From Hydractinia symbiolongicarpus (taxonomy: Eukaryota > Cnidaria > Hydrozoa > Anthoathecata > Hydractiniidae), in the NCBI RefSeq assembly GCF_029227915.1, contig NC_079878.1, forward strand, positions 1,984,001-2,048,000: a DNA stretch of 64,000 bases, read 5' to 3'. This document shows positions 1 to 64,000 of the stretch, in pieces. The notes below the pieces were generated by a model, which saw only the letters and a list, made by a program, of their open reading frames with translations, was not told where the DNA came from and made no database searches. The number at the start of each line of letters is the position of its first letter. Within the stretch, counting starts at the first letter, position 1. The position numbers and the translations under genes were made by a program.

Positions 1-743
1 ACATTAAATATAAATCACTACTACTGCGCACCAGGTAGCCACAAAAACCTGCAAAGTTCCGTAAACTTTTGTAAACATTGCTGGCAACAAGTAATCTAAT
101 AATTAGCTTATAGCTAGCTAGCTAGCTAGCTAGCTATACACAACATCTTCAGATGACAGGGAGTGAAGTTATTTGTTCCAAAATTCAAAATATAGACTGT
201 GGCTAAACATTAGGAGACATAAAGCAGATAAAAAAATAAAAGTTCGAGGAAGAGAGGAGGTAGGTTAAATTGTGCTACTTCTGTCGCCATTATTGTTTTA
301 ATTTTTTTATAAATACAGGACCCAGGACCCCAAAAAACATTTCTAGTCTATTTATATGGCGTAAATAAAACGCATTGCTTTATAGATACTAATAGGTTTA
401 TGCGATTTACCTAGATTGGATGTGTGCAATTTAAAAGTATTAATATCGCTAAAGGAGTCATAAACACTTATGGGTATTTGCGCTAAAGGACAACGTTACA
501 CCCACAATTCTTTTAGAACACATTACATTTGCACGTGTTAGTTAAATTTATTAGGAATTCCAGAGCAAAGAAAGATAGCAATAAAATCGCAGACCAATCT
601 CGTTCCTCAGGATGTTTGCTTCTGGGATTCACATTAAAAGTTCTAAGTTAATCGCAAAAACAAAAAATAATTAACAGAGAGTTAATCATGTATAACGTAA
701 AAAAATTATTTGAAATTCCTTCACACTGTCTACAGTGTGCTTG

Positions 744-836
744 GTGCAACCTCGATCCCAGGGCTCTTTGTCTCTTTTTATAACGGGTTTCACCGCCTCG
801 TTATAAAAAAGACTAAGAGACCTGGTATCAAAGTTG
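744..836. mobile_element. small inverted-repeat element (CAACCTCG family), copy 1
   Basis: The left arm begins CAACCTCGATCCCAGGGC and continues into a pyrimidine-rich TCTCTTTTTATAACGGG stretch. The right arm ends in the reverse complement of nearly the same sequence, so the whole unit folds back on itself. It is the best preserved full-length copy, about 93 bp with no coding capacity. It resembles a MITE (non-autonomous DNA transposon); the superfamily is not assigned. Confidence 0.75.
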
Positions 837-1670
837 GGCTGGGTGTACAACTTTTGAAGAAGTGAAAAACACTACTATTTTTGTGTTTTCAACGCAAAAA
901 CTTCATCTCCATTTATCGCAAATAGCTCTCAGTAGAAGAATGGCAAACTATTCGAGCAACCGTCCTAAAATCTACAAAATGCGACTTTGACATAAGAAAT
1001 ATTGAATATATACAGCAAAAATAGCATCGATAGGAGTATATATGTTTTGCAAAGGTGATTTAAAGAATTCATTATATCAAAGCAATGACAAAAGTGCTCA
1101 AATGTTCCGTTTTTTTCACGAAAAATTTACAGGCTTGTATTAAACACTTCTTTTCCATTTTCTGCCTTAAAACTGGATTATCATTTGCAAATTTTCTGTA
1201 TCGAAACCTAATTTATAAGACCTATGAAACTTGGATTTTTCCAAAGAAAAAAGAACCTTATTAAGAACGTACTGCATTCTCTGGTAGATTATTAAAAAAA
1301 AATAATGAGAGTCTAAAATTAATATGTAACATTCTTTCTTCTATTTTACTGTTATGTTAGTAACTTTAACATATGAATTTCTTTTAATCCTTAATCTGAC
1401 ATTTATATTTCCCTATCTTTGGAAAGAACATAAAGAACACAGGTTGAAAAAGCTTTATAAATGAGCACATCCATCATCAGTAAAAAACGTATAGAGTGAT
1501 TTAATGTATGCAAAAATTTTAGTAATCTCGCCTCCCCTAAACTTTATTTGTCATATTTCCCTAAGATTAGTCACCTATAGGAAAGTAGGTAGTATGGTGT
1601 AGAAGCGTGTATAGTGGGGGAGAGAGTATAGTCAATTGTTGGCAGCAGTCTGGTATTATTTTTGTTCTTT

Positions 1671-1768
1671 TCCAACCTCGTCCCCAAGGTATTTTTTTCT
1701 TTTTGATTAATTTGATCGCTCCGTAATAACGGCTCAGGAGCGACAAGGCTCTAAGTATGGGGTTAGTT
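1671..1768. mobile_element. small inverted-repeat element (CAACCTCG family), copy 2, diverged
   Basis: It has the left arm CCAACCTCGTCCCCAAGG followed by a T-rich tract, an internal palindrome (GATCGCTCC...GGAGCGAC), and a degraded right arm around ATGGGGTTAG. The match is recognisable but weaker than copy 1. Confidence 0.5.
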
Positions 1769-2661
1769 CTTTTCCTGGTTTTAAGAGTAGCGTTTAGCAG
1801 ATGTTGAAACTTATAAACTCTATTCTGCAGTTTATAATTTAATGAGAAAAATATTATCTTAATAAGACAATATTATCTTCCCGGGCTTATCGTGCCTATC
1901 TCACAATCCGGTAATTTTAAAAGGGTTTGAAAGTTTTTAATGGATTTTTATTGAGACAAAAACTAGGAATTTTCAAAATTTGACAAATGAACGTTTACAT
2001 TTAGGGTCTGAAATACCCCCAATTCCCGTCACCGCAAGGCCGAAACACCGACATGCAATCTAAGTATAAGCTTTTTCTCTGATAAGAATATGCTTTATAA
2101 GAATATCAGGCTGGGATTTCAGTTTAAAAACAATAAGCCTATTGCTAAGAACAATACTGAAATAAGAATATTGATCAGTTTGGTTATAATATTGATATGC
2201 TTATAAAAGTGTGTATCAATTAACTCAATGATTCAAGAACTAAATACTCGAGTTTCAGACCTTTTAAATTTATTGCGAAGTAAATAAACGTCTAATTCGT
2301 CATCTAAATAACAAAGTTTATATTCTGTGAATTAACAATTCATTCTTTTATAATTAATTCGTTAGTAGGGTATCTATAGCAACCATTTTCAACTTTAAAA
2401 ATGGTAGCAGATAATAACAGATCTTTTTTATGAATGTAAACATTAATTTCTCTTGGAGCAATTAAAACGTAATGAAAGTAAAGTAGAAGTTGCCATGGGG
2501 GAAATAAATGTTAGTAAAATGGTAGCGCTGTGGCAAAACAACATGTTTGTTATCTGTTATGTGAAAGTAGGTAAGGTAGAGAAAAGTTGCCAAAAGTTTC
2601 AGTTCTAGAGATATTGTGGCTACCAACGATAAAGCCGCGTTCATTGTTTAAGTGTATAGTA

Positions 2662-2668
2662 TATAAAA
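2662..2668 (+). promoter_or_regulatory. candidate TATA box of the zinc finger-Tudor-TIR gene
   Basis: TATAAAA lies 86 bases before the ATG at 2754, leaving room for a start site near 2690-2700 and a short 5' UTR. The start site itself is inferred; there is no direct evidence of transcription. Confidence 0.45.
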
Positions 2669-2753
2669 CCTTAAGCAAACACTTCTAAATTCAACCAGTG
2701 GTTGCGCAAAGTGTCTCTTCCACAAATTTATTAGCAAAGCACATATAGTAAAA

Positions 2754-5700
2754 ATGGGATGTGGAGCAAGTCGGGTGAAATGTCCGAAGTGTGAAAAATT
2801 TGAATCAAAAGACGGAGAAAGTTTGTTAAATCACGTCGAAAAAGAACATACTATAATATGTAGCACTTGTGGACTCAAAGGATTCTCGTCAATGGATGCG
2901 CTGTCGAACCATTTCCAAAAATTACACATCGGTATTGACGATTCTTATGAAGACGGAGATATAAATACGGATGTCGTCGACGTAGTTAATGGTTCTTATA
3001 ATGAAGCATCAATAATGTGCCCTAAATGCAACGATGTTAGTTTTAATGATGGTGAAACGTTTTTGGAACATTTGCAAACTAGCCATGAGCTTGCATTACA
3101 TTCTGTTTGCGAAATTGCTAACAACAACAATAACAACAACAACAACAACAACAACATGTCGGCACCGAAACTTAATAAAAACTTAAAAGTCGGCGACAAA
3201 ATTCTTGCTATGTGGTCTCGGTCGAAGTGGCAATATTTTCACGCTACAATAGTCAGATGCATTCCAAGTGAATTGAAATATGAGATTGACTGGGATGATG
3301 GAGATACCACAGGTGTGTGTAAATCTTTGTGTATTTTTTTCGTTAAGTAAAAACATAAGAAGAGGGGGTCGATTTAAATAATCACACGTACGTCCAAGGA
3401 TAATGTCTATTAGGCGCTTGGACTCATCTTTTTTCTTAAAACTGTCTGTGCAAAATAAAAATCGGATTCCTGTTACTTTCTAATCGTAATGGTGCACAAC
3501 CTCGCACCCAGAGATTCTTGCTTTTTTAATATTGAGGCCTTTTCAGGCCGGGATTTGTGGGGCTCTAAAAAGCCGGGGGCGGGGGCTTAAAAAAACCTTG
3601 TTTCCAAAAGCGATGGAGAAAAGTTAAAATAAAATTGGGTAACATTATCCAGAATGTCTAGAATGACGTCATCATAAGTTACTATGACAACAACCGTGGT
3701 TTTACACGAAAATATTTATATCATATTTTAATCCAGAAGCTAAGTAAGTATGATGAAAAGTCACCCCATTTCAACCCCTGATACAGTATGCTTCCGCAGT
3801 TGTTACATCATATTATTAAATTTTCTTTCGTAGGTCGCATTGTAGACTATTATAACGTAGCCGTTGATAAAGTCCCAGATGTAAAAAATGTGGGCATTGG
3901 AAGTATCATTCTGTTCCCACAAGGACAATACCAAGCGAGCGGCACTCAATTAACCGGCGGTAAGAGATGGCACCAGGGAAAGATAACCAACATATACAAA
4001 CGAGACAACACAACGTACTATGATGGCGTACATACGAAAGGTACCGAAGATGGAAAATGGGTGACGCATAAAGGATTTTCAAAACATTTTACAAGATACC
4101 AACTAGAGGATTTCCGAGTGGGTCCAAATGTTTTTGATATAATAGAAGACACGAGTGATGCTACTAAAACTGAAGATATTGATATCTATTTTTCATTTTC
4201 TGGTAGCGACGGCGGATTTACGAAGGTTGATAGCAATATTTGCGATCCGGCTGATATTGTTGCTGATTTGAAAGTAAAAGGGTTGAATGTAGTGAATGGT
4301 TCTAAGGATAATAAAAATGAGGAGTTGAAAGTAAAACTGCAGAAAATGAAAAATTCTAAGGTTTTTGTAGCGTGCATTACAGACGAGTACGCTTTAAACG
4401 ATGATTGTCGAATGGAGTTTCAATATGCTAAATCAACGTTGAAAAAACCGGTTGTGCCTTTAGTTTTCGGCGACGGAATGGAATGGATGATGACCGTAGT
4501 AGGTAGAGAGTCAGTTTTTTGTTAATAATACGTGCACTGTTTTTTTACTGCTTATGTGAATTGTTTATGGTCTTAAGAAAGAACTGAGCTTTTAGTAATG
4601 AAAAGCTTATTTGGGTTTTTTTTAAATGCCATACAAGTTTAGTGTCTCACTTCTCCAATTGCTTACAAAATAAACAAAGAAATCCATAATGGCTGCAGAA
4701 ACCAAGTTGTCAATGAAACAACTTTTTTCATTGTTATTATAAAACTTCTTTATATAAAGTTTTTACATTCCTACAAACCTCCTCTCCGCGGTATTCAATC
4801 TGTTCAAAATAAAACCACTGCTGAGTAATTTATTGCTGCTTGCAGACGGAATCGTGGGTTTACCACAGATTAAGAACTAGTTTAACTTTAATGCTCCTTG
4901 CTGTTTTTAAACTGGTACCGAAGAATTGTGTTTAAATGATGATAAATTGGAACCATGTTTTTAATCCATTCTTTTTTGTAACCTATCAACATTTCAATTC
5001 TTACTACTAGTGTTTATCCTGTAAAAAAACAGCGGGTATTCACAACAACTGGGTTCGATGTTGAGGTATTCATTCACCCGCTGTATATATATGACTATGT
5101 ATAGGACTACTTCGTGCAGTTTTAGCAAAGAGTGGCGTTTTAGCACAATCTCGTCCCCAGGGACTATTTTGCGCCAGAATGCATACTAGAAAGCAACAAA
5201 GCAGCTCTGGAGACGAGGTTGTGATTTATCAGTCATTTCAGACAGGGAACGTGTATTAGTATAACAGATTATACTTTTTATAACTATGATTATTCTTTAG
5301 GTATGTTGTTGGCAGGAGAACTGTACATACATTTTAAGGACAAGAGTGTTCAAAAGCTAAAATTTGAGGAAATGCTAAAGTCACTGTCACAGCATATATC
5401 GAAAAATATTGATTCGACTGTTGACGAAGACGAAAAGCATTCAAATCTGCCCCCGGGTATGTACTTCATAACATAATGATTAGCTGAAGTTTATATATGA
5501 AATCACATAGGGTTCTTTTTAATATCGAAACGGCGAATTGTTTAGTTAATTTTAAAAAATGACGTAATTCTCCATTAGTATTCCGCCAACAAATTTTAAC
5601 TCGCTGGTAAAAGCCGGAAATGCAAACATTGCGCAATAATATAACTGCGCATGTGCATTTGCTGAATTTTGTTGCGTCTTGCTTTTATGGAAATTCGCTT

Positions 5701-8397
5701 CTAGAGTGAAATGAATTGATTATATAAATTTATCTGCTATTATCTTCCCCAGGGGTTCTTGCCTCTTTTAGTATTCAGACCGGCGGCAAGGTAAGCGCTG
5801 GCGGCTTTAACATCAGGCAACAAAGCCTGTAGACGAGGATGCTATTATTTGCTTGATATATACAAGATAAAGGTATATGCGCGGAAGTGGCTTAATTTGT
5901 GTATATAAGTGTACCTTGCTGGACATATTTTGTGATTTAGTGAAAAATGTTTTACGCTTTGAGGGATTTATTTTTTGCGAGCACGCCAGAAATATATTTG
6001 CAGATTCGTATTTTTGCAAATTCGAGGCCTTCAATATTTCTGATATGTCTAATTTTTCAACCTCGACTTCCGGGATCTTTGTCTCGTTTTTATAACGGGA
6101 AGGCGAGACGGAATAGACCTTAAAGCCTGATTATATAAGGCGAGTTGGCTCGGTGTTGAATCGCCGCGTGCTAAGCATGATAAAATTAAACAGCTCCGCA
6201 TAATGGCAGATTGCTACTAAAAAAGATTTGAAATTATATGAGGTGAGTCAACCTGCCTAGGCGGACTGGCTCGTTTTTTTAACCCGGAACGGGTTGATTA
6301 GGCGCGTTGACTTGGTTCATATAATATCACTTTGCCGAGCCAGGGCCGGGTTAAAAAGAAGAGCATGCGCATTGTGATTTAAAACAGAAAAAGCACGATA
6401 ATGGCGAGCGAAGCAGCAGACAAGAAGCTTAAGTGGACTTCAGAACTTGTGGAGCAGCTTACGCGGATTTTCTTGTTTGTGCTGTAAACGTTTTAAAAGT
6501 TCGTCTTGTTAAAAAATATGTCAATGACAAATACAGAACACCTTGGATTTGGAATAACAAACTATTGGCGGCCCAAATACTTAATGGTAACTTCCCTTGT
6601 TTGTTTACATCTTGCATCCGCCATCTTCAAAAAAATACGCACATTTTTTTTTTAACCCGGCAGCAGTGTAGGCTTGACCCGGGTTTTTCAAACGGGCTGG
6701 CCCGCCAACCGGGTCAACACCTAGCCAACTCGCCTCATATAATCAGGCTTTTAAATAAAAAAAAATTTTCTTGACGTCCCTTATATTAAAAAGAGAAAAA
6801 AAAGAAACCCTAGGATCGAGGTTGCTAATTTTTATTAATTTGTTTTATATTTTTGCATAGGTGACGTTTTTATATCATACTGCTGGTCAAATTCGTACCT
6901 AGCCCAGCAAAACAAACAAATAAATACATTCTCAGGTACAGAATTTTCAGATCCGAGGTTGATATCATCTCATCTAAATGAAGAAGGTATAGTCACCTGG
7001 CTTGATATTGAACGCTTAAAATCAGCGGACAAAAATGCAGGTCTATTTGAACAACTGACAAAAGCCTTAAGAGAGGCTAAAGTTTTCGTGCCGTTTATTA
7101 GTGACGAATACGCGAAAAGCGCGAATTGTAGGATGGAATTGCAATTTTCTTTGAAATATCTTGGCAAAAGAGTTATTCCAGTTGTTGTTGGGAAAGGAAG
7201 TATGTGGAAAGAAACAGCAGTTGGAATGCTTCTGGAATCGAACGATGTGAAAATCATAAACTTGCAAAATGAGGATAATGAAACAAGCTTCAGGATAAAA
7301 TTAAAAGAAATAATCAAAGCAATAAAGAAGAATTTAAATGTCAAAACAAGTCCAAGAAAACAAAAGCTTTCTCGCGCTCCGACAATGGGTGATCATGTTA
7401 TATGCCATCACGTTAATTATTGCTATTACACTGCTACTGTGATCGGTTATAATATCTCCACGATGGAGTACACTGTCAACTGGGATGATGGAGATCCTTC
7501 AGGAAGAGTACAAATGTATAATCAAGTAAGCTAAGATATTATCTCCCAACTTCGACCACAGGCCTTTTTTCTCCTTTCGTCCCGTTATAAAAAAAATAAA
7601 AAAACCGTGTGGTCAAGGTTGCTTATTTCTTTTGTCAAACTCCTTCTCAGATCCCAAAGATATTTATCTTTGCGAATCTGATGTCAAAGCTGATCTTATT
7701 TTTTTGCAAAGTTGCAGTTTTCTGGAGAAGCATTTGCAAGGAATAAAGCTTCTGTTCATACTTCGCAGTATTTATTTTTGCATGTTGGGTCACAAAGAAA
7801 AACATTTGTGTACATACTGCCCAAAATCGCAAAGATAAACCTAGGATAACATCAGCAAAATTAACCCCTGTTGATACATCAATTCTGGATTTTTTAACAA
7901 CCTTATTCCTAAAGCCCTTTATTGCTTATTTGGAGCCTAAGAGCATAAAGGTAAAAGTTTAATCGAGATCATTTCCATCGCCTGCTCCCATTTCTTTATT
8001 AGGACAGCGCCGATGTCAAAATAGATTCAAGATGCCCTGGGGACAAGGTTGTGCAACATCTTTTTAATATAATTTTTATAATACCTTTTTTCAATTTTAG
8101 GTGGCACTAGATGTTGTACCAGATCCAGATGACGTGGGAGTTGACTCAATTATATTCTTTCCGCAAGGTTCTTATGGTGCAACCGTTGGCAACAATGATG
8201 GGGGTATCCGTTACCATGAAGGGATTATCACCAAGGTGACCAAAACAGCAAATGATATATTATTTAACGGACATCACACACGTGGCGTAGAAGATGGTAA
8301 GTCCTGTAGGTATAGAGGATACGAATATGAATTTCTAAATATTAGCATTCAAGAAATCAGAATAGCGCCATCAGCATTAGACGCCGTTGCAAGATAG
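2754..8397 (+). CDS. zinc finger-Tudor-TIR-TIR-Tudor protein, 5 coding exons, 781 aa
   Basis: Exons are 2754-3312, 3834-4502, 5301-5456, 6861-7525 and 8101-8397. All boundaries are GT/AG, the phases agree and the total is 2346 nt. Residues 1-8 are MGCGASRV, a classical myristoylation/palmitoylation-type start. C2H2-like fingers lie near 10-32, 36-58 and 89-111, followed by 12 Asn (123-134). A Tudor-like barrel with WDDGD at 180-184 continues into a second half at about 205-290 (GSIILFPQG). TIR domain 1 spans about 302-440 and TIR domain 2 about 462-620 (begins GDVFISYCW). A second Tudor-like module (WDDGD at 669-673, then SIIFFPQG) closes the protein. Both TIRs keep a C-R-M-E motif (Glu381, Glu554) where NAD-cleaving TIRs carry their catalytic Glu. 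TIR1 has a shortened, divergent BB-loop region. Function is inferred only: cytosolic or membrane-attached innate immune signalling or NAD metabolism. I recognise the domains but not a named orthologue. Confidence 0.85.
3494..3600. mobile_element. CAACCTCG-family element in intron 1, partial
   Basis: A left arm (CACAACCTCGCACCCAGAG, then a T tract) is present. The body is G-rich and the right arm is not clearly preserved. It lies inside intron 1 (3313-3833) of the TIR gene. Confidence 0.45.
5143..5223. mobile_element. CAACCTCG-family element in intron 2
   Basis: Left arm CAATCTCGTCCCCAGGG and right arm CTCTGGAGACGAGGTTG are good reverse complements. The unit is only about 80 bp. It lies inside intron 2 (4503-5300) of the TIR gene, the rest of which shows nothing recognisable. 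Confidence 0.7.
5740..5842. mobile_element. CAACCTCG-family element in intron 3, subfamily with AAGTAAGCGCT core
   Basis: The arms are TTCCCCAGGGGTTCTTGCCTC and GCCTGTAGACGAGGATG. The interior GGTAAGCGCTGGCGGC...TTAA segment is nearly the same as one inside the copy at 14726-14850, which defines a subfamily. Confidence 0.65.
6056..6823. mobile_element. CAACCTCG-family element in intron 3, split by a nested transposon
   Basis: The left arm (CAACCTCGACTTCCGGGATC...TATAACGGGA) ends at about 6119 and the right arm (AGAAACCCTAGGATCGAGGTTGC) lies at about 6800-6823. The separation is explained by the 628-bp insertion at 6123-6750. Without the insert the element would be about 140 bp. Confidence 0.65.
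6123..6750. mobile_element. PIF/Harbinger-like non-autonomous element with TTA target duplication
   Basis: The ends are inverted repeats: AAGCCTGATTATATAAGG at the left and its near-perfect complement CCTCATATAATCAGGCTT at the right. Both are flanked by TTA (6120-6122 and 6751-6753), the 3-bp target duplication typical of PIF/Harbinger. Inside, from the ATG at 6401, a short frame reads MASEAADKKLKWTSEL and then hits a stop after about 28 codons. This resembles the start of the Myb/SANT-type DNA-binding ORF that accompanies Harbinger transposases. The element sits inside the small element at 6056-6823, in intron 3 of the TIR gene. Confidence 0.75.
7547..7622. mobile_element. CAACCTCG-family element in intron 4, shortest copy
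   Basis: CAACTTCGACCACAGGCC at the left pairs with GTGTGGTCAAGGTTG at the right. The unit is 76 bp and centred on CCCGTTATAAAAA. It begins about 20 bp after the splice donor of exon 4. Confidence 0.65.
7960..8055. mobile_element. CAACCTCG-family element in intron 4, degraded left arm
   Basis: A good right arm (GCCCTGGGGACAAGGTTGTG) lies near 8032-8053. The left arm (AATCGAGATCATTTCC) is a weak match. It lies about 45 bp before the acceptor of exon 5. Confidence 0.45.
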
Positions 8398-8730
8398 TTG
8401 GAATTTTGGGAGAAATAAAGATCCTACAAAACGAGTCAGCTACATGGTGGATGCCATAAAGAGAGAAAATGAAGCGAAGCTGTCTTATTAGAATAGGAAA
8501 ATACTTTTTCAAACATAGCTATAGGAGACTTGGGACAAATCCGTTCATGCAAAGAGATCCCTATAAAACAAAGAAAAATTCAAGGAAGAATTTTTAAACG
8601 CATATGGATTGCGGTATTCCAAACCATTCGCTCTGCTCAAAAGATTATGACATGTGCTATGAACTGTGTGTATTCTAAAATTAGTAGTGATAGATACTTA
8701 TTACAAGTCATATTAGGTAACTTGTAGTTT
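8398..8730 (+). pseudogene. frame-broken, coding-like tail after the TIR gene stop
   Basis: Directly after the TAG at 8395-8397 the other frames read as plausible protein for short runs. One frame from 8393 reads DSWNFGRNKDPTKRVSYMVD and onward to a stop at 8489. A different frame from 8493 includes KYFFKHSYRRLGTNPF. A third frame from 8576 includes KFKEEFLNAYGLRYSKPF. A last run near 8640 includes DYDMCYELCVF. Together they look like one former C-terminal extension broken by several indels, not random sequence. An AATAAA at 8414-8419 may now end the transcript. The alternatives are assembly indels or a fragment of a separate decayed gene. Confidence 0.4.
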
Positions 8731-9717
8731 GCATCTTATGAATATTAATATAACCAATCAACAGAATATACACATCTATATACACAAGAAATCCATTTTG
8801 CTATCATATTTGTTTTCCATGGTAGCTAGTATGTGTTCAATGCTTAAGACTTTATTTTAATACACACACTGCGCAAGTTTATTTGTTTTTGTTTCATATC
8901 TTTTAAAAAAAGTTTTTTACCTTTAGTGAAGATCTAGTCTCTCATCTTCAAGAACAGCTTGGTCATTATGAAAATAAAATAGATTTTTTATATGAACAGG
9001 TGTGATCTATATAGTACTTCTTCATACATCGTTCCTTAAAAATTTAAAGCAGGGTAGAAATTTTTTCTAAGGCAACTCCAATCAAAATGGCCTCTCCTAG
9101 GTGACCATTTATTGCTCTCTTAACTGTCAAAACCAAATCGTTGGCAGTGTTTAGTTTTCTGCACACATTTTATATTAGTTATTTAGCTGGGGGATAGGGC
9201 TTTGTGCCTGGGGGATAGGTCTTCCCTTTTGGTATCGCACGGCCTACAAAGACGAAAATTATTATAATAAATCACGAGGCCCAGGAGCTTGAAGATTTCC
9301 GCCATGAAGTTTCATAATTTCTATGACAATTGCATAAAATACAAGTGAATAGATAAAAAAATTACATATATTTTCTAAAAAAGTTTAAAAATTTAATGCA
9401 CAATAGCTCTCTGAGTACTCCTTTAATTAAGATAACAGAGTTTTTTGGCTCAGCCAGGATGTCTCTTACTTTAATGGAGATTTTCTGAACATTTCTTAAA
9501 ATTCATTTCAGCAAGATCTCTGTCAATCTATTTGCGATTTAGTAGTGACTACCTATAATCACAGCCTTATGTTAATAACTGTGTTTTTTATATAAAAAAG
9601 ACGTGCATTATTAGCATTTATAAAGCAGACAAATCCGTTAACATAAATTTTATTCAAAAAGTCGCCTAAATTCACTTAGATACTCGGATTCTCCCTTCCT
9701 TAGGGTGTTAGGGTTAG
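8731..9717. other. no gene seen
   Basis: AT-rich intergenic DNA. I see no coding frame with convincing composition and no clear repeat apart from A/T runs. The next recognisable object is the small transposon at 9718. Confidence 0.4.
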
Positions 9718-9830
9718 AACCAATCTCGTTCCCAAGACTTTTTGTTTCTCATTAGCGTTGCGCTTATTGATAGGTCTGACTTCGTCTGATATCCAGAAAG
9801 AGACAACGTGTCCTGGGATCGTGGTTGGGC
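9718..9830. mobile_element. CAACCTCG-family element, intergenic copy
   Basis: Arms are CCAATCTCGTTCCCAAGAC at the left and TCCTGGGATCGTGGTTGGG at the right, with an internal GTCTGACTTCGTCTGAT palindrome. Confidence 0.65.
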
Positions 9831-11809
9831 TAGAAATTTATTGGGGGAGTGGGATAACTTACAAATACCCAATCTTATAATATGAATATTTCACAAAATT
9901 GTAAGTTAAGAAAAATTCTTTTAATCCAAGATTTGTGAGTTCTGTTGGCTACTCGCTACTACAAAAAACTTTAACCTGACAAGTCTAGGTTGAATTAGTA
10001 TTCACTTTTGTTTCAATGGATTGGTTGAAAATGAAACGATGGAAATTACCATGGCCTATGTTTAGCCTAGGTAACACTAATTTTGCGGTGTTCGGGTTCC
10101 CATTGTCCTCCTTCTTTTCATTTATCGTCCATAGGCACATTTAGTTGCGCAACGGAAAGGTTTATACGGAACGAAACGAAAATGAAAATATTCTGTGGAA
10201 AAAAATCTTGTACGGAAAAAAAAGCATAAAAATAAAAGTGAGTAAATAAGAATAAACAGACTTGGCTTCCTTGGGGATGTGAGCGTTGATTTTGACTTTA
10301 AGTCAAAGTGTGCGTATGCTTTATTTGCCTAGAAAATTCCCTAAGATGAAAGTCCTTAATCCGCCCCTGTTGACAACTATATACTCCAAAAGACGCAATA
10401 AAAATAACGATAGTAGCTAATAATTAAATGAAACAAAAAGCATCCAGTCCAGGATGCGTGAAAGGCGAATTTTATCTAGCTATTAATTGACGATTTTAAA
10501 ACTTTGACGGCCAATACTTTTTCAAGCATTCCTGAATGCTGCTACTACCAACCTTATTCTATCCTCTAGCACCACCTGAAGAAAAATGGAATTAAATAGC
10601 TCTGGAGTACGAGGATAAATGAAATTTTCCCTGATATATGTAGTATCAAGGATATAATCAGGGAGGTTTGTACAATAGATGGAAACATGTGGTGATTCGG
10701 GCTCCATCTCGGTTTGGTTCTTCTTTGTCTTCAACTGCTATAACTGAACTGCAAGAATACAGGTTTTGATGGCAATCTGGGAGATTTTAACTATTTATTT
10801 TCTTCAATTAGGATGGTTAAGCGAATTTTAATCTTGGATGCGCCATTTAAATGACAAATCCGCAAAATTTATCTAAATTATTTATTTATTTATTTAAAAA
10901 AAAAAACGTAATTGAAAAAATACATTTTGAGGATAAAACTTTTTACACTTTCAAATAGGTAGAAAATACTAAAAAATAAGAACAAGTTCTGTCGGAGCAT
11001 GCCTAATCAGAAGAAAACCTCTCTGGAAGCATTTTTTATGGTTGCGACTAGAAGTTTCAAGATATGCCTATATAAGCAAACCGGAAAATCAACATTAGCC
11101 AAGATACTTTAGTTAAATTTTTACGTCATGGCAAGTCCAACGTAGCCTTGTTAACTAAGCTTTCTTCCAGGATATCATATTCAGGTTTTAACCGAAAGCT
11201 TAGACGCAAACAAATGTCAGAGCAAATCCCTAAAATTTAAATCCACCTCATAGAACCCCGAATTACAATCAATCGATCAGCACAAAATTGGCGTGACCAC
11301 GTCTTACCCTCTTAAACAATTCAAGAATTCAATATATTTATGCGGGTGAGCGAGGCCATTTCCGCTCTAAACAAATGATTTCCTGATAGTGAGCAAAGAA
11401 TAATAGCATTAACCAATCAGGAAGTGCGGTCAGTTTTCTGGCCGCAAAAAAATCGTTTGAGAAACTCAGCATAATTTTTCTAACCTTTAACTATTCTGAT
11501 TTTCTGTTGGTAAGAAAAAATTATGTTTTTGGCTAAGTCGAACGTGTCTTCGGTGGCTAATCTAATATTAGTAACAGGTGTTTGCAACTGTTTAGCGTGA
11601 ATTCGACATTATATAAGTTAAATTACATGATGGTTAATACGATGGACCCTCTGGCTCACGTTTCTTCTTAAAAAAAACACTTCTCTTTTTTTCTCTGCAA
11701 TCTTCTCTTCTGTTCGAAACACTTCTCTTCCAAAGTGAAAAAAAAACACATCTCTTTCAAATATATTGATTAGGCTAGATTTATGATAACTCACGTTCTT
11801 AAATAAATA
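9831..11809. other. intergenic DNA, no gene seen
   Basis: The stretch is AT-rich with a (TTTA)n run near 10876-10897. Short frames are present but none has a protein-like composition or start context that I can support. Confidence 0.4.
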
Positions 11810-11879
11810 ACCACCCTCGTCCCCAGGAATTTTTGCCTTTTTAAAATATAAAGAGATGACGGCGAAAATTCCTGGGGTA
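11810..11879. mobile_element. CAACCTCG-family element, short intergenic copy
   Basis: CCACCCTCGTCCCCAGGAAT at the left and AATTCCTGGGGTAA at the right are inverted around a central TTTAAAATATAAAG. A second CCGGTCCCCAG motif follows at about 11889-11899, perhaps a fragment of a further arm. Confidence 0.6.
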
Positions 11880-12359
11880 AATGACATCCGGTCCCCAGAC
11901 AAGAAAAAGATCAAGTGTTCTTACTAATTAGTGAATCTCCAAAAATTTTATGTGTAGTGGACTATTCACCTTAGATAAAAATGTGGTATTGCATTGGAGA
12001 CATTTTTTTTCAATACACACTTTTTTTCTAGGAATAAATTGCTGGTCATTATTCTATTTTTTTATTGCTCTATACAAAATAACTTTTGTTTTTAACCTAA
12101 AATTAACATTCATTATAAAGAAAAAGCATGTGATTTGCTTGGTGGACATTACCATGATTTTGAGGACTATGGACAGCCATTTAATTTATTTTGTCATTTA
12201 TTGTGTGTCTATTAATATAAATTCGGCCACTGATCTGATTTGATTCGTGATATTATTTTATTTATGTTCATTTTAAAAGACCTGCTACAATAAGCTGTTG
12301 GGAAATAGAGCACGTGTTAACAAAGTATAGTTCTTGCGAAAAGTGACAAAAGTAAATGT

Positions 12360-12740
12360 CAGGAAGTTTCGCGGATTGAAAAAACCGCTAAATTTTTGCA
12401 TTTCGCGGGAAAAAACTTTCGCGGGTGGCCTATTTTCAGATATTTCCCGGGAAAAAAGTTTCGCGGAGAGAGAGAAAAATCAAGACAACTCTTTGATTTA
12501 TATATCCATTTTTTTTCTTCATTTTTTAATCAATTTTTACAAGTTCTTTTTTTTTCTTCTTGTCGTTTGTTTCTTGAGACATTTCGTTATTTCTAGCGAC
12601 AGGATTAAAAAATTACAAATTTATTTTTATAGAAAAATTTCGCAGGAAAAAGCTTTTGCGGTTGAACCATTTTGAAATATTTCGCGGGAAAAAACTTTTG
12701 CAAAAAGGCCGCAAACCGCGAAACTTTCCTCTCGCAAAAA
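12360..12740. repeat. inverted repeat rich in TTTCGCGG motifs
   Basis: GAAGTTTCGCGG near 12364 and CCGCGAAACTTTCC near 12716 are inverted. Between them the motif TTTCGCGGGAAAAAA (and variants with AGG or CGG) recurs at about 12400, 12414, 12445, 12640 and 12680. I read this as an old foldback element with internal sub-repeats. Confidence 0.5.
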
Positions 12741-13640
12741 TTGCGAACCAGATTTTAAATTTGGTTGCGAAGAGAAAGTAAGGAGCCACATGTAGAGAAG
12801 TGTTAAGTGTAGAAGAGAAGTGTCAAAAAAGCAGAAGAGGAGCGTGAGAATACAGAAAAGGGCTGCTTGAATCATATAAAGAGAAGTGAGCCATAAGGGG
12901 CATCGTAGATTAAGAGATAGTTTTCGAGACAGGTTAAATATACGGAAACTTGATTTTTGTAACTTATTTGCTGAAGTCACACTCATATTTTAGATTAGTT
13001 AAAATTAGTAGTTAATCTATTCGTTCAACTGAATTAGAATAGCTGACGTTATAATAACAAATCTGAAAGTAAATGATGAAGTATACCGAAATCACACATG
13101 GAGCAGTTAATTTATGACGCAGAGACTTTAAACAACTATTTAGTTTTACCTAATCAAAACTAATCTCAGTGGGACTTCGGCTGTTATTAAAAAATCATAT
13201 ACAAGCATTTTTTCACCTGTAGTCTTATTAACGTCCGCAGACCAAAATCATAACAGGGTCTGGGAACTAAGTTGGAAGGCATCACGATTCACCGTTTTGA
13301 GTTATTTAATTATAACGGGAATTGAAAAACAACATAAAAGGACAAAATCAGGTATAGAAATCAGATATAATCTATTTTTTACAATGCAAAGATAACAGCA
13401 CGATGCTAAATACTTTATGAAAACGATTTTTACTTCAATATATCCCTTTGACAACGAGTTTATTGAAGCCATACCATTGCATTTATGAATTCTCATGGGA
13501 GCCTATTATGATGAAAACATCAGCCATCGAATACGTGAAAGAAATGTTTTATTTATAAGTTTTCTGTATTGAAATGTGCAGGCTATGAGTAGCGTTCAAA
13601 ACATCTGGCGGTTCAAAAACAAGCAGAGGAGAGCAAGATA
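12741..13640. other. intergenic DNA upstream of the light-chain gene
   Basis: No coding region is recognisable. Short purine-rich runs (AGAAGAGAAGTG repeats) lie at about 12790-12850. The proximal promoter of the light-chain gene presumably lies in its last part. Confidence 0.35.
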
Positions 13641-13646
13641 AAAGTT

Positions 13647-13656
13647 TATAAATAAA
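13647..13656 (+). promoter_or_regulatory. candidate TATA box of the myosin light-chain gene
   Basis: TATAAATAAA lies 89 bp before the ATG at 13736, nearly the same spacing as the TATA of the TIR gene. The start site is not determined. Confidence 0.4.
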
Positions 13657-13735
13657 GTTTCTCGTTTTTAATTTAATTTATTTCAAGAGACATTTAAACA
13701 CGTATTATATTTAGGACGCAAAAAATTGACAGAGA

Positions 13736-14194
13736 ATGGATTCGATGACTCAACGCGATCGCGATTTATTGGAGGAATCGTTTAGCCTTTACGACACTGT
13801 TGGCGATTCTAAAATCGACATAGGAATTTTGGGTGAAGCACTTCGAGGACTCGGTTTAAACCCTACAGAGGGAGATGTACAAAAAATCGTAAAAGAATTA
13901 GATTCTACTGGTTCACGACGTGTCAGTTTCGAAGAGTTTTTACCAATGTACCTGTCGTTATCAGCGAAAGCTAGCGACCGACACAAGAAAAATGTAACCG
14001 ATTTTATTGAGTGCTTTCGTGTTTTTGACAAGGAACAAAATGGCACGGTATCAGCGGGAGAGTTACAACATGTCATGACCACTTTAGGCGAGCCGCTTAC
14101 TCCAGCCCAAGTTGATTTGCTCACAAGTGGAATTGAAGATAAAAATGGCATGGTTAACATTGAAGAATTTGTTGCCATCGTGATGCAGGGTTGA
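13736..14194 (+). CDS. myosin essential light chain, intronless CDS, 152 aa
   Basis: A two-lobed EF-hand protein of 152 residues, the usual length of myosin essential (alkali) light chains, which wrap the first IQ motif of the myosin neck. Family marks are visible: [10 protein letters not shown] (39-48), FEEFLPM (65-71), [20 protein letters not shown] (94-113) and TTLGEPLT (115-122). Hand 3 (98-109) has a complete ligand set, D-x-E-x-N-x-T-x-S-x-x-E. Hands 1, 2 and 4 are degenerate, which is normal for this family. The frame opens with ATG and closes with TGA with no splice signal needed. An AG at 13713-13714 leaves room for a 5' UTR intron. Calmodulin or troponin C is less likely because only one loop looks calcium competent. 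An intronless CDS may be a lineage trait or a retrocopy origin. Confidence 0.8.
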
Positions 14195-14221
14195 ATCTTC
14201 ATCGTGGATGATTCGTAAATA

Positions 14222-14725
14222 GTGTAGATATTGTCAATTTCGTACGGTTTTAGTTTTTTTTTGTGTGTATTTTTTAATTTATAGCTAGCTACAATAGCTA
14301 TTGTACGTGTTTTAGCTGCATACGCTGTTCAACTTGTCCTTTTATTGTTCTATAATGTTCTATCCAAATTTTACTTCCTGTGTGTGTTGTTAGATAATAC
14401 TGAAGGCTTAAAGTCATACATCACAACAACCTGATAAAGTTTTCAAACTTCCTGTTCGCGCTCACAACGCTTTTAAGGAACAATATTGTAAGTATTCGAG
14501 GATAAGCCTGACCAGCCGATAGCCCTATCTGCGGTTAAACTCACTCTGCACTGGTAGGCAAGGGGGCGGAGGGATCAAACTTCAAAATTTTCACAATCTT
14601 TCGGGGGTGCCGGTAAAAAATTACAGAAACGTCGTATGGGGCGCGGATAATATTTTTTTCGTACGTAGACACAGGGTTTTTGTTTTTCATTTATTTTATT
14701 TATCTAACTTAGTTTTAAAGTAATG
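14222..14725. other. 3' flank of the light-chain gene, no gene seen
   Basis: No obvious AATAAA is found in the first 200 bp after the stop. A moderately GC-rich patch at 14500-14600 contains no convincing frame. Confidence 0.35.
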
Positions 14726-14850
14726 TCAATCCAGGGTTCTTGTCTTTTTTTACATTTGGGGCCTTCGGCTAAGAAACTTGTTAGCTGTCAAGTAAGCGCT
14801 AGCGGCGTTAATATTAAGCAACGAACCCTAGGAATGGGAATGAGAGTATT
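14726..14850. mobile_element. CAACCTCG-family element, subfamily with AAGTAAGCGCT core
   Basis: Left arm TCAATCCAGGGTTCTTGTC and right arm GAACCCTAGGAATGGGAATG are inverted. The interior AAGTAAGCGCTAGCGGCGTT also occurs in the copy at 5740-5842. Confidence 0.6.
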
Positions 14851-17177
14851 GTAAGAGGGAACAAGTTTTGGTTGTTGTCTATCGTTATCAACACAAAGAG
14901 CAAAGTGTATTGCAAGCAAAGCAACGTTGTTGTATCAACCTTAACTGCAGTTGCAAGATACCTTGGCTATGGTACCACAAAAAATCCAATATGCACATGG
15001 CAAAATGCTGAAAGCAGAATATTATTATTATGTACAAACGGAAGTGTAATATTTCTAAAATTTTTCTATTTTAGCATAGAAAAACAGAACAACAAAGTCT
15101 GTGACCTATGTGCCTTCGTCCCGAGGCTCTCCAAGTTTTCTAACCACACACAAAACAAGTTGCATCCTCTCTGAAGTTCAATGTTTTGCGGAAAAGCAAG
15201 ACTGCATATAATAAGATCCGTTAATTACGTAATGCCAGTTAATAATTTTCTAACTTTTAGCAAACTAATTGCATCTACCTAAGTTTGCGTCATGACATTT
15301 GACATTCTTCCTTAACCGTGAACATGACAAGTGAGAACGGAAATGAGGGCTTTCACAAAAGACATTGTTTTGCGACGTGCTTTGATTTTTCCTGAAAAAA
15401 ACAATTAGAGAGTGCCACTAAACCTAACCTCCTGAAAATGGTAGCTCAGGATGTCATTGCATTCTATGTCGTGAAGAAATATATTACAGATTCAATAAAT
15501 ACCAAACAATGTTAGATGGCAGTGCAAAACGAAAGTCGTGTATCAAACATGGTGAAGAAAGAATGGATTAATACAGTTTATCCATCCAAATAAACAACTT
15601 GATTTATTCGTAGACTTCTTGTGTCATAAATTTCTTACAATGCAACTCATTTCAACTCTTTTACAAACATTCTTTCTCTTGTTAGGCTGGTTAACTAACC
15701 TTTGTCTGAGGCTACTAAAATTGAGTTCAACACCACCGTATTATTCCGATTTCCGATGGTAAGTGTAATCTGGGAACTCATGGCCTAAAAAACTCCGCTC
15801 TAAGCATTTTATTGGAATGAAGTCGTCACATGAACAGGATAAAATGCATTTAATTGTAGTATTGGTCGCTACGCAAAGTTAAAGTGGATACACGCCCCAA
15901 ATAGAACAACTGGTCTTGCCATTCTCATATCGCAAAATATTATTCTGGTCTTGGATAAATTTAGGTACATTGCAGTATAGGTACATTTTATCAATTTAAG
16001 CACCTTAATAAAGTTATTCCACATTGTAAGGATGTAACAAGCAACAACGGATCACATAAGAAAAATGATGTTTCCTCATTCATTTTCTGTTGTAATTCCC
16101 TTTATTCGTAATGAAAGATGAGAAAGGTATAAATACCAATGTAATGTTCTCAAGTTAAACATATGTTTTTGTCATTAGAATAATTTACAACGTTGAAAAT
16201 CTATTTTTTTACACAGTAGAAATAAATAACATTTGATATGAAAATCTAATATACTCTAACTATATGATAACTGAATAATTTGATTTTCAGACCCTTTTTG
16301 TGTAGATCTACAAACCTTGTAGATCTACAAAGCTAAGTATAGATCTTCTATTGGGAGTTAGAAAATCAACTTTGTCAGATTTTCGACAGGGGCTTCAAGA
16401 AAGAAAGTGGAATAACATTTATATCGCAACCACGTAAACTCCTTGGGCAACTTTGATCCCATTTTTGCCTGGTCCACAAGATATTGAACCGAAAAGAGAC
16501 CTGGGAAATAAATGTGAAATAGTACTACTACCTCATAAATAAAATGCTACATATATTATATACATTTAAATAGTAACCCGATGGTATATTTAAGAGGACC
16601 TACTAAGAATAGTTATAGAGTATTGAAGTGACCAGATCATTTTTTTCATATTTCACATATTTTAATGACACAAAAACGTAAAGCCTGGTAACAAGGTTGG
16701 CGTGTCAAAATAATTTAAATATGCGTAAAAATAAATTAATTGTATAAATTAAAATTTGTCTATTATTTTTATATATATATATAATTATAATAATCCCTTA
16801 AAGAAATTTTTTATGTACGAATCTGAATCGAGCTCCCCAATAACTCTTTCTAACGTGAAAAATTTTGGAAAAAATTAAAAGAGAGAATTTTGAAACAAAG
16901 CGCATATATAATACGGCTAAGAGGCCGTTTACACGAAACCAAAGTGAAATTAAGGCGAAGTATAATTGGACACCGCAGTAAAAAGTACGACTGTGTTTAC
17001 ATGTTTCACTTCTGGTTGCATTTAATTTCGGTTACCCGTGAGTGCCGAATTTTTTTGTGACTTTCAAGCATGCGCACTGAAGGAAAACCGCTTTTCACTC
17101 CTGGATAGTGCTAACATGGACCTCGCACTGGTTTAAAATTTCACTTGGCTCAATATAAAAAGTAATGTCACAATAAA
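14851..17177. other. intergenic DNA between light chain and FBXO11 3' end
   Basis: No gene is supportable. Noted items are a direct repeat of TGTAGATCTACAAA at about 16302-16331, an AT dinucleotide run near 16770, and an inverted pair at 16921-17045 (GGCCGTTTACACGAAACC and GGTTACCCGTGAGTGCC region) that may be an old foldback element near the end of FBXO11. Confidence 0.35.
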
Positions 17178-20100
17178 CTATAGTGACCTAGTAGGCGAGG
17201 TTTCTACTTCCATATTGTGTTGTTGTCTCTGCTCCTCCTCTTCTTCCATTTGTTCTAACCTCCTCTGGTTTCGCGTTCTAGATCGACTACATCGTAACGT
17301 CCCGCCACGCCTTTTGGGCGCGCGAGGAGAACGGCCCGCGCGTGGCGATTTGGATTTTGTTATTTGTCCAATCGTGTCGTTTGACGAAGTGAGCTTGCAA
17401 GGATTTGAGGTCGTACCTGCTCCACAGTCGCAAAAGAATCTAAATAAACAATAAACTTTGATTTATTCTGTGGAAAAATATTAAATCTACAAAGAACAAT
17501 TGAAAGAAGAATAGGTTTTTTATAAGCACCAATTTTTAGACGCAAACTATTCAAAAAACAAAACAACAAAAAAGAAATATGAGCCTTGGCTAAAGTTGCG
17601 TATAAAAAAGTTGATGTACAGCCGTTTGCAGCAAATTTTTCATTTCTTAAGGGCTTTTAGAATTCTTGTATAAATTCTTGTATAAATACTTTTTAATAAG
17701 CCACAGGTTAATTTTTTACTAGTGCCACGTTGAAACATAATATCTAAATAAAGTTTCGAAAACTAACCAAACAACAATAAAAAAAAACGGCAGACGAATC
17801 TTAAAGCATGACAGACGAATCTTAAAAGCTGACAAACCTGTCATGTCGGACAAATTCAACGTCGTGGCCTCCATGACAATTCTTGATGCAGTTTACACAA
17901 ATGGCGAAATTTTCGGTTGAGGAACACGTTATACATCGATAGAAATCATGCATAGGATAGCACACACTCCCAGAAACTTGATACAAACATTTGCCAGCTT
18001 CAATCGCCTCGCTAAGTGCTCTTTTGTTGTCATGGCAATTATTGTCTAAAAAAAATTAACATTAACATATAATTAATATTTTCAAATGGTGCGGATTTGG
18101 CGAAATCGTTCGCGAAATATGGGAGTAGCTACTCATATATGTATAAATTCCAGATTTTTTTATTTCCAAATCTACTGGATTACTAAGCGATTGTATGTAT
18201 CTACCCGTACGACCCTAAAGTTTCATTTTGTCGGTACGACTTTACGCTAAAAGATGCCTTATTTGCAGGCTGCGGTAATGGAAGAGTAAAATCATAAGTT
18301 TGGAATTGCTTTAATTTCATCCATATAAAAAAGATATCGGATGGTGAGATTATGGTGAGATTATTCTATTATTACTTTACTCAGAGTGCGTTTAAAAAAA
18401 CCTCATTGTTATTCTTAAACACGTTTTATCTTTTGCAGTAATAACACCAGCAGAAAATGTAAAGCAAGCTGCAGATTTGTATAAAAAAAAAATGAAAATG
18501 AATGTTTGTAAATAAAGTAACAGGACACGTGTTTGGTACCTATTCATAACACTTTTATGTAGTCGATGTCACAATAAATATTTAAAGTTATTATTAAAAA
18601 GGGTTATTTTTTACGCCTAACAACACATGGCGGTGAACAACAAAGAAATAAAAACCAGTTTGTTATTACAAGTTACAATCACTCTCTCTACGTGTCTTTA
18701 CATTCATTCTTACTATTCTACACTGGCATATTGCTTCATATTTTCTGGTGGTGGTATTGTTGATAAAGTTGAAGGGTGTTTAAGAATAACCACGAGGTTA
18801 TTTTTAAATACAGTTTAAAACAAACGGGTGCCGAAAATGATCAAGTGAAATTATCACAAGATATATATTACCCATGCATGGCAGCGGGTTATTTATTTGC
18901 AGTGTGATTTTAAATTTTAACCAATAATCAAGATTTGCTAAAATCAATTCCAATAGCAGTTTAAAAAGAACTCTTCACTTTCAGAATAATTTCAAAAAAA
19001 ATGAGATAACATTTTTTAATTATAGTATTTGAAATAATGTAAACCAATTTACTCGAAATTGCGTGGCAGCCGCAACATTTGCCCATTTTGTTATACTCTG
19101 ATGGCTAGCCAGCCATTTCCATCAAAACACCAATACGTATCATAATTTTAAAGAAAATGAAACTTTTTTAGGGCTTGGTGGTGTCAACCGCATGCCATGT
19201 CGACCGCAAAATCTGCCCACACTTTGAAGTACAATAAAAAAAAGAATTAGGTACCAAAATGGACCTATGTCCCAGCTTTTACTCATAATTATGTGATATG
19301 AACGACAGTGTAAACCACATTTTGGTACAAAGCGATTTCACAATTAAGTGTTTAATTTTTGAACGCGACCACAAATATATCCATCTTTACTAATTTTTTT
19401 GTCAAAGTTGCGGCAAATTAAAGAAAAATGGTACGGTTTATTCGCCTCTGTTAAGGAAATTTTTATAACTCACCTAACATCTTGGGATTAACACCAGTTG
19501 CAAGACATATCCCATCAAAACGATTGTTGAACACTTCATTGCGTTCGAAGATGCCTCCTATAAAGAAAATTAAGAATGAAATTTGAATAAACCTGTTAAA
19601 CTTTATAAAAAGAGGTGTCGACAACCCAAAGATAAAAATTTTAGTGGGCGACATAATAACTTATTTTATTAAAACAATGGCAAATTTAGACAATCACTGC
19701 CAAAATTTTAAACAAGTAAAACGAAAAAATGATAAATAATAGTATAACTGGTATAAATAAAATAAATGCTTTAAAAATAAACAATCTACCCCGTATAATC
19801 TTACAATTTTAATTTTTTTGGCCATATTTCCTAAGCACCTAAACAATGTTTGGGATGGAGTGTCAGAATATTTTTTTTATAAAATGGGTGTAACATAAAG
19901 CAGAAGAAACATTGCACATCCTTACCTGCTCCGTTCGTTATTTCGATGCCAGCAGCTCCTCCTTCAAAGATACGATTTCTCCGAAGCACCGGCATACTTG
20001 AAGTACTTATTAAAACACCTGTGAGTGAGTTTCTAAATATATCATTTTCCTCTAGCAAACCTTTTCCATTGTTAAAAATACACACTCCTCCTTCGTGTCC

Positions 20101-23100
20101 ATCGTGGATTTTATTACGTCGCAATATTGGATTACTTTCAGTTTTAATCCATACACCAGCCATAGCGTTATCAAATATTTCGTTGTCCTCCAATATACCT
20201 TGTCCACCATTATAAATTAAAACACCGCCATTCTTACCGCCCCAAATCTTGTTTTGGCGTATGACAGGATTACTGCCACTTCTGGAAAATGAAATTAAAA
20301 AAAATAGTCTTTAGACTTGTGTTCGAATCGAACACAAGTGCACAAAATTAGTTGTGCGCAAATTTAAAAGATTTTATCAACACTTAAATTCAAAATTGAG
20401 CGGTACATTGTGTTCACGAAGTTCCTTTTTTATAATTATCGGTAAGAAGTTCGCAAAAATCAAGCGTGCGCTTAATCTCAGAGCGCGAAAATTAAATGAA
20501 CGCTAAAAAAAGATGCGCGAAAATTTCATGAATTAAGCTATTCCAGATATTTCAACGCGGACGTACATCAATCAGCTGTAAGGTTCAGTTAAGAAAGATG
20601 TTCTACATGAATGCACACACTGCTTTCCACCCTATTGAAATCAACAAGGTTGCCAACAAATATAAACTACATACCTTATTTGAATTCCTGAATATTTATG
20701 GTTGTAAATTTCATTATTCTCCAGGGTACCACAACCTTTATCATAAAAATACACTCCGACCTATACAGTATAAAGAAGATATAATATCTTTATTAAAACT
20801 AACTTCAATAGTATATCATATACAAGTCATTTGAGTTACAATGGAAACAATGGAGATTGACTAATGGTACGGTTACTTTTTTGACGGTTAGTCGCTAATG
20901 GTTAGTCAACTAAAAATAATTTTATGAGATATAATTGTACCTGTTTTCCACTGTGTATGCGATTGTGTCTTAAAATTGGCGCACTTCCTGTGGTTATCCA
21001 TATCCCAGCTAGAGTGTTTGCATAGATTTCATTATCTTCAATAAGTCCCATTCCACCTTCATGAATGTATATGCCACCATGTAAACCATGATGGATTCTA
21101 TTCTTACGAACAATTGGATTACTGTTTGAACGAATTTGTATGCCAGCCAAAGCATTGCCGTGAATGTCGTTGTTTTCAACTAAACCACGACCGTCACCGA
21201 ATACGTAAATTCCACCTTGTTGGCCATGATATATTTCGTTATCTCTATAAGAGGAAAACATAATGCTTGTAAGGCAAGAAAAATACACTATCAGGGCACA
21301 GCTAAGAAAAATATGCTGACTTGCGGAATATCACCTGGGTGTCTAAATACGAATCTCCACGGGACGATTTTTACGACAATCGTCATCAATACTCGAATTT
21401 GATTGGTCGCAATTTTTGCCACGACGAAAAGTTAAATTGGTTTCTACTTTTCATCACAAAAATCGTCCCGAATATCGTCCAGTGAAGATTCGGCTTAAAG
21501 GCCGTCTTTAACTTAATGAAATGCAGTAAGTTTAATCAAAACCAATAGTTTTACTAACTTGGGTATCAAGGAATAGACTTACTTAATTGTTGGGTTACTC
21601 CCCGATGTAACCCACACACCAGCAAAAGTGTTAGTATGAATTCGATTGCACATAAATTCCCCTCGTCCATCGTCGTGAACATAGATACCACCGGTAAAGC
21701 CATGATGGATGTGACATCGAACAACAGTTGGGTTCGCTCCAGAACGAACTTCGATTCCTGCAATTCTATTACTATGGACATCATTTTCTTCGTAATAACC
21801 CTAAATATAGATACCAAGACATTTTAAATTGAGTTAGGACGAACAGCAGCAAATGACATTGACAAGTAACAACAATAAAAAAAACCATTCAGATAAACAC
21901 TGCTTACCATTCCGCCATCAAAGATAAAAAATCCTGCATCTTTCCCATGATGAACTTCATTTCTTTTCATAATTGGATTTGCCCCTGACTTCACCCAGAT
22001 ACCTGCTAGTCTATTCGCGCATATGTCATTGTCTTCATAGGTACCTTGGGCACCTTCGCTGATAAACAGACCCACATTTTCACATTCAGTTATTTTACAG
22101 CGCAAAATTTTTGGCGAACTTCCAGCACCATGAATGTGCACTGCTGCAGCACCTAAAGTAACAAGTGAATAATTTAGAACTCCCATTTTTTTGACATATT
22201 TAAGTAATTATTTTATAATCTAACGCATCTTACAGCTGCTTTTTGATGTGATGTGACAATCTTGAATAGTTGGTGAGCTATCATTACAAATTTCGATACA
22301 GTTACATCTTGCTGAAGTATTTGGCTCAGTTCGTTGTACTGAGAACCTTACAAAGGCAATATGACTTTTCGAACCACCTTGAGAAAATTTCATTATTGTT
22401 TCATTGGTATGTGTGAGATGAACTTCATGTTTACCACCTGGTACTCCTAAAAAAATAAAAATATTACTTCACACTTTTGACAAAATATGATTTGCAACTT
22501 TACACAACTAGAAAGCTATGTTTACCTGCACCAAGTAAGGTAACGGGTTTATTAATTTCCAAACTTTCCTTGTAAGTTCCTGAATGAATGATAACAAGCC
22601 CACTTGAATTGTCCACAGCTTCTTGTATGGATTGATAACACTGTAAAGAAAACACTTATTGGATCACCCATTAACCATAAACATGCAAATATTCTTATTT
22701 CCACAGGCCTCGAAGCTACCGAGTACTACTACTTTCTAATAAACTGTACCTTTCGTCCTAAATTTTGCAAGCAAAGTACCAGCCTTTCATCTTGACAAAC
22801 ATGTTCAGCTTTATTGAGAAGAGGATAGTATTTTCTCCAAGAAATCTCTGGCCTACCAGGGCCACTAATTATATTAACTAGTTCATATAAATTATTTGTA
22901 GGGGATTTTTGTAAAGGATATTCAAGTTGATATGATAAGTGATATAACCTCTTCCTAAGAATAAAAAAATAAATATTTTTACAAAAAAAATATATTGTAA
23001 GGAAGAAGCATGATAAAAATATGTTGCAAAACACAAAATCTGGTGCAGGGCCTATACATGGTGATGCATATTTTTAATTCAAGCTTTAACATTTGTCTTC

Positions 23101-25338
23101 TTAAAGAATTTTAATAATTTACTGTATAAAAACTTTGGTTAACTTCTACATACCATAATGATTCATCGCGACACAATTCTTGTAAACGTTTACATGTGCA
23201 TGCCAGATGAGCGAGATCTTTAGCAGCAGAAAATGAACAAATTTTTAATAGCACTTCATCTGGTATAAGTCTTTGCATATAGCCAGTTGAATCCTTGGGT
23301 TTAACCAAAGACTTTGACTGTGTAATTGAATCTGAAAATAAATTAAGTATCTAGCTATATATTTAAAATAGTAAAAAAAAAAATTGACCAAAAAATAATA
23401 AACTAAATTCTTACAAAAGATTATTGGATGATTCATCTTACAAAATACACACAACTTAAATAATCTATTTTTTTAAAGTTCCCACCATTTTGAAACATTT
23501 TTAGCACCATCATCATTTGAGCCATGATTACATTCAGAAGTTAGTATGCTGTATACAGGTATGACACCCAGTGTTGTATGCAGAATACAGGTCCTGTTTC
23601 ACATACACAACTGTTCCTTCACTTTGTGTATTGTAGAAAACATACAGTATGAAATTTTTATAAAACGTATGAAGAAAAATTCTTCTTTTTCCTCATTCTT
23701 CTAAGCATAAATAAATAAATAGTCAAACTGAAGACTAGTATAAAAAACTATATACTTATTTTAAATGTATAATATAAAATCAAGTTGCTTTGTAGATGTT
23801 TACCAACAGCCATATGTTTCAGGTAGAAATAGAACTTTTTGACACTTTCATCTGTATAAAAACTGTTTTGAATAACAGGGAAAAGAATATCACAAGAGAA
23901 CAGCATAAAGAAATAAAATGCTGTAAAATTTTAAAACCATTTAAATTTTCAAATTCATAATATCATTGTGATTTTAGTATTAGCTCACACTATAGAAACA
24001 ATGTAAAGCTTCAAAAAGTGAAATTATTTTATTTTTATTTTTAGAGCAATATTGTTTTCTTAGCTTAGTCTCAATATGCCTAACAAGAATTTATTTCATA
24101 AGCTGAAACAAACAACATCCTTAACATATATAAACTTTCATGTAATTTATTTGTGCTTTCTTCAAGTATAACACCAAACTAGCTAATAAATTTATTTTTG
24201 TAATATATAAACCTTCAAGAACTATTTTAAGTATAATTTAGGGCTAAGGATATGTTTAAATCATCTCGAAAAAAAATTCAATGTTCAACTATATACGCAA
24301 GTATTTTGTTATATCCTAGAAATATTTATTCCTTTGTCCCTGAAAAAAAAGCCTCTCTGGGTTTCATTTACATCTATCCTATTATTTTGCAGTTCACATT
24401 GATTTTTACATATAATGACTCTCCTTGTATTTTGTTGCTGTAGTCAAGAAAAAAGCGAACAAAAGATTGATGAAATAAATTACTTACTTCTGCTTAACCT
24501 GCCCTTTTTCATATCGAAGGCCAATTTATATAAATAATTGCCAATCCCTTATCCCCTTTATCATGAGCTTTTTATGCAAGCATTTCACAAAGAACTTTTA
24601 TATATAAAAAAGTTTGAAGTTTAAATTTATTCACAAAATATTTCCTTGGTTAAAGAACTAATTGGTGTTCATTGATCTCCAGCACCATAACTCATATTGG
24701 GCATGCTTTTCAATAAGCAGGTAAGAAAATTCACTGAACTTAATGCCATAGACTTATATAGGCTAGATGTTTAGTTAACAATCACAGCCTTGTGTTAGAT
24801 CACATAGAAAAAAAAGCAATTAAGTCAATCATTCAACTGTAAAAATGCATTTCATATCTGAAGCATAACACTAAAAAGGTATACCAATTTGAGTAGAGAA
24901 ACACATATGTCACCTGCATAAAGTTTTTTACATGCAACACACAAGGTGTTTGAATAAAAGGTTTATATCTTTAAGGACGGTTTATTTTTGACAGACTTAC
25001 TATATTCACTTTGTTTCTTGTGGCTTATATTCTATTTCAAAAAAATTACTAAAATATGAACTAACCTATATTTGACGTATTATCTTTCACATTACATGGT
25101 GGTTTACTGTAAAGCTTATTACAGTTAACAGCAAGGACCTAAATGAGTAGAAGTGTTGTACAAAAACAATATAAGTATTAAAAAGTATTAAATACAAATA
25201 GAAGTGTTTACTGACCTCTTGTGTCTTTAAAAGTGTAAATGAGAAGCAATGTGCTGTAGTAAATGATAAAGTTGATGATTCTTTAGAAAAAAATTTGCTA
25301 GCAGGTGAAGTTGACTCTACACATACTTCCATGTCCAT
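17178..25338 (-). CDS. FBXO11: F-box only protein 11 (SCF ubiquitin-ligase substrate receptor), 14 coding exons, 889 aa
   Basis: Exons in transcription order: 25338-25216, 25138-25066, 23331-23154, 22954-22750, 22640-22526, 22446-22234, 22152-21908, 21800-21583, 21244-20941, 20760-20675, 20281-19926, 19557-19474, 18045-17838, 17439-17178. All junctions are GT/AG, phases agree and the sum is 2670 nt. An F-box (about 86-125: [13 protein letters not shown]) is followed by many right-handed beta-helix (PbH1/CASH) repeats of the form [13 protein letters not shown], then a UBR-type zinc finger (about 755-815: [34 protein letters not shown]). The UBR finger is split between the last two exons. Order and length match animal FBXO11 (about 930 aa in human). 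Family role: substrate receptor of an SCF E3 ligase. The ATG at 25338 follows a possible acceptor, so a 5' UTR exon may lie upstream. The first two exons are the least certain. The basic, Ser/Arg-rich C-terminus appears lineage specific. Confidence 0.9.
18046..19473 (-). other. FBXO11 intron 12, no nested gene seen
   Basis: A long intron between the last beta-helix exon and the UBR exon. AT-rich, with no convincing antisense gene. A weakly repeated GGTGAGATTAT motif lies at about 18342-18365. Confidence 0.4.
21340..21495. repeat. foldback element in FBXO11 intron 8
   Basis: The left arm includes CGAATCTCCACGGGACGATT and the right arm includes the complement (AAATCGTCCCGAATATCGTCC...AGTGAAGATTCG). 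A second inner GGGACGATTTTTACGA/TCACAAAAATCGTCCC pair strengthens the foldback. It lies between exons 8 and 9 of FBXO11 and has no coding capacity. Confidence 0.5.
23332..25065 (-). other. FBXO11 intron 2, no feature recognised
   Basis: AT-rich sequence between the exon ending in NTSNI and the F-box exon. No repeat or antisense gene was recognised. Confidence 0.35.
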
Positions 25339-25340
25339 TT

Positions 25341-26068
25341 CTAGGAGTAATCACAAAAAGAAAATAAATTTAATGAAGATCGTAATAACAGTTATTAGAT
25401 GTTGAACGATATTTCATATAAACATTGTCATGACAGTACTGTGAAGAAGTGTGATGACAAAAAGCCAATATAGTTTCATCGTAGTTCAGAAGCTAATAAT
25501 ATTATAATATAATATAATTTTTGAACAACAGTTATTTGCCATGGATTCTCTTGGATGAGTTTTCACATGATACTGTTTAAGGCAATCAAGGGTCAGTATA
25601 CAGATTATTTGTTATTGCAGCTGCCATTATGACCTGGGGTAAGCATGTCGTAAGCATGCTGTTTATATAGTAAATCCTTCTTAAATTCAAGACTGGATGA
25701 TTCAAAAATATCTTATACTGTATATAATACTGTTTATTCTTTACCAATTGGCTACATTTTAAAGTGCATTTTCCTGTAATTTTCTTTTTAATTAATTTTT
25801 TAACTGTAAAGATTTGACCATGAAAAGTCCTTGTTTTACCCCATCTGGAACATCATGTGACTATGTGTCTGCAAGAATTAGAAATAAAAAATATCCAAAT
25901 CATTTTTGATAAATCTCTTTCCAAGTATAATCGTTATTTGATCCAAACCAGGTAAAAGTATTATGTCACCAGTTGGCAAAAATTTCTTGTTGTAGTCCCA
26001 CCTTAGCGCCCAAAGTATTTGCATCAAGTCATTGGTTTTATATTTAACTTTTTAGTTGCTTATTTCTT
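25341..26068. other. 5' flank of FBXO11, no feature recognised
   Basis: This should contain the promoter or non-coding first exon of FBXO11, because a CCTAG acceptor-like site directly precedes the ATG exon. I could not place a TATA box or start site. Confidence 0.3.
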
Positions 26069-26415
26069 ACAGGGAACCCGAGGTATAAAATGATGTTGAA
26101 CTTATATATAGAGCTTAAAAAGTTGATTAACAAGTCTTTAAAATTTTTTTAAAAAGCTCTTTTCGTTATCAAGATATTTACATTTAAAGAATTTCAGATT
26201 TAATTATGCTGAATAAATTATAACGTCATATTTAAGTAATAGCAAACTTTGACATTTTCTGTCATTAGTAATTTTAGACCTGTTAAGAAATGTGCATTCA
26301 AACTTATTAATGAATACATAATATATGGGTGAATTGACTGACATAAAATTTTTTGCCAAAGTGACACTCGTTTGCGTCTCACATCCAATATCATTTTATA
26401 CCTCAGGTTTCCTTT
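26069..26415. mobile_element. inverted-repeat transposon, copy A (GAGGTATAAAATGATG ends)
   Basis: The left end AGGGAACCCGAGGTATAAAA is answered by TTTTATACCTCAGGTTTCCT at the right. The interior (TTTTCGTTATCAAGATATT, GCAAACTTTGACATTTTCTG) is homologous, in reverse orientation, to the element at 32295-32751. Non-coding; MITE-like. Confidence 0.75.
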
Positions 26416-26814
26416 AACTTAAACTTGGTCAGCAGTCACGTAATCAGTTGCTCAAACAAGTCCAATAAAAAAATCTTACACATAACAAGCAATGGCACTT
26501 AAAATACTGAACGAGAAGTCTTTTTCATTATTAAAACAAATTAATGACACTAAAGGCACATTTCACATTTCATGTGGGGTAGTAGTTCAAATTTTTGTGT
26601 GTATTAAGTATTTTTTGTAAATTTAGAACGGTTGCAAATTCATGCCATAAAAAATTACATTGCACAGAGAATTAAAGAAGTGCATTAAAAAATTCCATAT
26701 GATAAAAAATATCACTTTCATTGCAGGAAGTTTTGTTACTCTTGGGAAAATATTGCTGGTTTATTGCTCTAAGTACAAAGTTAACTTCAGACATAGGCAA
26801 ATGTGCCATAACAT

Positions 26815-27060
26815 AAAAGGTGCAGTAGATTTAGACTAGATCGAGTAGCCCAGCCAACCCGCTATCATGAATAGGGTGCTGATAAACTGTAAACGCCTGC
26901 ATATACAGGGGCGAGTTAAGGTGCCTTTTTGAATTAAATTGGTGGTTGTCCTCTGCAACCGCCCTCACTATCCCGAATTTGCCTGGAGCATTCCCGAAAA
27001 GCAATTTGTTGTGCCATACCATGCGGACAGTTGGAAAAAGGCACTTGAAGAAGAAGGAGT
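26815..27060. repeat. GC-richer island, candidate dispersed repeat
   Basis: A block of clearly higher GC than its surroundings lies in AT-rich intergenic DNA. On the minus strand it shows a 63-codon frame without protein-like features. It is probably a fragment of a transposon or SINE, but I see no ends and no second copy in the window. Confidence 0.25.
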
Positions 27061-28854
27061 AAAAAAAGTTATATATACATAAGTTTTTTATAAGTACATT
27101 GTATCAAAGTTATTTTAAGAACTTCACTACCACATGGGAAGTTTATTCTAATTTTTTACCCGTGAGGAATCTTTGAGTGTTTTTTGTGGTGAATCTCTAA
27201 GTGTTTTTTTTTTGTGCCATCTGTATTTTTGTTGCTTGTTATAACTATCAACTAAAGCTAGCAAACTATCAAGTTAAATATTACCTTTTTCAGGGATTGA
27301 TCTGGGTCTATGCTGGTTTTTCAGTAATGTAATGCTTACACTTTTTATGGTGTATGACCTTATCAGCCCTCCGTACTTTCACATAAATTCTGCAAGGTCA
27401 AATTATACCCTCCACTCTAATTTGACGGTCAATAATATAGGCTGTAACTGCAATAGGAACGCACTTCTTTAATTCAGAATTTAGCTTCAGTAATTCAGAA
27501 TTTAGCTCAGCATTCTCAATGGCAAAAGATGAAAAAAGGTAAAAAATAATAAAAATAGTTTTTTCAAACAGCTAATTTTGGTCTCAATTAGCCATAATAT
27601 TTAGTGATTTTTCACATGGTCGTTAAAAATTGTGGTGATATTTTTACAACCAAAACAGCATTCTTGAGTGCTACAACGTGTTTTCAAACGAATTATTTAC
27701 AAATATAATTGACTATCAAAACTTATTATGTTGAAACAAACACAAACTAAGCATGAATACAAAATATTATATATTTGATATATATACATGGTCAGCTCAT
27801 ATAAAGTCACCTATTCCATACTTAAATACTTAATTCATGCCTACCTCTAGTTAGGTATTGTTGTAAAAAATACGTAGCTAAATTGTAACAAGCCAGCTAG
27901 GTAGATATGTGACCTCAGACAGCTTTGTTTGGTTTGGCATTTGGTGCAGCCACAAATTATTAAAACTTTGAAATAAAATAAAAAATAAACCATATACCAC
28001 TTTTAAAACGATTTCTCTCCACTAAGTCTTTTATTTGACATGCTGTTAAATCAACGATATTTCTTCGATCCCACATTTCATAGTAATATAAAAAAAATAC
28101 TGCTTTTTGAAGTATGGCCAAACTGGTTGTTTTTGTTTATACTTCACTTCTCAGCTGTCCTGTTCGATTACGATAGACCATCTTTGTTTACAAATGTTAT
28201 GATCTTTTGACCAATCATATTCATTTGCATAATTTACTATTTGATCAGCAAACCAATCAAAACAATGAAATTAGTTTGGTCACGGCTATTGAGCAGGATC
28301 TAAAGAAACAAACACCTGAGCACATTGACAACAAAATATCGCAAGTACTTTTATTATGACGACAACACGCTGCTATAATAATTTCAATCGACCACGCGCG
28401 CATCTGAATTCGGCTACCTAATTTACAAAATAATAATTCTATGCCCTGTCCACGCGCCAATTTTTCCCTTTAATTGTCATAAAATCTCACCAGGTTAAGG
28501 TACCTGTCTATTAGGAATTAGAAAGGAACCAGACAAGTTGTTTTTGATTTGAAAATATAACGAAAACCAGTATACTTGACACCATATTCACAAGAAAGAG
28601 ATAATACACTTTTTTGAGCCTAAAACTCTGGTTATTTACAACAAGACAAAAAATGATCTGAGAGACGAAAAGTATAAAGCGGCAGGAGAGGGTGTCAAAA
28701 ACAATCCGTGCCACTTTGAACTGACGCTTAACTTTTTGCACGTGACACAAAAAAATCCCTGGAAACCAAAATTTATCCACGATTCCGTAGTTTTTCCAAT
28801 GTTGGAAGTAGCAGAACAGGCCATGGCTTAATTAAAAGTAATCATCATAAAATT

Positions 28855-29145
28855 TTGGGCACATCCTTACCTACATATCGGTTTTCTAAGCAGTAACTTT
28901 TATGAAAACACTTCGAGTAATGTTTTATTGGTATTTTTATTAGTTTTACCGATACTTGGTCATTATGTTTTCACAACTGGTTTGTAAAATACACATTTTT
29001 ATCACGTGATAATCTTTCAGAAAAATTTTGGACACATCTTTTATTTACTATATTGATTTTCTAAGCAGTAACTTTCATGAAAACACTCCGAGGAATGTTT
29101 TATTGGTATTTTTACGAGTTTAATCATATTTGGTCAGTTCCATAA
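28855..29145. repeat. diverged tandem duplication, period about 173 bp
   Basis: Block 1 (about 28851-28975) and block 2 (about 29024-29145) share AAAATTTTGGGCACATC, TTTTCTAAGCAGTAACTTT, ATGAAAACACTYCGAGKAAT and TTTTATTGGTATTTTTA in the same order. Two copies only, between FBXO11 and GPD2. Confidence 0.65.
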
Positions 29146-29149
29146 TGGC

Positions 29150-30809
29150 AGAGTTGTGACGTCATATTTTAATTATTAAAAATGATGATATAAAAAATAT
29201 AAGTGTTTATTAAATTTAAAGTTATTCCTAATTTTAAAACAAAAGATATAAGAATGTCAGTTCACGCGATTTTGTCGTTAAAACGGGCTTATTTTACCCT
29301 GTGTATTGTGCCATTTTGTTTCCGCTTTTCCTGCAGTATATTTTCGCAAGATTCAAAAATTTACGATAACTAGTTTTGTATAAATTTCAGCGCATTAGAT
29401 TCGACAAAATTAGCGCCTTACTGCAAATAATTACAAATCTGATCATTTTATCATCAAACCTACGCCAAATTAAGTCTGATAATTTGATTTAAAGCAAACT
29501 TTCTTTTAAAATTTTATTTTTCACTCAAACTAAGATAACCACGGGTTGTCTTTTCTGCCCTATCCCCTGATAAAATTTCAGTCAGTCTATTTTTAGCCTA
29601 GAAATCTTAAAAAATCACATGTGAAAAAAGGAGCTCTGCCAAATTAAATTCACAACAAATTTAATTTTTTTTCCTCCATCGCTAAATTAAATTCACACTA
29701 AAAAAAAAACATTTTACCCTATCGCAAAATCAAATCCGCGCCAAAAATTGTACGAATGAGCCTGAGGTGCATCATCAACTATGATTTTATAAGATCAGAT
29801 TATAAAATCTTTAGAACTAAATACCTCAAAAACAAAGAAATTTTTTAAAAAAGAATTATCAACTTTTTATCCTGTAACATAAAAATCATTTTTCGTTGTC
29901 AAAGCAAGGTTAGTGCAATAAATAAACGGCGTAACGTACGGAAAAACAAGTTATTGTTACCAAAATTTATTCCACCCAATAAGTTACAACTGGTCTAATA
30001 AAAATATTTTTATATACATTTTTCAGATATTAATAAAAATTCATTAAAAAAAAGAATGTTAGTTTTGTTTGTTGGTAAAGATATGGTCAATTATTTGAAG
30101 TTATACACGGTTTCAAGCAACTTTTTTTTAATCTCACCCAAGTATAACATAGAAATTATCCGGGAGATAAAACACTCCGCAATGTGCCAAAAGCACCGAC
30201 TATTATGTCCAGCTTCTTCATCAAGTGAAAAAACAACTCTGGTTTACCTAGGTTTTTTCGTTTACACGATGTCGTTGTAGCATCGGAGCAAAATCACTCT
30301 ACACATCGGAACGAAACAATTTCGTTTTGTAAAACAGATGGGTTTGGTTTGGTATGAACAGACACCAGATCTGGTATATCATTTTGGAACGATCCCTATC
30401 CGCAACAAGTAAACGTGGTTGGTAAAATGTTGCTTATAGTCAAATGTTAAGATATACATTACATTACAATACAATGTTTTCTTTCTCTTTTCTGTTTACA
30501 AGTATTCCTAATGCATTATTAGAAATTACACCCGTCTTCATGCACATCATCAGCTAAAAAAGTAAGCAATTCTTAACACGTACGGGTGTTATAATTTACA
30601 TGGGCATTACTGTTTAAGTGTTAACGATCTGATAGTTACACTATATACGTTGTGTTTTAAAGAGTAGGGGGAATGAATCTGCGTTCTTAACAATAGAGGA
30701 ATCCAGGACAGGGGGTATAAAAAATCGATCATGTTATTTTGGCGGGTATATACTTCGCCGTCCTGATTTTAGATTTGCGGGAGTTCAGAAATTTGGTTTT
30801 GGAAGGGCA
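29150..30809. other. 3' flank of GPD2
   Basis: AT-rich intergenic DNA in which I looked for a final GPD2 exon on the minus strand and did not find one. Repeated AAATTAAATTCAC motifs occur at about 29640-29760. No other gene is seen. Confidence 0.35.
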
Positions 30810-33800
30810 TTAGGTGTGTTGGCCACAAATTAAAAGACATACGTGTAAAAATTCATTAAATTCTATCGTTGAGCTTGCATCTAGATCAATTTCTTTTAGG
30901 ATTCTTTCTACTTCCGTGTCTGATACTTTGGTTTTACCAAGACGTTTGAGTATCGTCGACAATTCTGATCGTGTAATATGTCCTATGTAAAACACATGAA
31001 AAGAATTTCAAGTTAACGTTGCACAGAGACAAATTCTAACAAAGGGCAATTAAAGTAACCTGGTTTATAACTTTCACAAACACCTACTATGTATAGAAAT
31101 TGTATAGGATAAAAACTTTGGTAAGATTTTTTGTCAAATTCGAAGAGTATCATTTCGCGACAGTTAATATTCGCGACAAAAAAGATCACTCAAGTTATAC
31201 TTTGATATTAAATAAATACCACGAATATCGCGAAACATAATTTCTGGAATTTTCCCATTGGCGAAGAGTTTCTACACTTAAGGTGTATAACAACCATTCG
31301 TTAACATACCGTTTAGCTTAAAGGATAAAAAAAAGAGAAGCAAATGTTAAGACAACCCTGACCAAATTTTTCTTAACATTGTCAAAGAAGTCGAGAAAGG
31401 TCCAGACATATTGTGTACATTTGATATTTGCTTTCCTGATATGTAAACTACAAATATATTAAAAGTAGTTTATATGAGTTAAAGTTTCACCTTTTTTCCT
31501 AGAATCAAAGTCCTGAAACACTTTAGCATATTTCTCCATGTCTTCTTTATCTACGTTATAGACAGCAGTTTGAGCTGGATGGTGGTTAGAAGCCATGGTT
31601 AACAAAAATTTGTTCGCTTCTTCTATTTCTTTCTAAAAAAAATAGCTAAAATCTATCGAGAGCTACTCATTTTTCGTTTAACCTAATGGCTACTTTGGTG
31701 TTTTTGATGCTTACGTTATTGCTGACTGTCATAATCTAAATCACTAACAGAATCTGTTCCACAGAAAGGAGAGGGTGGGGTCCCACCCACTACCCCTTCC
31801 TTCCCTACCCCACCCTTTCCTATTTTTCACCAAATAAATACTTTGCGATGAGAAAAAGAGAATTTTGATCACGATTTAACATTAACAGACGTACCTTTCT
31901 TCTTTTGTTATCCCACTTGAGTTCATCACCCATTATCTGCACAATAGTGGGAAGGATGCTCTCAGCTGCTTGCGTGTCCAAGAAAGCAACACGTAAACGC
32001 CTAGCAATCATATCAGTCGCGGTACAAGCGTATTCCTAGCAAGTAAATTAAAAAAGTAAAAACAATGTACATGAAGCGTACATACAGCGGTCGGATGCAG
32101 ACAATACTCCAACTGGGTATTGTCTCTTAGTGGATTTTAAATTCCATGGAAAATGTAGAAATTTTCTCAGAGAATTCTTTCTAACTCGGTAATATCATAA
32201 ATTAAAGTAGCTGAGCTACCTTTCGTTGACTAGCATTGGCAAACACACAATCCATTTAGCAAATTTCGAAAAAGGTTAGGAGTTTAAATAACCTAAAAAG
32301 GAATCCGAGGTATAAAATGATGTCTTGGTTTGCAATAAAAATTTCTTGGTACACATATAGATCCTACATGTTTACTCACAAAATTTGATTGTAAACCGAC
32401 ATGCAGAACCCAAGTTATGGGATCATCAGCAAAAAAATAAGAAGCCTGGGGCGAGCAAACGAGTCTCACTTTGACAAAAAAATTTATGTTAATTAATTCA
32501 CCTTTACAATATCAATGCATTGATAAAGTTTGAATGTCTATCCTTTATCAGGTCGAAAATTACTGAGGACAGAAAATGTCAAAATTTGCTATCACTTAAA
32601 TGACATAATAATTTTGCACCATATTTAAATCTGAAATTAAGATTGAAAATGTGAATATCTTAAGAACGAAAAGGGTATTTTACAAAATTTAAAAAGACTT
32701 TGAGCTCTATAATATAAGTCCAACATCATTTTATACCTCGGATTCCCTTTAAGCTATGCACGCTGTACAATATTACAAACATTGAAATACATACCCGTCG
32801 AACACTATGCAGAACTTCTGCTTCTATGTAAGGATGATCGTCACATAATTTCCTACCAATCACAGGCCAGCGATTTCCAGTTAAGGCAGCGACTCTTGCC
32901 ACTTGTGGCGCATTCACGCCATATGCATGCGACAAATGAATCGCAACCTAAAAAGAGAATCTAGATGAGTTGGAGTTATATTTTTCACGATCTACATACT
33001 TTATTATCTTAAAAGCGTTAATTGCAGCCTCCTAAATTTCCCACGACGGCATTGCTGGGCATTGTTGGGCGTAATGCAAACAATCTGCTTTTATCAGGTT
33101 AGTTATTTTAAATGGTGACCACCACTTTTTTATGGTTAACACACTGATTGGATGTGAGCATAAAACAATTCATTACTGATACTTTTAAAGATGAAACTTT
33201 CTAACTGTTTCATAGTTCTTGCAGTCATCAAAATTTAGAAAACATTTAGAAGATTTGGCATTTCCAATTAATTTTACCTCAGGATCGAATCCATAATCTT
33301 GGACCAGTCGCAAATAATACGTCGGTGTCCAGCCTTCGGCACCTTCGAGTAAAGCACCATCAGTGGCGCTTTCTCCACTTGGATTTAAATTACAAGCTTT
33401 CACTGCGGTATCAACCGTGTCTTGAGCCATTGATCGGTAAGTTGTCCATTTACCACCGGCAATTGTTACTAATTTGCTGTCACTCACATTGATCATATGA
33501 TTACGAGATATTGACTGTGTATCAGCAGATGATGGATCTACAACTAAAGGTCGGATACCACTCCAAGCTGACAAAACGTCACCACGACGAACTGAAGTGA
33601 ATGAAAGAAACGCTGCTTAAACGCGGTGGACGGAAGTAAAGAAACGCTAATTTTAAATTTATTTCACACGAAAATAAAAAAATGACTGAATGAAAAGTTG
33701 TCATAACATCTGAAAGCAACTAACAATAGGGTTATCGAGTTTCACGAAAATTGAGTTTTACCATTATCGAACTTTTAAGTTTATTAAGATTTAAGGTTAT

Positions 33801-36800
33801 AGACTTTTAGGTTTATCGTGTTTTAAGTATGGAATTTTTAGGTGTATCGAGTTTTAAAGATCATCAAATTTCTAAACTTATCGAGTTTTTGAGTTTTTAA
33901 TTTTATCGCGATCTAAGGTGATCGAAATTTAAGGTGATTGAGTTTACGTGGAAGCTTACGAAGCAACAACAATTTTATACCTTGTATATCAGGATTGACA
34001 TATCGTTTGACTTCATTCAAAATGAACTGTATTTCTTCTTCAGACGGTTCTGGATTATACGTGACGTCACATTTTTTGTCAGTGGTTCCAACAATGGTTT
34101 TACCTTCCCATGGCAAAAAAAATATAACACGCCCATCGCTTGTTGATGGGTCAAGCAATCCCATGTCTTTTGGGCTAAATAAAATATATTTGCAATACAC
34201 ATAAAACGAAATCTTCAGCGACTTTTAAGATTATTATGCGATTTTTAAGTGTTATAAATTACCCAGGAATGAACGTTACGTTTGTATAATCGCTCACCCT
34301 TTTACCATAAGCTTTCAATGAGCACCCATTAATCAATCAGGGAGTCGACTTAAGCGCTTACTTCAAAAGCGCCAAACAAAAACACGTTATTTTCAAATAT
34401 TATGTCACAACATAGCATTTTGTTAGTGTTTGTAATGACTCATTAATTGTTGTCTTATTTAATAACAATGACGTTTTTCAAGCTACACCGGGCTCATGGT
34501 ATAATCTGACGATGTCGAAGGCGTTTGTATGTTTTGTGTTTTCTATTATTATAGTCGGTGGCCCGTAGAAAAATCGCCTGTCCTTTTTATACCGCATTAC
34601 GCGCGTCTCGTTACTTGAGATAACAATTTTAGTGACAGATAGACGTATGGGTATTATAATATAGACTCTTACGTTATAACTATTAATTTGTTACCATTTG
34701 TGTTACTTTTAATCTCGGAAGTTGTTGTTAAGCACTCAGAGACAAAATAAGAAGCCAGTTAGAGTCCCTGGTACATTGATCGAAAATTTCATAAGTGCAC
34801 AGGGCGATTAATTACTGTTAAGTTATATTTAACTTTTTATTCTTGCTTAACTAACTTATTACACCGAAAATAATTAGTGAACTTAATAAGCGGGATTAAT
34901 TATGATACATGAAATTAACAAAAAATTATAAATTTCGCTATTTAGGTGTGTGGTAATTAACACTAATTTTAAAAAACAAATATTTAAACCGCATTATATA
35001 ACGCGAATTTTTAGCCATTAAAAAATTCCTTTTCTTAAGATTAAATTAATTTATTCATTGAAATAGAGCCATGCCGTATCCATTTGTTCAAGGTGGATTA
35101 GAAATCCCAATTAGGGTCACAGTAACCTGGAGTGACCCTGAAAAACTGTCAATTTTAGCTGACTGGGAATATGTAGATGACTCTAAAAAAATCTTGCAAA
35201 TGTTAGGGATGGAAAAAGACGAGGATGACGAAAATGACGATGAAGAAGATGAGATTGAAGATGTGGAATTTTTATCTTAATATACTTGAAGTATCACTTG
35301 TAAGGACTTTTGTTAGAAATAAGAAAAGAACACTCCATCTCTCTGTTTTATATTTTTTTGACCACTTTCTAGATTAAAAAAATGATCTTGAAATCATATA
35401 TTTTTGAAAGGTATTTTGCAAAATATACATATAAAAAAGATGCGTTGGAACATACAAATGTTTTTTTTTAACGCGAACCATTAATTAACGGAGAACAAAT
35501 ATATGTAGGTATTAAATTAACATGCTTTTAACTAACTCGAAATTTTCAAATTAGCGTCAATTAGTTGACTAGTTATTTTCGTGTGATAAGGTATGATGTT
35601 AAAAATTAAGTTCTTCCAATGACATCCTCTTGTTATTCCCTTTCAGAATTTACATTTCTCAGGGTCAAAAAAAAGAAGTACTAGCTAACAAAAACTGTCA
35701 CCACTCAAACGATGGTTGACCAAGACTTACCAATAGTAATCTGGTAAGACAACATGCACACCAGAAGCAGGCTGACAAATATTCATCGATTCTTTGTTAT
35801 CTAATTTTCTGATAGCGTCGGTGAAAGGTCCAGTAGCGTTCACAACACATTTTGCTTTCACATCCCATTCCTCACCAGTAAGCGTATCTCGTATATGCGC
35901 ACCACAAACCGTTTCTGTATGATCTACATAAGCAAAAGGTAAAACAACCTAGCAATTTCTAAAGAGCTAGGTAATTATTCATTTTTTGGAACGATATTAA
36001 AACCAACATCCTGTAACTCTTCTTTAGGCTATTTTTAAAAGTGACAATTTTGGCTTTTTTTAAAAACTGATTAAAACCGATGGTCTTATAACAACTGCAG
36101 TTTAGCAAAAGATAAGATCTAAAGTTTCACTGCTTTTTTACTAAAAACATACATTGACTAAACTTTTAAGCTTAATTAAAAATTAACTTAAGCAAAATCA
36201 TACTGTTATCATCTTTCTTGAATAGTAATCTTGTTACTTCAACATGATTGACGCAAGTTGCACCTTTTCGAATTGCAGTCATTGCAATCGCTAAATTCAT
36301 TCTTGAATCATCTTGTTGACCTAAAAAAAACCCACAAACAGTGATTGCTTTTCTACAGTTGCAACAGTACATAATGTTATATATTAATTCCCTTGCGTGA
36401 GTAAAACTGTGAGTCCACGACACGGAAATCACGGGTCACTTTCTTATGACGTGGCTGTACGCTAAAATTTAACTAAAAAGATTAGGGATGTACTTCATAG
36501 AAATCGAACATAAACATACAAAAAACTCTATGTTAGCATATATATATAGGTATCGCTACATATGAAACGGTATTAGATATTCACAAAGCATACGGACTGT
36601 TAAATGAAGTTCTAAATGAAGTTCCTAGCATAAAACGGAAATTGTGTTTACGAAAAAGATGGCTGTTCTTTTTGAGTATTCTCTACTCTTTCATTCAAAA
36701 TAAATCTTCAAAAAAACATTTGAAGAAGAGCATGGTTTTATAAATTAATCATAGCAAGGTTCTGTAAGGTTTTTTCATGTTTTATTTTCAGTTTTGATTA

Positions 36801-39800
36801 TATTATTGTTGCCAGACATGTTTTATAGCTAGCATCATAAAAAGCCAACCACCACCAACAACTAGCTAGCTAGCTAGGAATATATATATATATATATGTA
36901 GCCATGTTCTTTATACCTAGCTAAGTCTCCAGTTTATATTTAAGTGACTAGCTATTAGCTGCTGTAGCTAGCTAATGCTAGCTTTAAACTAAAGATTCCC
37001 AGTATATATATTCCCACAAAACACATCAAACGTTATTAACCCTGAAAATTTTATACATTTTCCTGGGTTTTTTTTGGTTTGCGAAGTTCTTTTCCTCCAG
37101 ATATTCTGAAAATAAAGTTCAGAAATTTCTTATTTTTAAAATGTAAATTTAATTTGTTTCAAATTGTGGGCAAAAACCTTAATCAGCATGCTAAAAGAAC
37201 TGACTTTTCTTAATTTAAAATTACTAAACACAACCATTTTCTTACATTTAGTGTAAAGTTTTGCGCGTATGGCTTATATTTAATACACCAAAAGAGCTAC
37301 TTTGTTGATTTCAATTTTATACTCTTTGTAAGCTATTTTTTTCTTCTTTTTGACATTTCTGTTTTACCACTCAATTTTTACATTTTATAAGTTATTTGGA
37401 ACAGAATGGTATGAAATAGACCAAAATACCTGATCTTAGTTGTTTTTAATTTACAGGCTGTGTCTGTGAAACTTTAAGGGGAACATTTGGTGGAAGACAA
37501 TGGCATGACATATACTGATAGAACTGATTTGTGTTGTGTTAGATGTTATATCTGAACCTTTTTGACATTTTATGTTAATTTTGCGAGGAAGGACCATATA
37601 TATATACACAGAAGAAGAATTCAATTTTACACCTTGCAAGCTTTGTTTTTTTATATTTTGTATAAATTTTTACTGGGGAGGACTCCGTGCAATATATCGA
37701 AATGACTGATCCTTCTCGATTTAAATTTGATGTGTTCTAAATCGTATATAGTTTTGGAAATTTTGTGTAAGATTTAATGGGTAAGGGCTAGATGCAATAT
37801 GTCAAAAAAACTTTTTTTGTTGAATCAGAAGCACTCCCTACAACCATTCTTTTTTTTACAGTTTGTGAAGCTTTTGTGAGGAAAGAGTGTATGCAATATT
37901 ATCGAAATAACTGATTTTTGTTGCAAACTGTTTTTCTTTGGCATTTTGGATTAAAATATTGTTTTAGAGGGCATATGCAGTAGATATATGTACTGAAATA
38001 GTTAAATTTTGCAAACTTTGATTTTGTCGTTACCTCTCATTTTCTACATTTTGATTAAACTTTTGTGGGAGACCGTCGGTATGCGAAGGACCAAAATAAG
38101 AGATTTTAGTATTATTTAGAATTTGTATTTTGTGTTGCAAAATTGGTGCAAAAATTGACATAAAATGAACTTATATACAGATTGATTGCTGTTGTTTAAC
38201 ATGACTCATTATGACTTATATATATATTTTATGAAAATTTGTGACAGAATACTATGTGAGATTTGAAATTTTGTTTACTTTATTGATGGTAAAACAGCAT
38301 GCAAATTGCTAAAAGGACTTTATTAATTTTAGATTTAAAAACCGTTATTTTGTTGGCATTTTGTCTAAAGTTTGGTGAGGAAGGACTGTATGCAATATAT
38401 CAAATAATGTTTTATTGCATTATAATTTGTCCTTGCAAATCCCTTTTTTTACACCTTAGATAAAAAATTCTGTCAGAGGCACAATTTATTGTTTATTTTT
38501 CACATTGTGTGTCAACCTTTGGCAGGGTTTGCAATAAACTAACTGATTTTAACATATACAATGAGAGAGATTTGTGTTTGACATTGATCAGCTTTTTTGT
38601 ATATATGTGGCGTTTTGAGTGATTTGAATTTTATGGGTGAGATGTATGTTGAAATGCTTTTGGAAACTTCTTTCCGAATAATTTTCGCATTTGTCAGATG
38701 GTCAGAGCAAGTAATTTTAGTAGATTTAGATTTTAAATGTCACATAAATACTGCAGTTGTTGAAAACCTTTAATTGTTTTGGTCATTTATATAATAATGC
38801 AGATGTAAGATGCGCACTGCTGTATTGTTTGTTTTTTGATGGACATATATCTGCTACATAAATTAAATGGAATACAGTGGATTCTTCCACCGGAAACAGC
38901 TAGTATATGTATTAAATAAATTAAATTGTATGAATTAAATTTTGTAGTCTTCGTTTTTAAAATATTTTTTCACTAATTATTAAAACTAATTTATTAAATT
39001 CACACGGAATAAAATTATAATAATTTGTTAATTTCATTTAAAAAGCAGTAATAGAACAGGCAACAGTATACAAAAAAAAAATTAGAAAAAGAAACAAGTT
39101 ATCGTCTACTGATTGTGTTCTTACTTGTTATATGAAAAAAAGAGCACTTTGTGGTGAAAATTTACAATTCGAATTTTTTTATTAGTGGAACTTTTTCCTA
39201 GCAAAAACTCTTCAATTACAATATTAGTCATGGAATTAGTGCTTCAAAGCATAAAGTGATAGCTTTTATCACTCACCGTCATAATAAATTATAGCCCCAC
39301 ACAGATTTTCTGATTTTAACATTGGAAAACTTTCAAGAGCTTTTCTTTTTCCCATAAAGTAACTGCTTTTGACCTGCTGTCTTCCCGCTACAAGATCATA
39401 CATTTTTATACCAACCCAAAAGTAAGGAACTTGCCACCACCTACACAGATGTTAAATAAAAACAAATATAAAAATACCACGAATAACAGATGGGCTTGTT
39501 GCTCGTTGTTCCAAAAAAGTCTTCAAAAAATGCTGACTTCTACATTTTTTATGGCAGCAAAAAACTGTTGGCAAGAAATTGTGAAAACTGAATTCACATA
39601 GCCAAAGTATTAAATCCCAGCAACAATTTTTTTTTCTGCCTTTTATTAACTTTACTTGTACGCTAATTAAATCTCTATATACAATAGAGATTTAATTAGC
39701 ATACACCACATAAAGAACATCAATGAACACAAAAGACCTTTCAATGTTATGTAGACAGGTGGAGAATAAAACGACATTCGTTTTGACGCATTTAGGGTGT

Positions 39801-42032
39801 CAACACCTAACTATTTTGGCTCACGGGAATAAACCTTTTGACCTGGAATTAAAAGAAAGCCTTCTCATTATGCGTGATATAAACATTTTTAAAACATACG
39901 TTCTATGACGCTACTGTTTTTCGACATAACATAACTTGCAATTAATACTTTCACGCTTTATTGAAGGTCATACTATATAACTTTCAAATTGTAATCATTA
40001 GTTATTCTTGATAATGGGTGTTGACAGCCGAAAGGCATCAATAATCTATGTTAAAAAGTTAATATAGATTGTTGATCACAATTTGCTATTCATATGGTTT
40101 CAGTTAATAAATTCATCTCTGAAACAGTTACACCAACACAGAAATAAATGCCTACTTGTATACTGGCAACATGATTGGAAGAGGGGTTGCTATGTGTGGT
40201 GCGATAGCCAGTAAATTTGCTCTCTCGTGTAAAGCTTCTTTCACCATACGGTACTAAACAAAAGTGATATGATAAAGTTTTAGAACAATCCTTACAATGA
40301 TAAAGATTCTTGTCTTCAGAGCAAAATTTGCAGGACATAATCTTCCACAAAAAATTCGGCCAGGACATTGTGAGGATATAGTAACATTCCATAGCCAGTC
40401 TTTAGTATAAGTAAAATATCTAAGGCCAGAAAAATTATCAACACTAATATAAACTTGATTTTCATTTTTCGTATTCAAATAAATATTTTTGTGAAGAAAT
40501 AAGCATATTTATGTAAAGACTTTTATTAAAAATGACTGAGATTTGTATTAAAGCTTACTTGTTCTCTGTCCAGTTTCATGATTGCTTTTTGCAAGTATCT
40601 TACTCCGCCATGAATGAGTTTTGTGCTTCGGCTACTTGTGCCTGCTGAGTAATCATATTTCTCAACTAACGCTGTTTTTAAACCTATGGTATTAAATTAT
40701 CTCAAATACAATAAGTTACTGTAACTCAACCAGCCAGTCCAAAGGCATGAAATACGTTTAGGCCAGTGGGAGTTTAAATATTTTTTTTCGGAGAGATCAA
40801 AAACTGCCTTGTTGAAAATTAATGACAATGCACTTTAAAAATGTAGTTATGCAAGTGCCTTGAAATTTCAGTTAACCATCAAAACAATTTCAGTTTTGTA
40901 AATTATTATTACTAACAAAAGAAACGTTTCCATTATCTCTACAGATTTAACAAGGAATAAAAACAGTGTAACAACCAGTGTTCACAGAATGACCAGAGAA
41001 CCACCAGTTAACAACGAGTTAAACAGCAATCTACCCAGAATGACTAGAGGGTGATCATAGAACCAACAGTATAGCAGCAGAACAGGCAGCCTAATTAATC
41101 ACTATTAGAGAAAAAGCAATGGGGAGAAATTGGCAAAAATAAAAATCATTTCTAAAAGATTCACATTGTCCAAGAGCAAGGTTTCTAAATGTAAAGTAAA
41201 GGGAAATAAAATGTAGGAAAGCCAATTTTTCACAGAAGCTAAAAGACACAAAATAGTTATTAAATTACTGTGTTTATATGCATACTGCTGGTTTTCTGGT
41301 CGTGCAGTATACACTGCAGTCATTTTTTCTTCTGTTGGGTTAATAAAAGAAGTGAACAAAATCAAAAGTTTTATTTCTCATTTGCAATGATATTAATCAG
41401 GGTTAAAAACACAATACAACAATGGAGGCCGAACTATACTTAGAACCAACTTTATGTCACTAAAAAAATATAATTATAGAAAATCATACTTAAAAAGAGC
41501 AACAAAAGCTGCTTAAGTTGAAGTAAAATAATAAAAAGAACAAAATGTTTTAAAAAGAACTATGAACTTTGCTAATAAAAAACAACATACCTCGTGAACA
41601 TGCATCCAGAGCTACACCACACCCTGTAGCACCACCACCAATGACAAGGACATCATACTCTGTTTCTCTATCTTTTAATGATGTTAACAGATCTGACCTA
41701 AATTTAAAGACCTAAAATAACTGCAATATACAATATAAATAAAAATAAAAACATATTTTCATGATGTTTGTCACAATACCTTGATGGTAGAGGGGTTTGA
41801 TATGGGTTTATTGATACATCAGGAGATGCTTTGACATGCTGTAGTTGACCCTGAAAAATTTGATTTTACAGAGCACCAATATACACATGTAAAACATTGT
41901 GCGAAGAAATATTAGCTCAAAAAACAAGCCATTACTTAAAAAATCTACCTGGTCTAATAAATATGATTTGACTGTCCAAGCACTGATTACACAAATTCCC
42001 AAACCAATACCTTTAGCAGCAACTCGATTCAT
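30810..42032 (-). CDS. GPD2: mitochondrial FAD-dependent glycerol-3-phosphate dehydrogenase, 14 coding exons, about 691 aa
   Basis: Exons: 42032-41949, 41850-41780, 41697-41591, 40683-40559, 40253-40156, 39440-39277, 36320-36204, 35923-35731, 34174-33981, 33591-33278, 32947-32795, 32035-31895, 31632-31491, 30982-30810. Phases agree throughout. The enzyme oxidises glycerol 3-phosphate to dihydroxyacetone phosphate at the outer face of the inner mitochondrial membrane, passing electrons to ubiquinone. Seen: hydrophobic N-terminus ([12 protein letters not shown]), FAD Rossmann motif [12 protein letters not shown] (68-79), [54 protein letters not shown], and two C-terminal EF-hands (loops near 630-641, degenerate, and 667-678). 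Human GPD2 is 727 aa. Here the last exon either stops at the TAA at 30810-30812 or is spliced at CAC|GTATGT (30843) to an exon I could not find. Confidence 0.92.
32295..32751. mobile_element. inverted-repeat transposon, copy B, in GPD2 intron 11
   Basis: The ends GGAATCCGAGGTATAAAATG and CATTTTATACCTCGGATTCC are near-perfect inverted repeats. The interior is homologous to the copy at 26069-26415 in the opposite orientation (shared GACATTTTCTGTCC, CAAAGTGAGACTCGTTTGC read on the minus strand). It lies within the intron between the exons at 32947-32795 and 32035-31895. Confidence 0.8.
33725..33945. repeat. degenerate short tandem repeats in GPD2 intron 9
   Basis: Variants of TTATCGAGTTTTAAG recur roughly every 20-25 bp. 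Copy boundaries are ragged. It has the look of an old minisatellite and shows no coding potential. Confidence 0.5.
35071..35280 (+). CDS. small acidic ORF nested antisense in GPD2 intron 8, 69 aa, hypothetical
   Basis: ATG at 35071, TAA at 35278. The N-terminal 45 residues are mixed and fold-like ([30 protein letters not shown]). The last 25 are strongly acidic ([20 protein letters not shown]). It lies wholly within a GPD2 intron on the opposite strand. I do not recognise a family. It may be a nested gene, the C-terminal exon of a transposon protein, or chance. The acidic tail is like that of the ORF inside the element at 57430, though the sequences are not obviously related. Confidence 0.3.
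   Translation: MPYPFVQGGLEIPIRVTVTWSDPEKLSILADWEYVDDSKKILQMLGMEKDEDDENDDEEDEIEDVEFLS
37260..38680. repeat. diverged tandem array, period about 100 bp, in GPD2 intron 6
   Basis: A unit containing GTGAGGAAGGACTGTATGCAA, then ATATCGAAATAACTGATTTT, then a T-rich stretch recurs with heavy divergence. The clearest ATGCAATAT-type anchors lie near 37690, 37795, 37890, 37975, 38080 and 38390, with earlier weak units near 37410, 37500 and 37600. This fills much of the 2.9-kb intron between exons 6 and 7. Confidence 0.6.
39662..39700. repeat. perfect 17-bp inverted repeat in GPD2 intron 5
   Basis: GCTAATTAAATCTCTAT is followed, after a 5-base loop, by its exact reverse complement. A second hairpin (16 of 18 paired) lies at 40037-40076 in the same intron, so the two may bracket an old element. 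Confidence 0.6.
40037..40076. repeat. imperfect hairpin in GPD2 intron 5
   Basis: ATCAATAATCTATGTTAA is inverted as TTAATATAGATTGTTGAT across a 4-base loop (16 of 18 positions pair). Purpose unknown. Confidence 0.5.
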
Positions 42033-43069
42033 TGTTTATTGTTTTAATATACACTAACAAAAATCAGGAGAAAATAACTGGGTGCTAAACTATAACAAAA
42101 AATTTATTTACTAACTCTTTCTTTAACTTTGAGGATGGTGAAGAGGGATTTTATATAATATGCATTAGACACAACTGAATTCAAAATAAAAACAAAGCAA
42201 AGATATTAGGTAAAAACAAAACAGGTGGAAATCCCAAAAAACCATTAAAATTGCACCTAAAATAAGAGCAGTAACACCTGTCCAAGTATAATTCACTACT
42301 TCATCTCAACAGACAATCAAGGATGCACAAAATGACAATGTGGGTAAATAAGATATGCCCACATGGCCACATGGAATTTTCAAAGTAGTGCAAAATTTAG
42401 ATGTACGAAAAAATTCATAAAGAAAATAATAACATGGAAAAGGTTATGTAGGAATTTGGGCTATCTAGTTTAAATGGAAAAAATAAATTTGGTAGCCCAC
42501 TAATTCTCAAGTATTTGCTATTGCAATGAAGACCTATTATTGATGGTAACTTCAAAATTAGCTTGTTTTTTGGAAATAGAAGTGTCATATGGGGTTGGTA
42601 ACAATCGTGAGACTTACATATTAAATTTTAAGTAAATAGAGCAAGATGTTTTCTATTTGATGCCAAAACCCTAAAAAACCTCGTTTTGGCACTTTCAAAA
42701 AATGTCACACTATTTTTGAAACTGATCTCAGGCATTGCTTCTATTGTGCAAAGATTAAAACACTGGTGAAAAGAATCATGTGTATTGATAAACAGTTCAG
42801 GATATAAAGTACCGCCTGAATGTAACTTTACATGTACGTAAGTTTTAGGAAGTCATGTAACGATCTTATGTCTACAAAAAGAACCTTCATATATCTTTTG
42901 TTTATACACGAACTTAATTGCTTTCTATTGCATCGTTGTGCACCAGTCATAATAATAAGATTTGATGAATTCTTTTTTTGTCACATGTAACATGCATGTT
43001 ATTTTTTAAAAGTGGTAAAGATTGAGAAGGTGATTGAAATATATTAATTTAGAAAACTGAACGAACATA
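42033..43069. other. 5' flank of GPD2
   Basis: AT-rich DNA upstream of the GPD2 start codon at 42032. Promoter elements are not evident. A 5' UTR exon could be present. No other coding signal is seen. Confidence 0.3.
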
Positions 43070-43560
43070 ACTAATTAAATCATTAAATTGATTTTGTGTT
43101 TTTGAAATCCAATGGTCTTACTATTTAAAAAAAATATAAACTAATGCTGCTACTTTTTAAAACTTGGTAATATTTCTTTATCATCGAAACATACTTTTTA
43201 TCATGCAAAACTTTTAAAAGTTCTTCTTATAAAAGGTAACGCTTAACAATACAAATGGAAAAACCCTACGTTCAGGACTTTTCTGTTCATGATAAGATTT
43301 AAAAAACAAATTAAATTTCGTTCTTAAACTTTTAAAATACAATCTAATAAAGCATTTCCATCACTACTTTTTGTTTAGAATGCAATCTTAAAAAGGTTTT
43401 CTGTCGCCATTCCTTATTCTTAAATTTTTAAAACGTGATGAAAAAAAGCATTTCTGTCACTACTTTTCGTTTTTACACTTTTACAATGCGATCTAATGAA
43501 GCTTTTCTATCACTGTTCTTCGTCCTTAAATTTTTAAACAAGACTTAATTGTCTTGGTAA
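43070..43560. repeat. dispersed repeat with internal minisatellite, copy 1
   Basis: The order ACTAATGCTGCTAC, AATATTTCTTTATCATCGAAA, AAACTTTTAAAAGTTCTTC, AAACCCTACGTTCAGGACTT, then several CTTTTAAAATRCAATCTAAT...GCATTTCYATCAC units is shared with 56383-57360. The interior unit is about 55-60 bp with some four copies here. Confidence 0.7.
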
Positions 43561-44223
43561 CTCAGTAAAAACACACTCATTAAGAGAGAATACTGTATTA
43601 TGACACAATTTTTTGCAAATAAAATCATTCTCATGGAACGCAATTTGTAAATTTATCCCTAAAAATTAGCGTCGGCAAAATAATTAAATTCGATTTTTAG
43701 TAATTTAAGTCATTGTCACTAACTAAAATCACTCAGGCTACTGAAATACTGTGGTACCATTTGATTCGTAATAATAATTGAAAAAAATTGTAACAAAAAG
43801 ATGTCCAGAAGTTCTTTCTCCCACACAACACAATAAGTCAAGCCGGCAATATTTTGGATTGAAATATTTCGGGAAATATTAATATACCAAGTAATTCAAG
43901 TTTTTATATTTTTCTTTTATGTGTTTTTATCTATTAATTTCTTATATTATGAGTATAACCTTTGGACTGAATAGCTGATTTTGTATGACTTAACGAAAAA
44001 TGTTGGATTTTTTTTAATGTTTGGTATCCCTTTTTTCCCTGGTGTACTTCTGGAATGGCAAAGCAATTATATAGTTTTAGCGTATTTCCCTTTTCACGTA
44101 ATGGTTGTTAGACACCTTATATTATTTTTGGACATTTTCCATTTTTATTTTATAATTTTTTTTGTTGTACATTTTTAGACGTTTTGTTTCAGCGGTTCTA
44201 AACATAGAAAAATGCAGATTGTG

Positions 44224-44294
44224 AGCAACCTCGATCCCAGGGATTTTTTCTCTTTTTGCCATCCTGTTATAAGAGACAGGGAGGGGTTGAGGAT
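44224..44294. mobile_element. CAACCTCG-family element, distal copy
   Basis: GCAACCTCGATCCCAGGGAT at the left, then TTTCTCTTTTTG, CCTGTTATAAGAGACAGG and a right arm GGGGTTGAGG. It is the only well-formed copy seen in the right half of the window. Confidence 0.6.
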
Positions 44295-44849
44295 AAAATG
44301 TGTGTTTTGAAAATTCAAATTACTATGTTGTATGTTTTTGTTTGGTATCCCTTGCATCGGTTTAATGAGAGATTTAATGGATTTTTTCTTTTTCACGGGA
44401 ATTCAGATAACTGTTAATTTCTTATATTTTGTTTAAAACTTTGAAAGTGTTGCTGTATCCTAGTATTTCTTATTTATTAATAAAATAATTAGTGTCTAGG
44501 CAAAAAATTTAATATATATATGTTATTGCCACTTAAAACATAGCTATGTAATGTTAGGAATTGCAACTTTTCTTTTCAAAATATTTTACTTGGACGTTGA
44601 TATTCTGCCGGTGCCAGTGGAATAAGTGAGGGTATTTATTCCGCCGACACTAACCAACTACTGATATTAGCCTGCCATTACTATATAGAATAAATCTGCC
44701 GGCATTAATAGCGAAAACACGATAAATACACCAAAAAGGTATTATTTTCCAAAAAGTAAATATTGTACATAATTGTGGCATAAATACAAAAAAACTTAAA
44801 ACATTTATTCCTATCAGGATCATTTGACTCTTGCACAATATCCATAAAA

Positions 44850-46245
44850 CTTACGTCATGTGCCATTTTTCCTAACAGTGGCCGCCAATGACAAAACCAC
44901 CTTTCTTGTTCTTTTTTTTTCCATACAACTGCATTTTCCACTCAAACGTGGAAAGCTTGGTAGCATTTTGCTCTTGAGCTTGAACTTCATGGAAATCAAT
45001 TTCCCGCTTGAGAGAAAAGATGTTCAGAATAAAATGGCTGCTGAAACAGAAAAAACCTTTGGCTACAGGTACTTAGCCGTTTTTTGACACGCCTGTATTC
45101 GAAACAGAGCCTCGATGGTGGCCCGCCCCAGCAACATGTAACTGAATTATCCTCAAAAAATGCAGACACCAGCAATGCCTCTGGTGAGGAAAATCCTTTG
45201 CTTCACAAATCTACCTTTAAAAGTTCAGAATAAACGAGTCGTGTTCAAACGCAAAAATAAAACTTTTGGCAATTTAAAAAAGGACTCATTGGATTTTGTC
45301 TGCACAGAAATTAGAAGCCAAGTACAGGCTAACCAAGTAAATAACTTGAATTTACTGGAACAAACCATGTGATTAAGGAACCATTATTTCATGCCATCTT
45401 TGTTTTCCTTGCGCTCTTGTGTTTGGATTGCTGGCTCTTTGGACCCATTTCTTGTTCAAGATGACGCGAATGCTACTTTGGGTGTTTTGGACCCAGTGCT
45501 GTTTTGGATAAAATCAAGCCTTTGGAGTATGTTTACTAAGAACTACTCCCACTATCCTTAAATTCGTCATTTGTCCCAGACACAGAGGGTAATTACGATC
45601 TTAATGTCGAACTATAGACAGCGTCCCACGACTTTCCTTAAGTAGGAATGTCTCGGATAGATCTAAGATTAAGGACTTCGCCTTTTTGTGCCTGGAATGA
45701 AGCAACTATCTGTTTTGCCTCCTTTATTTTTATCCACATCATGCCACACAGCTGGTCACCTATCAAACTCTAGTCACCCAGTTTGCTAACAATGACGTCT
45801 TCTCTGCTGTGTGTGCCTTTGACTAACTGCATATACTGCAGTTAGCTAACATTTCTTTGCGCCAATGAGACCAACTTATGATTTTCTTGTTACCCAACAC
45901 TGAAGAGGGGCTCCCTTGTTACCTAAGTCGTATGCTTTTTCCAACCCTGTATCGACACATCTTCGTATGCATGTTTCAATTGTGGTCAGCGAGGACATTT
46001 TGCCACCAATTGCACTAGGCTTCCCAGTTTAGGTGGTTGTGGCCAGAGTCTCGGAGTGCTTTTCCAGTTTCCTCCAGACAGCACTTCTAGCAGGTCAGAT
46101 TTCCATCCACTTCAGGGTTTGTTGGCGGTTTAATAAAGGTATGACCTGCTCCAATAGATACGTGACCTGCTCCAATAGATGCCCTTTTCCACACCTGTTC
46201 CCGTTGTTTAAAAAACCATCCGGCACACTATTGCTCATTTAGGCT
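44850..46245 (+). pseudogene. decayed retroelement gag with CCHC and CCCH-like zinc fingers
   Basis: The frame is broken many times, but short protein-like runs follow one another on the + strand (for example near 45115-45215 and 45590-45610), ending in CFNCGQRGHFATNC at 45972-46013. That is a complete CX2CX4HX4C zinc knuckle as found in retroelement Gag proteins. A CCCH-like segment follows (CWRFNKGMTCSN...CPFPH, about 46108-46196), interrupted by a 21-bp in-frame tandem duplication at 46142-46180. No reverse transcriptase or integrase was found nearby, so whether it is an LTR or DIRS-type element is unresolved. Confidence 0.55.
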
Positions 46246-46732
46246 CTCTAAGCCAAGTGCCCTATAATTTTTCCCTATTCAAACCTTTTTTTATGACATG
46301 CCTAAGCTCTGGGACATTCGATCCATATTAATTTAAAAAGTGATTTGTGTTATTTACTGTAGTCATAATTGCTAGACTAGGTCCTGTGGTTACGTACACA
46401 CTTTGTGTTGTAATATGGATTTTATATATGTCAAATATTTGACCTTGTGTTTATTTTGGCTGTAATAACTATCATAAATTAGTTTGTATGTGTATCTAGG
46501 CTTCTTTGCATGTATGTATATCGTTGACGCATATAAGCTGGTACTCCTGATGACTAACTTTTTCATACAAAATACCCACACTAATTTGGGGAAATATGGA
46601 GATGTTGAGATTCCTATGTCAGCCATAAAAAATTTGGACAGATGCGTGTGTGAGGTGTGTGTATGTTATTATTGCTTGATATTATTATCACTTATTATCA
46701 TTACAGTGAGGCACACCCTTTTATAAATCCTG

Positions 46733-46757
46733 ATATTATTATTATTATTATTATTAT
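46733..46757. repeat. (ATT)n microsatellite
   Basis: An uninterrupted ATT/TTA trinucleotide run in intergenic DNA. Confidence 0.8.
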
Positions 46758-47266
46758 GTGGTAACACACGCTAGGCCAATACTGGGCCAGCTTGTGCATA
46801 CCACCTTTAGCTCCTGATTATTGATAACGCATGTTTATTGGGTGCAGAAGACACCATATGCGATTATCTGTTTATAGTGAAGTGAAAGTGTACCTTCATG
46901 ATTGAAGAAGAAAGAAAAATAAATATCCTTTATGCATGAAAATAAATGAAATAAGCAAATAATTTACAAAGTAAATAATAATGAAGTTAACAATTACTAG
47001 TAATAGATAAATGAATGTATTAGTAGTGTAATGTACCTCGTGAATGGAAGAAATGAGAATGTAATTCCTGCATAAAGAGATATGGGTAATTCCTTTGAAA
47101 CCATCCACAATATATGATCAATGAGGACATTATTGTGAGGAGCAACCATTACATGCATACTCCTGGGTAATTATCCTCTTTGCTTTGGGCAAACATTTTG
47201 GTGTGATTACCTTGTTATGATTGTGGGCAGCATCCCGATCCATTCTCCAAATTTATAGTCCTTAAA

Positions 47267-47319
47267 ATTAGAATTTTTTTACGTCGGCAGTTTTATTGCC
47301 AACGTAAAAAAATTCTAAT
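47267..47319. repeat. 23-bp foldback with 7-base loop
   Basis: ATTAGAATTTTTTTACGTCGG at the left pairs with the right arm at 47297-47319 over 23 positions with one mismatch, with loop GTTTTAT. It may be a very short foldback transposon or, less likely, a structured transcript. No gene context supports an RNA role. Confidence 0.6.
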
Positions 47320-47699
47320 GAGAAAATATTTTTTGTAGTAAAATTTTTCAGCTGGCAATAACTTTCGTCATTCACTTTTCATTAGGGCTAGACCTCTCAT
47401 AAATTCGATGCATTGATCTCCTGAGACGATGACAAATGGGAATAGATTACAAGTCTTATTGACATCCCTGCCTACCTTTCGTTGGGTTAATAGTTCACTG
47501 CCAACTGGCTTTTTATATTTCAAGGTGAACTCATTAGGTTAGGGCAAGGTTGTATATGTATATAAGGCTCTATATCGCAGAAGTTGCCGGTGTCATGCTT
47601 CAAAAAAATGTACAAGAGACTTAATTGTTAGAGTCTTCGCAGAACAACTCTTGTAACAAAACCGAGACCCTGGTAATGCAAATGCAAACCGGGTTATCC

Positions 47700-47860
47700 A
47701 CATTGAAGCCAGGTATGAAAAAAATGATGTGGCTTCAATGTGGTTTATTTCTGGCTTTATAATTTTTGAAAATATATAAACTGGCTTCAAATTAGATTCT
47801 TCTGGCTTCAAAAGATTGAAAAATGTATGAACTGGCTTCAAGGTGGATTCTTAAGGTTTT
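47700..47860. repeat. short tandem units with CTGGCTTCAA
   Basis: TGGCTTCAA recurs at about 47731, 47781, 47802 and 47832, with similar spacers (TTTGAAAA, ATGTATGAA). Low copy number, diverged, non-coding. Confidence 0.4.
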
Positions 47861-48060
47861 AAGAATCTTTAGGAATAATAAAATTTAAAAGGACAACCTT
47901 CTGAATATTCATAGCCTTGGAGGTGTAAAAGTAGCACCATCATCTTGAGTGGGACGAGGTTGATTTTCCTCCCCAAATCACGTTCTTGTGGATTTTGTTT
48001 AATTAAATCTCCTGTTATATTTATTTATCATATATGCATGTTGAACATCCTATTTATGGC

Positions 48061-49080
48061 GCCGTAGATTAGTGGTTATGTTCTGCCCAGATTGCGAAAA
48101 CGACCTGTTTACAACCGGGACAGCCGGATTATGTACGCACGGTCCGATTATGTTTTTTTGCACTGTTATGTCGTGGTGACCGGATTATGAACGCTGATAT
48201 AAATAGCTGGGAGACAGGCTGTGATTGGCATTTTCTTCAAGCTTTTGTAAATTAAACATTCTCTGGAAGATAGAACACCCCTAAAAACTAGACATGGCGA
48301 AACAAAAAAGTGTCGACGTAATTCTTAGTATAAACTACCCTTGTAGTAAATACATTTCAACATAATATACTTTGAAGCAACTAAATTTCACGGAACCTAA
48401 ATTATTCTTTTTGCGGGAATTAATTTTGGTGAAAAGTTATTAAACTTGCGAATCCCAAAATTTAGTATTTGCCACGAATGATATAAAAGCAGTCAGCCCC
48501 AATTATATTTGTTTTATTTAAGTCCTATAATTGTCGAATAATATTTGACTGTCATACATAAGTCGGCCTGCCCCAATTATGTTCGTTCTATAATAAGTGA
48601 GAAATAATATTACACTGTCGTATATAAACTGCCCTGATTATGTTCCTTTTATAAGTGCCAAATAATATTTTTTGAGTAATAAGCCGGCCTGTCCCGATTA
48701 TGTTGCCCTGATTATGTATTTTCTGCCCTGTTCTTAACCGGGGCAAGCTGCCGTACTTAATCAGGCCAATGTTCATTATCCGGGCAGAACAGTTATAGCT
48801 CTCATACTACTTTGTGCAGGAGACCGCGGTTCGATTCCTAATGACGGCAATTTATCATGGAAGAGTGAATGTTACCATAGCCCCGGGTTAACCCAAGCCA
48901 TGTGAGGGAAATTGGGGAGATGGCACACATGTGGACCGTTGTCTAGTAGAGCGCGAGCCCTAATCGGGTCTGCGTAGCTCCAAAAGAGCATCAAATACTC
49001 TAGGACTCTCCGTCTAAGCCATGGCCCCTCCTGGAAATAATAGCCATGTAAAATATGCACATCTATCTATCTATCTATTA
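48061..49080 (+). mobile_element. tRNA-derived SINE, split by a DNA transposon
   Basis: The head reads GCCGTAGATTAGTGGTTAT (A-box-like at 48065-48075). After the insertion it resumes as AGCTCTCATACTACTTTG and continues to a B box GGTTCGATTCC (48828-48838) and TGACGGC, which can pair with the first bases as an acceptor stem. A tRNA-unrelated body of about 220 bp follows. The unit ends in an (ATCT)n tail at 49061-49078. This is the structure of a tRNA-type SINE transcribed by RNA polymerase III. The head is now severed from its B box. Confidence 0.75.
48080..48791. mobile_element. DNA transposon inserted in the SINE head, internal tandem units
   Basis: The ends GTTCTGCCCAGAT and ATCCGGGCAGAACA are inverted repeats, and GTTAT is present on both sides (48075-48079 and 48792-48796) as a likely target duplication. 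The interior has about three or four 70-80-bp units beginning GCCCCRATTATGTT (near 48496, 48573, 48640, 48690), each with CAAATAATATTTGA-type sequence. Non-coding. Superfamily not assigned. Confidence 0.7.
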
Positions 49081-51818
49081 CACATGACGTATCGGGAAAA
49101 ATACATTCCAGGAGATTTAACCCCACTTCCTTTTTTATTTTAATTCTGAAAACGCTGATGTCATTTTATCAATGGTGGTTAGTGAGCGAGTTGGCAAAAA
49201 AAATTTTTTTTCTTTGTGACTAACAATAGATATACTTCAGTCTTCTCTGGTTGATTAAAGAGGGCATAGCAAAGCAAATTTGTTTGTTCGTAGGTCGTAA
49301 GGTGAGAACCACTCTCCACACATACATTAACATGCACGTTGAACAAAATTAAGTAGATTAATCTTTAAATATGATATATAAAAACTCATGATATTTCTTA
49401 TTTTATGCACATTAATCATTATTTGTTTAAACATAATAAAAATAGAAAACAAATAGAGGTGCAATATATAACCGTAATCAACTAATTAGTGGTGAAATAC
49501 TATATACTCATTTAATAGCATGTTTTATACATAATGACATTAACAAAACATTAGAAGCTTTTGTGTAAAAGATGTTCAAAAGATTAAGATAAACGTTCTC
49601 ACAATCAATAAAACATAACATTTAAAATATTTTGGTGGTTCTTGGGGTTTCCCTTTCATGTTATTATGAGAAGAGAGATGTTTTTATTTTTTTAAAGACG
49701 TTTTTAAGCGAACGTTATTCATTGCGAAGGATGAAATTTATACAGGTTTCAGTTGAAGTGTTTATACGTAATGACAAGAATAAAGAAAGAAGCGAGCAAA
49801 AAACAAGATAGAATTCGTCGTATTCCCGATCAAAAGAGAATTGTCAACAATAAAAATATTAAAATAAATGACATCAATTTAAAGAAGTTTTTAGATACTG
49901 TAAAAGAAGATTTACAGCAAGATTGTACAATACAAAAAGACTGCGACGCAACTGTAAGTATGGACACTACTAAAAACATTGTGGTAATTTATATTCGAGT
50001 CCTCGATTTTTGTCCTTAAATTTATGTAACAAAGTTTTCTCTCAATATTTACATAAAAATATACATGCGGAAAATAACATATAGCGTCATGTTACATGAC
50101 AATGTGATTACTAAAAAAAACAAATACTTCGTATTGACTTGCCAGTTCGTTTTTAATGATTCAAAGGAAACCCCCTTATTACTAAATATTACGAAGCAAT
50201 ATTTGTTTTTGGATTTTGTGACTTACATAAAAAAGTAGCGTAGGTGGGGGCAAAACGTTTGCAAACAAAAAAATATCTCATTTCTATACCTACATGGTAC
50301 AGTATATAAAAGGGATTATACTTTAAAAGCCCTCTTATCACTGCACCCAATGTTTGGGGTAGAGTTCTATTTTTATTTCTTTTGTTTCTTATTTTAATTT
50401 ATAAAGATGTGCGCTAGATTTTCTGGCATACACAAAGTAGGGATTTCACACGAGCTCGTTAAAACACAACTGTGTTCAGATATGATGGTGTAAAAGGAAC
50501 AGTTATTGAACATTTAAAGAACTCCTATGTTATATGCTTTTGGTAATAAAATTTTAATTATACAGTATCGCACCCTATTCTTTATTGTGCAACGAACTCG
50601 TGATTAACATCTGAGTTAAACCATACAGTTCCTCTCGATGCTAACAGCTTCTTTCAATCCTAGGGCGTCTGGAAGTAGTCTTATAAAAATTTGAGAATTG
50701 TAAATGCACAGAAACCGTTTAACTAAGACATCCCACTATTCGCATACCGAGTACTATTGATCTCTATTTTTATATCCGTAGTATGTCTCGACTAAAAATA
50801 ATTTATCTCGCAGTAAATATTCCCTAAAATATTTAACCAGAAAGCAATATAATTGACTAGAATCTTAAACATGAACCGAGAATTCCAATTTTAACAAATG
50901 TAAGGTCAAGACCATAAGGAAATTATTTTTCTGCGAGAAATTGCTGCAAAATAAAATCTCATTATCGTATAAACTAATTTTCCCGAAGTTAGCAAATAAT
51001 TTATTTTTCAATTTATGTCGTTTTCCATAAGCTTATATGCAGGAGACAGCATTAAATAAAGATGGCTGAAGGTAAAACTCACATTTATATGTAGAAGAAT
51101 AAAATTGGTGTAATTTTTGTTCCAACTAGGTACTTTCAAATCTTTTCAATTTTATTGAAACGAAAAATGTTTGAGAGTTAAATGACCCCTCGTCAAAGCT
51201 CTTTGACACCGACAGATTAACTTAGTCAGCAACCCTTAACCCTGTTAAAAATAGCCTCAACAGTCTATGGGCACAAGAAGCAAATCGAATTTTTAATTCG
51301 ATTAACCTGTATATTACGCCTTCTGTTTCTCTGGTTAATTTGTTGCATATGAAAAGCAGGAGAAAACAAGGCAAACTTTTCTTTCGTTTCTGTCTTATAA
51401 ATGCTAGAAATCGTTGTGTATGCTTGGAGGAATGGCAAACTGTGCAATGTCCCAGTTTGAAATAAAGTGGGGTTTGTAATGTTTACAATGCTCTAACAAA
51501 TGGAAAGTACAAGTTGTATTCCAAACTAGAATAATGTAAAACAACCCAAGATAAGAAGAAGCTCCAGGGGCAAGATTATGCTTATTTCTAATTTATATGA
51601 CATATAAAGTGTTTCGGTATAAAGAACACGTGCACTAAGAACTTTGATTTTTAAATCGACCAATTGAGGCAAAATAGTTTTACACACACATCTTAGCAAC
51701 TTAGAAACAATTTTGTTTTCAGGGATTTTTTACGCCTTTTATGCGACTAGCGCGCAAAGGCGATGAAGAAGTTGCTGCGTTTTTATTAAATACTTTGCTT
51801 ATCGAGTTTAAATTTCCC
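49081..51818. other. intergenic DNA with one weak ORF
   Basis: AT-rich. Apart from the ORF described at 49771-50019, I see only a TATAAAAGG motif near 50306 without a gene behind it. No transposon ends were recognised. Confidence 0.35.
49771..50019 (+). CDS. short lysine-rich ORF, hypothetical
   Basis: An ATG at 49771 opens an 82-codon frame (an upstream ATG at 49753 adds six codons). The N-terminus is very basic (MTRIKKEASKKQDRIRRIPD) and the rest mixed (KKFLDTVKEDLQQDCTI), ending in TAA. The codon pattern looks somewhat protein-like, but there is no recognised family and no supporting neighbour. It could be a fragment of a transposon protein or chance. Confidence 0.25.
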   Translation: MTRIKKEASKKQDRIRRIPDQKRIVNNKNIKINDINLKKFLDTVKEDLQQDCTIQKDCDATVSMDTTKNIVVIYIRVLDFCP

Positions 51819-51822
51819 TTAA

Positions 51823-52571
51823 CCCTATTCGGTCCGGGGGGGGGCGGATTCCGCCCCCCCCTGACGGTTTTTTTTTAATAACTCCTGATTGCTTTCTTAT
51901 ATGGCTATGATACTTACTGAGTTTCAACATTTATCTATAAGACACCTGCATGCTAAATTTTTAGGTCCCATACCTTTCGGAGGCTTTGATATTGGCCATT
52001 ACTTGAAACTACCCCTAAAATCTCTATGAAGTCCTTATAATGGGGAAAATATAATAACTCCTGTTAGGATTATCCTTATAACTTGAAACTTGCAACACAA
52101 CTTTGTTTCATCAAGAAGAATCATTTTGAATAATTTTGACACGTGACTAATCCGATTTCCCGATTTTGTCGGATTTTACCCGAAAATCGGAAAAAAAAAC
52201 GGATTTTCGGACAATTTTTGGCAATTTTTTATCCGATCCATGTAAAAACCGGAAGATATGTTAAAAAAATTTTATTTAGCTTTCAGAAACTTCAAACAGA
52301 ATGTAAAAATTCGCTCTAGAACAAAAGTAATTATATTTTAAGCCGATAGTGGCATATTAACAATTTTTAAGCTTCTGATGACGTCACAGAAAATGTGCTG
52401 ACGCAAGCAAAAATTTATTGCCGCTATTTTGTTCCTTTTATGACGTACTATGAGTGTGCCAAGTTTGATTCAATTTGAACAATCCTATGAAAGGTTATTG
52501 AGGGGGGGCGGAATCCGCCCCCCCCCTCCCCCCGGTCATAGTGTGTTCTAAAAACCCCGGACCGAATAGGG
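51823..52571. mobile_element. TTAA-flanked (piggyBac-type) non-autonomous element
   Basis: Inverted ends CCCTATTCGGTCCGGGG and CCCCGGACCGAATAGGG are perfect. Each is flanked by TTAA (51819-51822, 52572-52575), the signature of piggyBac insertion. Just inside lie long G and C runs: GGGGGGGGGCGGATTCCGCC then C's at the left, and a similar block at the right (about 52502-52535). The interior is non-coding. Confidence 0.85.
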
Positions 52572-52575
52572 TTAA

Positions 52576-54450
52576 AAGATTTCTTTAAAAAAATTAAATT
52601 ATCAAAGAGAGGCGTAAATAATTCCTTTCCGGGGCCTTACTTCCTTAAATTCCTGTTATACGGGTCGGGGTCAGTTATCTACATCCTATTCTATAATGGC
52701 AGACAAGAACATGATGCAGCGAACGAATGCGATTTACTGACCCCGAATGCTGTGCGCTGTTGAACAACACAACAGAAGTGAGAATGGAAGTAAGATATTA
52801 AACATTGAAACACTTTACTTTTATTAAGAATTATGCGCAGTTTTTTAATGTTAGGTTTCTTATTCATTGTTTAAGAAACAACAATTTTGATGACAGGCAC
52901 AACCACATATTAGAGACTATATCACGCCAAATAATTATTAGGACAGTAGCTTTAGTTAGGAAAACTTTATGAATACTCAACAATTGACGCAACTCAGCAG
53001 AATAACGGGTTTATTTTTATTAAACTCTAGAAAAGTGCTAATAGATGAATTCCATTGTTTATATTTTCAGCAGTAGCTAAGGCGTAGTCACAAATATTTG
53101 GTGTTAGACTCAGTCAGAGAGAAAACAGCAATTGGGTTATGTAACCTTAATTAGGCTATCATCTCTTAACTAAGCCATGCTGATAGCCTAATTAGGATAT
53201 GAAATCATATTTTTAACTGTTGCAAAAGAAATGCGCACATTCGCGTCCATATTACTAGTTGCTTTGATTCTCTACCAATGACTGGGCCTAACTCATCAAA
53301 ATGTCAACAAAAAATAACGACTGGTCGACGAAATATTTACATTTAATAAAATTCCTGTGAAAATGACTTAATTAGGATACTAAATAGCCTAATAAGAATG
53401 TCGAACAAAATGTGGTTTTCAAAATGTCACTAGTGGATGTTGTGGGAAAGAATCTCCTAGTTAGGCCATGATAAGATAATTAGACTATATGCAAAATATT
53501 TTGCCGACTTTGGTCAATATCTTTTAGTTCCGTCATACAAATGCGACAATTTTTTCAGTATCAAAGTTTGGAGATTTGGCTGCACACAGAAACAAGAAGC
53601 CCAGCGGCTTAAAGATTTCTGCCATTAGCAATAATCTGAACTTTGAAAAGGACTGAGTAATATGGGGGAGCAAAATCTTTCAATATTCTAAAATTTTGAA
53701 ATCGTGATTGCAGCGATGGATTGTGAATAACATTAAAAATATTAAACAATAGATGTGTATAGCTAATCTTGTGTCTTTGTTTTTGTTTTTTTATATTTAA
53801 AAATTCTTTTACATCTTGTATTTTTATTAGAAATTAGATTTTCGAAATAAGGTGACTCCAACCTAATTCTTGTTCTACGCGCGAAGCAGATAGTAGTTTA
53901 CGGTCTGTCGGTCAGCGAAATAAAAATAATTTTATTGAAAATGTATAAAACCCTAACAACAAAAAAATAAAAAAACAACAACGGAGGAGGGTGTTACGAC
54001 AAGCATATTTTTCTATGTATGTTTTGCTTGTATTAACGAATGTTAAATTAACGAATGTCCGATTTAATGAAAGTTCATGGAAAAATAAGAATGTATGGTC
54101 GGAACAACAACAACAAAATAATAATAAAATAACGGAGGAGAATGGTACAGCAACTGTTTTCTATGTATTTTTGCATAACGCACACAGTTTATATTTTTTA
54201 GTTGCGAAGGAGAAATAATAATAATTTATCTCACTAAAAAAATGTAACTAGTACTCAAGGTGAAAAGATAAAAATGCTTGCATGTTAAAAAAACTTGTTT
54301 TCAAAAGTTATGCAGCAATTTTTTTTTGTGTTGTTTTGAAAGCGTACAACAAGAATTATTCTTGTGCTGTTTCGAAAGTTATACAGAATCTACCTGCGTT
54401 GTTTTGAAAGATATACAGCAGATTATACTTAGGCTGTTTCGAAATTTATA
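52576..54450. other. intergenic DNA with ATTAGG-type repeats
   Basis: No gene seen. A segment at about 53105-53220 (GACTCAGTCAGAGAGAAAAC, GGGTTATGTAACCTTAATTAGG) recurs inverted near 60800-60885. Short CAA-rich tracts are found at 53960 and 54105. Confidence 0.4.
53105..53220. repeat. dispersed repeat, copy 1 (partner near 60800)
   Basis: It shares CAGTCAGRGARAAAACAGCAA followed by GGTTAT and several AATTAGG words with the reverse complement of 60800-60885. Function and type are unknown. Confidence 0.5.
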
Positions 54451-54465
54451 CATCATCATCATCAT

Positions 54466-55144
54466 AATTCTCGGCTTAACGTTCGTTTTCCATGCTAGCA
54501 TGGGTTGGACGGGGTATATTAATGACCCAGGAACTATCAAGTCTCTACACTTTCTTACCAAATTATCTCCCTCCATTCTTTCCAAGTGCCCCAGCCAATT
54601 CAATCTTCTTATCTGGATAACATCTTCAATTCTACGGATACTTAGCCTGCTTCTTAGCTCATCTGAACTCTTTCTGTCTCTCAGACTGGCGTTACACATC
54701 CACCTAACCATTCTCATACCATTCTTTTCTAAACGGTTAAGATCTTCCTGCTTCACTGCCCATGTCTCACTACCGTTCAACATACAACCTTCCTTTTAAC
54801 TCAATTCACAAGACGCTAGTCAACAAAGGAAGTAATTCTCTGAACTTTTTCCAAGCAGAACCTATCCTGAAAGTAACACTTCTTCCAACACCCCCTTCGT
54901 TGCCCAACATATCACCTAAGTAACAGAAGTTCTCAACTAACTCTAACGAGCCACTGTTGTACATCATTGAAGCTGGAAATACTTCAATCTCTGTAATCTC
55001 ACCTTTGCAACGCTTGCATACAAACTGAATGTCAGCTCTTAACCTTCCACCAATACTACTGCACTTCTTATGTACCCAATGCTTGCATGTCTGACAAAAA
55101 ATTAAGTTACTGCTAACCCCTTTCCTTGGCTGCAATACTACCAA
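54466..55144 (-). pseudogene. LINE C-terminal region: zinc segment and 3' conserved domain
   Basis: The first part carries FCQTCKHWVHKKCSSIGG and a following CKRC pair, a PHD/RING-like Cys-His pattern typical of the tail of this LINE group, then FCYLGDMLGNEGG. After a frameshift near 54800 a second part reads GSETWAVKQEDLNRLEKNGM and RLNWLGHLERMEGD. The end is truncated into the ATG microsatellite. Non-functional. Confidence 0.75.
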
Positions 55145-56269
55145 TCGTGACTTTAGACTTTGCTGTGTTCACCCTTAGACCTTTCTCTTCTAGTCCTTTC
55201 TTCCACTTCTCAAACTTTTCAACTAATTCTTCCATCGACTCTGCTATGAGAACCAAATCATCTGCTTACAATAACTCCCATGGACAACCTGTTCTGAACT
55301 CTATCGACAGCGCTTCTAAGACTAGAACAAAACAAAGGACTAAGAACAGAACCCTGATGTACACCAACATTTACACTAAATTCATCGCTAAGTGAATTGT
55401 TTGACACAAATTCTAGCATTGCTGTACATAGACTGTACCATCGTCACTAGCCACTTATCCACACCTAATTTTCTCATAGCCCACCAAATAACTTTACGTG
55501 ACACTCTATCAAAAGTTTTCTCTAAATCTACAAAGGCAGAATAGAGATTCTTTCCTTTTCCTAAATACTTTTCCTGAAGCTGTCTGAGTAAAAATATTGC
55601 ATCTGTAGTGCCACGCCCTGGAACAAAACCAAATTGCATCTTATCTATATCAATTCTTTCTCTAAGTAACTTATCAATCACTCTTTCAATAACTTTCATT
55701 ACTTGATCAACCAACTTCAAACCTCTATAGTTACCCCTTTCCAATGCATCACCCTTGCCCTTGAAACAATTCACTATTACACTCGACTGCCTCTCACTCG
55801 GAATAGCACTATCCTTTATAATCTGGTTAGCAAGACTTGTAATAAGCTCAACTCCAATAAATCCAGAGGGTTTTACCATCTCTGCAACAATACCTGATAT
55901 TCCTGCAGCCTTGCCAATCTTCAATTTCCTAATAGCCTCCACTACCCATTCTGTCTTGATCTGCATAGCTGGCACTTCTACAACATCATCATCAGACAAA
56001 TTATCCTCGTCCCAATCAAACTCAGTGTTAAGCAACCTCTGATAATGATTCTTCCAAGCTACCCTTTTCTCCTCCTCTGTGCTAGCCAAAACACCTTCAT
56101 CATTACGTATACACTTCTCACCTACAACATCTTGATTAGTCTTCTTCATTTGCTTTGCTATCTTGAATACCTCATTACGCTGGTCTTCTCTTCTTAACAC
56201 ATCTGCAAATCTGTTTCTCTCTGCTTCTGATTTTGCCTTATACACTTCTGTACGAGCATAGTTTAGCAA
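55145..56269 (-). pseudogene. LINE reverse transcriptase, inactivated
   Basis: Conserved RT blocks are visible: KAAGISGIVAEMVK, GDALERGNYRGLKL, QFGFVPGRGTTDAIF, AFVDLEKTFDRV, and after a frameshift near 55400, HQGSVLSPL. In the catalytic (Y)ADD motif the Tyr codon is replaced by TAA at 55266-55268 and is followed by GCAGATGAT (ADD). Frameshift plus nonsense codon make it dead. Confidence 0.85.
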
Positions 56270-56382
56270 TAAACATTGTTTAAAAACAATACTCTGTGCG
56301 AGAAAAAATTAAACGCAAAAGCCATTGAATTTTTATTTTTTTAACAACGAAAGTAATTATAGTAACGCGATTTTAATCTCGA

Positions 56383-57360
56383 TGTATTTAAAAAACACAA
56401 GCTCTTTTAAAATACAACAAATCCAATGATCTAAATATTTAAAAAAAAACTAATGCTACTTTTAAAACTTCTAGTAATATTTCTTTATCGTCGAAATATA
56501 TTTTTTAACATGCGAAACTTTTAAAAGTTCTTTTTTTAAAAAGCAACGTTTAGCAACGCAAACGAAAAAACCCTACGTTCGGGACTTTTCCCTTCGCAAT
56601 AAGATTTCGAAAACAAATTAAATTTTAATACCGAAGAAAGAAAAAATCTAAAAATATAACTTTTGACGTTTTATAGTATCACGCTACATTTTATTGTTAA
56701 AAAACATTGTCTTTGTTTTTTCTGGCGCGCAACAGCTCTATCTCTTAAAAGATTTAAGCAAAGCATCTCGCTGTCTATTTAGTTTTCGCGCAAATCTTTT
56801 ATTTTATAAAACTATCAAACAATGGCTCGCCATGTCACATTGATAGAGTTGATAACATTTTAAATACTTAAAACACTATATAACAAAGCTTTCTTATCGA
56901 CGTTCTTCCTTCTTTAACTTTCTAAAAAATCATTTCTATCGCCCGTCTTCGTTATTAAACTTTTAAAATGTGATATAACGAAGCTTTTCTATCGCCGTTC
57001 TTCGTTCTTAAACTTTTAAAATGCGATCTAAAAAACATTTCTATCGCTGTTTTTCGTTTTTAAACTTTTAAAAAGCGATCTAAAAAAACATTTCTCTTGC
57101 CGTTTTTCGTTTTAAAACTTTTAAAATGCGATCTAAAAAAGCATTTCTATCGCAGCTTTTTGTTTTTAAACTTTTATAATGCAATCTAAAAAAACATTTC
57201 TATCGTCGTTTTTTGTTTTTAAACTTTTAAAATGCGATCTTAAAAAACTTTCTATCGCCGTTCTTCGTTCTTAAATTTTTAAAATGCGAGCTAATACAGC
57301 TTTTCTATCACCGTTCTTAGTTCTTAAATTTTTAAAATGTGATCTAAAAAAGAAAGATTA
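56383..57360. repeat. dispersed repeat with internal minisatellite, copy 2
   Basis: The first 250 bp align with 43070-43320 (shared AATATTTCTTTATCRTCGAAA, CCCTACGTTCGGGACTTTT). From about 56900 a unit of 50-60 bp, centred on AAACTTTTAAAATGCGATCT and AAAAAGCATTTCTATCGC, is repeated about nine times. It lies between two parts of the LINE, so it was probably inserted there together with or before the element at 57430. Confidence 0.75.
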
Positions 57361-57429
57361 ACGCTAGCTGTGTACCCTAGATTGTTATGCATAAGTTTAA
57401 AAAAATATAACACAAAGGAAGTATAATTA

Positions 57430-58144
57430 CCCTAAATCTCCAAATAAACGCCCCCCATCTTTTAAACGCCTTTCTCTAATAAATGCCCCCCTTAAAATCC
57501 GAAATATTTTATAAACGCCCCCCTCTTTTAAACGCCCCCCTCTATTAAACGCCCCCTCCCTCGAGAGGGGCGTTTTATAGAAGCACTTTTAATAAACCCC
57601 TTAATAAATCCCTACTGGCAAACGGGTCAACCCCTTTTATGTAATAGCTTATAGATGATACAAGAGAAGGAAGAGAAACCAATTAATGATGAGAATTTTT
57701 TTTTTTAAGAAATTACAGGATACTTCTGGTATAAAGACTTTTTTTGGTTAATAGGTTCCAAGGTTTTGTGTCCTTTCGTTGATGTAGCTGCTCGTCTAAC
57801 ACACATGAAATCCGTTTGAATTTGGTGAAACAATACAGTACCCAACTTTGTTCTGTCGGTGCATCAGTTTTGGAAGATCAAACTAAGGTGGTAAATAATA
57901 CTGATGCTAATGAAATTAACCCATTCGAACCTACCGATTCTGACATCGAGGATGCGAATGATCCTGGTAATCTTCTAGATGAAGATGAAGAAGAAGATGA
58001 TTTTTTAACTGTTGTGTAAAAGAAATATAACTAAAATTAAATAAACGCCTCCCTCTTTTAAACGCCTCCCTCTAATAAATGCCCCCCCCCTCAAAACTCG
58101 GAAAATTAAATAAACGCCCTGGGCGTTTATTTGGAGATTTACGG
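57430..58144. mobile_element. TA-flanked pogo/Tigger-like element with residual ORF
   Basis: The ends CCCTAAATCTCCAAATAAAC and the complement of its partner (GTTTATTTGGAGATTTACGG) are inverted repeats, each flanked by TA (57428-57429, 58145-58146), the target duplication of Tc1/mariner and pogo elements. The subterminal regions are arrays of TTAAACGCCCCCC and AATAAATGCCCCCC units. Length 715 bp, far below an autonomous copy. Confidence 0.8.
57816..58019 (+). pseudogene. C-terminal remnant of a transposase inside the TA-flanked element
   Basis: A 67-codon frame ends in an acidic tail (NLLDEDEEEDDFLTVV) and stop. It contains FEPTDSDIEDANDPG. Acidic C-termini of this style occur in pogo/Tigger transposases. 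The catalytic DDE domain is absent, so this is the surviving 3' end of a deletion derivative. The family call rests on context (TA duplication) more than on the protein. Confidence 0.45.
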
Positions 58145-58354
58145 TATATTTAAACATCTACGATCATTGTTGAATACACTCTTATTTTTAAAATAGTTCT
58201 ATTATGAAAAAGTGTTAATGGCCTCAATAGCTTCGAGAATGATATCGAGACGGATGCAATTTGAAAGTAAAAGACGTCTCTCGCGGATCGAGAATACCAT
58301 CGTGAAGCGCGATGTTAAACAACCTTTTCCCAGTACTGTATGCTGGGAAACACA

Positions 58355-58748
58355 CTATTCCCCCGATATAACTTTCACGTCCTTCACCACTTTCTTGTCT
58401 GACTTTCTAACCAGGAAGTAATCTATCTGTGTCTTACAGCCACCTGACTCATATGTTATCGGCCTACTCTGTCTCTTACTGAATAATGTGTTACAAACCA
58501 CCATGTCCTTTGCCATTCCAAACTCAAGAAATCTCTCCCCTTCCTTATTTCTGCTCTTAAATCCATAGCCTCCATGCACACCTCTATAACCTTCAAATGA
58601 CTTCCCAACATGATCATTAAAGTCGCTGCCCACCATGACAAGTTCAGTGTCTCCAAACTTTGATGTGACTGCTATTAACTCATCATAAAACTTATCTTTG
58701 TCTTCCTCACTGAGTCCACACTGTGGAGCATAAACTGACATCAAGAAG
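58355..58748 (-). pseudogene. LINE endonuclease, C-terminal part
   Basis: It contains VYAPQCGLSEEDKDKFYDEL, VGSDFNDHVG (the GDFN-type active-site block with Gly changed to Ser) and QIDYFLV, all characteristic of LINE apurinic-type endonucleases. A TAG after VISGE interrupts what should continue as CVSQHTVL. Its N-terminal half lies at 59339-59816, beyond an insertion. Confidence 0.8.
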
Positions 58749-59330
58749 CCCTGGGGGCTCTAAGAATTTCCACTTGCTATTAAAACATTTGATGACAACC
58801 TGCTAATTCGTTGTGTTATCGTGCCAAGCATTCAAAGAGTTTTGGTGCATGAAGCTCTGGAGATAAAGCATACAAGTGACATTATATCTTACAACAAACG
58901 CAAACAAAACGAAACATGTCAAAATAAACTCACATTTTAAAAGAAATTGCTAACATGGTTGAAAGTCTTGCGATTGAAACGTTTATAGTCTTAAACGACA
59001 TTTATTTGACAAAAAATCAAAATTTTGATGTGACCATCATGTTCAGAATACTTTTTTATTAACTGTGCCAAATTTTGTCGAAAACAGATACTAATTTGGC
59101 CTGAAACGTCATTTAGATGACTTCCCAGTACTTAGAGAGTTTGGGTACAAATTTTAAATCTGACGTTGCAATTGACCATTTGGGACAGGGTTAGTTAGTC
59201 AGTCATACTAATACTATCCTCCTCTCAGAAGAACGTGAAATCAGAGGGTCAATTTTTTCTTAAAAAATGCTCCGAAAGAAAAAAACGACGGTTTTAAAGA
59301 ATTTCCTATACGCCTTCGGGGCGCGGAAAT
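58749..59330. mobile_element. 582-bp insertion in the LINE endonuclease, candidate hAT-like element
   Basis: The LINE frame is interrupted exactly between TCAAGAAG (58741-58748) and TCAAAAAG (59331-59338), an 8-bp target duplication with one mismatch, the length produced by hAT elements. The ends (CCCTGGGGGCTCTAAGAATT and AATTTCC-containing right end with CGCCTTCGGGGCG) are only loosely inverted. Non-coding. The family call is tentative. Confidence 0.5.
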
Positions 59331-59816
59331 TCAAAAAGTGACAATCATATTACCTATCAAAAACTTTATCACTATAATACGACTATTAACACGCATAACA
59401 TCTATTACTTGTTCTACCCACTTCTCTGCATCGAATATGCCAACTCCTCCATATCCATCACTACTACCAATCCAAAAAAGCTTGTACCTTGCCCTCCTAC
59501 CTTCCGCAAATCTCACTGAAGCTTCTCTCCACCTGACTTTCTGAACACAACACATATCAACAGATCTATGTTCTAACATTTCAACTACTTTGTCTGCTCT
59601 ACCTCTCAGAGTACCAACATTTACACTAGCCATCCTCAACCTAGTGTTATCTGCCTTGTGATGTGATAGCTGGGTAACGGTCTGACGATGCTCACACCTG
59701 ACATATATCCTACCGTGCGCAACACCTTCACTCCTTAGAGTTCCAGCCCCGTTTACGCAGTTTGTCTGATCAAGTTTTGGCATTGTTTTACAGCTGGATG
59801 CCCTTCCTAGCACCAA
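59331..59816 (-). pseudogene. LINE endonuclase N-terminal part
   Basis: The frame reads RMASVNVGTLRGRADKVVEM, CCVQKVRWR (with Lys where the family has the catalytic Glu-containing QE pair), and GYGGVGIF, i.e. the first half of the endonuclease fold. It stops artificially at the insertion boundary (59338). Confidence 0.75.
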
Positions 59817-59830
59817 CCGTTCACAGACCG

Positions 59831-62142
59831 CACTGGGTGTTTTTTAAAGTCACGCCATCACTATGTGGCATTTCATGGGACTTCCGACTACCAACTTTTA
59901 GCCATTTTATTCTGATATTCGCAAAAAGTTTCCATATTTAAAATAATTATTGTATAATTTATGCTTGTTGCGTAGTAACATAATTAGTATGTAATATAAA
60001 CTTCATCAATTTCTTCCAATACCAGTGCGTAACTAGGCCATGTTTGTTTACAAACTAATGTATTCGTATAATTTTTGCAAATAACAACGGAATAATTATT
60101 TTATTTTCGAACTATCCATTTTCAAAATGGGGAACTAATGTGGTGGTGTTTGTGGCCAGATGTCAGTTCTTATTTTCATAATTCGTTACGAAAGGTAACT
60201 TTTCTTTTATAACACACTTGTCACGATTTTATAGCTATAATGCATTATCTTTCACCAAAAATGTTCAGCCTCAACAAATCCTTTTTAAATTAAAATTCAT
60301 GAATAATTAATTAGTTCTGCTGAATATAGCTTTAGTCTATATGCTTGCAAAATTGTACAGAAGGAAATGACGTAATTATTAAAGGGAAACGTTAATAACA
60401 TCAAAGATGGCGTATTATAAGACAGTCTTTTATGCTACACTGCACAAGCTTTAACTTTTGATAGTATATAATTTTTAAAATAAAGTATTGTTCATTGGAT
60501 AATAAAACAATTTGTTGCACTGTTAGGATTCTTATTGCCTTAAAACTCATTTTAGCCTTGTTCTCAGAAAAAAATGTATCAAAACGAGGATTTAGGCTTT
60601 AGCCTGGATAAGTTTCAGGTGTCTGACCTAGCTGCGCTGTCTCTATCTATCTTTCTATCTCTTTATCTATCTCCTCAGGCAATTTTAAAGATTCCACCTT
60701 CGCTGAGGGAAATCAATAAGATGCGGAAAGCGCGTTATATAATGTTAATTTTTTTGCTTTTAAAAAATTTTTATGGCCTAAAGGATAGAGGCAAGTTAGG
60801 TTAGGAATTCCTCTCCTAATTTGGTAAATAACCTAATTAGTTGATATCCTAATTTGCTGTTTTCCCTGACTGGGAGTCACCCGACCGACCTATTTTTTGA
60901 TCAAAATTTTTGATTTACTCAGTCAGAAAAGCTAGAACGACAAAAAAATATTATATACATGCTTGTCTCCCCACAGACATTACCCACCATTATTATTGTG
61001 CTCTGCTTTAAAATGCAAAAAAGGGTCCGTAGAACTAGTTCAAAACGGCGCGCAGAAAATCCATTTAAACGAAGTGCCCAAGTTATTATTAAATATTGGC
61101 AGTGTAATGGCGCGCGGTGATCTCTGAATAGTTGATACAATTTTTTGAATTTTTAAGTTACCATTCACCGACCGACTGACTCTTTTTTTCTTAAATGACT
61201 CTGTGACTTCCGCCTAAGCACTTTCAGCATTTGCATGGCAGTAAAAAAGATAAGGGCACTACTAGCAGTTACGCTTAAAGGATCCTGTGGTACTTTTACA
61301 AGTTGGACTTGCATGAGAAATGCTAAATGATATATTCGCTTTTTGTTAAAACTTCATGTAACTCCAGATTTAGCTTTTAAAATATTTTTTTTTTGTCGCT
61401 TGACCGCTATCTTGGTTATCTTCGACCTTTTTCTTCGTTAAAAATTTTCATTCTAGCTCCAATTACAGCTAATTTCATTGGCTAACCAAAGACGCGTACT
61501 ACAATCAAGACTATATATTTTTTTGTTTTTTGCCTTTTTCGAAGTGAAAAATATGAACATCCATAAAAAAGGGAAACTGCAACAGTCGATGATCTATTTC
61601 ATGCTTCTGCAATATTTTTACCAAAGCGAAATCCTATAACTTCTAATACTTTGGCAATTGCTGAGTGTATAAGCGAAATTCAAAAGCTATGACTGGTTCA
61701 CCAGATCCTTGGTTTGTAGGTTGAGCCTAACTGGCTAGGTGAAGCAAAGTCCATTTGTCACACAAAGGCATTCTTTAGAAGTCTGGATTAAAAGGGGAAA
61801 ACTAACTTAAAACTCAAGTCTAACTCAAACGAAGTTTCCTTAAGGATACTTTAAGGGGAATTAAACATGATTTGTTTAATATGCTAAATTACAGGCACTT
61901 TTCAGGCTTCAATTTCAATAAATTAATACAAAGTTTTTTGACACTTAACTATATAAAATTATATCAAAGAATATTCTTTATTGCTAAAATAGCAATTTTT
62001 TTTACATAAATTAGTTTAAACTTAGGAAGATGTATGTACGCTTGACAACTGGAATTATTAGGCATTTTTATAACTTGACATGAAATATCATACTGAACAG
62101 GTTTTATCCAGATTGTAATTATATTTCTTTTACTATTTTTAG
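59831..62142. other. intergenic DNA or upstream introns of the terminal gene
   Basis: No exon is supportable, though exons preceding the 19-nt exon at 62143 could be here. Repeats seen: a TATC/TCTA simple run near 60640-60676, the partner of the 53.1-kb repeat near 60800-60885, and a segment at 60180-60470 related to the interior of the element at 62661. Confidence 0.4.
60180..60470. repeat. relative of the interior of the TTAA element at 62661
   Basis: It shares ATTCGTTACGAAAGGTAAC, TTATAACACACTT, AAACGTTAATAACA and CAAAGATGG in the same order with 62700-62850, but without recognisable terminal repeats. Probably a truncated or diverged family member. Confidence 0.55.
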
Positions 62143-64000
62143 GTTGAAGAAGAAAAGCAAGGTAAATATATGTACAAACTAATATGTCTATTATATATCA
62201 TTTGAATGTCACCCAGGCATATGCAAAATATTTTTTAGATATTTCCATTTGCATGGATTTTTTAGTTTTCGTTCAGCTAAAGTTTTTTTTAAAAAAAAAG
62301 GGTGCACTAGTTGGTTTCTTTCATGTTTTCACGTTCTTACTTGTTACCTGGTGTAAAAAAGTACATCTTAGAATCGTAAAGTTTTATGAGAGTTTATTCT
62401 GGGTAAAAGTTATTGTCTGTTCAATAAGGGTTTAACGGTGTTTCATTCGTTTTTGATAAAAGAATAATTAATCATTATTTAGAAGTTAAAATGACAAGGT
62501 TTTTCATGTCCACGTCAGAGAAAAAAGTTTTCACCTAAGCGAATATTTGAGATTTGACATCAGGAAAACATGGAGTAGCTTTTTCATGCTTATTTATTTT
62601 ATCCAAAATTGTTATTGATATTATTTTATATCCACTAGGAATGATTTTTATTCATATTAAGGTGGCAGTAACCCTTAAAAATCGAAATTTTTTTTTTACA
62701 TAATTAGTTACGAAAGGTTATTTTCAGACTATGGTATGGATATATACTATATCCATATTTTTTCTGTTATAACACACTTAAAGAGAAACGTTAATAACAA
62801 CAAAGATGGTGCATTATGTAGAAATTTAAGACGAGCTTTAACTTTCAATACCATTTTTGTTTTACTTTAAGATTTTCAGACATGCTTGGTGAATCATGCA
62901 GCCATGATACAGTGTGTGGAAATCTTTTTATTTGGAATATTTTTCTTTTAACAGCGTTTGATGCAGCAGGAGATGCTAACAAAGAATCTTTTGAAAAAAA
63001 CAAAAGGCTATTGTTAAAAAATAAGAATGAACAAAAAAAATCTGCACACCGTTTTAACAGGATTAACCCGAGGTTCATTTAAAAACAGAAGCTGATGAAA
63101 AATAACGATATTGTAAAAAGTTGAAGCTCGTAGAAGCTGATTCTTTTCTTGTTTTTGCTACATTTTTAAAAAGAAATTTCTGCTGACTCAGCAATTTTTG
63201 TGTTAAGTTAAAATCATTTTATTTTGTATTAAGGCCTATATTTCTACGAAATAGTAAAAAAAATAGTAAAAATAAAACACTGAGTAAATAATTCAGTTAT
63301 TTGGACAGCTAAAAAAGGGTTACTGCCACCTTAAAGATCTACTTGAGTTCTTTCATATGATACATCTTTACCATGCTGAATTGTATTGATGTTGACCAGA
63401 ACAAAAATCTTATTACTAAATTTCTTTTGTTTAAGTTCTTATTTGTTGATGTCATTTTATAATCAAAAACAAAATCAACCTTCAAAGTAGATTTTTTTTT
63501 ACCAAAAAAAAAAAAAATTATTTTAAACATTTTTGATAAAAAAAAATACCTGTGAAATCTGGAAAATGAATTTATGTACATATTATGTTCAAAATTTAAA
63601 ATCAAAAGATCTCTGCAAGCATTCTAAATTTATGGAAAGAATTAGCAAAATTTAAAAAAAAAATAAAAAATCCTATGCAGAAAAAGACATTATCTACATA
63701 GTTTTGTATTGTATTTTTAGAAGCATTGGCAGTGGAGAAATCTACAACTGATGATAATAATGTGAAGGATGAGGAAGAAAAAGCCGAAACAAAGGTGTTA
63801 TTAGATGAGGATGCTGCTCAACAAACATCTGAGGATGCAACAAAAGAAACATCTGAAAACAATGATTTAACTCAGCACAGTGAATTAGATGAAAAAAGTG
63901 TCAAAGACACTGCTGATGGCTCTGAAACAAAAGATGAGGAAGTGTGGAAAGGTATTGAACTTGTTGGGCTGTCTCCCAAAAGCCAGAAAGTCAAAGAGAA
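62143..64000 (+). CDS. 5'-incomplete, 3'-incomplete gene for an acidic protein; at least two exons
   Basis: A 19-nt exon (62143-62161, TTTTTAG|GTTGAAGAAG...CAAG|GTAAAT) joins in phase to an exon starting at 63721 (TTTTTAG|AAGCATTGG). The junction makes VEEEKQ-E-ALAVEKS. The second exon stays open to the window end (about 93 codons), rich in Glu, Asp, Thr and Ser (SEDATKETSENNDLTQHSEL) and finishing with WKGIELVGLSPKSQKVKE. A possible donor AAAG|GTATTG at about 63950 could end it earlier. Low complexity prevents a family call. Upstream exons were not identified. The intron holds a TTAA-flanked transposon. Confidence 0.55.
62661..63330. mobile_element. TTAA-flanked non-autonomous element in the intron of the terminal gene
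   Basis: Perfect inverted ends GGTGGCAGTAACCC and GGGTTACTGCCACC are flanked by TTAA on both sides (62657-62660, 63331-63334), as left by piggyBac-type transposases. Non-autonomous, 670 bp. Within it, an acceptor-like TTTAACAG at about 62950 is followed by an open 43-codon frame (AFDAAGDANKESFEKNKRLL) ending at 63081, which looks like a remnant coding piece. Confidence 0.8.

What the first reader, a model, noticed from the sequence alone, without database searches (positions are those of the whole stretch)
2754..8397. A zinc finger-Tudor-TIR-TIR-Tudor protein: an unusual, possibly undescribed architecture
Directly seen: three C2H2-like fingers, two WDDGD-containing Tudor-like modules and two TIR domains in one 781-residue open reading frame over five in-phase exons. 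Known: TIR domains act in innate immune signalling or as NAD-cleaving enzymes; Tudor-like folds read methylated Lys/Arg. I know of no characterised protein with this combination. Inference: a receptor-like or effector protein that links recognition of a modified protein (Tudor) or nucleic acid (fingers) to TIR output.
Basis: partly seen in the sequence, partly recalled or inferred. Interest (0 to 1): 0.9.

Follow-up and report, generated by a model that had tools for sequence, protein, structure and literature searches.

The report
Ancient lipid-anchored Tudor-TIR protein family
A jellyfish-relative gene joins two immune-type TIR domains to two methyl-mark-reader-like Tudor modules behind a predicted membrane anchor, and the same design recurs in sea squirts, a comb jelly and single-celled choanoflagellates, so it looks like an old and so far unstudied cell-defence or cell-death switch.

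Summary
Five exons (2754-8397, +) encode 781 residues: three C2H2-like fingers (below Pfam cut-offs), Tudor module, TIR, TIR, Tudor module. A model of a homologue gives both TIR folds; Tudor barrels are supported less strongly. It is not a one-off: full-length relatives occur in cnidarians, tunicates, a ctenophore and choanoflagellates, unnamed or called 'uncharacterized', 'hypothetical' or by a domain. Best reading: a membrane-anchored single-chain TIR effector, NAD-processing TIR2 with a dead TIR1 partner, Tudor modules as sensor or lock. Enzyme activity, lipidation and ligand are untested. No paper on the architecture was found in an open-licence library, some lists seen only in part.

The parts
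2662..2668 (+). TATA-box-like TATAAAA, 92 bases before the start codon
   Evidence: pattern scan; consensus match only
2754..3312 (+). exon 1 (residues 1-186 and first base of codon 187)
2754..2774 (+). MGCGASR: N-myristoylation consensus G-x-x-x-S with Cys3 as possible palmitoylation site
   Evidence: sequence; MGxxxS in 36 of 52 full-length rows; consensus from passages of PMC5492501; lipidation not shown
2778..2849 (+). C2H2-like finger 1 (residues 9-32)
   Evidence: zf-Di19/C2H2 matches below cut-off
2859..2927 (+). C2H2-like finger 2 (residues 36-58)
   Evidence: below cut-off
3015..3086 (+). C2H2-like finger 3 (residues 88-111)
   Evidence: by eye in the sequence
3183..4138 (+). Tudor module 1 (residues 144-288), across intron 1
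   Evidence: Tudor_3; first barrel of the family profile matches KDM4A Tudor 3.2e-6
3834..4502 (+). exon 2
4172..5392 (+). TIR1 (residues 300-440), across intron 2; keeps Glu381 (4415-4417) but lacks W-x-D
5301..5456 (+). exon 3
6861..7525 (+). exon 4
6861..7351 (+). TIR2 (residues 462-625)
6998..7006 (+). Trp508-x-Asp510 of TIR2 (52 of 52 rows)
7136..7138 (+). Glu554 codon, candidate catalytic glutamate of TIR2 (51 of 52 rows)
7379..8379 (+). Tudor module 2 (residues 635-776), across intron 4
8101..8397 (+). exon 5 with the stop codon
8414..8419 (+). AATAAA polyadenylation-like signal

Best explanation
A membrane-anchored, single-chain TIR effector of an ancient animal/choanoflagellate family. 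The N-terminal glycine is lipidated and holds the protein at a membrane (inferred). Two Tudor modules flank a tandem TIR pair and read a methylated or otherwise modified protein, or lock the TIR pair until such a ligand appears (inferred). On release or clustering, TIR2, which keeps the NADase-type Trp-x-Asp and Glu, cleaves NAD+ or makes a nucleotide signal, with TIR1 as a catalytically dead partner that completes the TIR-TIR assembly (inferred from conservation). Output: cell death or an innate immune signal (inferred). Estimates: real conserved gene family 0.98; membrane anchoring 0.8; TIR2 an NAD-processing enzyme 0.6; TIR1 a non-enzymatic partner 0.65; Tudor modules bind a methylated ligand 0.45.
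Confidence: 0.5

Rival explanations
1. A scaffold/adaptor: both TIRs work by protein-protein assembly only, like the myristoylated TIR adaptor TRAM, linking a membrane receptor to downstream partners; the Tudors are further docking modules.
For: N-terminal lipidation-type motif, for which TRAM is the precedent (passages of PMC5492501); the Hydra TRR-2 TIR is the top VIA row for TIR2; MyD88 and TLR TIRs are among the weak profile matches; TIR1 is degenerate.
Against: Near-invariant W-x-D and Glu in TIR2 over choanoflagellate-to-tunicate divergence while TIR1 lost them suggests a selected active site; the two best-scoring solved relatives of TIR2 are Cat1 and a plant TIR.
Confidence: 0.3
2. A non-immune housekeeping role: the protein reads a methylated cytoskeletal, ribosomal or membrane protein and regulates NAD or traffic in development.
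For: No burst of copies was seen: the TIR_2 search of this genome gave the gene, its near-identical copy and one diverged paralogue with recognisable TIR1-TIR2, though only the places fetched were read and the search is not exhaustive; the two near-identical copies differ by 1 residue of 781.
Against: TIR, HEPN and Roc-COR partners of these modules are typical of defence and death proteins (established knowledge).
Confidence: 0.15
3. Artefact: two adjacent genes joined by eye, or chance TIR/Tudor look-alikes.
For: None found for the joined model; only the fingers are below Pfam cut-offs.
Against: Full-length homologues in several phyla that run through the junctions, Pfam above cut-offs, folds.
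Confidence: 0.01

Closest known systems
SARM1 (NAD+ hydrolase) and other NADase TIRs (plant RUN1/L6/RPP1, AbTIR, Cat1, SPARTA TIR-APAZ)
   Different: No ARM, SAM or LRR in the Pfam scan; tandem unequal TIRs; Tudor modules; N-terminal lipidation motif
53BP1 / KDM4 / SETDB1 / UHRF1 Tudor readers
   Same: Tudor barrel; sequence match of the first barrel to KDM4A 3.2e-6; Foldseek matches to 53BP1 and SETDB1
   Different: Second barrel carries the family's FPQGxY...GG.RxHxG...HTKG..DGKW stretch, not matched by sequence; ligand unknown; membrane context inferred
TRAM (TICAM2)
   Same: N-myristoylated TIR protein (passages of PMC5492501)
   Different: No Tudor modules or tandem TIRs in TRAM (recalled)
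LRR-Roc-COR-TIR_2 'Novel Gene 1' of anemones (PMC5094078, section 11 read) and Macrostomum P0066
   Same: P0066 ends in two TIR_2 stretches, the second with W-x-D and N-C-x-M-E, the first degenerate by eye; that Novel Gene 1 itself has a TIR pair is inference
   Different: Roco GTPase and LRR instead of Tudor modules
Dictyostelium TirE (PMC13142454, passage)
   Same: Two diverged tandem TIRs
   Different: RCC1 repeats; no Tudor mentioned

Membership tests
TIR domain superfamily | Pfam TIR model above cut-off and TIR fold | tested here: met
TIR NADases | conserved alpha-C glutamate | tested here: met
   TIR2 51 of 52 rows; aligns with C-L-M-E-L of flax L6; that this Glu is catalytic in L6 is established knowledge, recalled
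TIR NADases | NAD+ cleavage | not testable with these tools
   needs an enzyme assay
SARM1 | ARM repeats and SAM domains beside the TIR | tested here: not met
   no ARM or SAM among Pfam matches up to E 1 in the window protein
Tudor 'royal' family | Tudor model above cut-off and Tudor fold | tested here: met
methyl-lysine-reading Tudors | complete aromatic cage | tested here: inconclusive
   module 1 keeps Trp154 48/52, Tyr161 45/52, Asp182 52/52; module 2 has His at the Trp place in 44/52; cage positions taken from recall of 53BP1
N-myristoylated TIR adaptors (TRAM-like) | G-x-x-x-S/T start | tested here: met
   36 of 52 rows incl. the window; lipidation itself not shown
MyD88 | death domain next to TIR | tested here: not met
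   no death domain in the Pfam scan
Toll-like receptors | LRR ectodomain | tested here: not met
   no LRR in the Pfam scan
C2H2 zinc-finger proteins | fingers above Pfam cut-off | tested here: inconclusive
   below cut-off here, above in Clytia P0017

The most novel reading that the evidence does not exclude
A pre-animal, self-contained 'reader-to-NADase' switch: one lipid-anchored chain in which an asymmetric TIR pair (dead TIR1, live TIR2) is held between two Tudor readers and fires when a modified self or foreign protein (for example methylated chromatin or a viral/bacterial protein reaching the cytosol) is bound. TIR1 was disabled independently in choanoflagellates and in animals, which would make the unequal pair itself the selected device. 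The family would be an overlooked ancestral immune/death effector kept in cnidarians, ctenophores, tunicates and choanoflagellates.
Probability: 0.3. Interest if true: 0.87.

Novelty: new variant of a known kind. Interest (0 to 1): 0.76.

Why it matters
It gives a name-worthy, testable family in tractable animals (Nematostella, Hydra, Clytia, Ciona) and in choanoflagellates (S. rosetta, Monosiga), near the origin of animal immunity. A TIR-atlas preprint (PMC13142454, section 5 read) says that six eukaryote-only TIR clades have never been characterised, some with cnidarian members; whether these TIRs fall in those clades was not tested. An enzyme coupled directly to Tudor readers on a membrane would link protein methylation to NAD depletion or signalling, and the twice-broken TIR1 lets one ask why TIR enzymes need an unequal partner.

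Tried and rejected
Two-gene or chance reading: rejected. Recent bacterial transfer: a scan of genome contigs with the TIR2 profile (21 stretches matched a pattern) confirmed one distant TIR only (L021, 27% identity), so no support; viral contigs with the Tudor profile (27 stretches) confirmed none. PADLOC hits of three homologues are weak TIR matches. Rfam and tRNA scans of the window were empty. The homologue searches listed 59, 18 and 18 proteins; in the first two only the 7994 candidates sharing most words were scored, so they cannot show absence from sponges, vertebrates or arthropods. Of the 59, 47 cover 95% or more of the searched region and 12 are shorter or of other make-up. The third search, meant to find other effectors on the Tudor module, added none beyond P0045. 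For the 52-row counts I dropped 16 of 67 proteins (other architectures, short pieces, a second isoform, and P0054, whose model lacks the TIR1 helix: P0042, P0045-P0047, P0049, P0051-P0056, P0058, P0059, P0064, P0066, P0067) and added the window protein. The one TIR2 row without Glu, S. rosetta P0061, lacks that helix, probably a gene-model error; an earlier 47-row alignment with P0054 and without the proteins gave 47 of 47.

Literature seen: PMC5094078 (passages, section 11), PMC7075850, PMC6040629 and PMC5492501 (passages), PMC13142454 (abstract, outline, section 5, passages); all others as search listings only. Poole and Weis 2014 was seen only as a reference; Gerdol 2017 is recalled, not seen. 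Direct searches for the combination or for accessions: 0 papers; 0; 1, PMC5974088, about TIRR and 53BP1, unrelated. Broader searches were seen in part: 20 of 28, 15 of 390, 15 of 25, 15 of 111, 5 of 5. 'No paper' holds for this open-licence library and these searches only.

Full report
WHAT IS THERE. In a near-identical second copy in the same genome the splice sites are kept and the coding part differs at 4 of 2346 bases and 1 residue. Pfam gives TIR_2 (1.3e-19, two stretches) and Tudor_3 (4.4e-10, two stretches) above their cut-offs; finger models are below cut-off. The two halves repeat each other far beyond shuffled controls.

WHAT IT BELONGS TO. A search of a 5.8-billion-protein database found 59 relatives; 47 of them cover at least 95% of the searched region (residues 135-781), at 33-55% identity. 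Named full-length ones come from Rhopilema, Clytia, Hydra, Nematostella, Actinia, Desmophyllum, Montipora, Acropora (Cnidaria), Ciona, Styela, Clavelina (Tunicata), Bolinopsis (Ctenophora) and the choanoflagellate Monosiga brevicollis. A profile search added Salpingoeca rosetta and further EukProt proteins that I take for choanoflagellates from the tree and from recall of their name style. Those with a source name are called 'uncharacterized', 'hypothetical' or by a domain. Of 51 homologues aligned, 50, 50, 51 and 51 run gap-free through the four exon junctions. The order Tudor-TIR-TIR-Tudor is constant in this set; what precedes it varies: fingers in medusozoans and Bolinopsis, other N-termini (coiled-coil-like by eye) in anthozoans, tunicates and Monosiga, a PH domain in P0048. 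A tree places the window with hydrozoans.

MEMBRANE ANCHOR. The protein begins MGCGAS. Of 52 full-length rows 36 have M-G-x-x-x-S (in P0001, P0015 and P0061 at an internal Met, in P0034 after an extra Met), 4 more begin Met-Gly without the Ser, and 12 have neither, several being models that start late. G-x-x-x-S/T is a published N-myristoyltransferase consensus (PMC5492501, passages). That one of the rows without it carries a PH domain (4.8e-10) fits membrane placement being what is selected. Lipidation is not shown.

THE TWO TIR DOMAINS ARE UNEQUAL. They are related to each other (hhalign probability 100, 1.6e-43). TIR2 has Trp508 and Asp510 in 52 of 52 rows and Glu554 in 51 of 52. Its profile matches the CRISPR-associated Cat1 TIR at 5.4e-7 and the plant SNC1 TIR at 0.003; other plant TIRs, AbTIR and SARM1 follow at 0.009-0.08, with MyD88 close behind at 0.08. 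TIR1's profile matches TIRs only at 0.13 or worse, below an unrelated engineered protein at 0.002. In the HMMER alignment Glu554 falls on the Glu of flax L6's C-L-M-E-L; that this Glu is catalytic in L6, RUN1 and SARM1 is established knowledge, recalled. TIR1 lacks the Trp in all 45 rows that are not choanoflagellate-type (44 of these keep the Glu); the 7 choanoflagellate-type rows all keep the Trp, but 6 lost the Glu; only P0063 keeps Trp, Asp and Glu. Only two of the 7 are named (Monosiga, S. rosetta); the 45 include P0057 and P0065, unnamed and of uncertain placement. The simplest reading is a duplicated active TIR whose first copy was disabled separately in two lineages while the second was kept. 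This is the strongest new evidence for an enzymatic, asymmetric pair.

MODULES ARE SHUFFLED. P0066 (Macrostomum) puts a TIR pair behind LRR-Roc-COR; P0045 (Dendronephthya) joins the Tudor module to a HEPN_DZIP3 domain; P0042 (Clytia) is Tudor repeats behind an MGAANS start and one C2H2-like motif seen by eye. The TIR pair and the Tudor module are therefore separable units, paired with domains typical of immune and death proteins.

HOW IT PROBABLY WORKS. Shown: gene, family, conservation pattern, predicted folds. Inferred: anchoring by lipid, regulation or sensing by the Tudor modules, NAD processing by TIR2 with TIR1 as a structural half, and cell death or an immune signal as output. The main rival is a non-enzymatic scaffold like TRAM.

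NOVELTY. Direct searches of the open literature found no description of the combination; broader ones were seen only in part (in full). An anemone survey lists LRR-Roc-COR-TIR and other architectures, with no occurrence of 'Tudor' in its main text (PMC5094078); a choanoflagellate survey names TIR with Ank, Arm, SH2 and kinase, again without 'Tudor' (PMC6040629); a TIR-atlas preprint notes uncharacterised eukaryotic TIR clades, also without 'Tudor' (PMC13142454). I rate it a new variant of a known kind (TIR sensor-effectors), unusually old and conserved.

Noticed in passing
window 1-64000 and own genome C4:10.544-10.629 Mb: The whole window plus about 20 kb upstream recurs colinearly 8.6 Mb away on the same contig at about 98.3% identity: an uncollapsed haplotype or a large segmental duplication.
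   Followed up: partly
L010 (own genome C14:10766500-10774500), 2283-4804: Diverged paralogue with TIR1, TIR2 and Tudor 2 in one stretch that is open apart from an in-frame stop in Tudor 2; 92% identical to P0023, which comes from a transcript-sized contig. Pseudogene or sequence error.
   Followed up: partly
own genome C2:12.69-13.93 Mb: Of 30 TIR_2 places at E<=0.001 in the genome, 8 lie here with similar scores and equal 171-aa open frames: probably a recently expanded TIR family; identity among them not measured.
   Followed up: no
P0045 (Dendronephthya gigantea LOC114526443): HEPN_DZIP3 joined to several Tudor modules of this family.
   Followed up: partly
P0066 (Macrostomum lignano): LRR-Roc-COR protein ending in two TIR_2 stretches, the second with W-x-D and Glu, the first degenerate by eye.
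   Followed up: partly
750, 1676, 5149, 5206, 5826, 8036, 11815, 15114, 44229: Short repeat CCTCGTCCCCAGG (up to 2 mismatches): 9 copies against 0.13 expected, four of them inside this gene's introns 2-4; MITE-like.
   Followed up: no
13733-14191 (+): EF-hand (calmodulin/centrin-like) protein in a single open frame.
   Followed up: no
19834-22207 (-): Open frames of a right-handed beta-helix repeat protein; Pfam run on two of the three, the third by eye.
   Followed up: no
54379-59843 (-): LINE-type element in pieces: a reverse transcriptase match and an endonuclease match below cut-off.
   Followed up: no
3120-3155 (+): Run of 12 asparagines before Tudor module 1.
   Followed up: no
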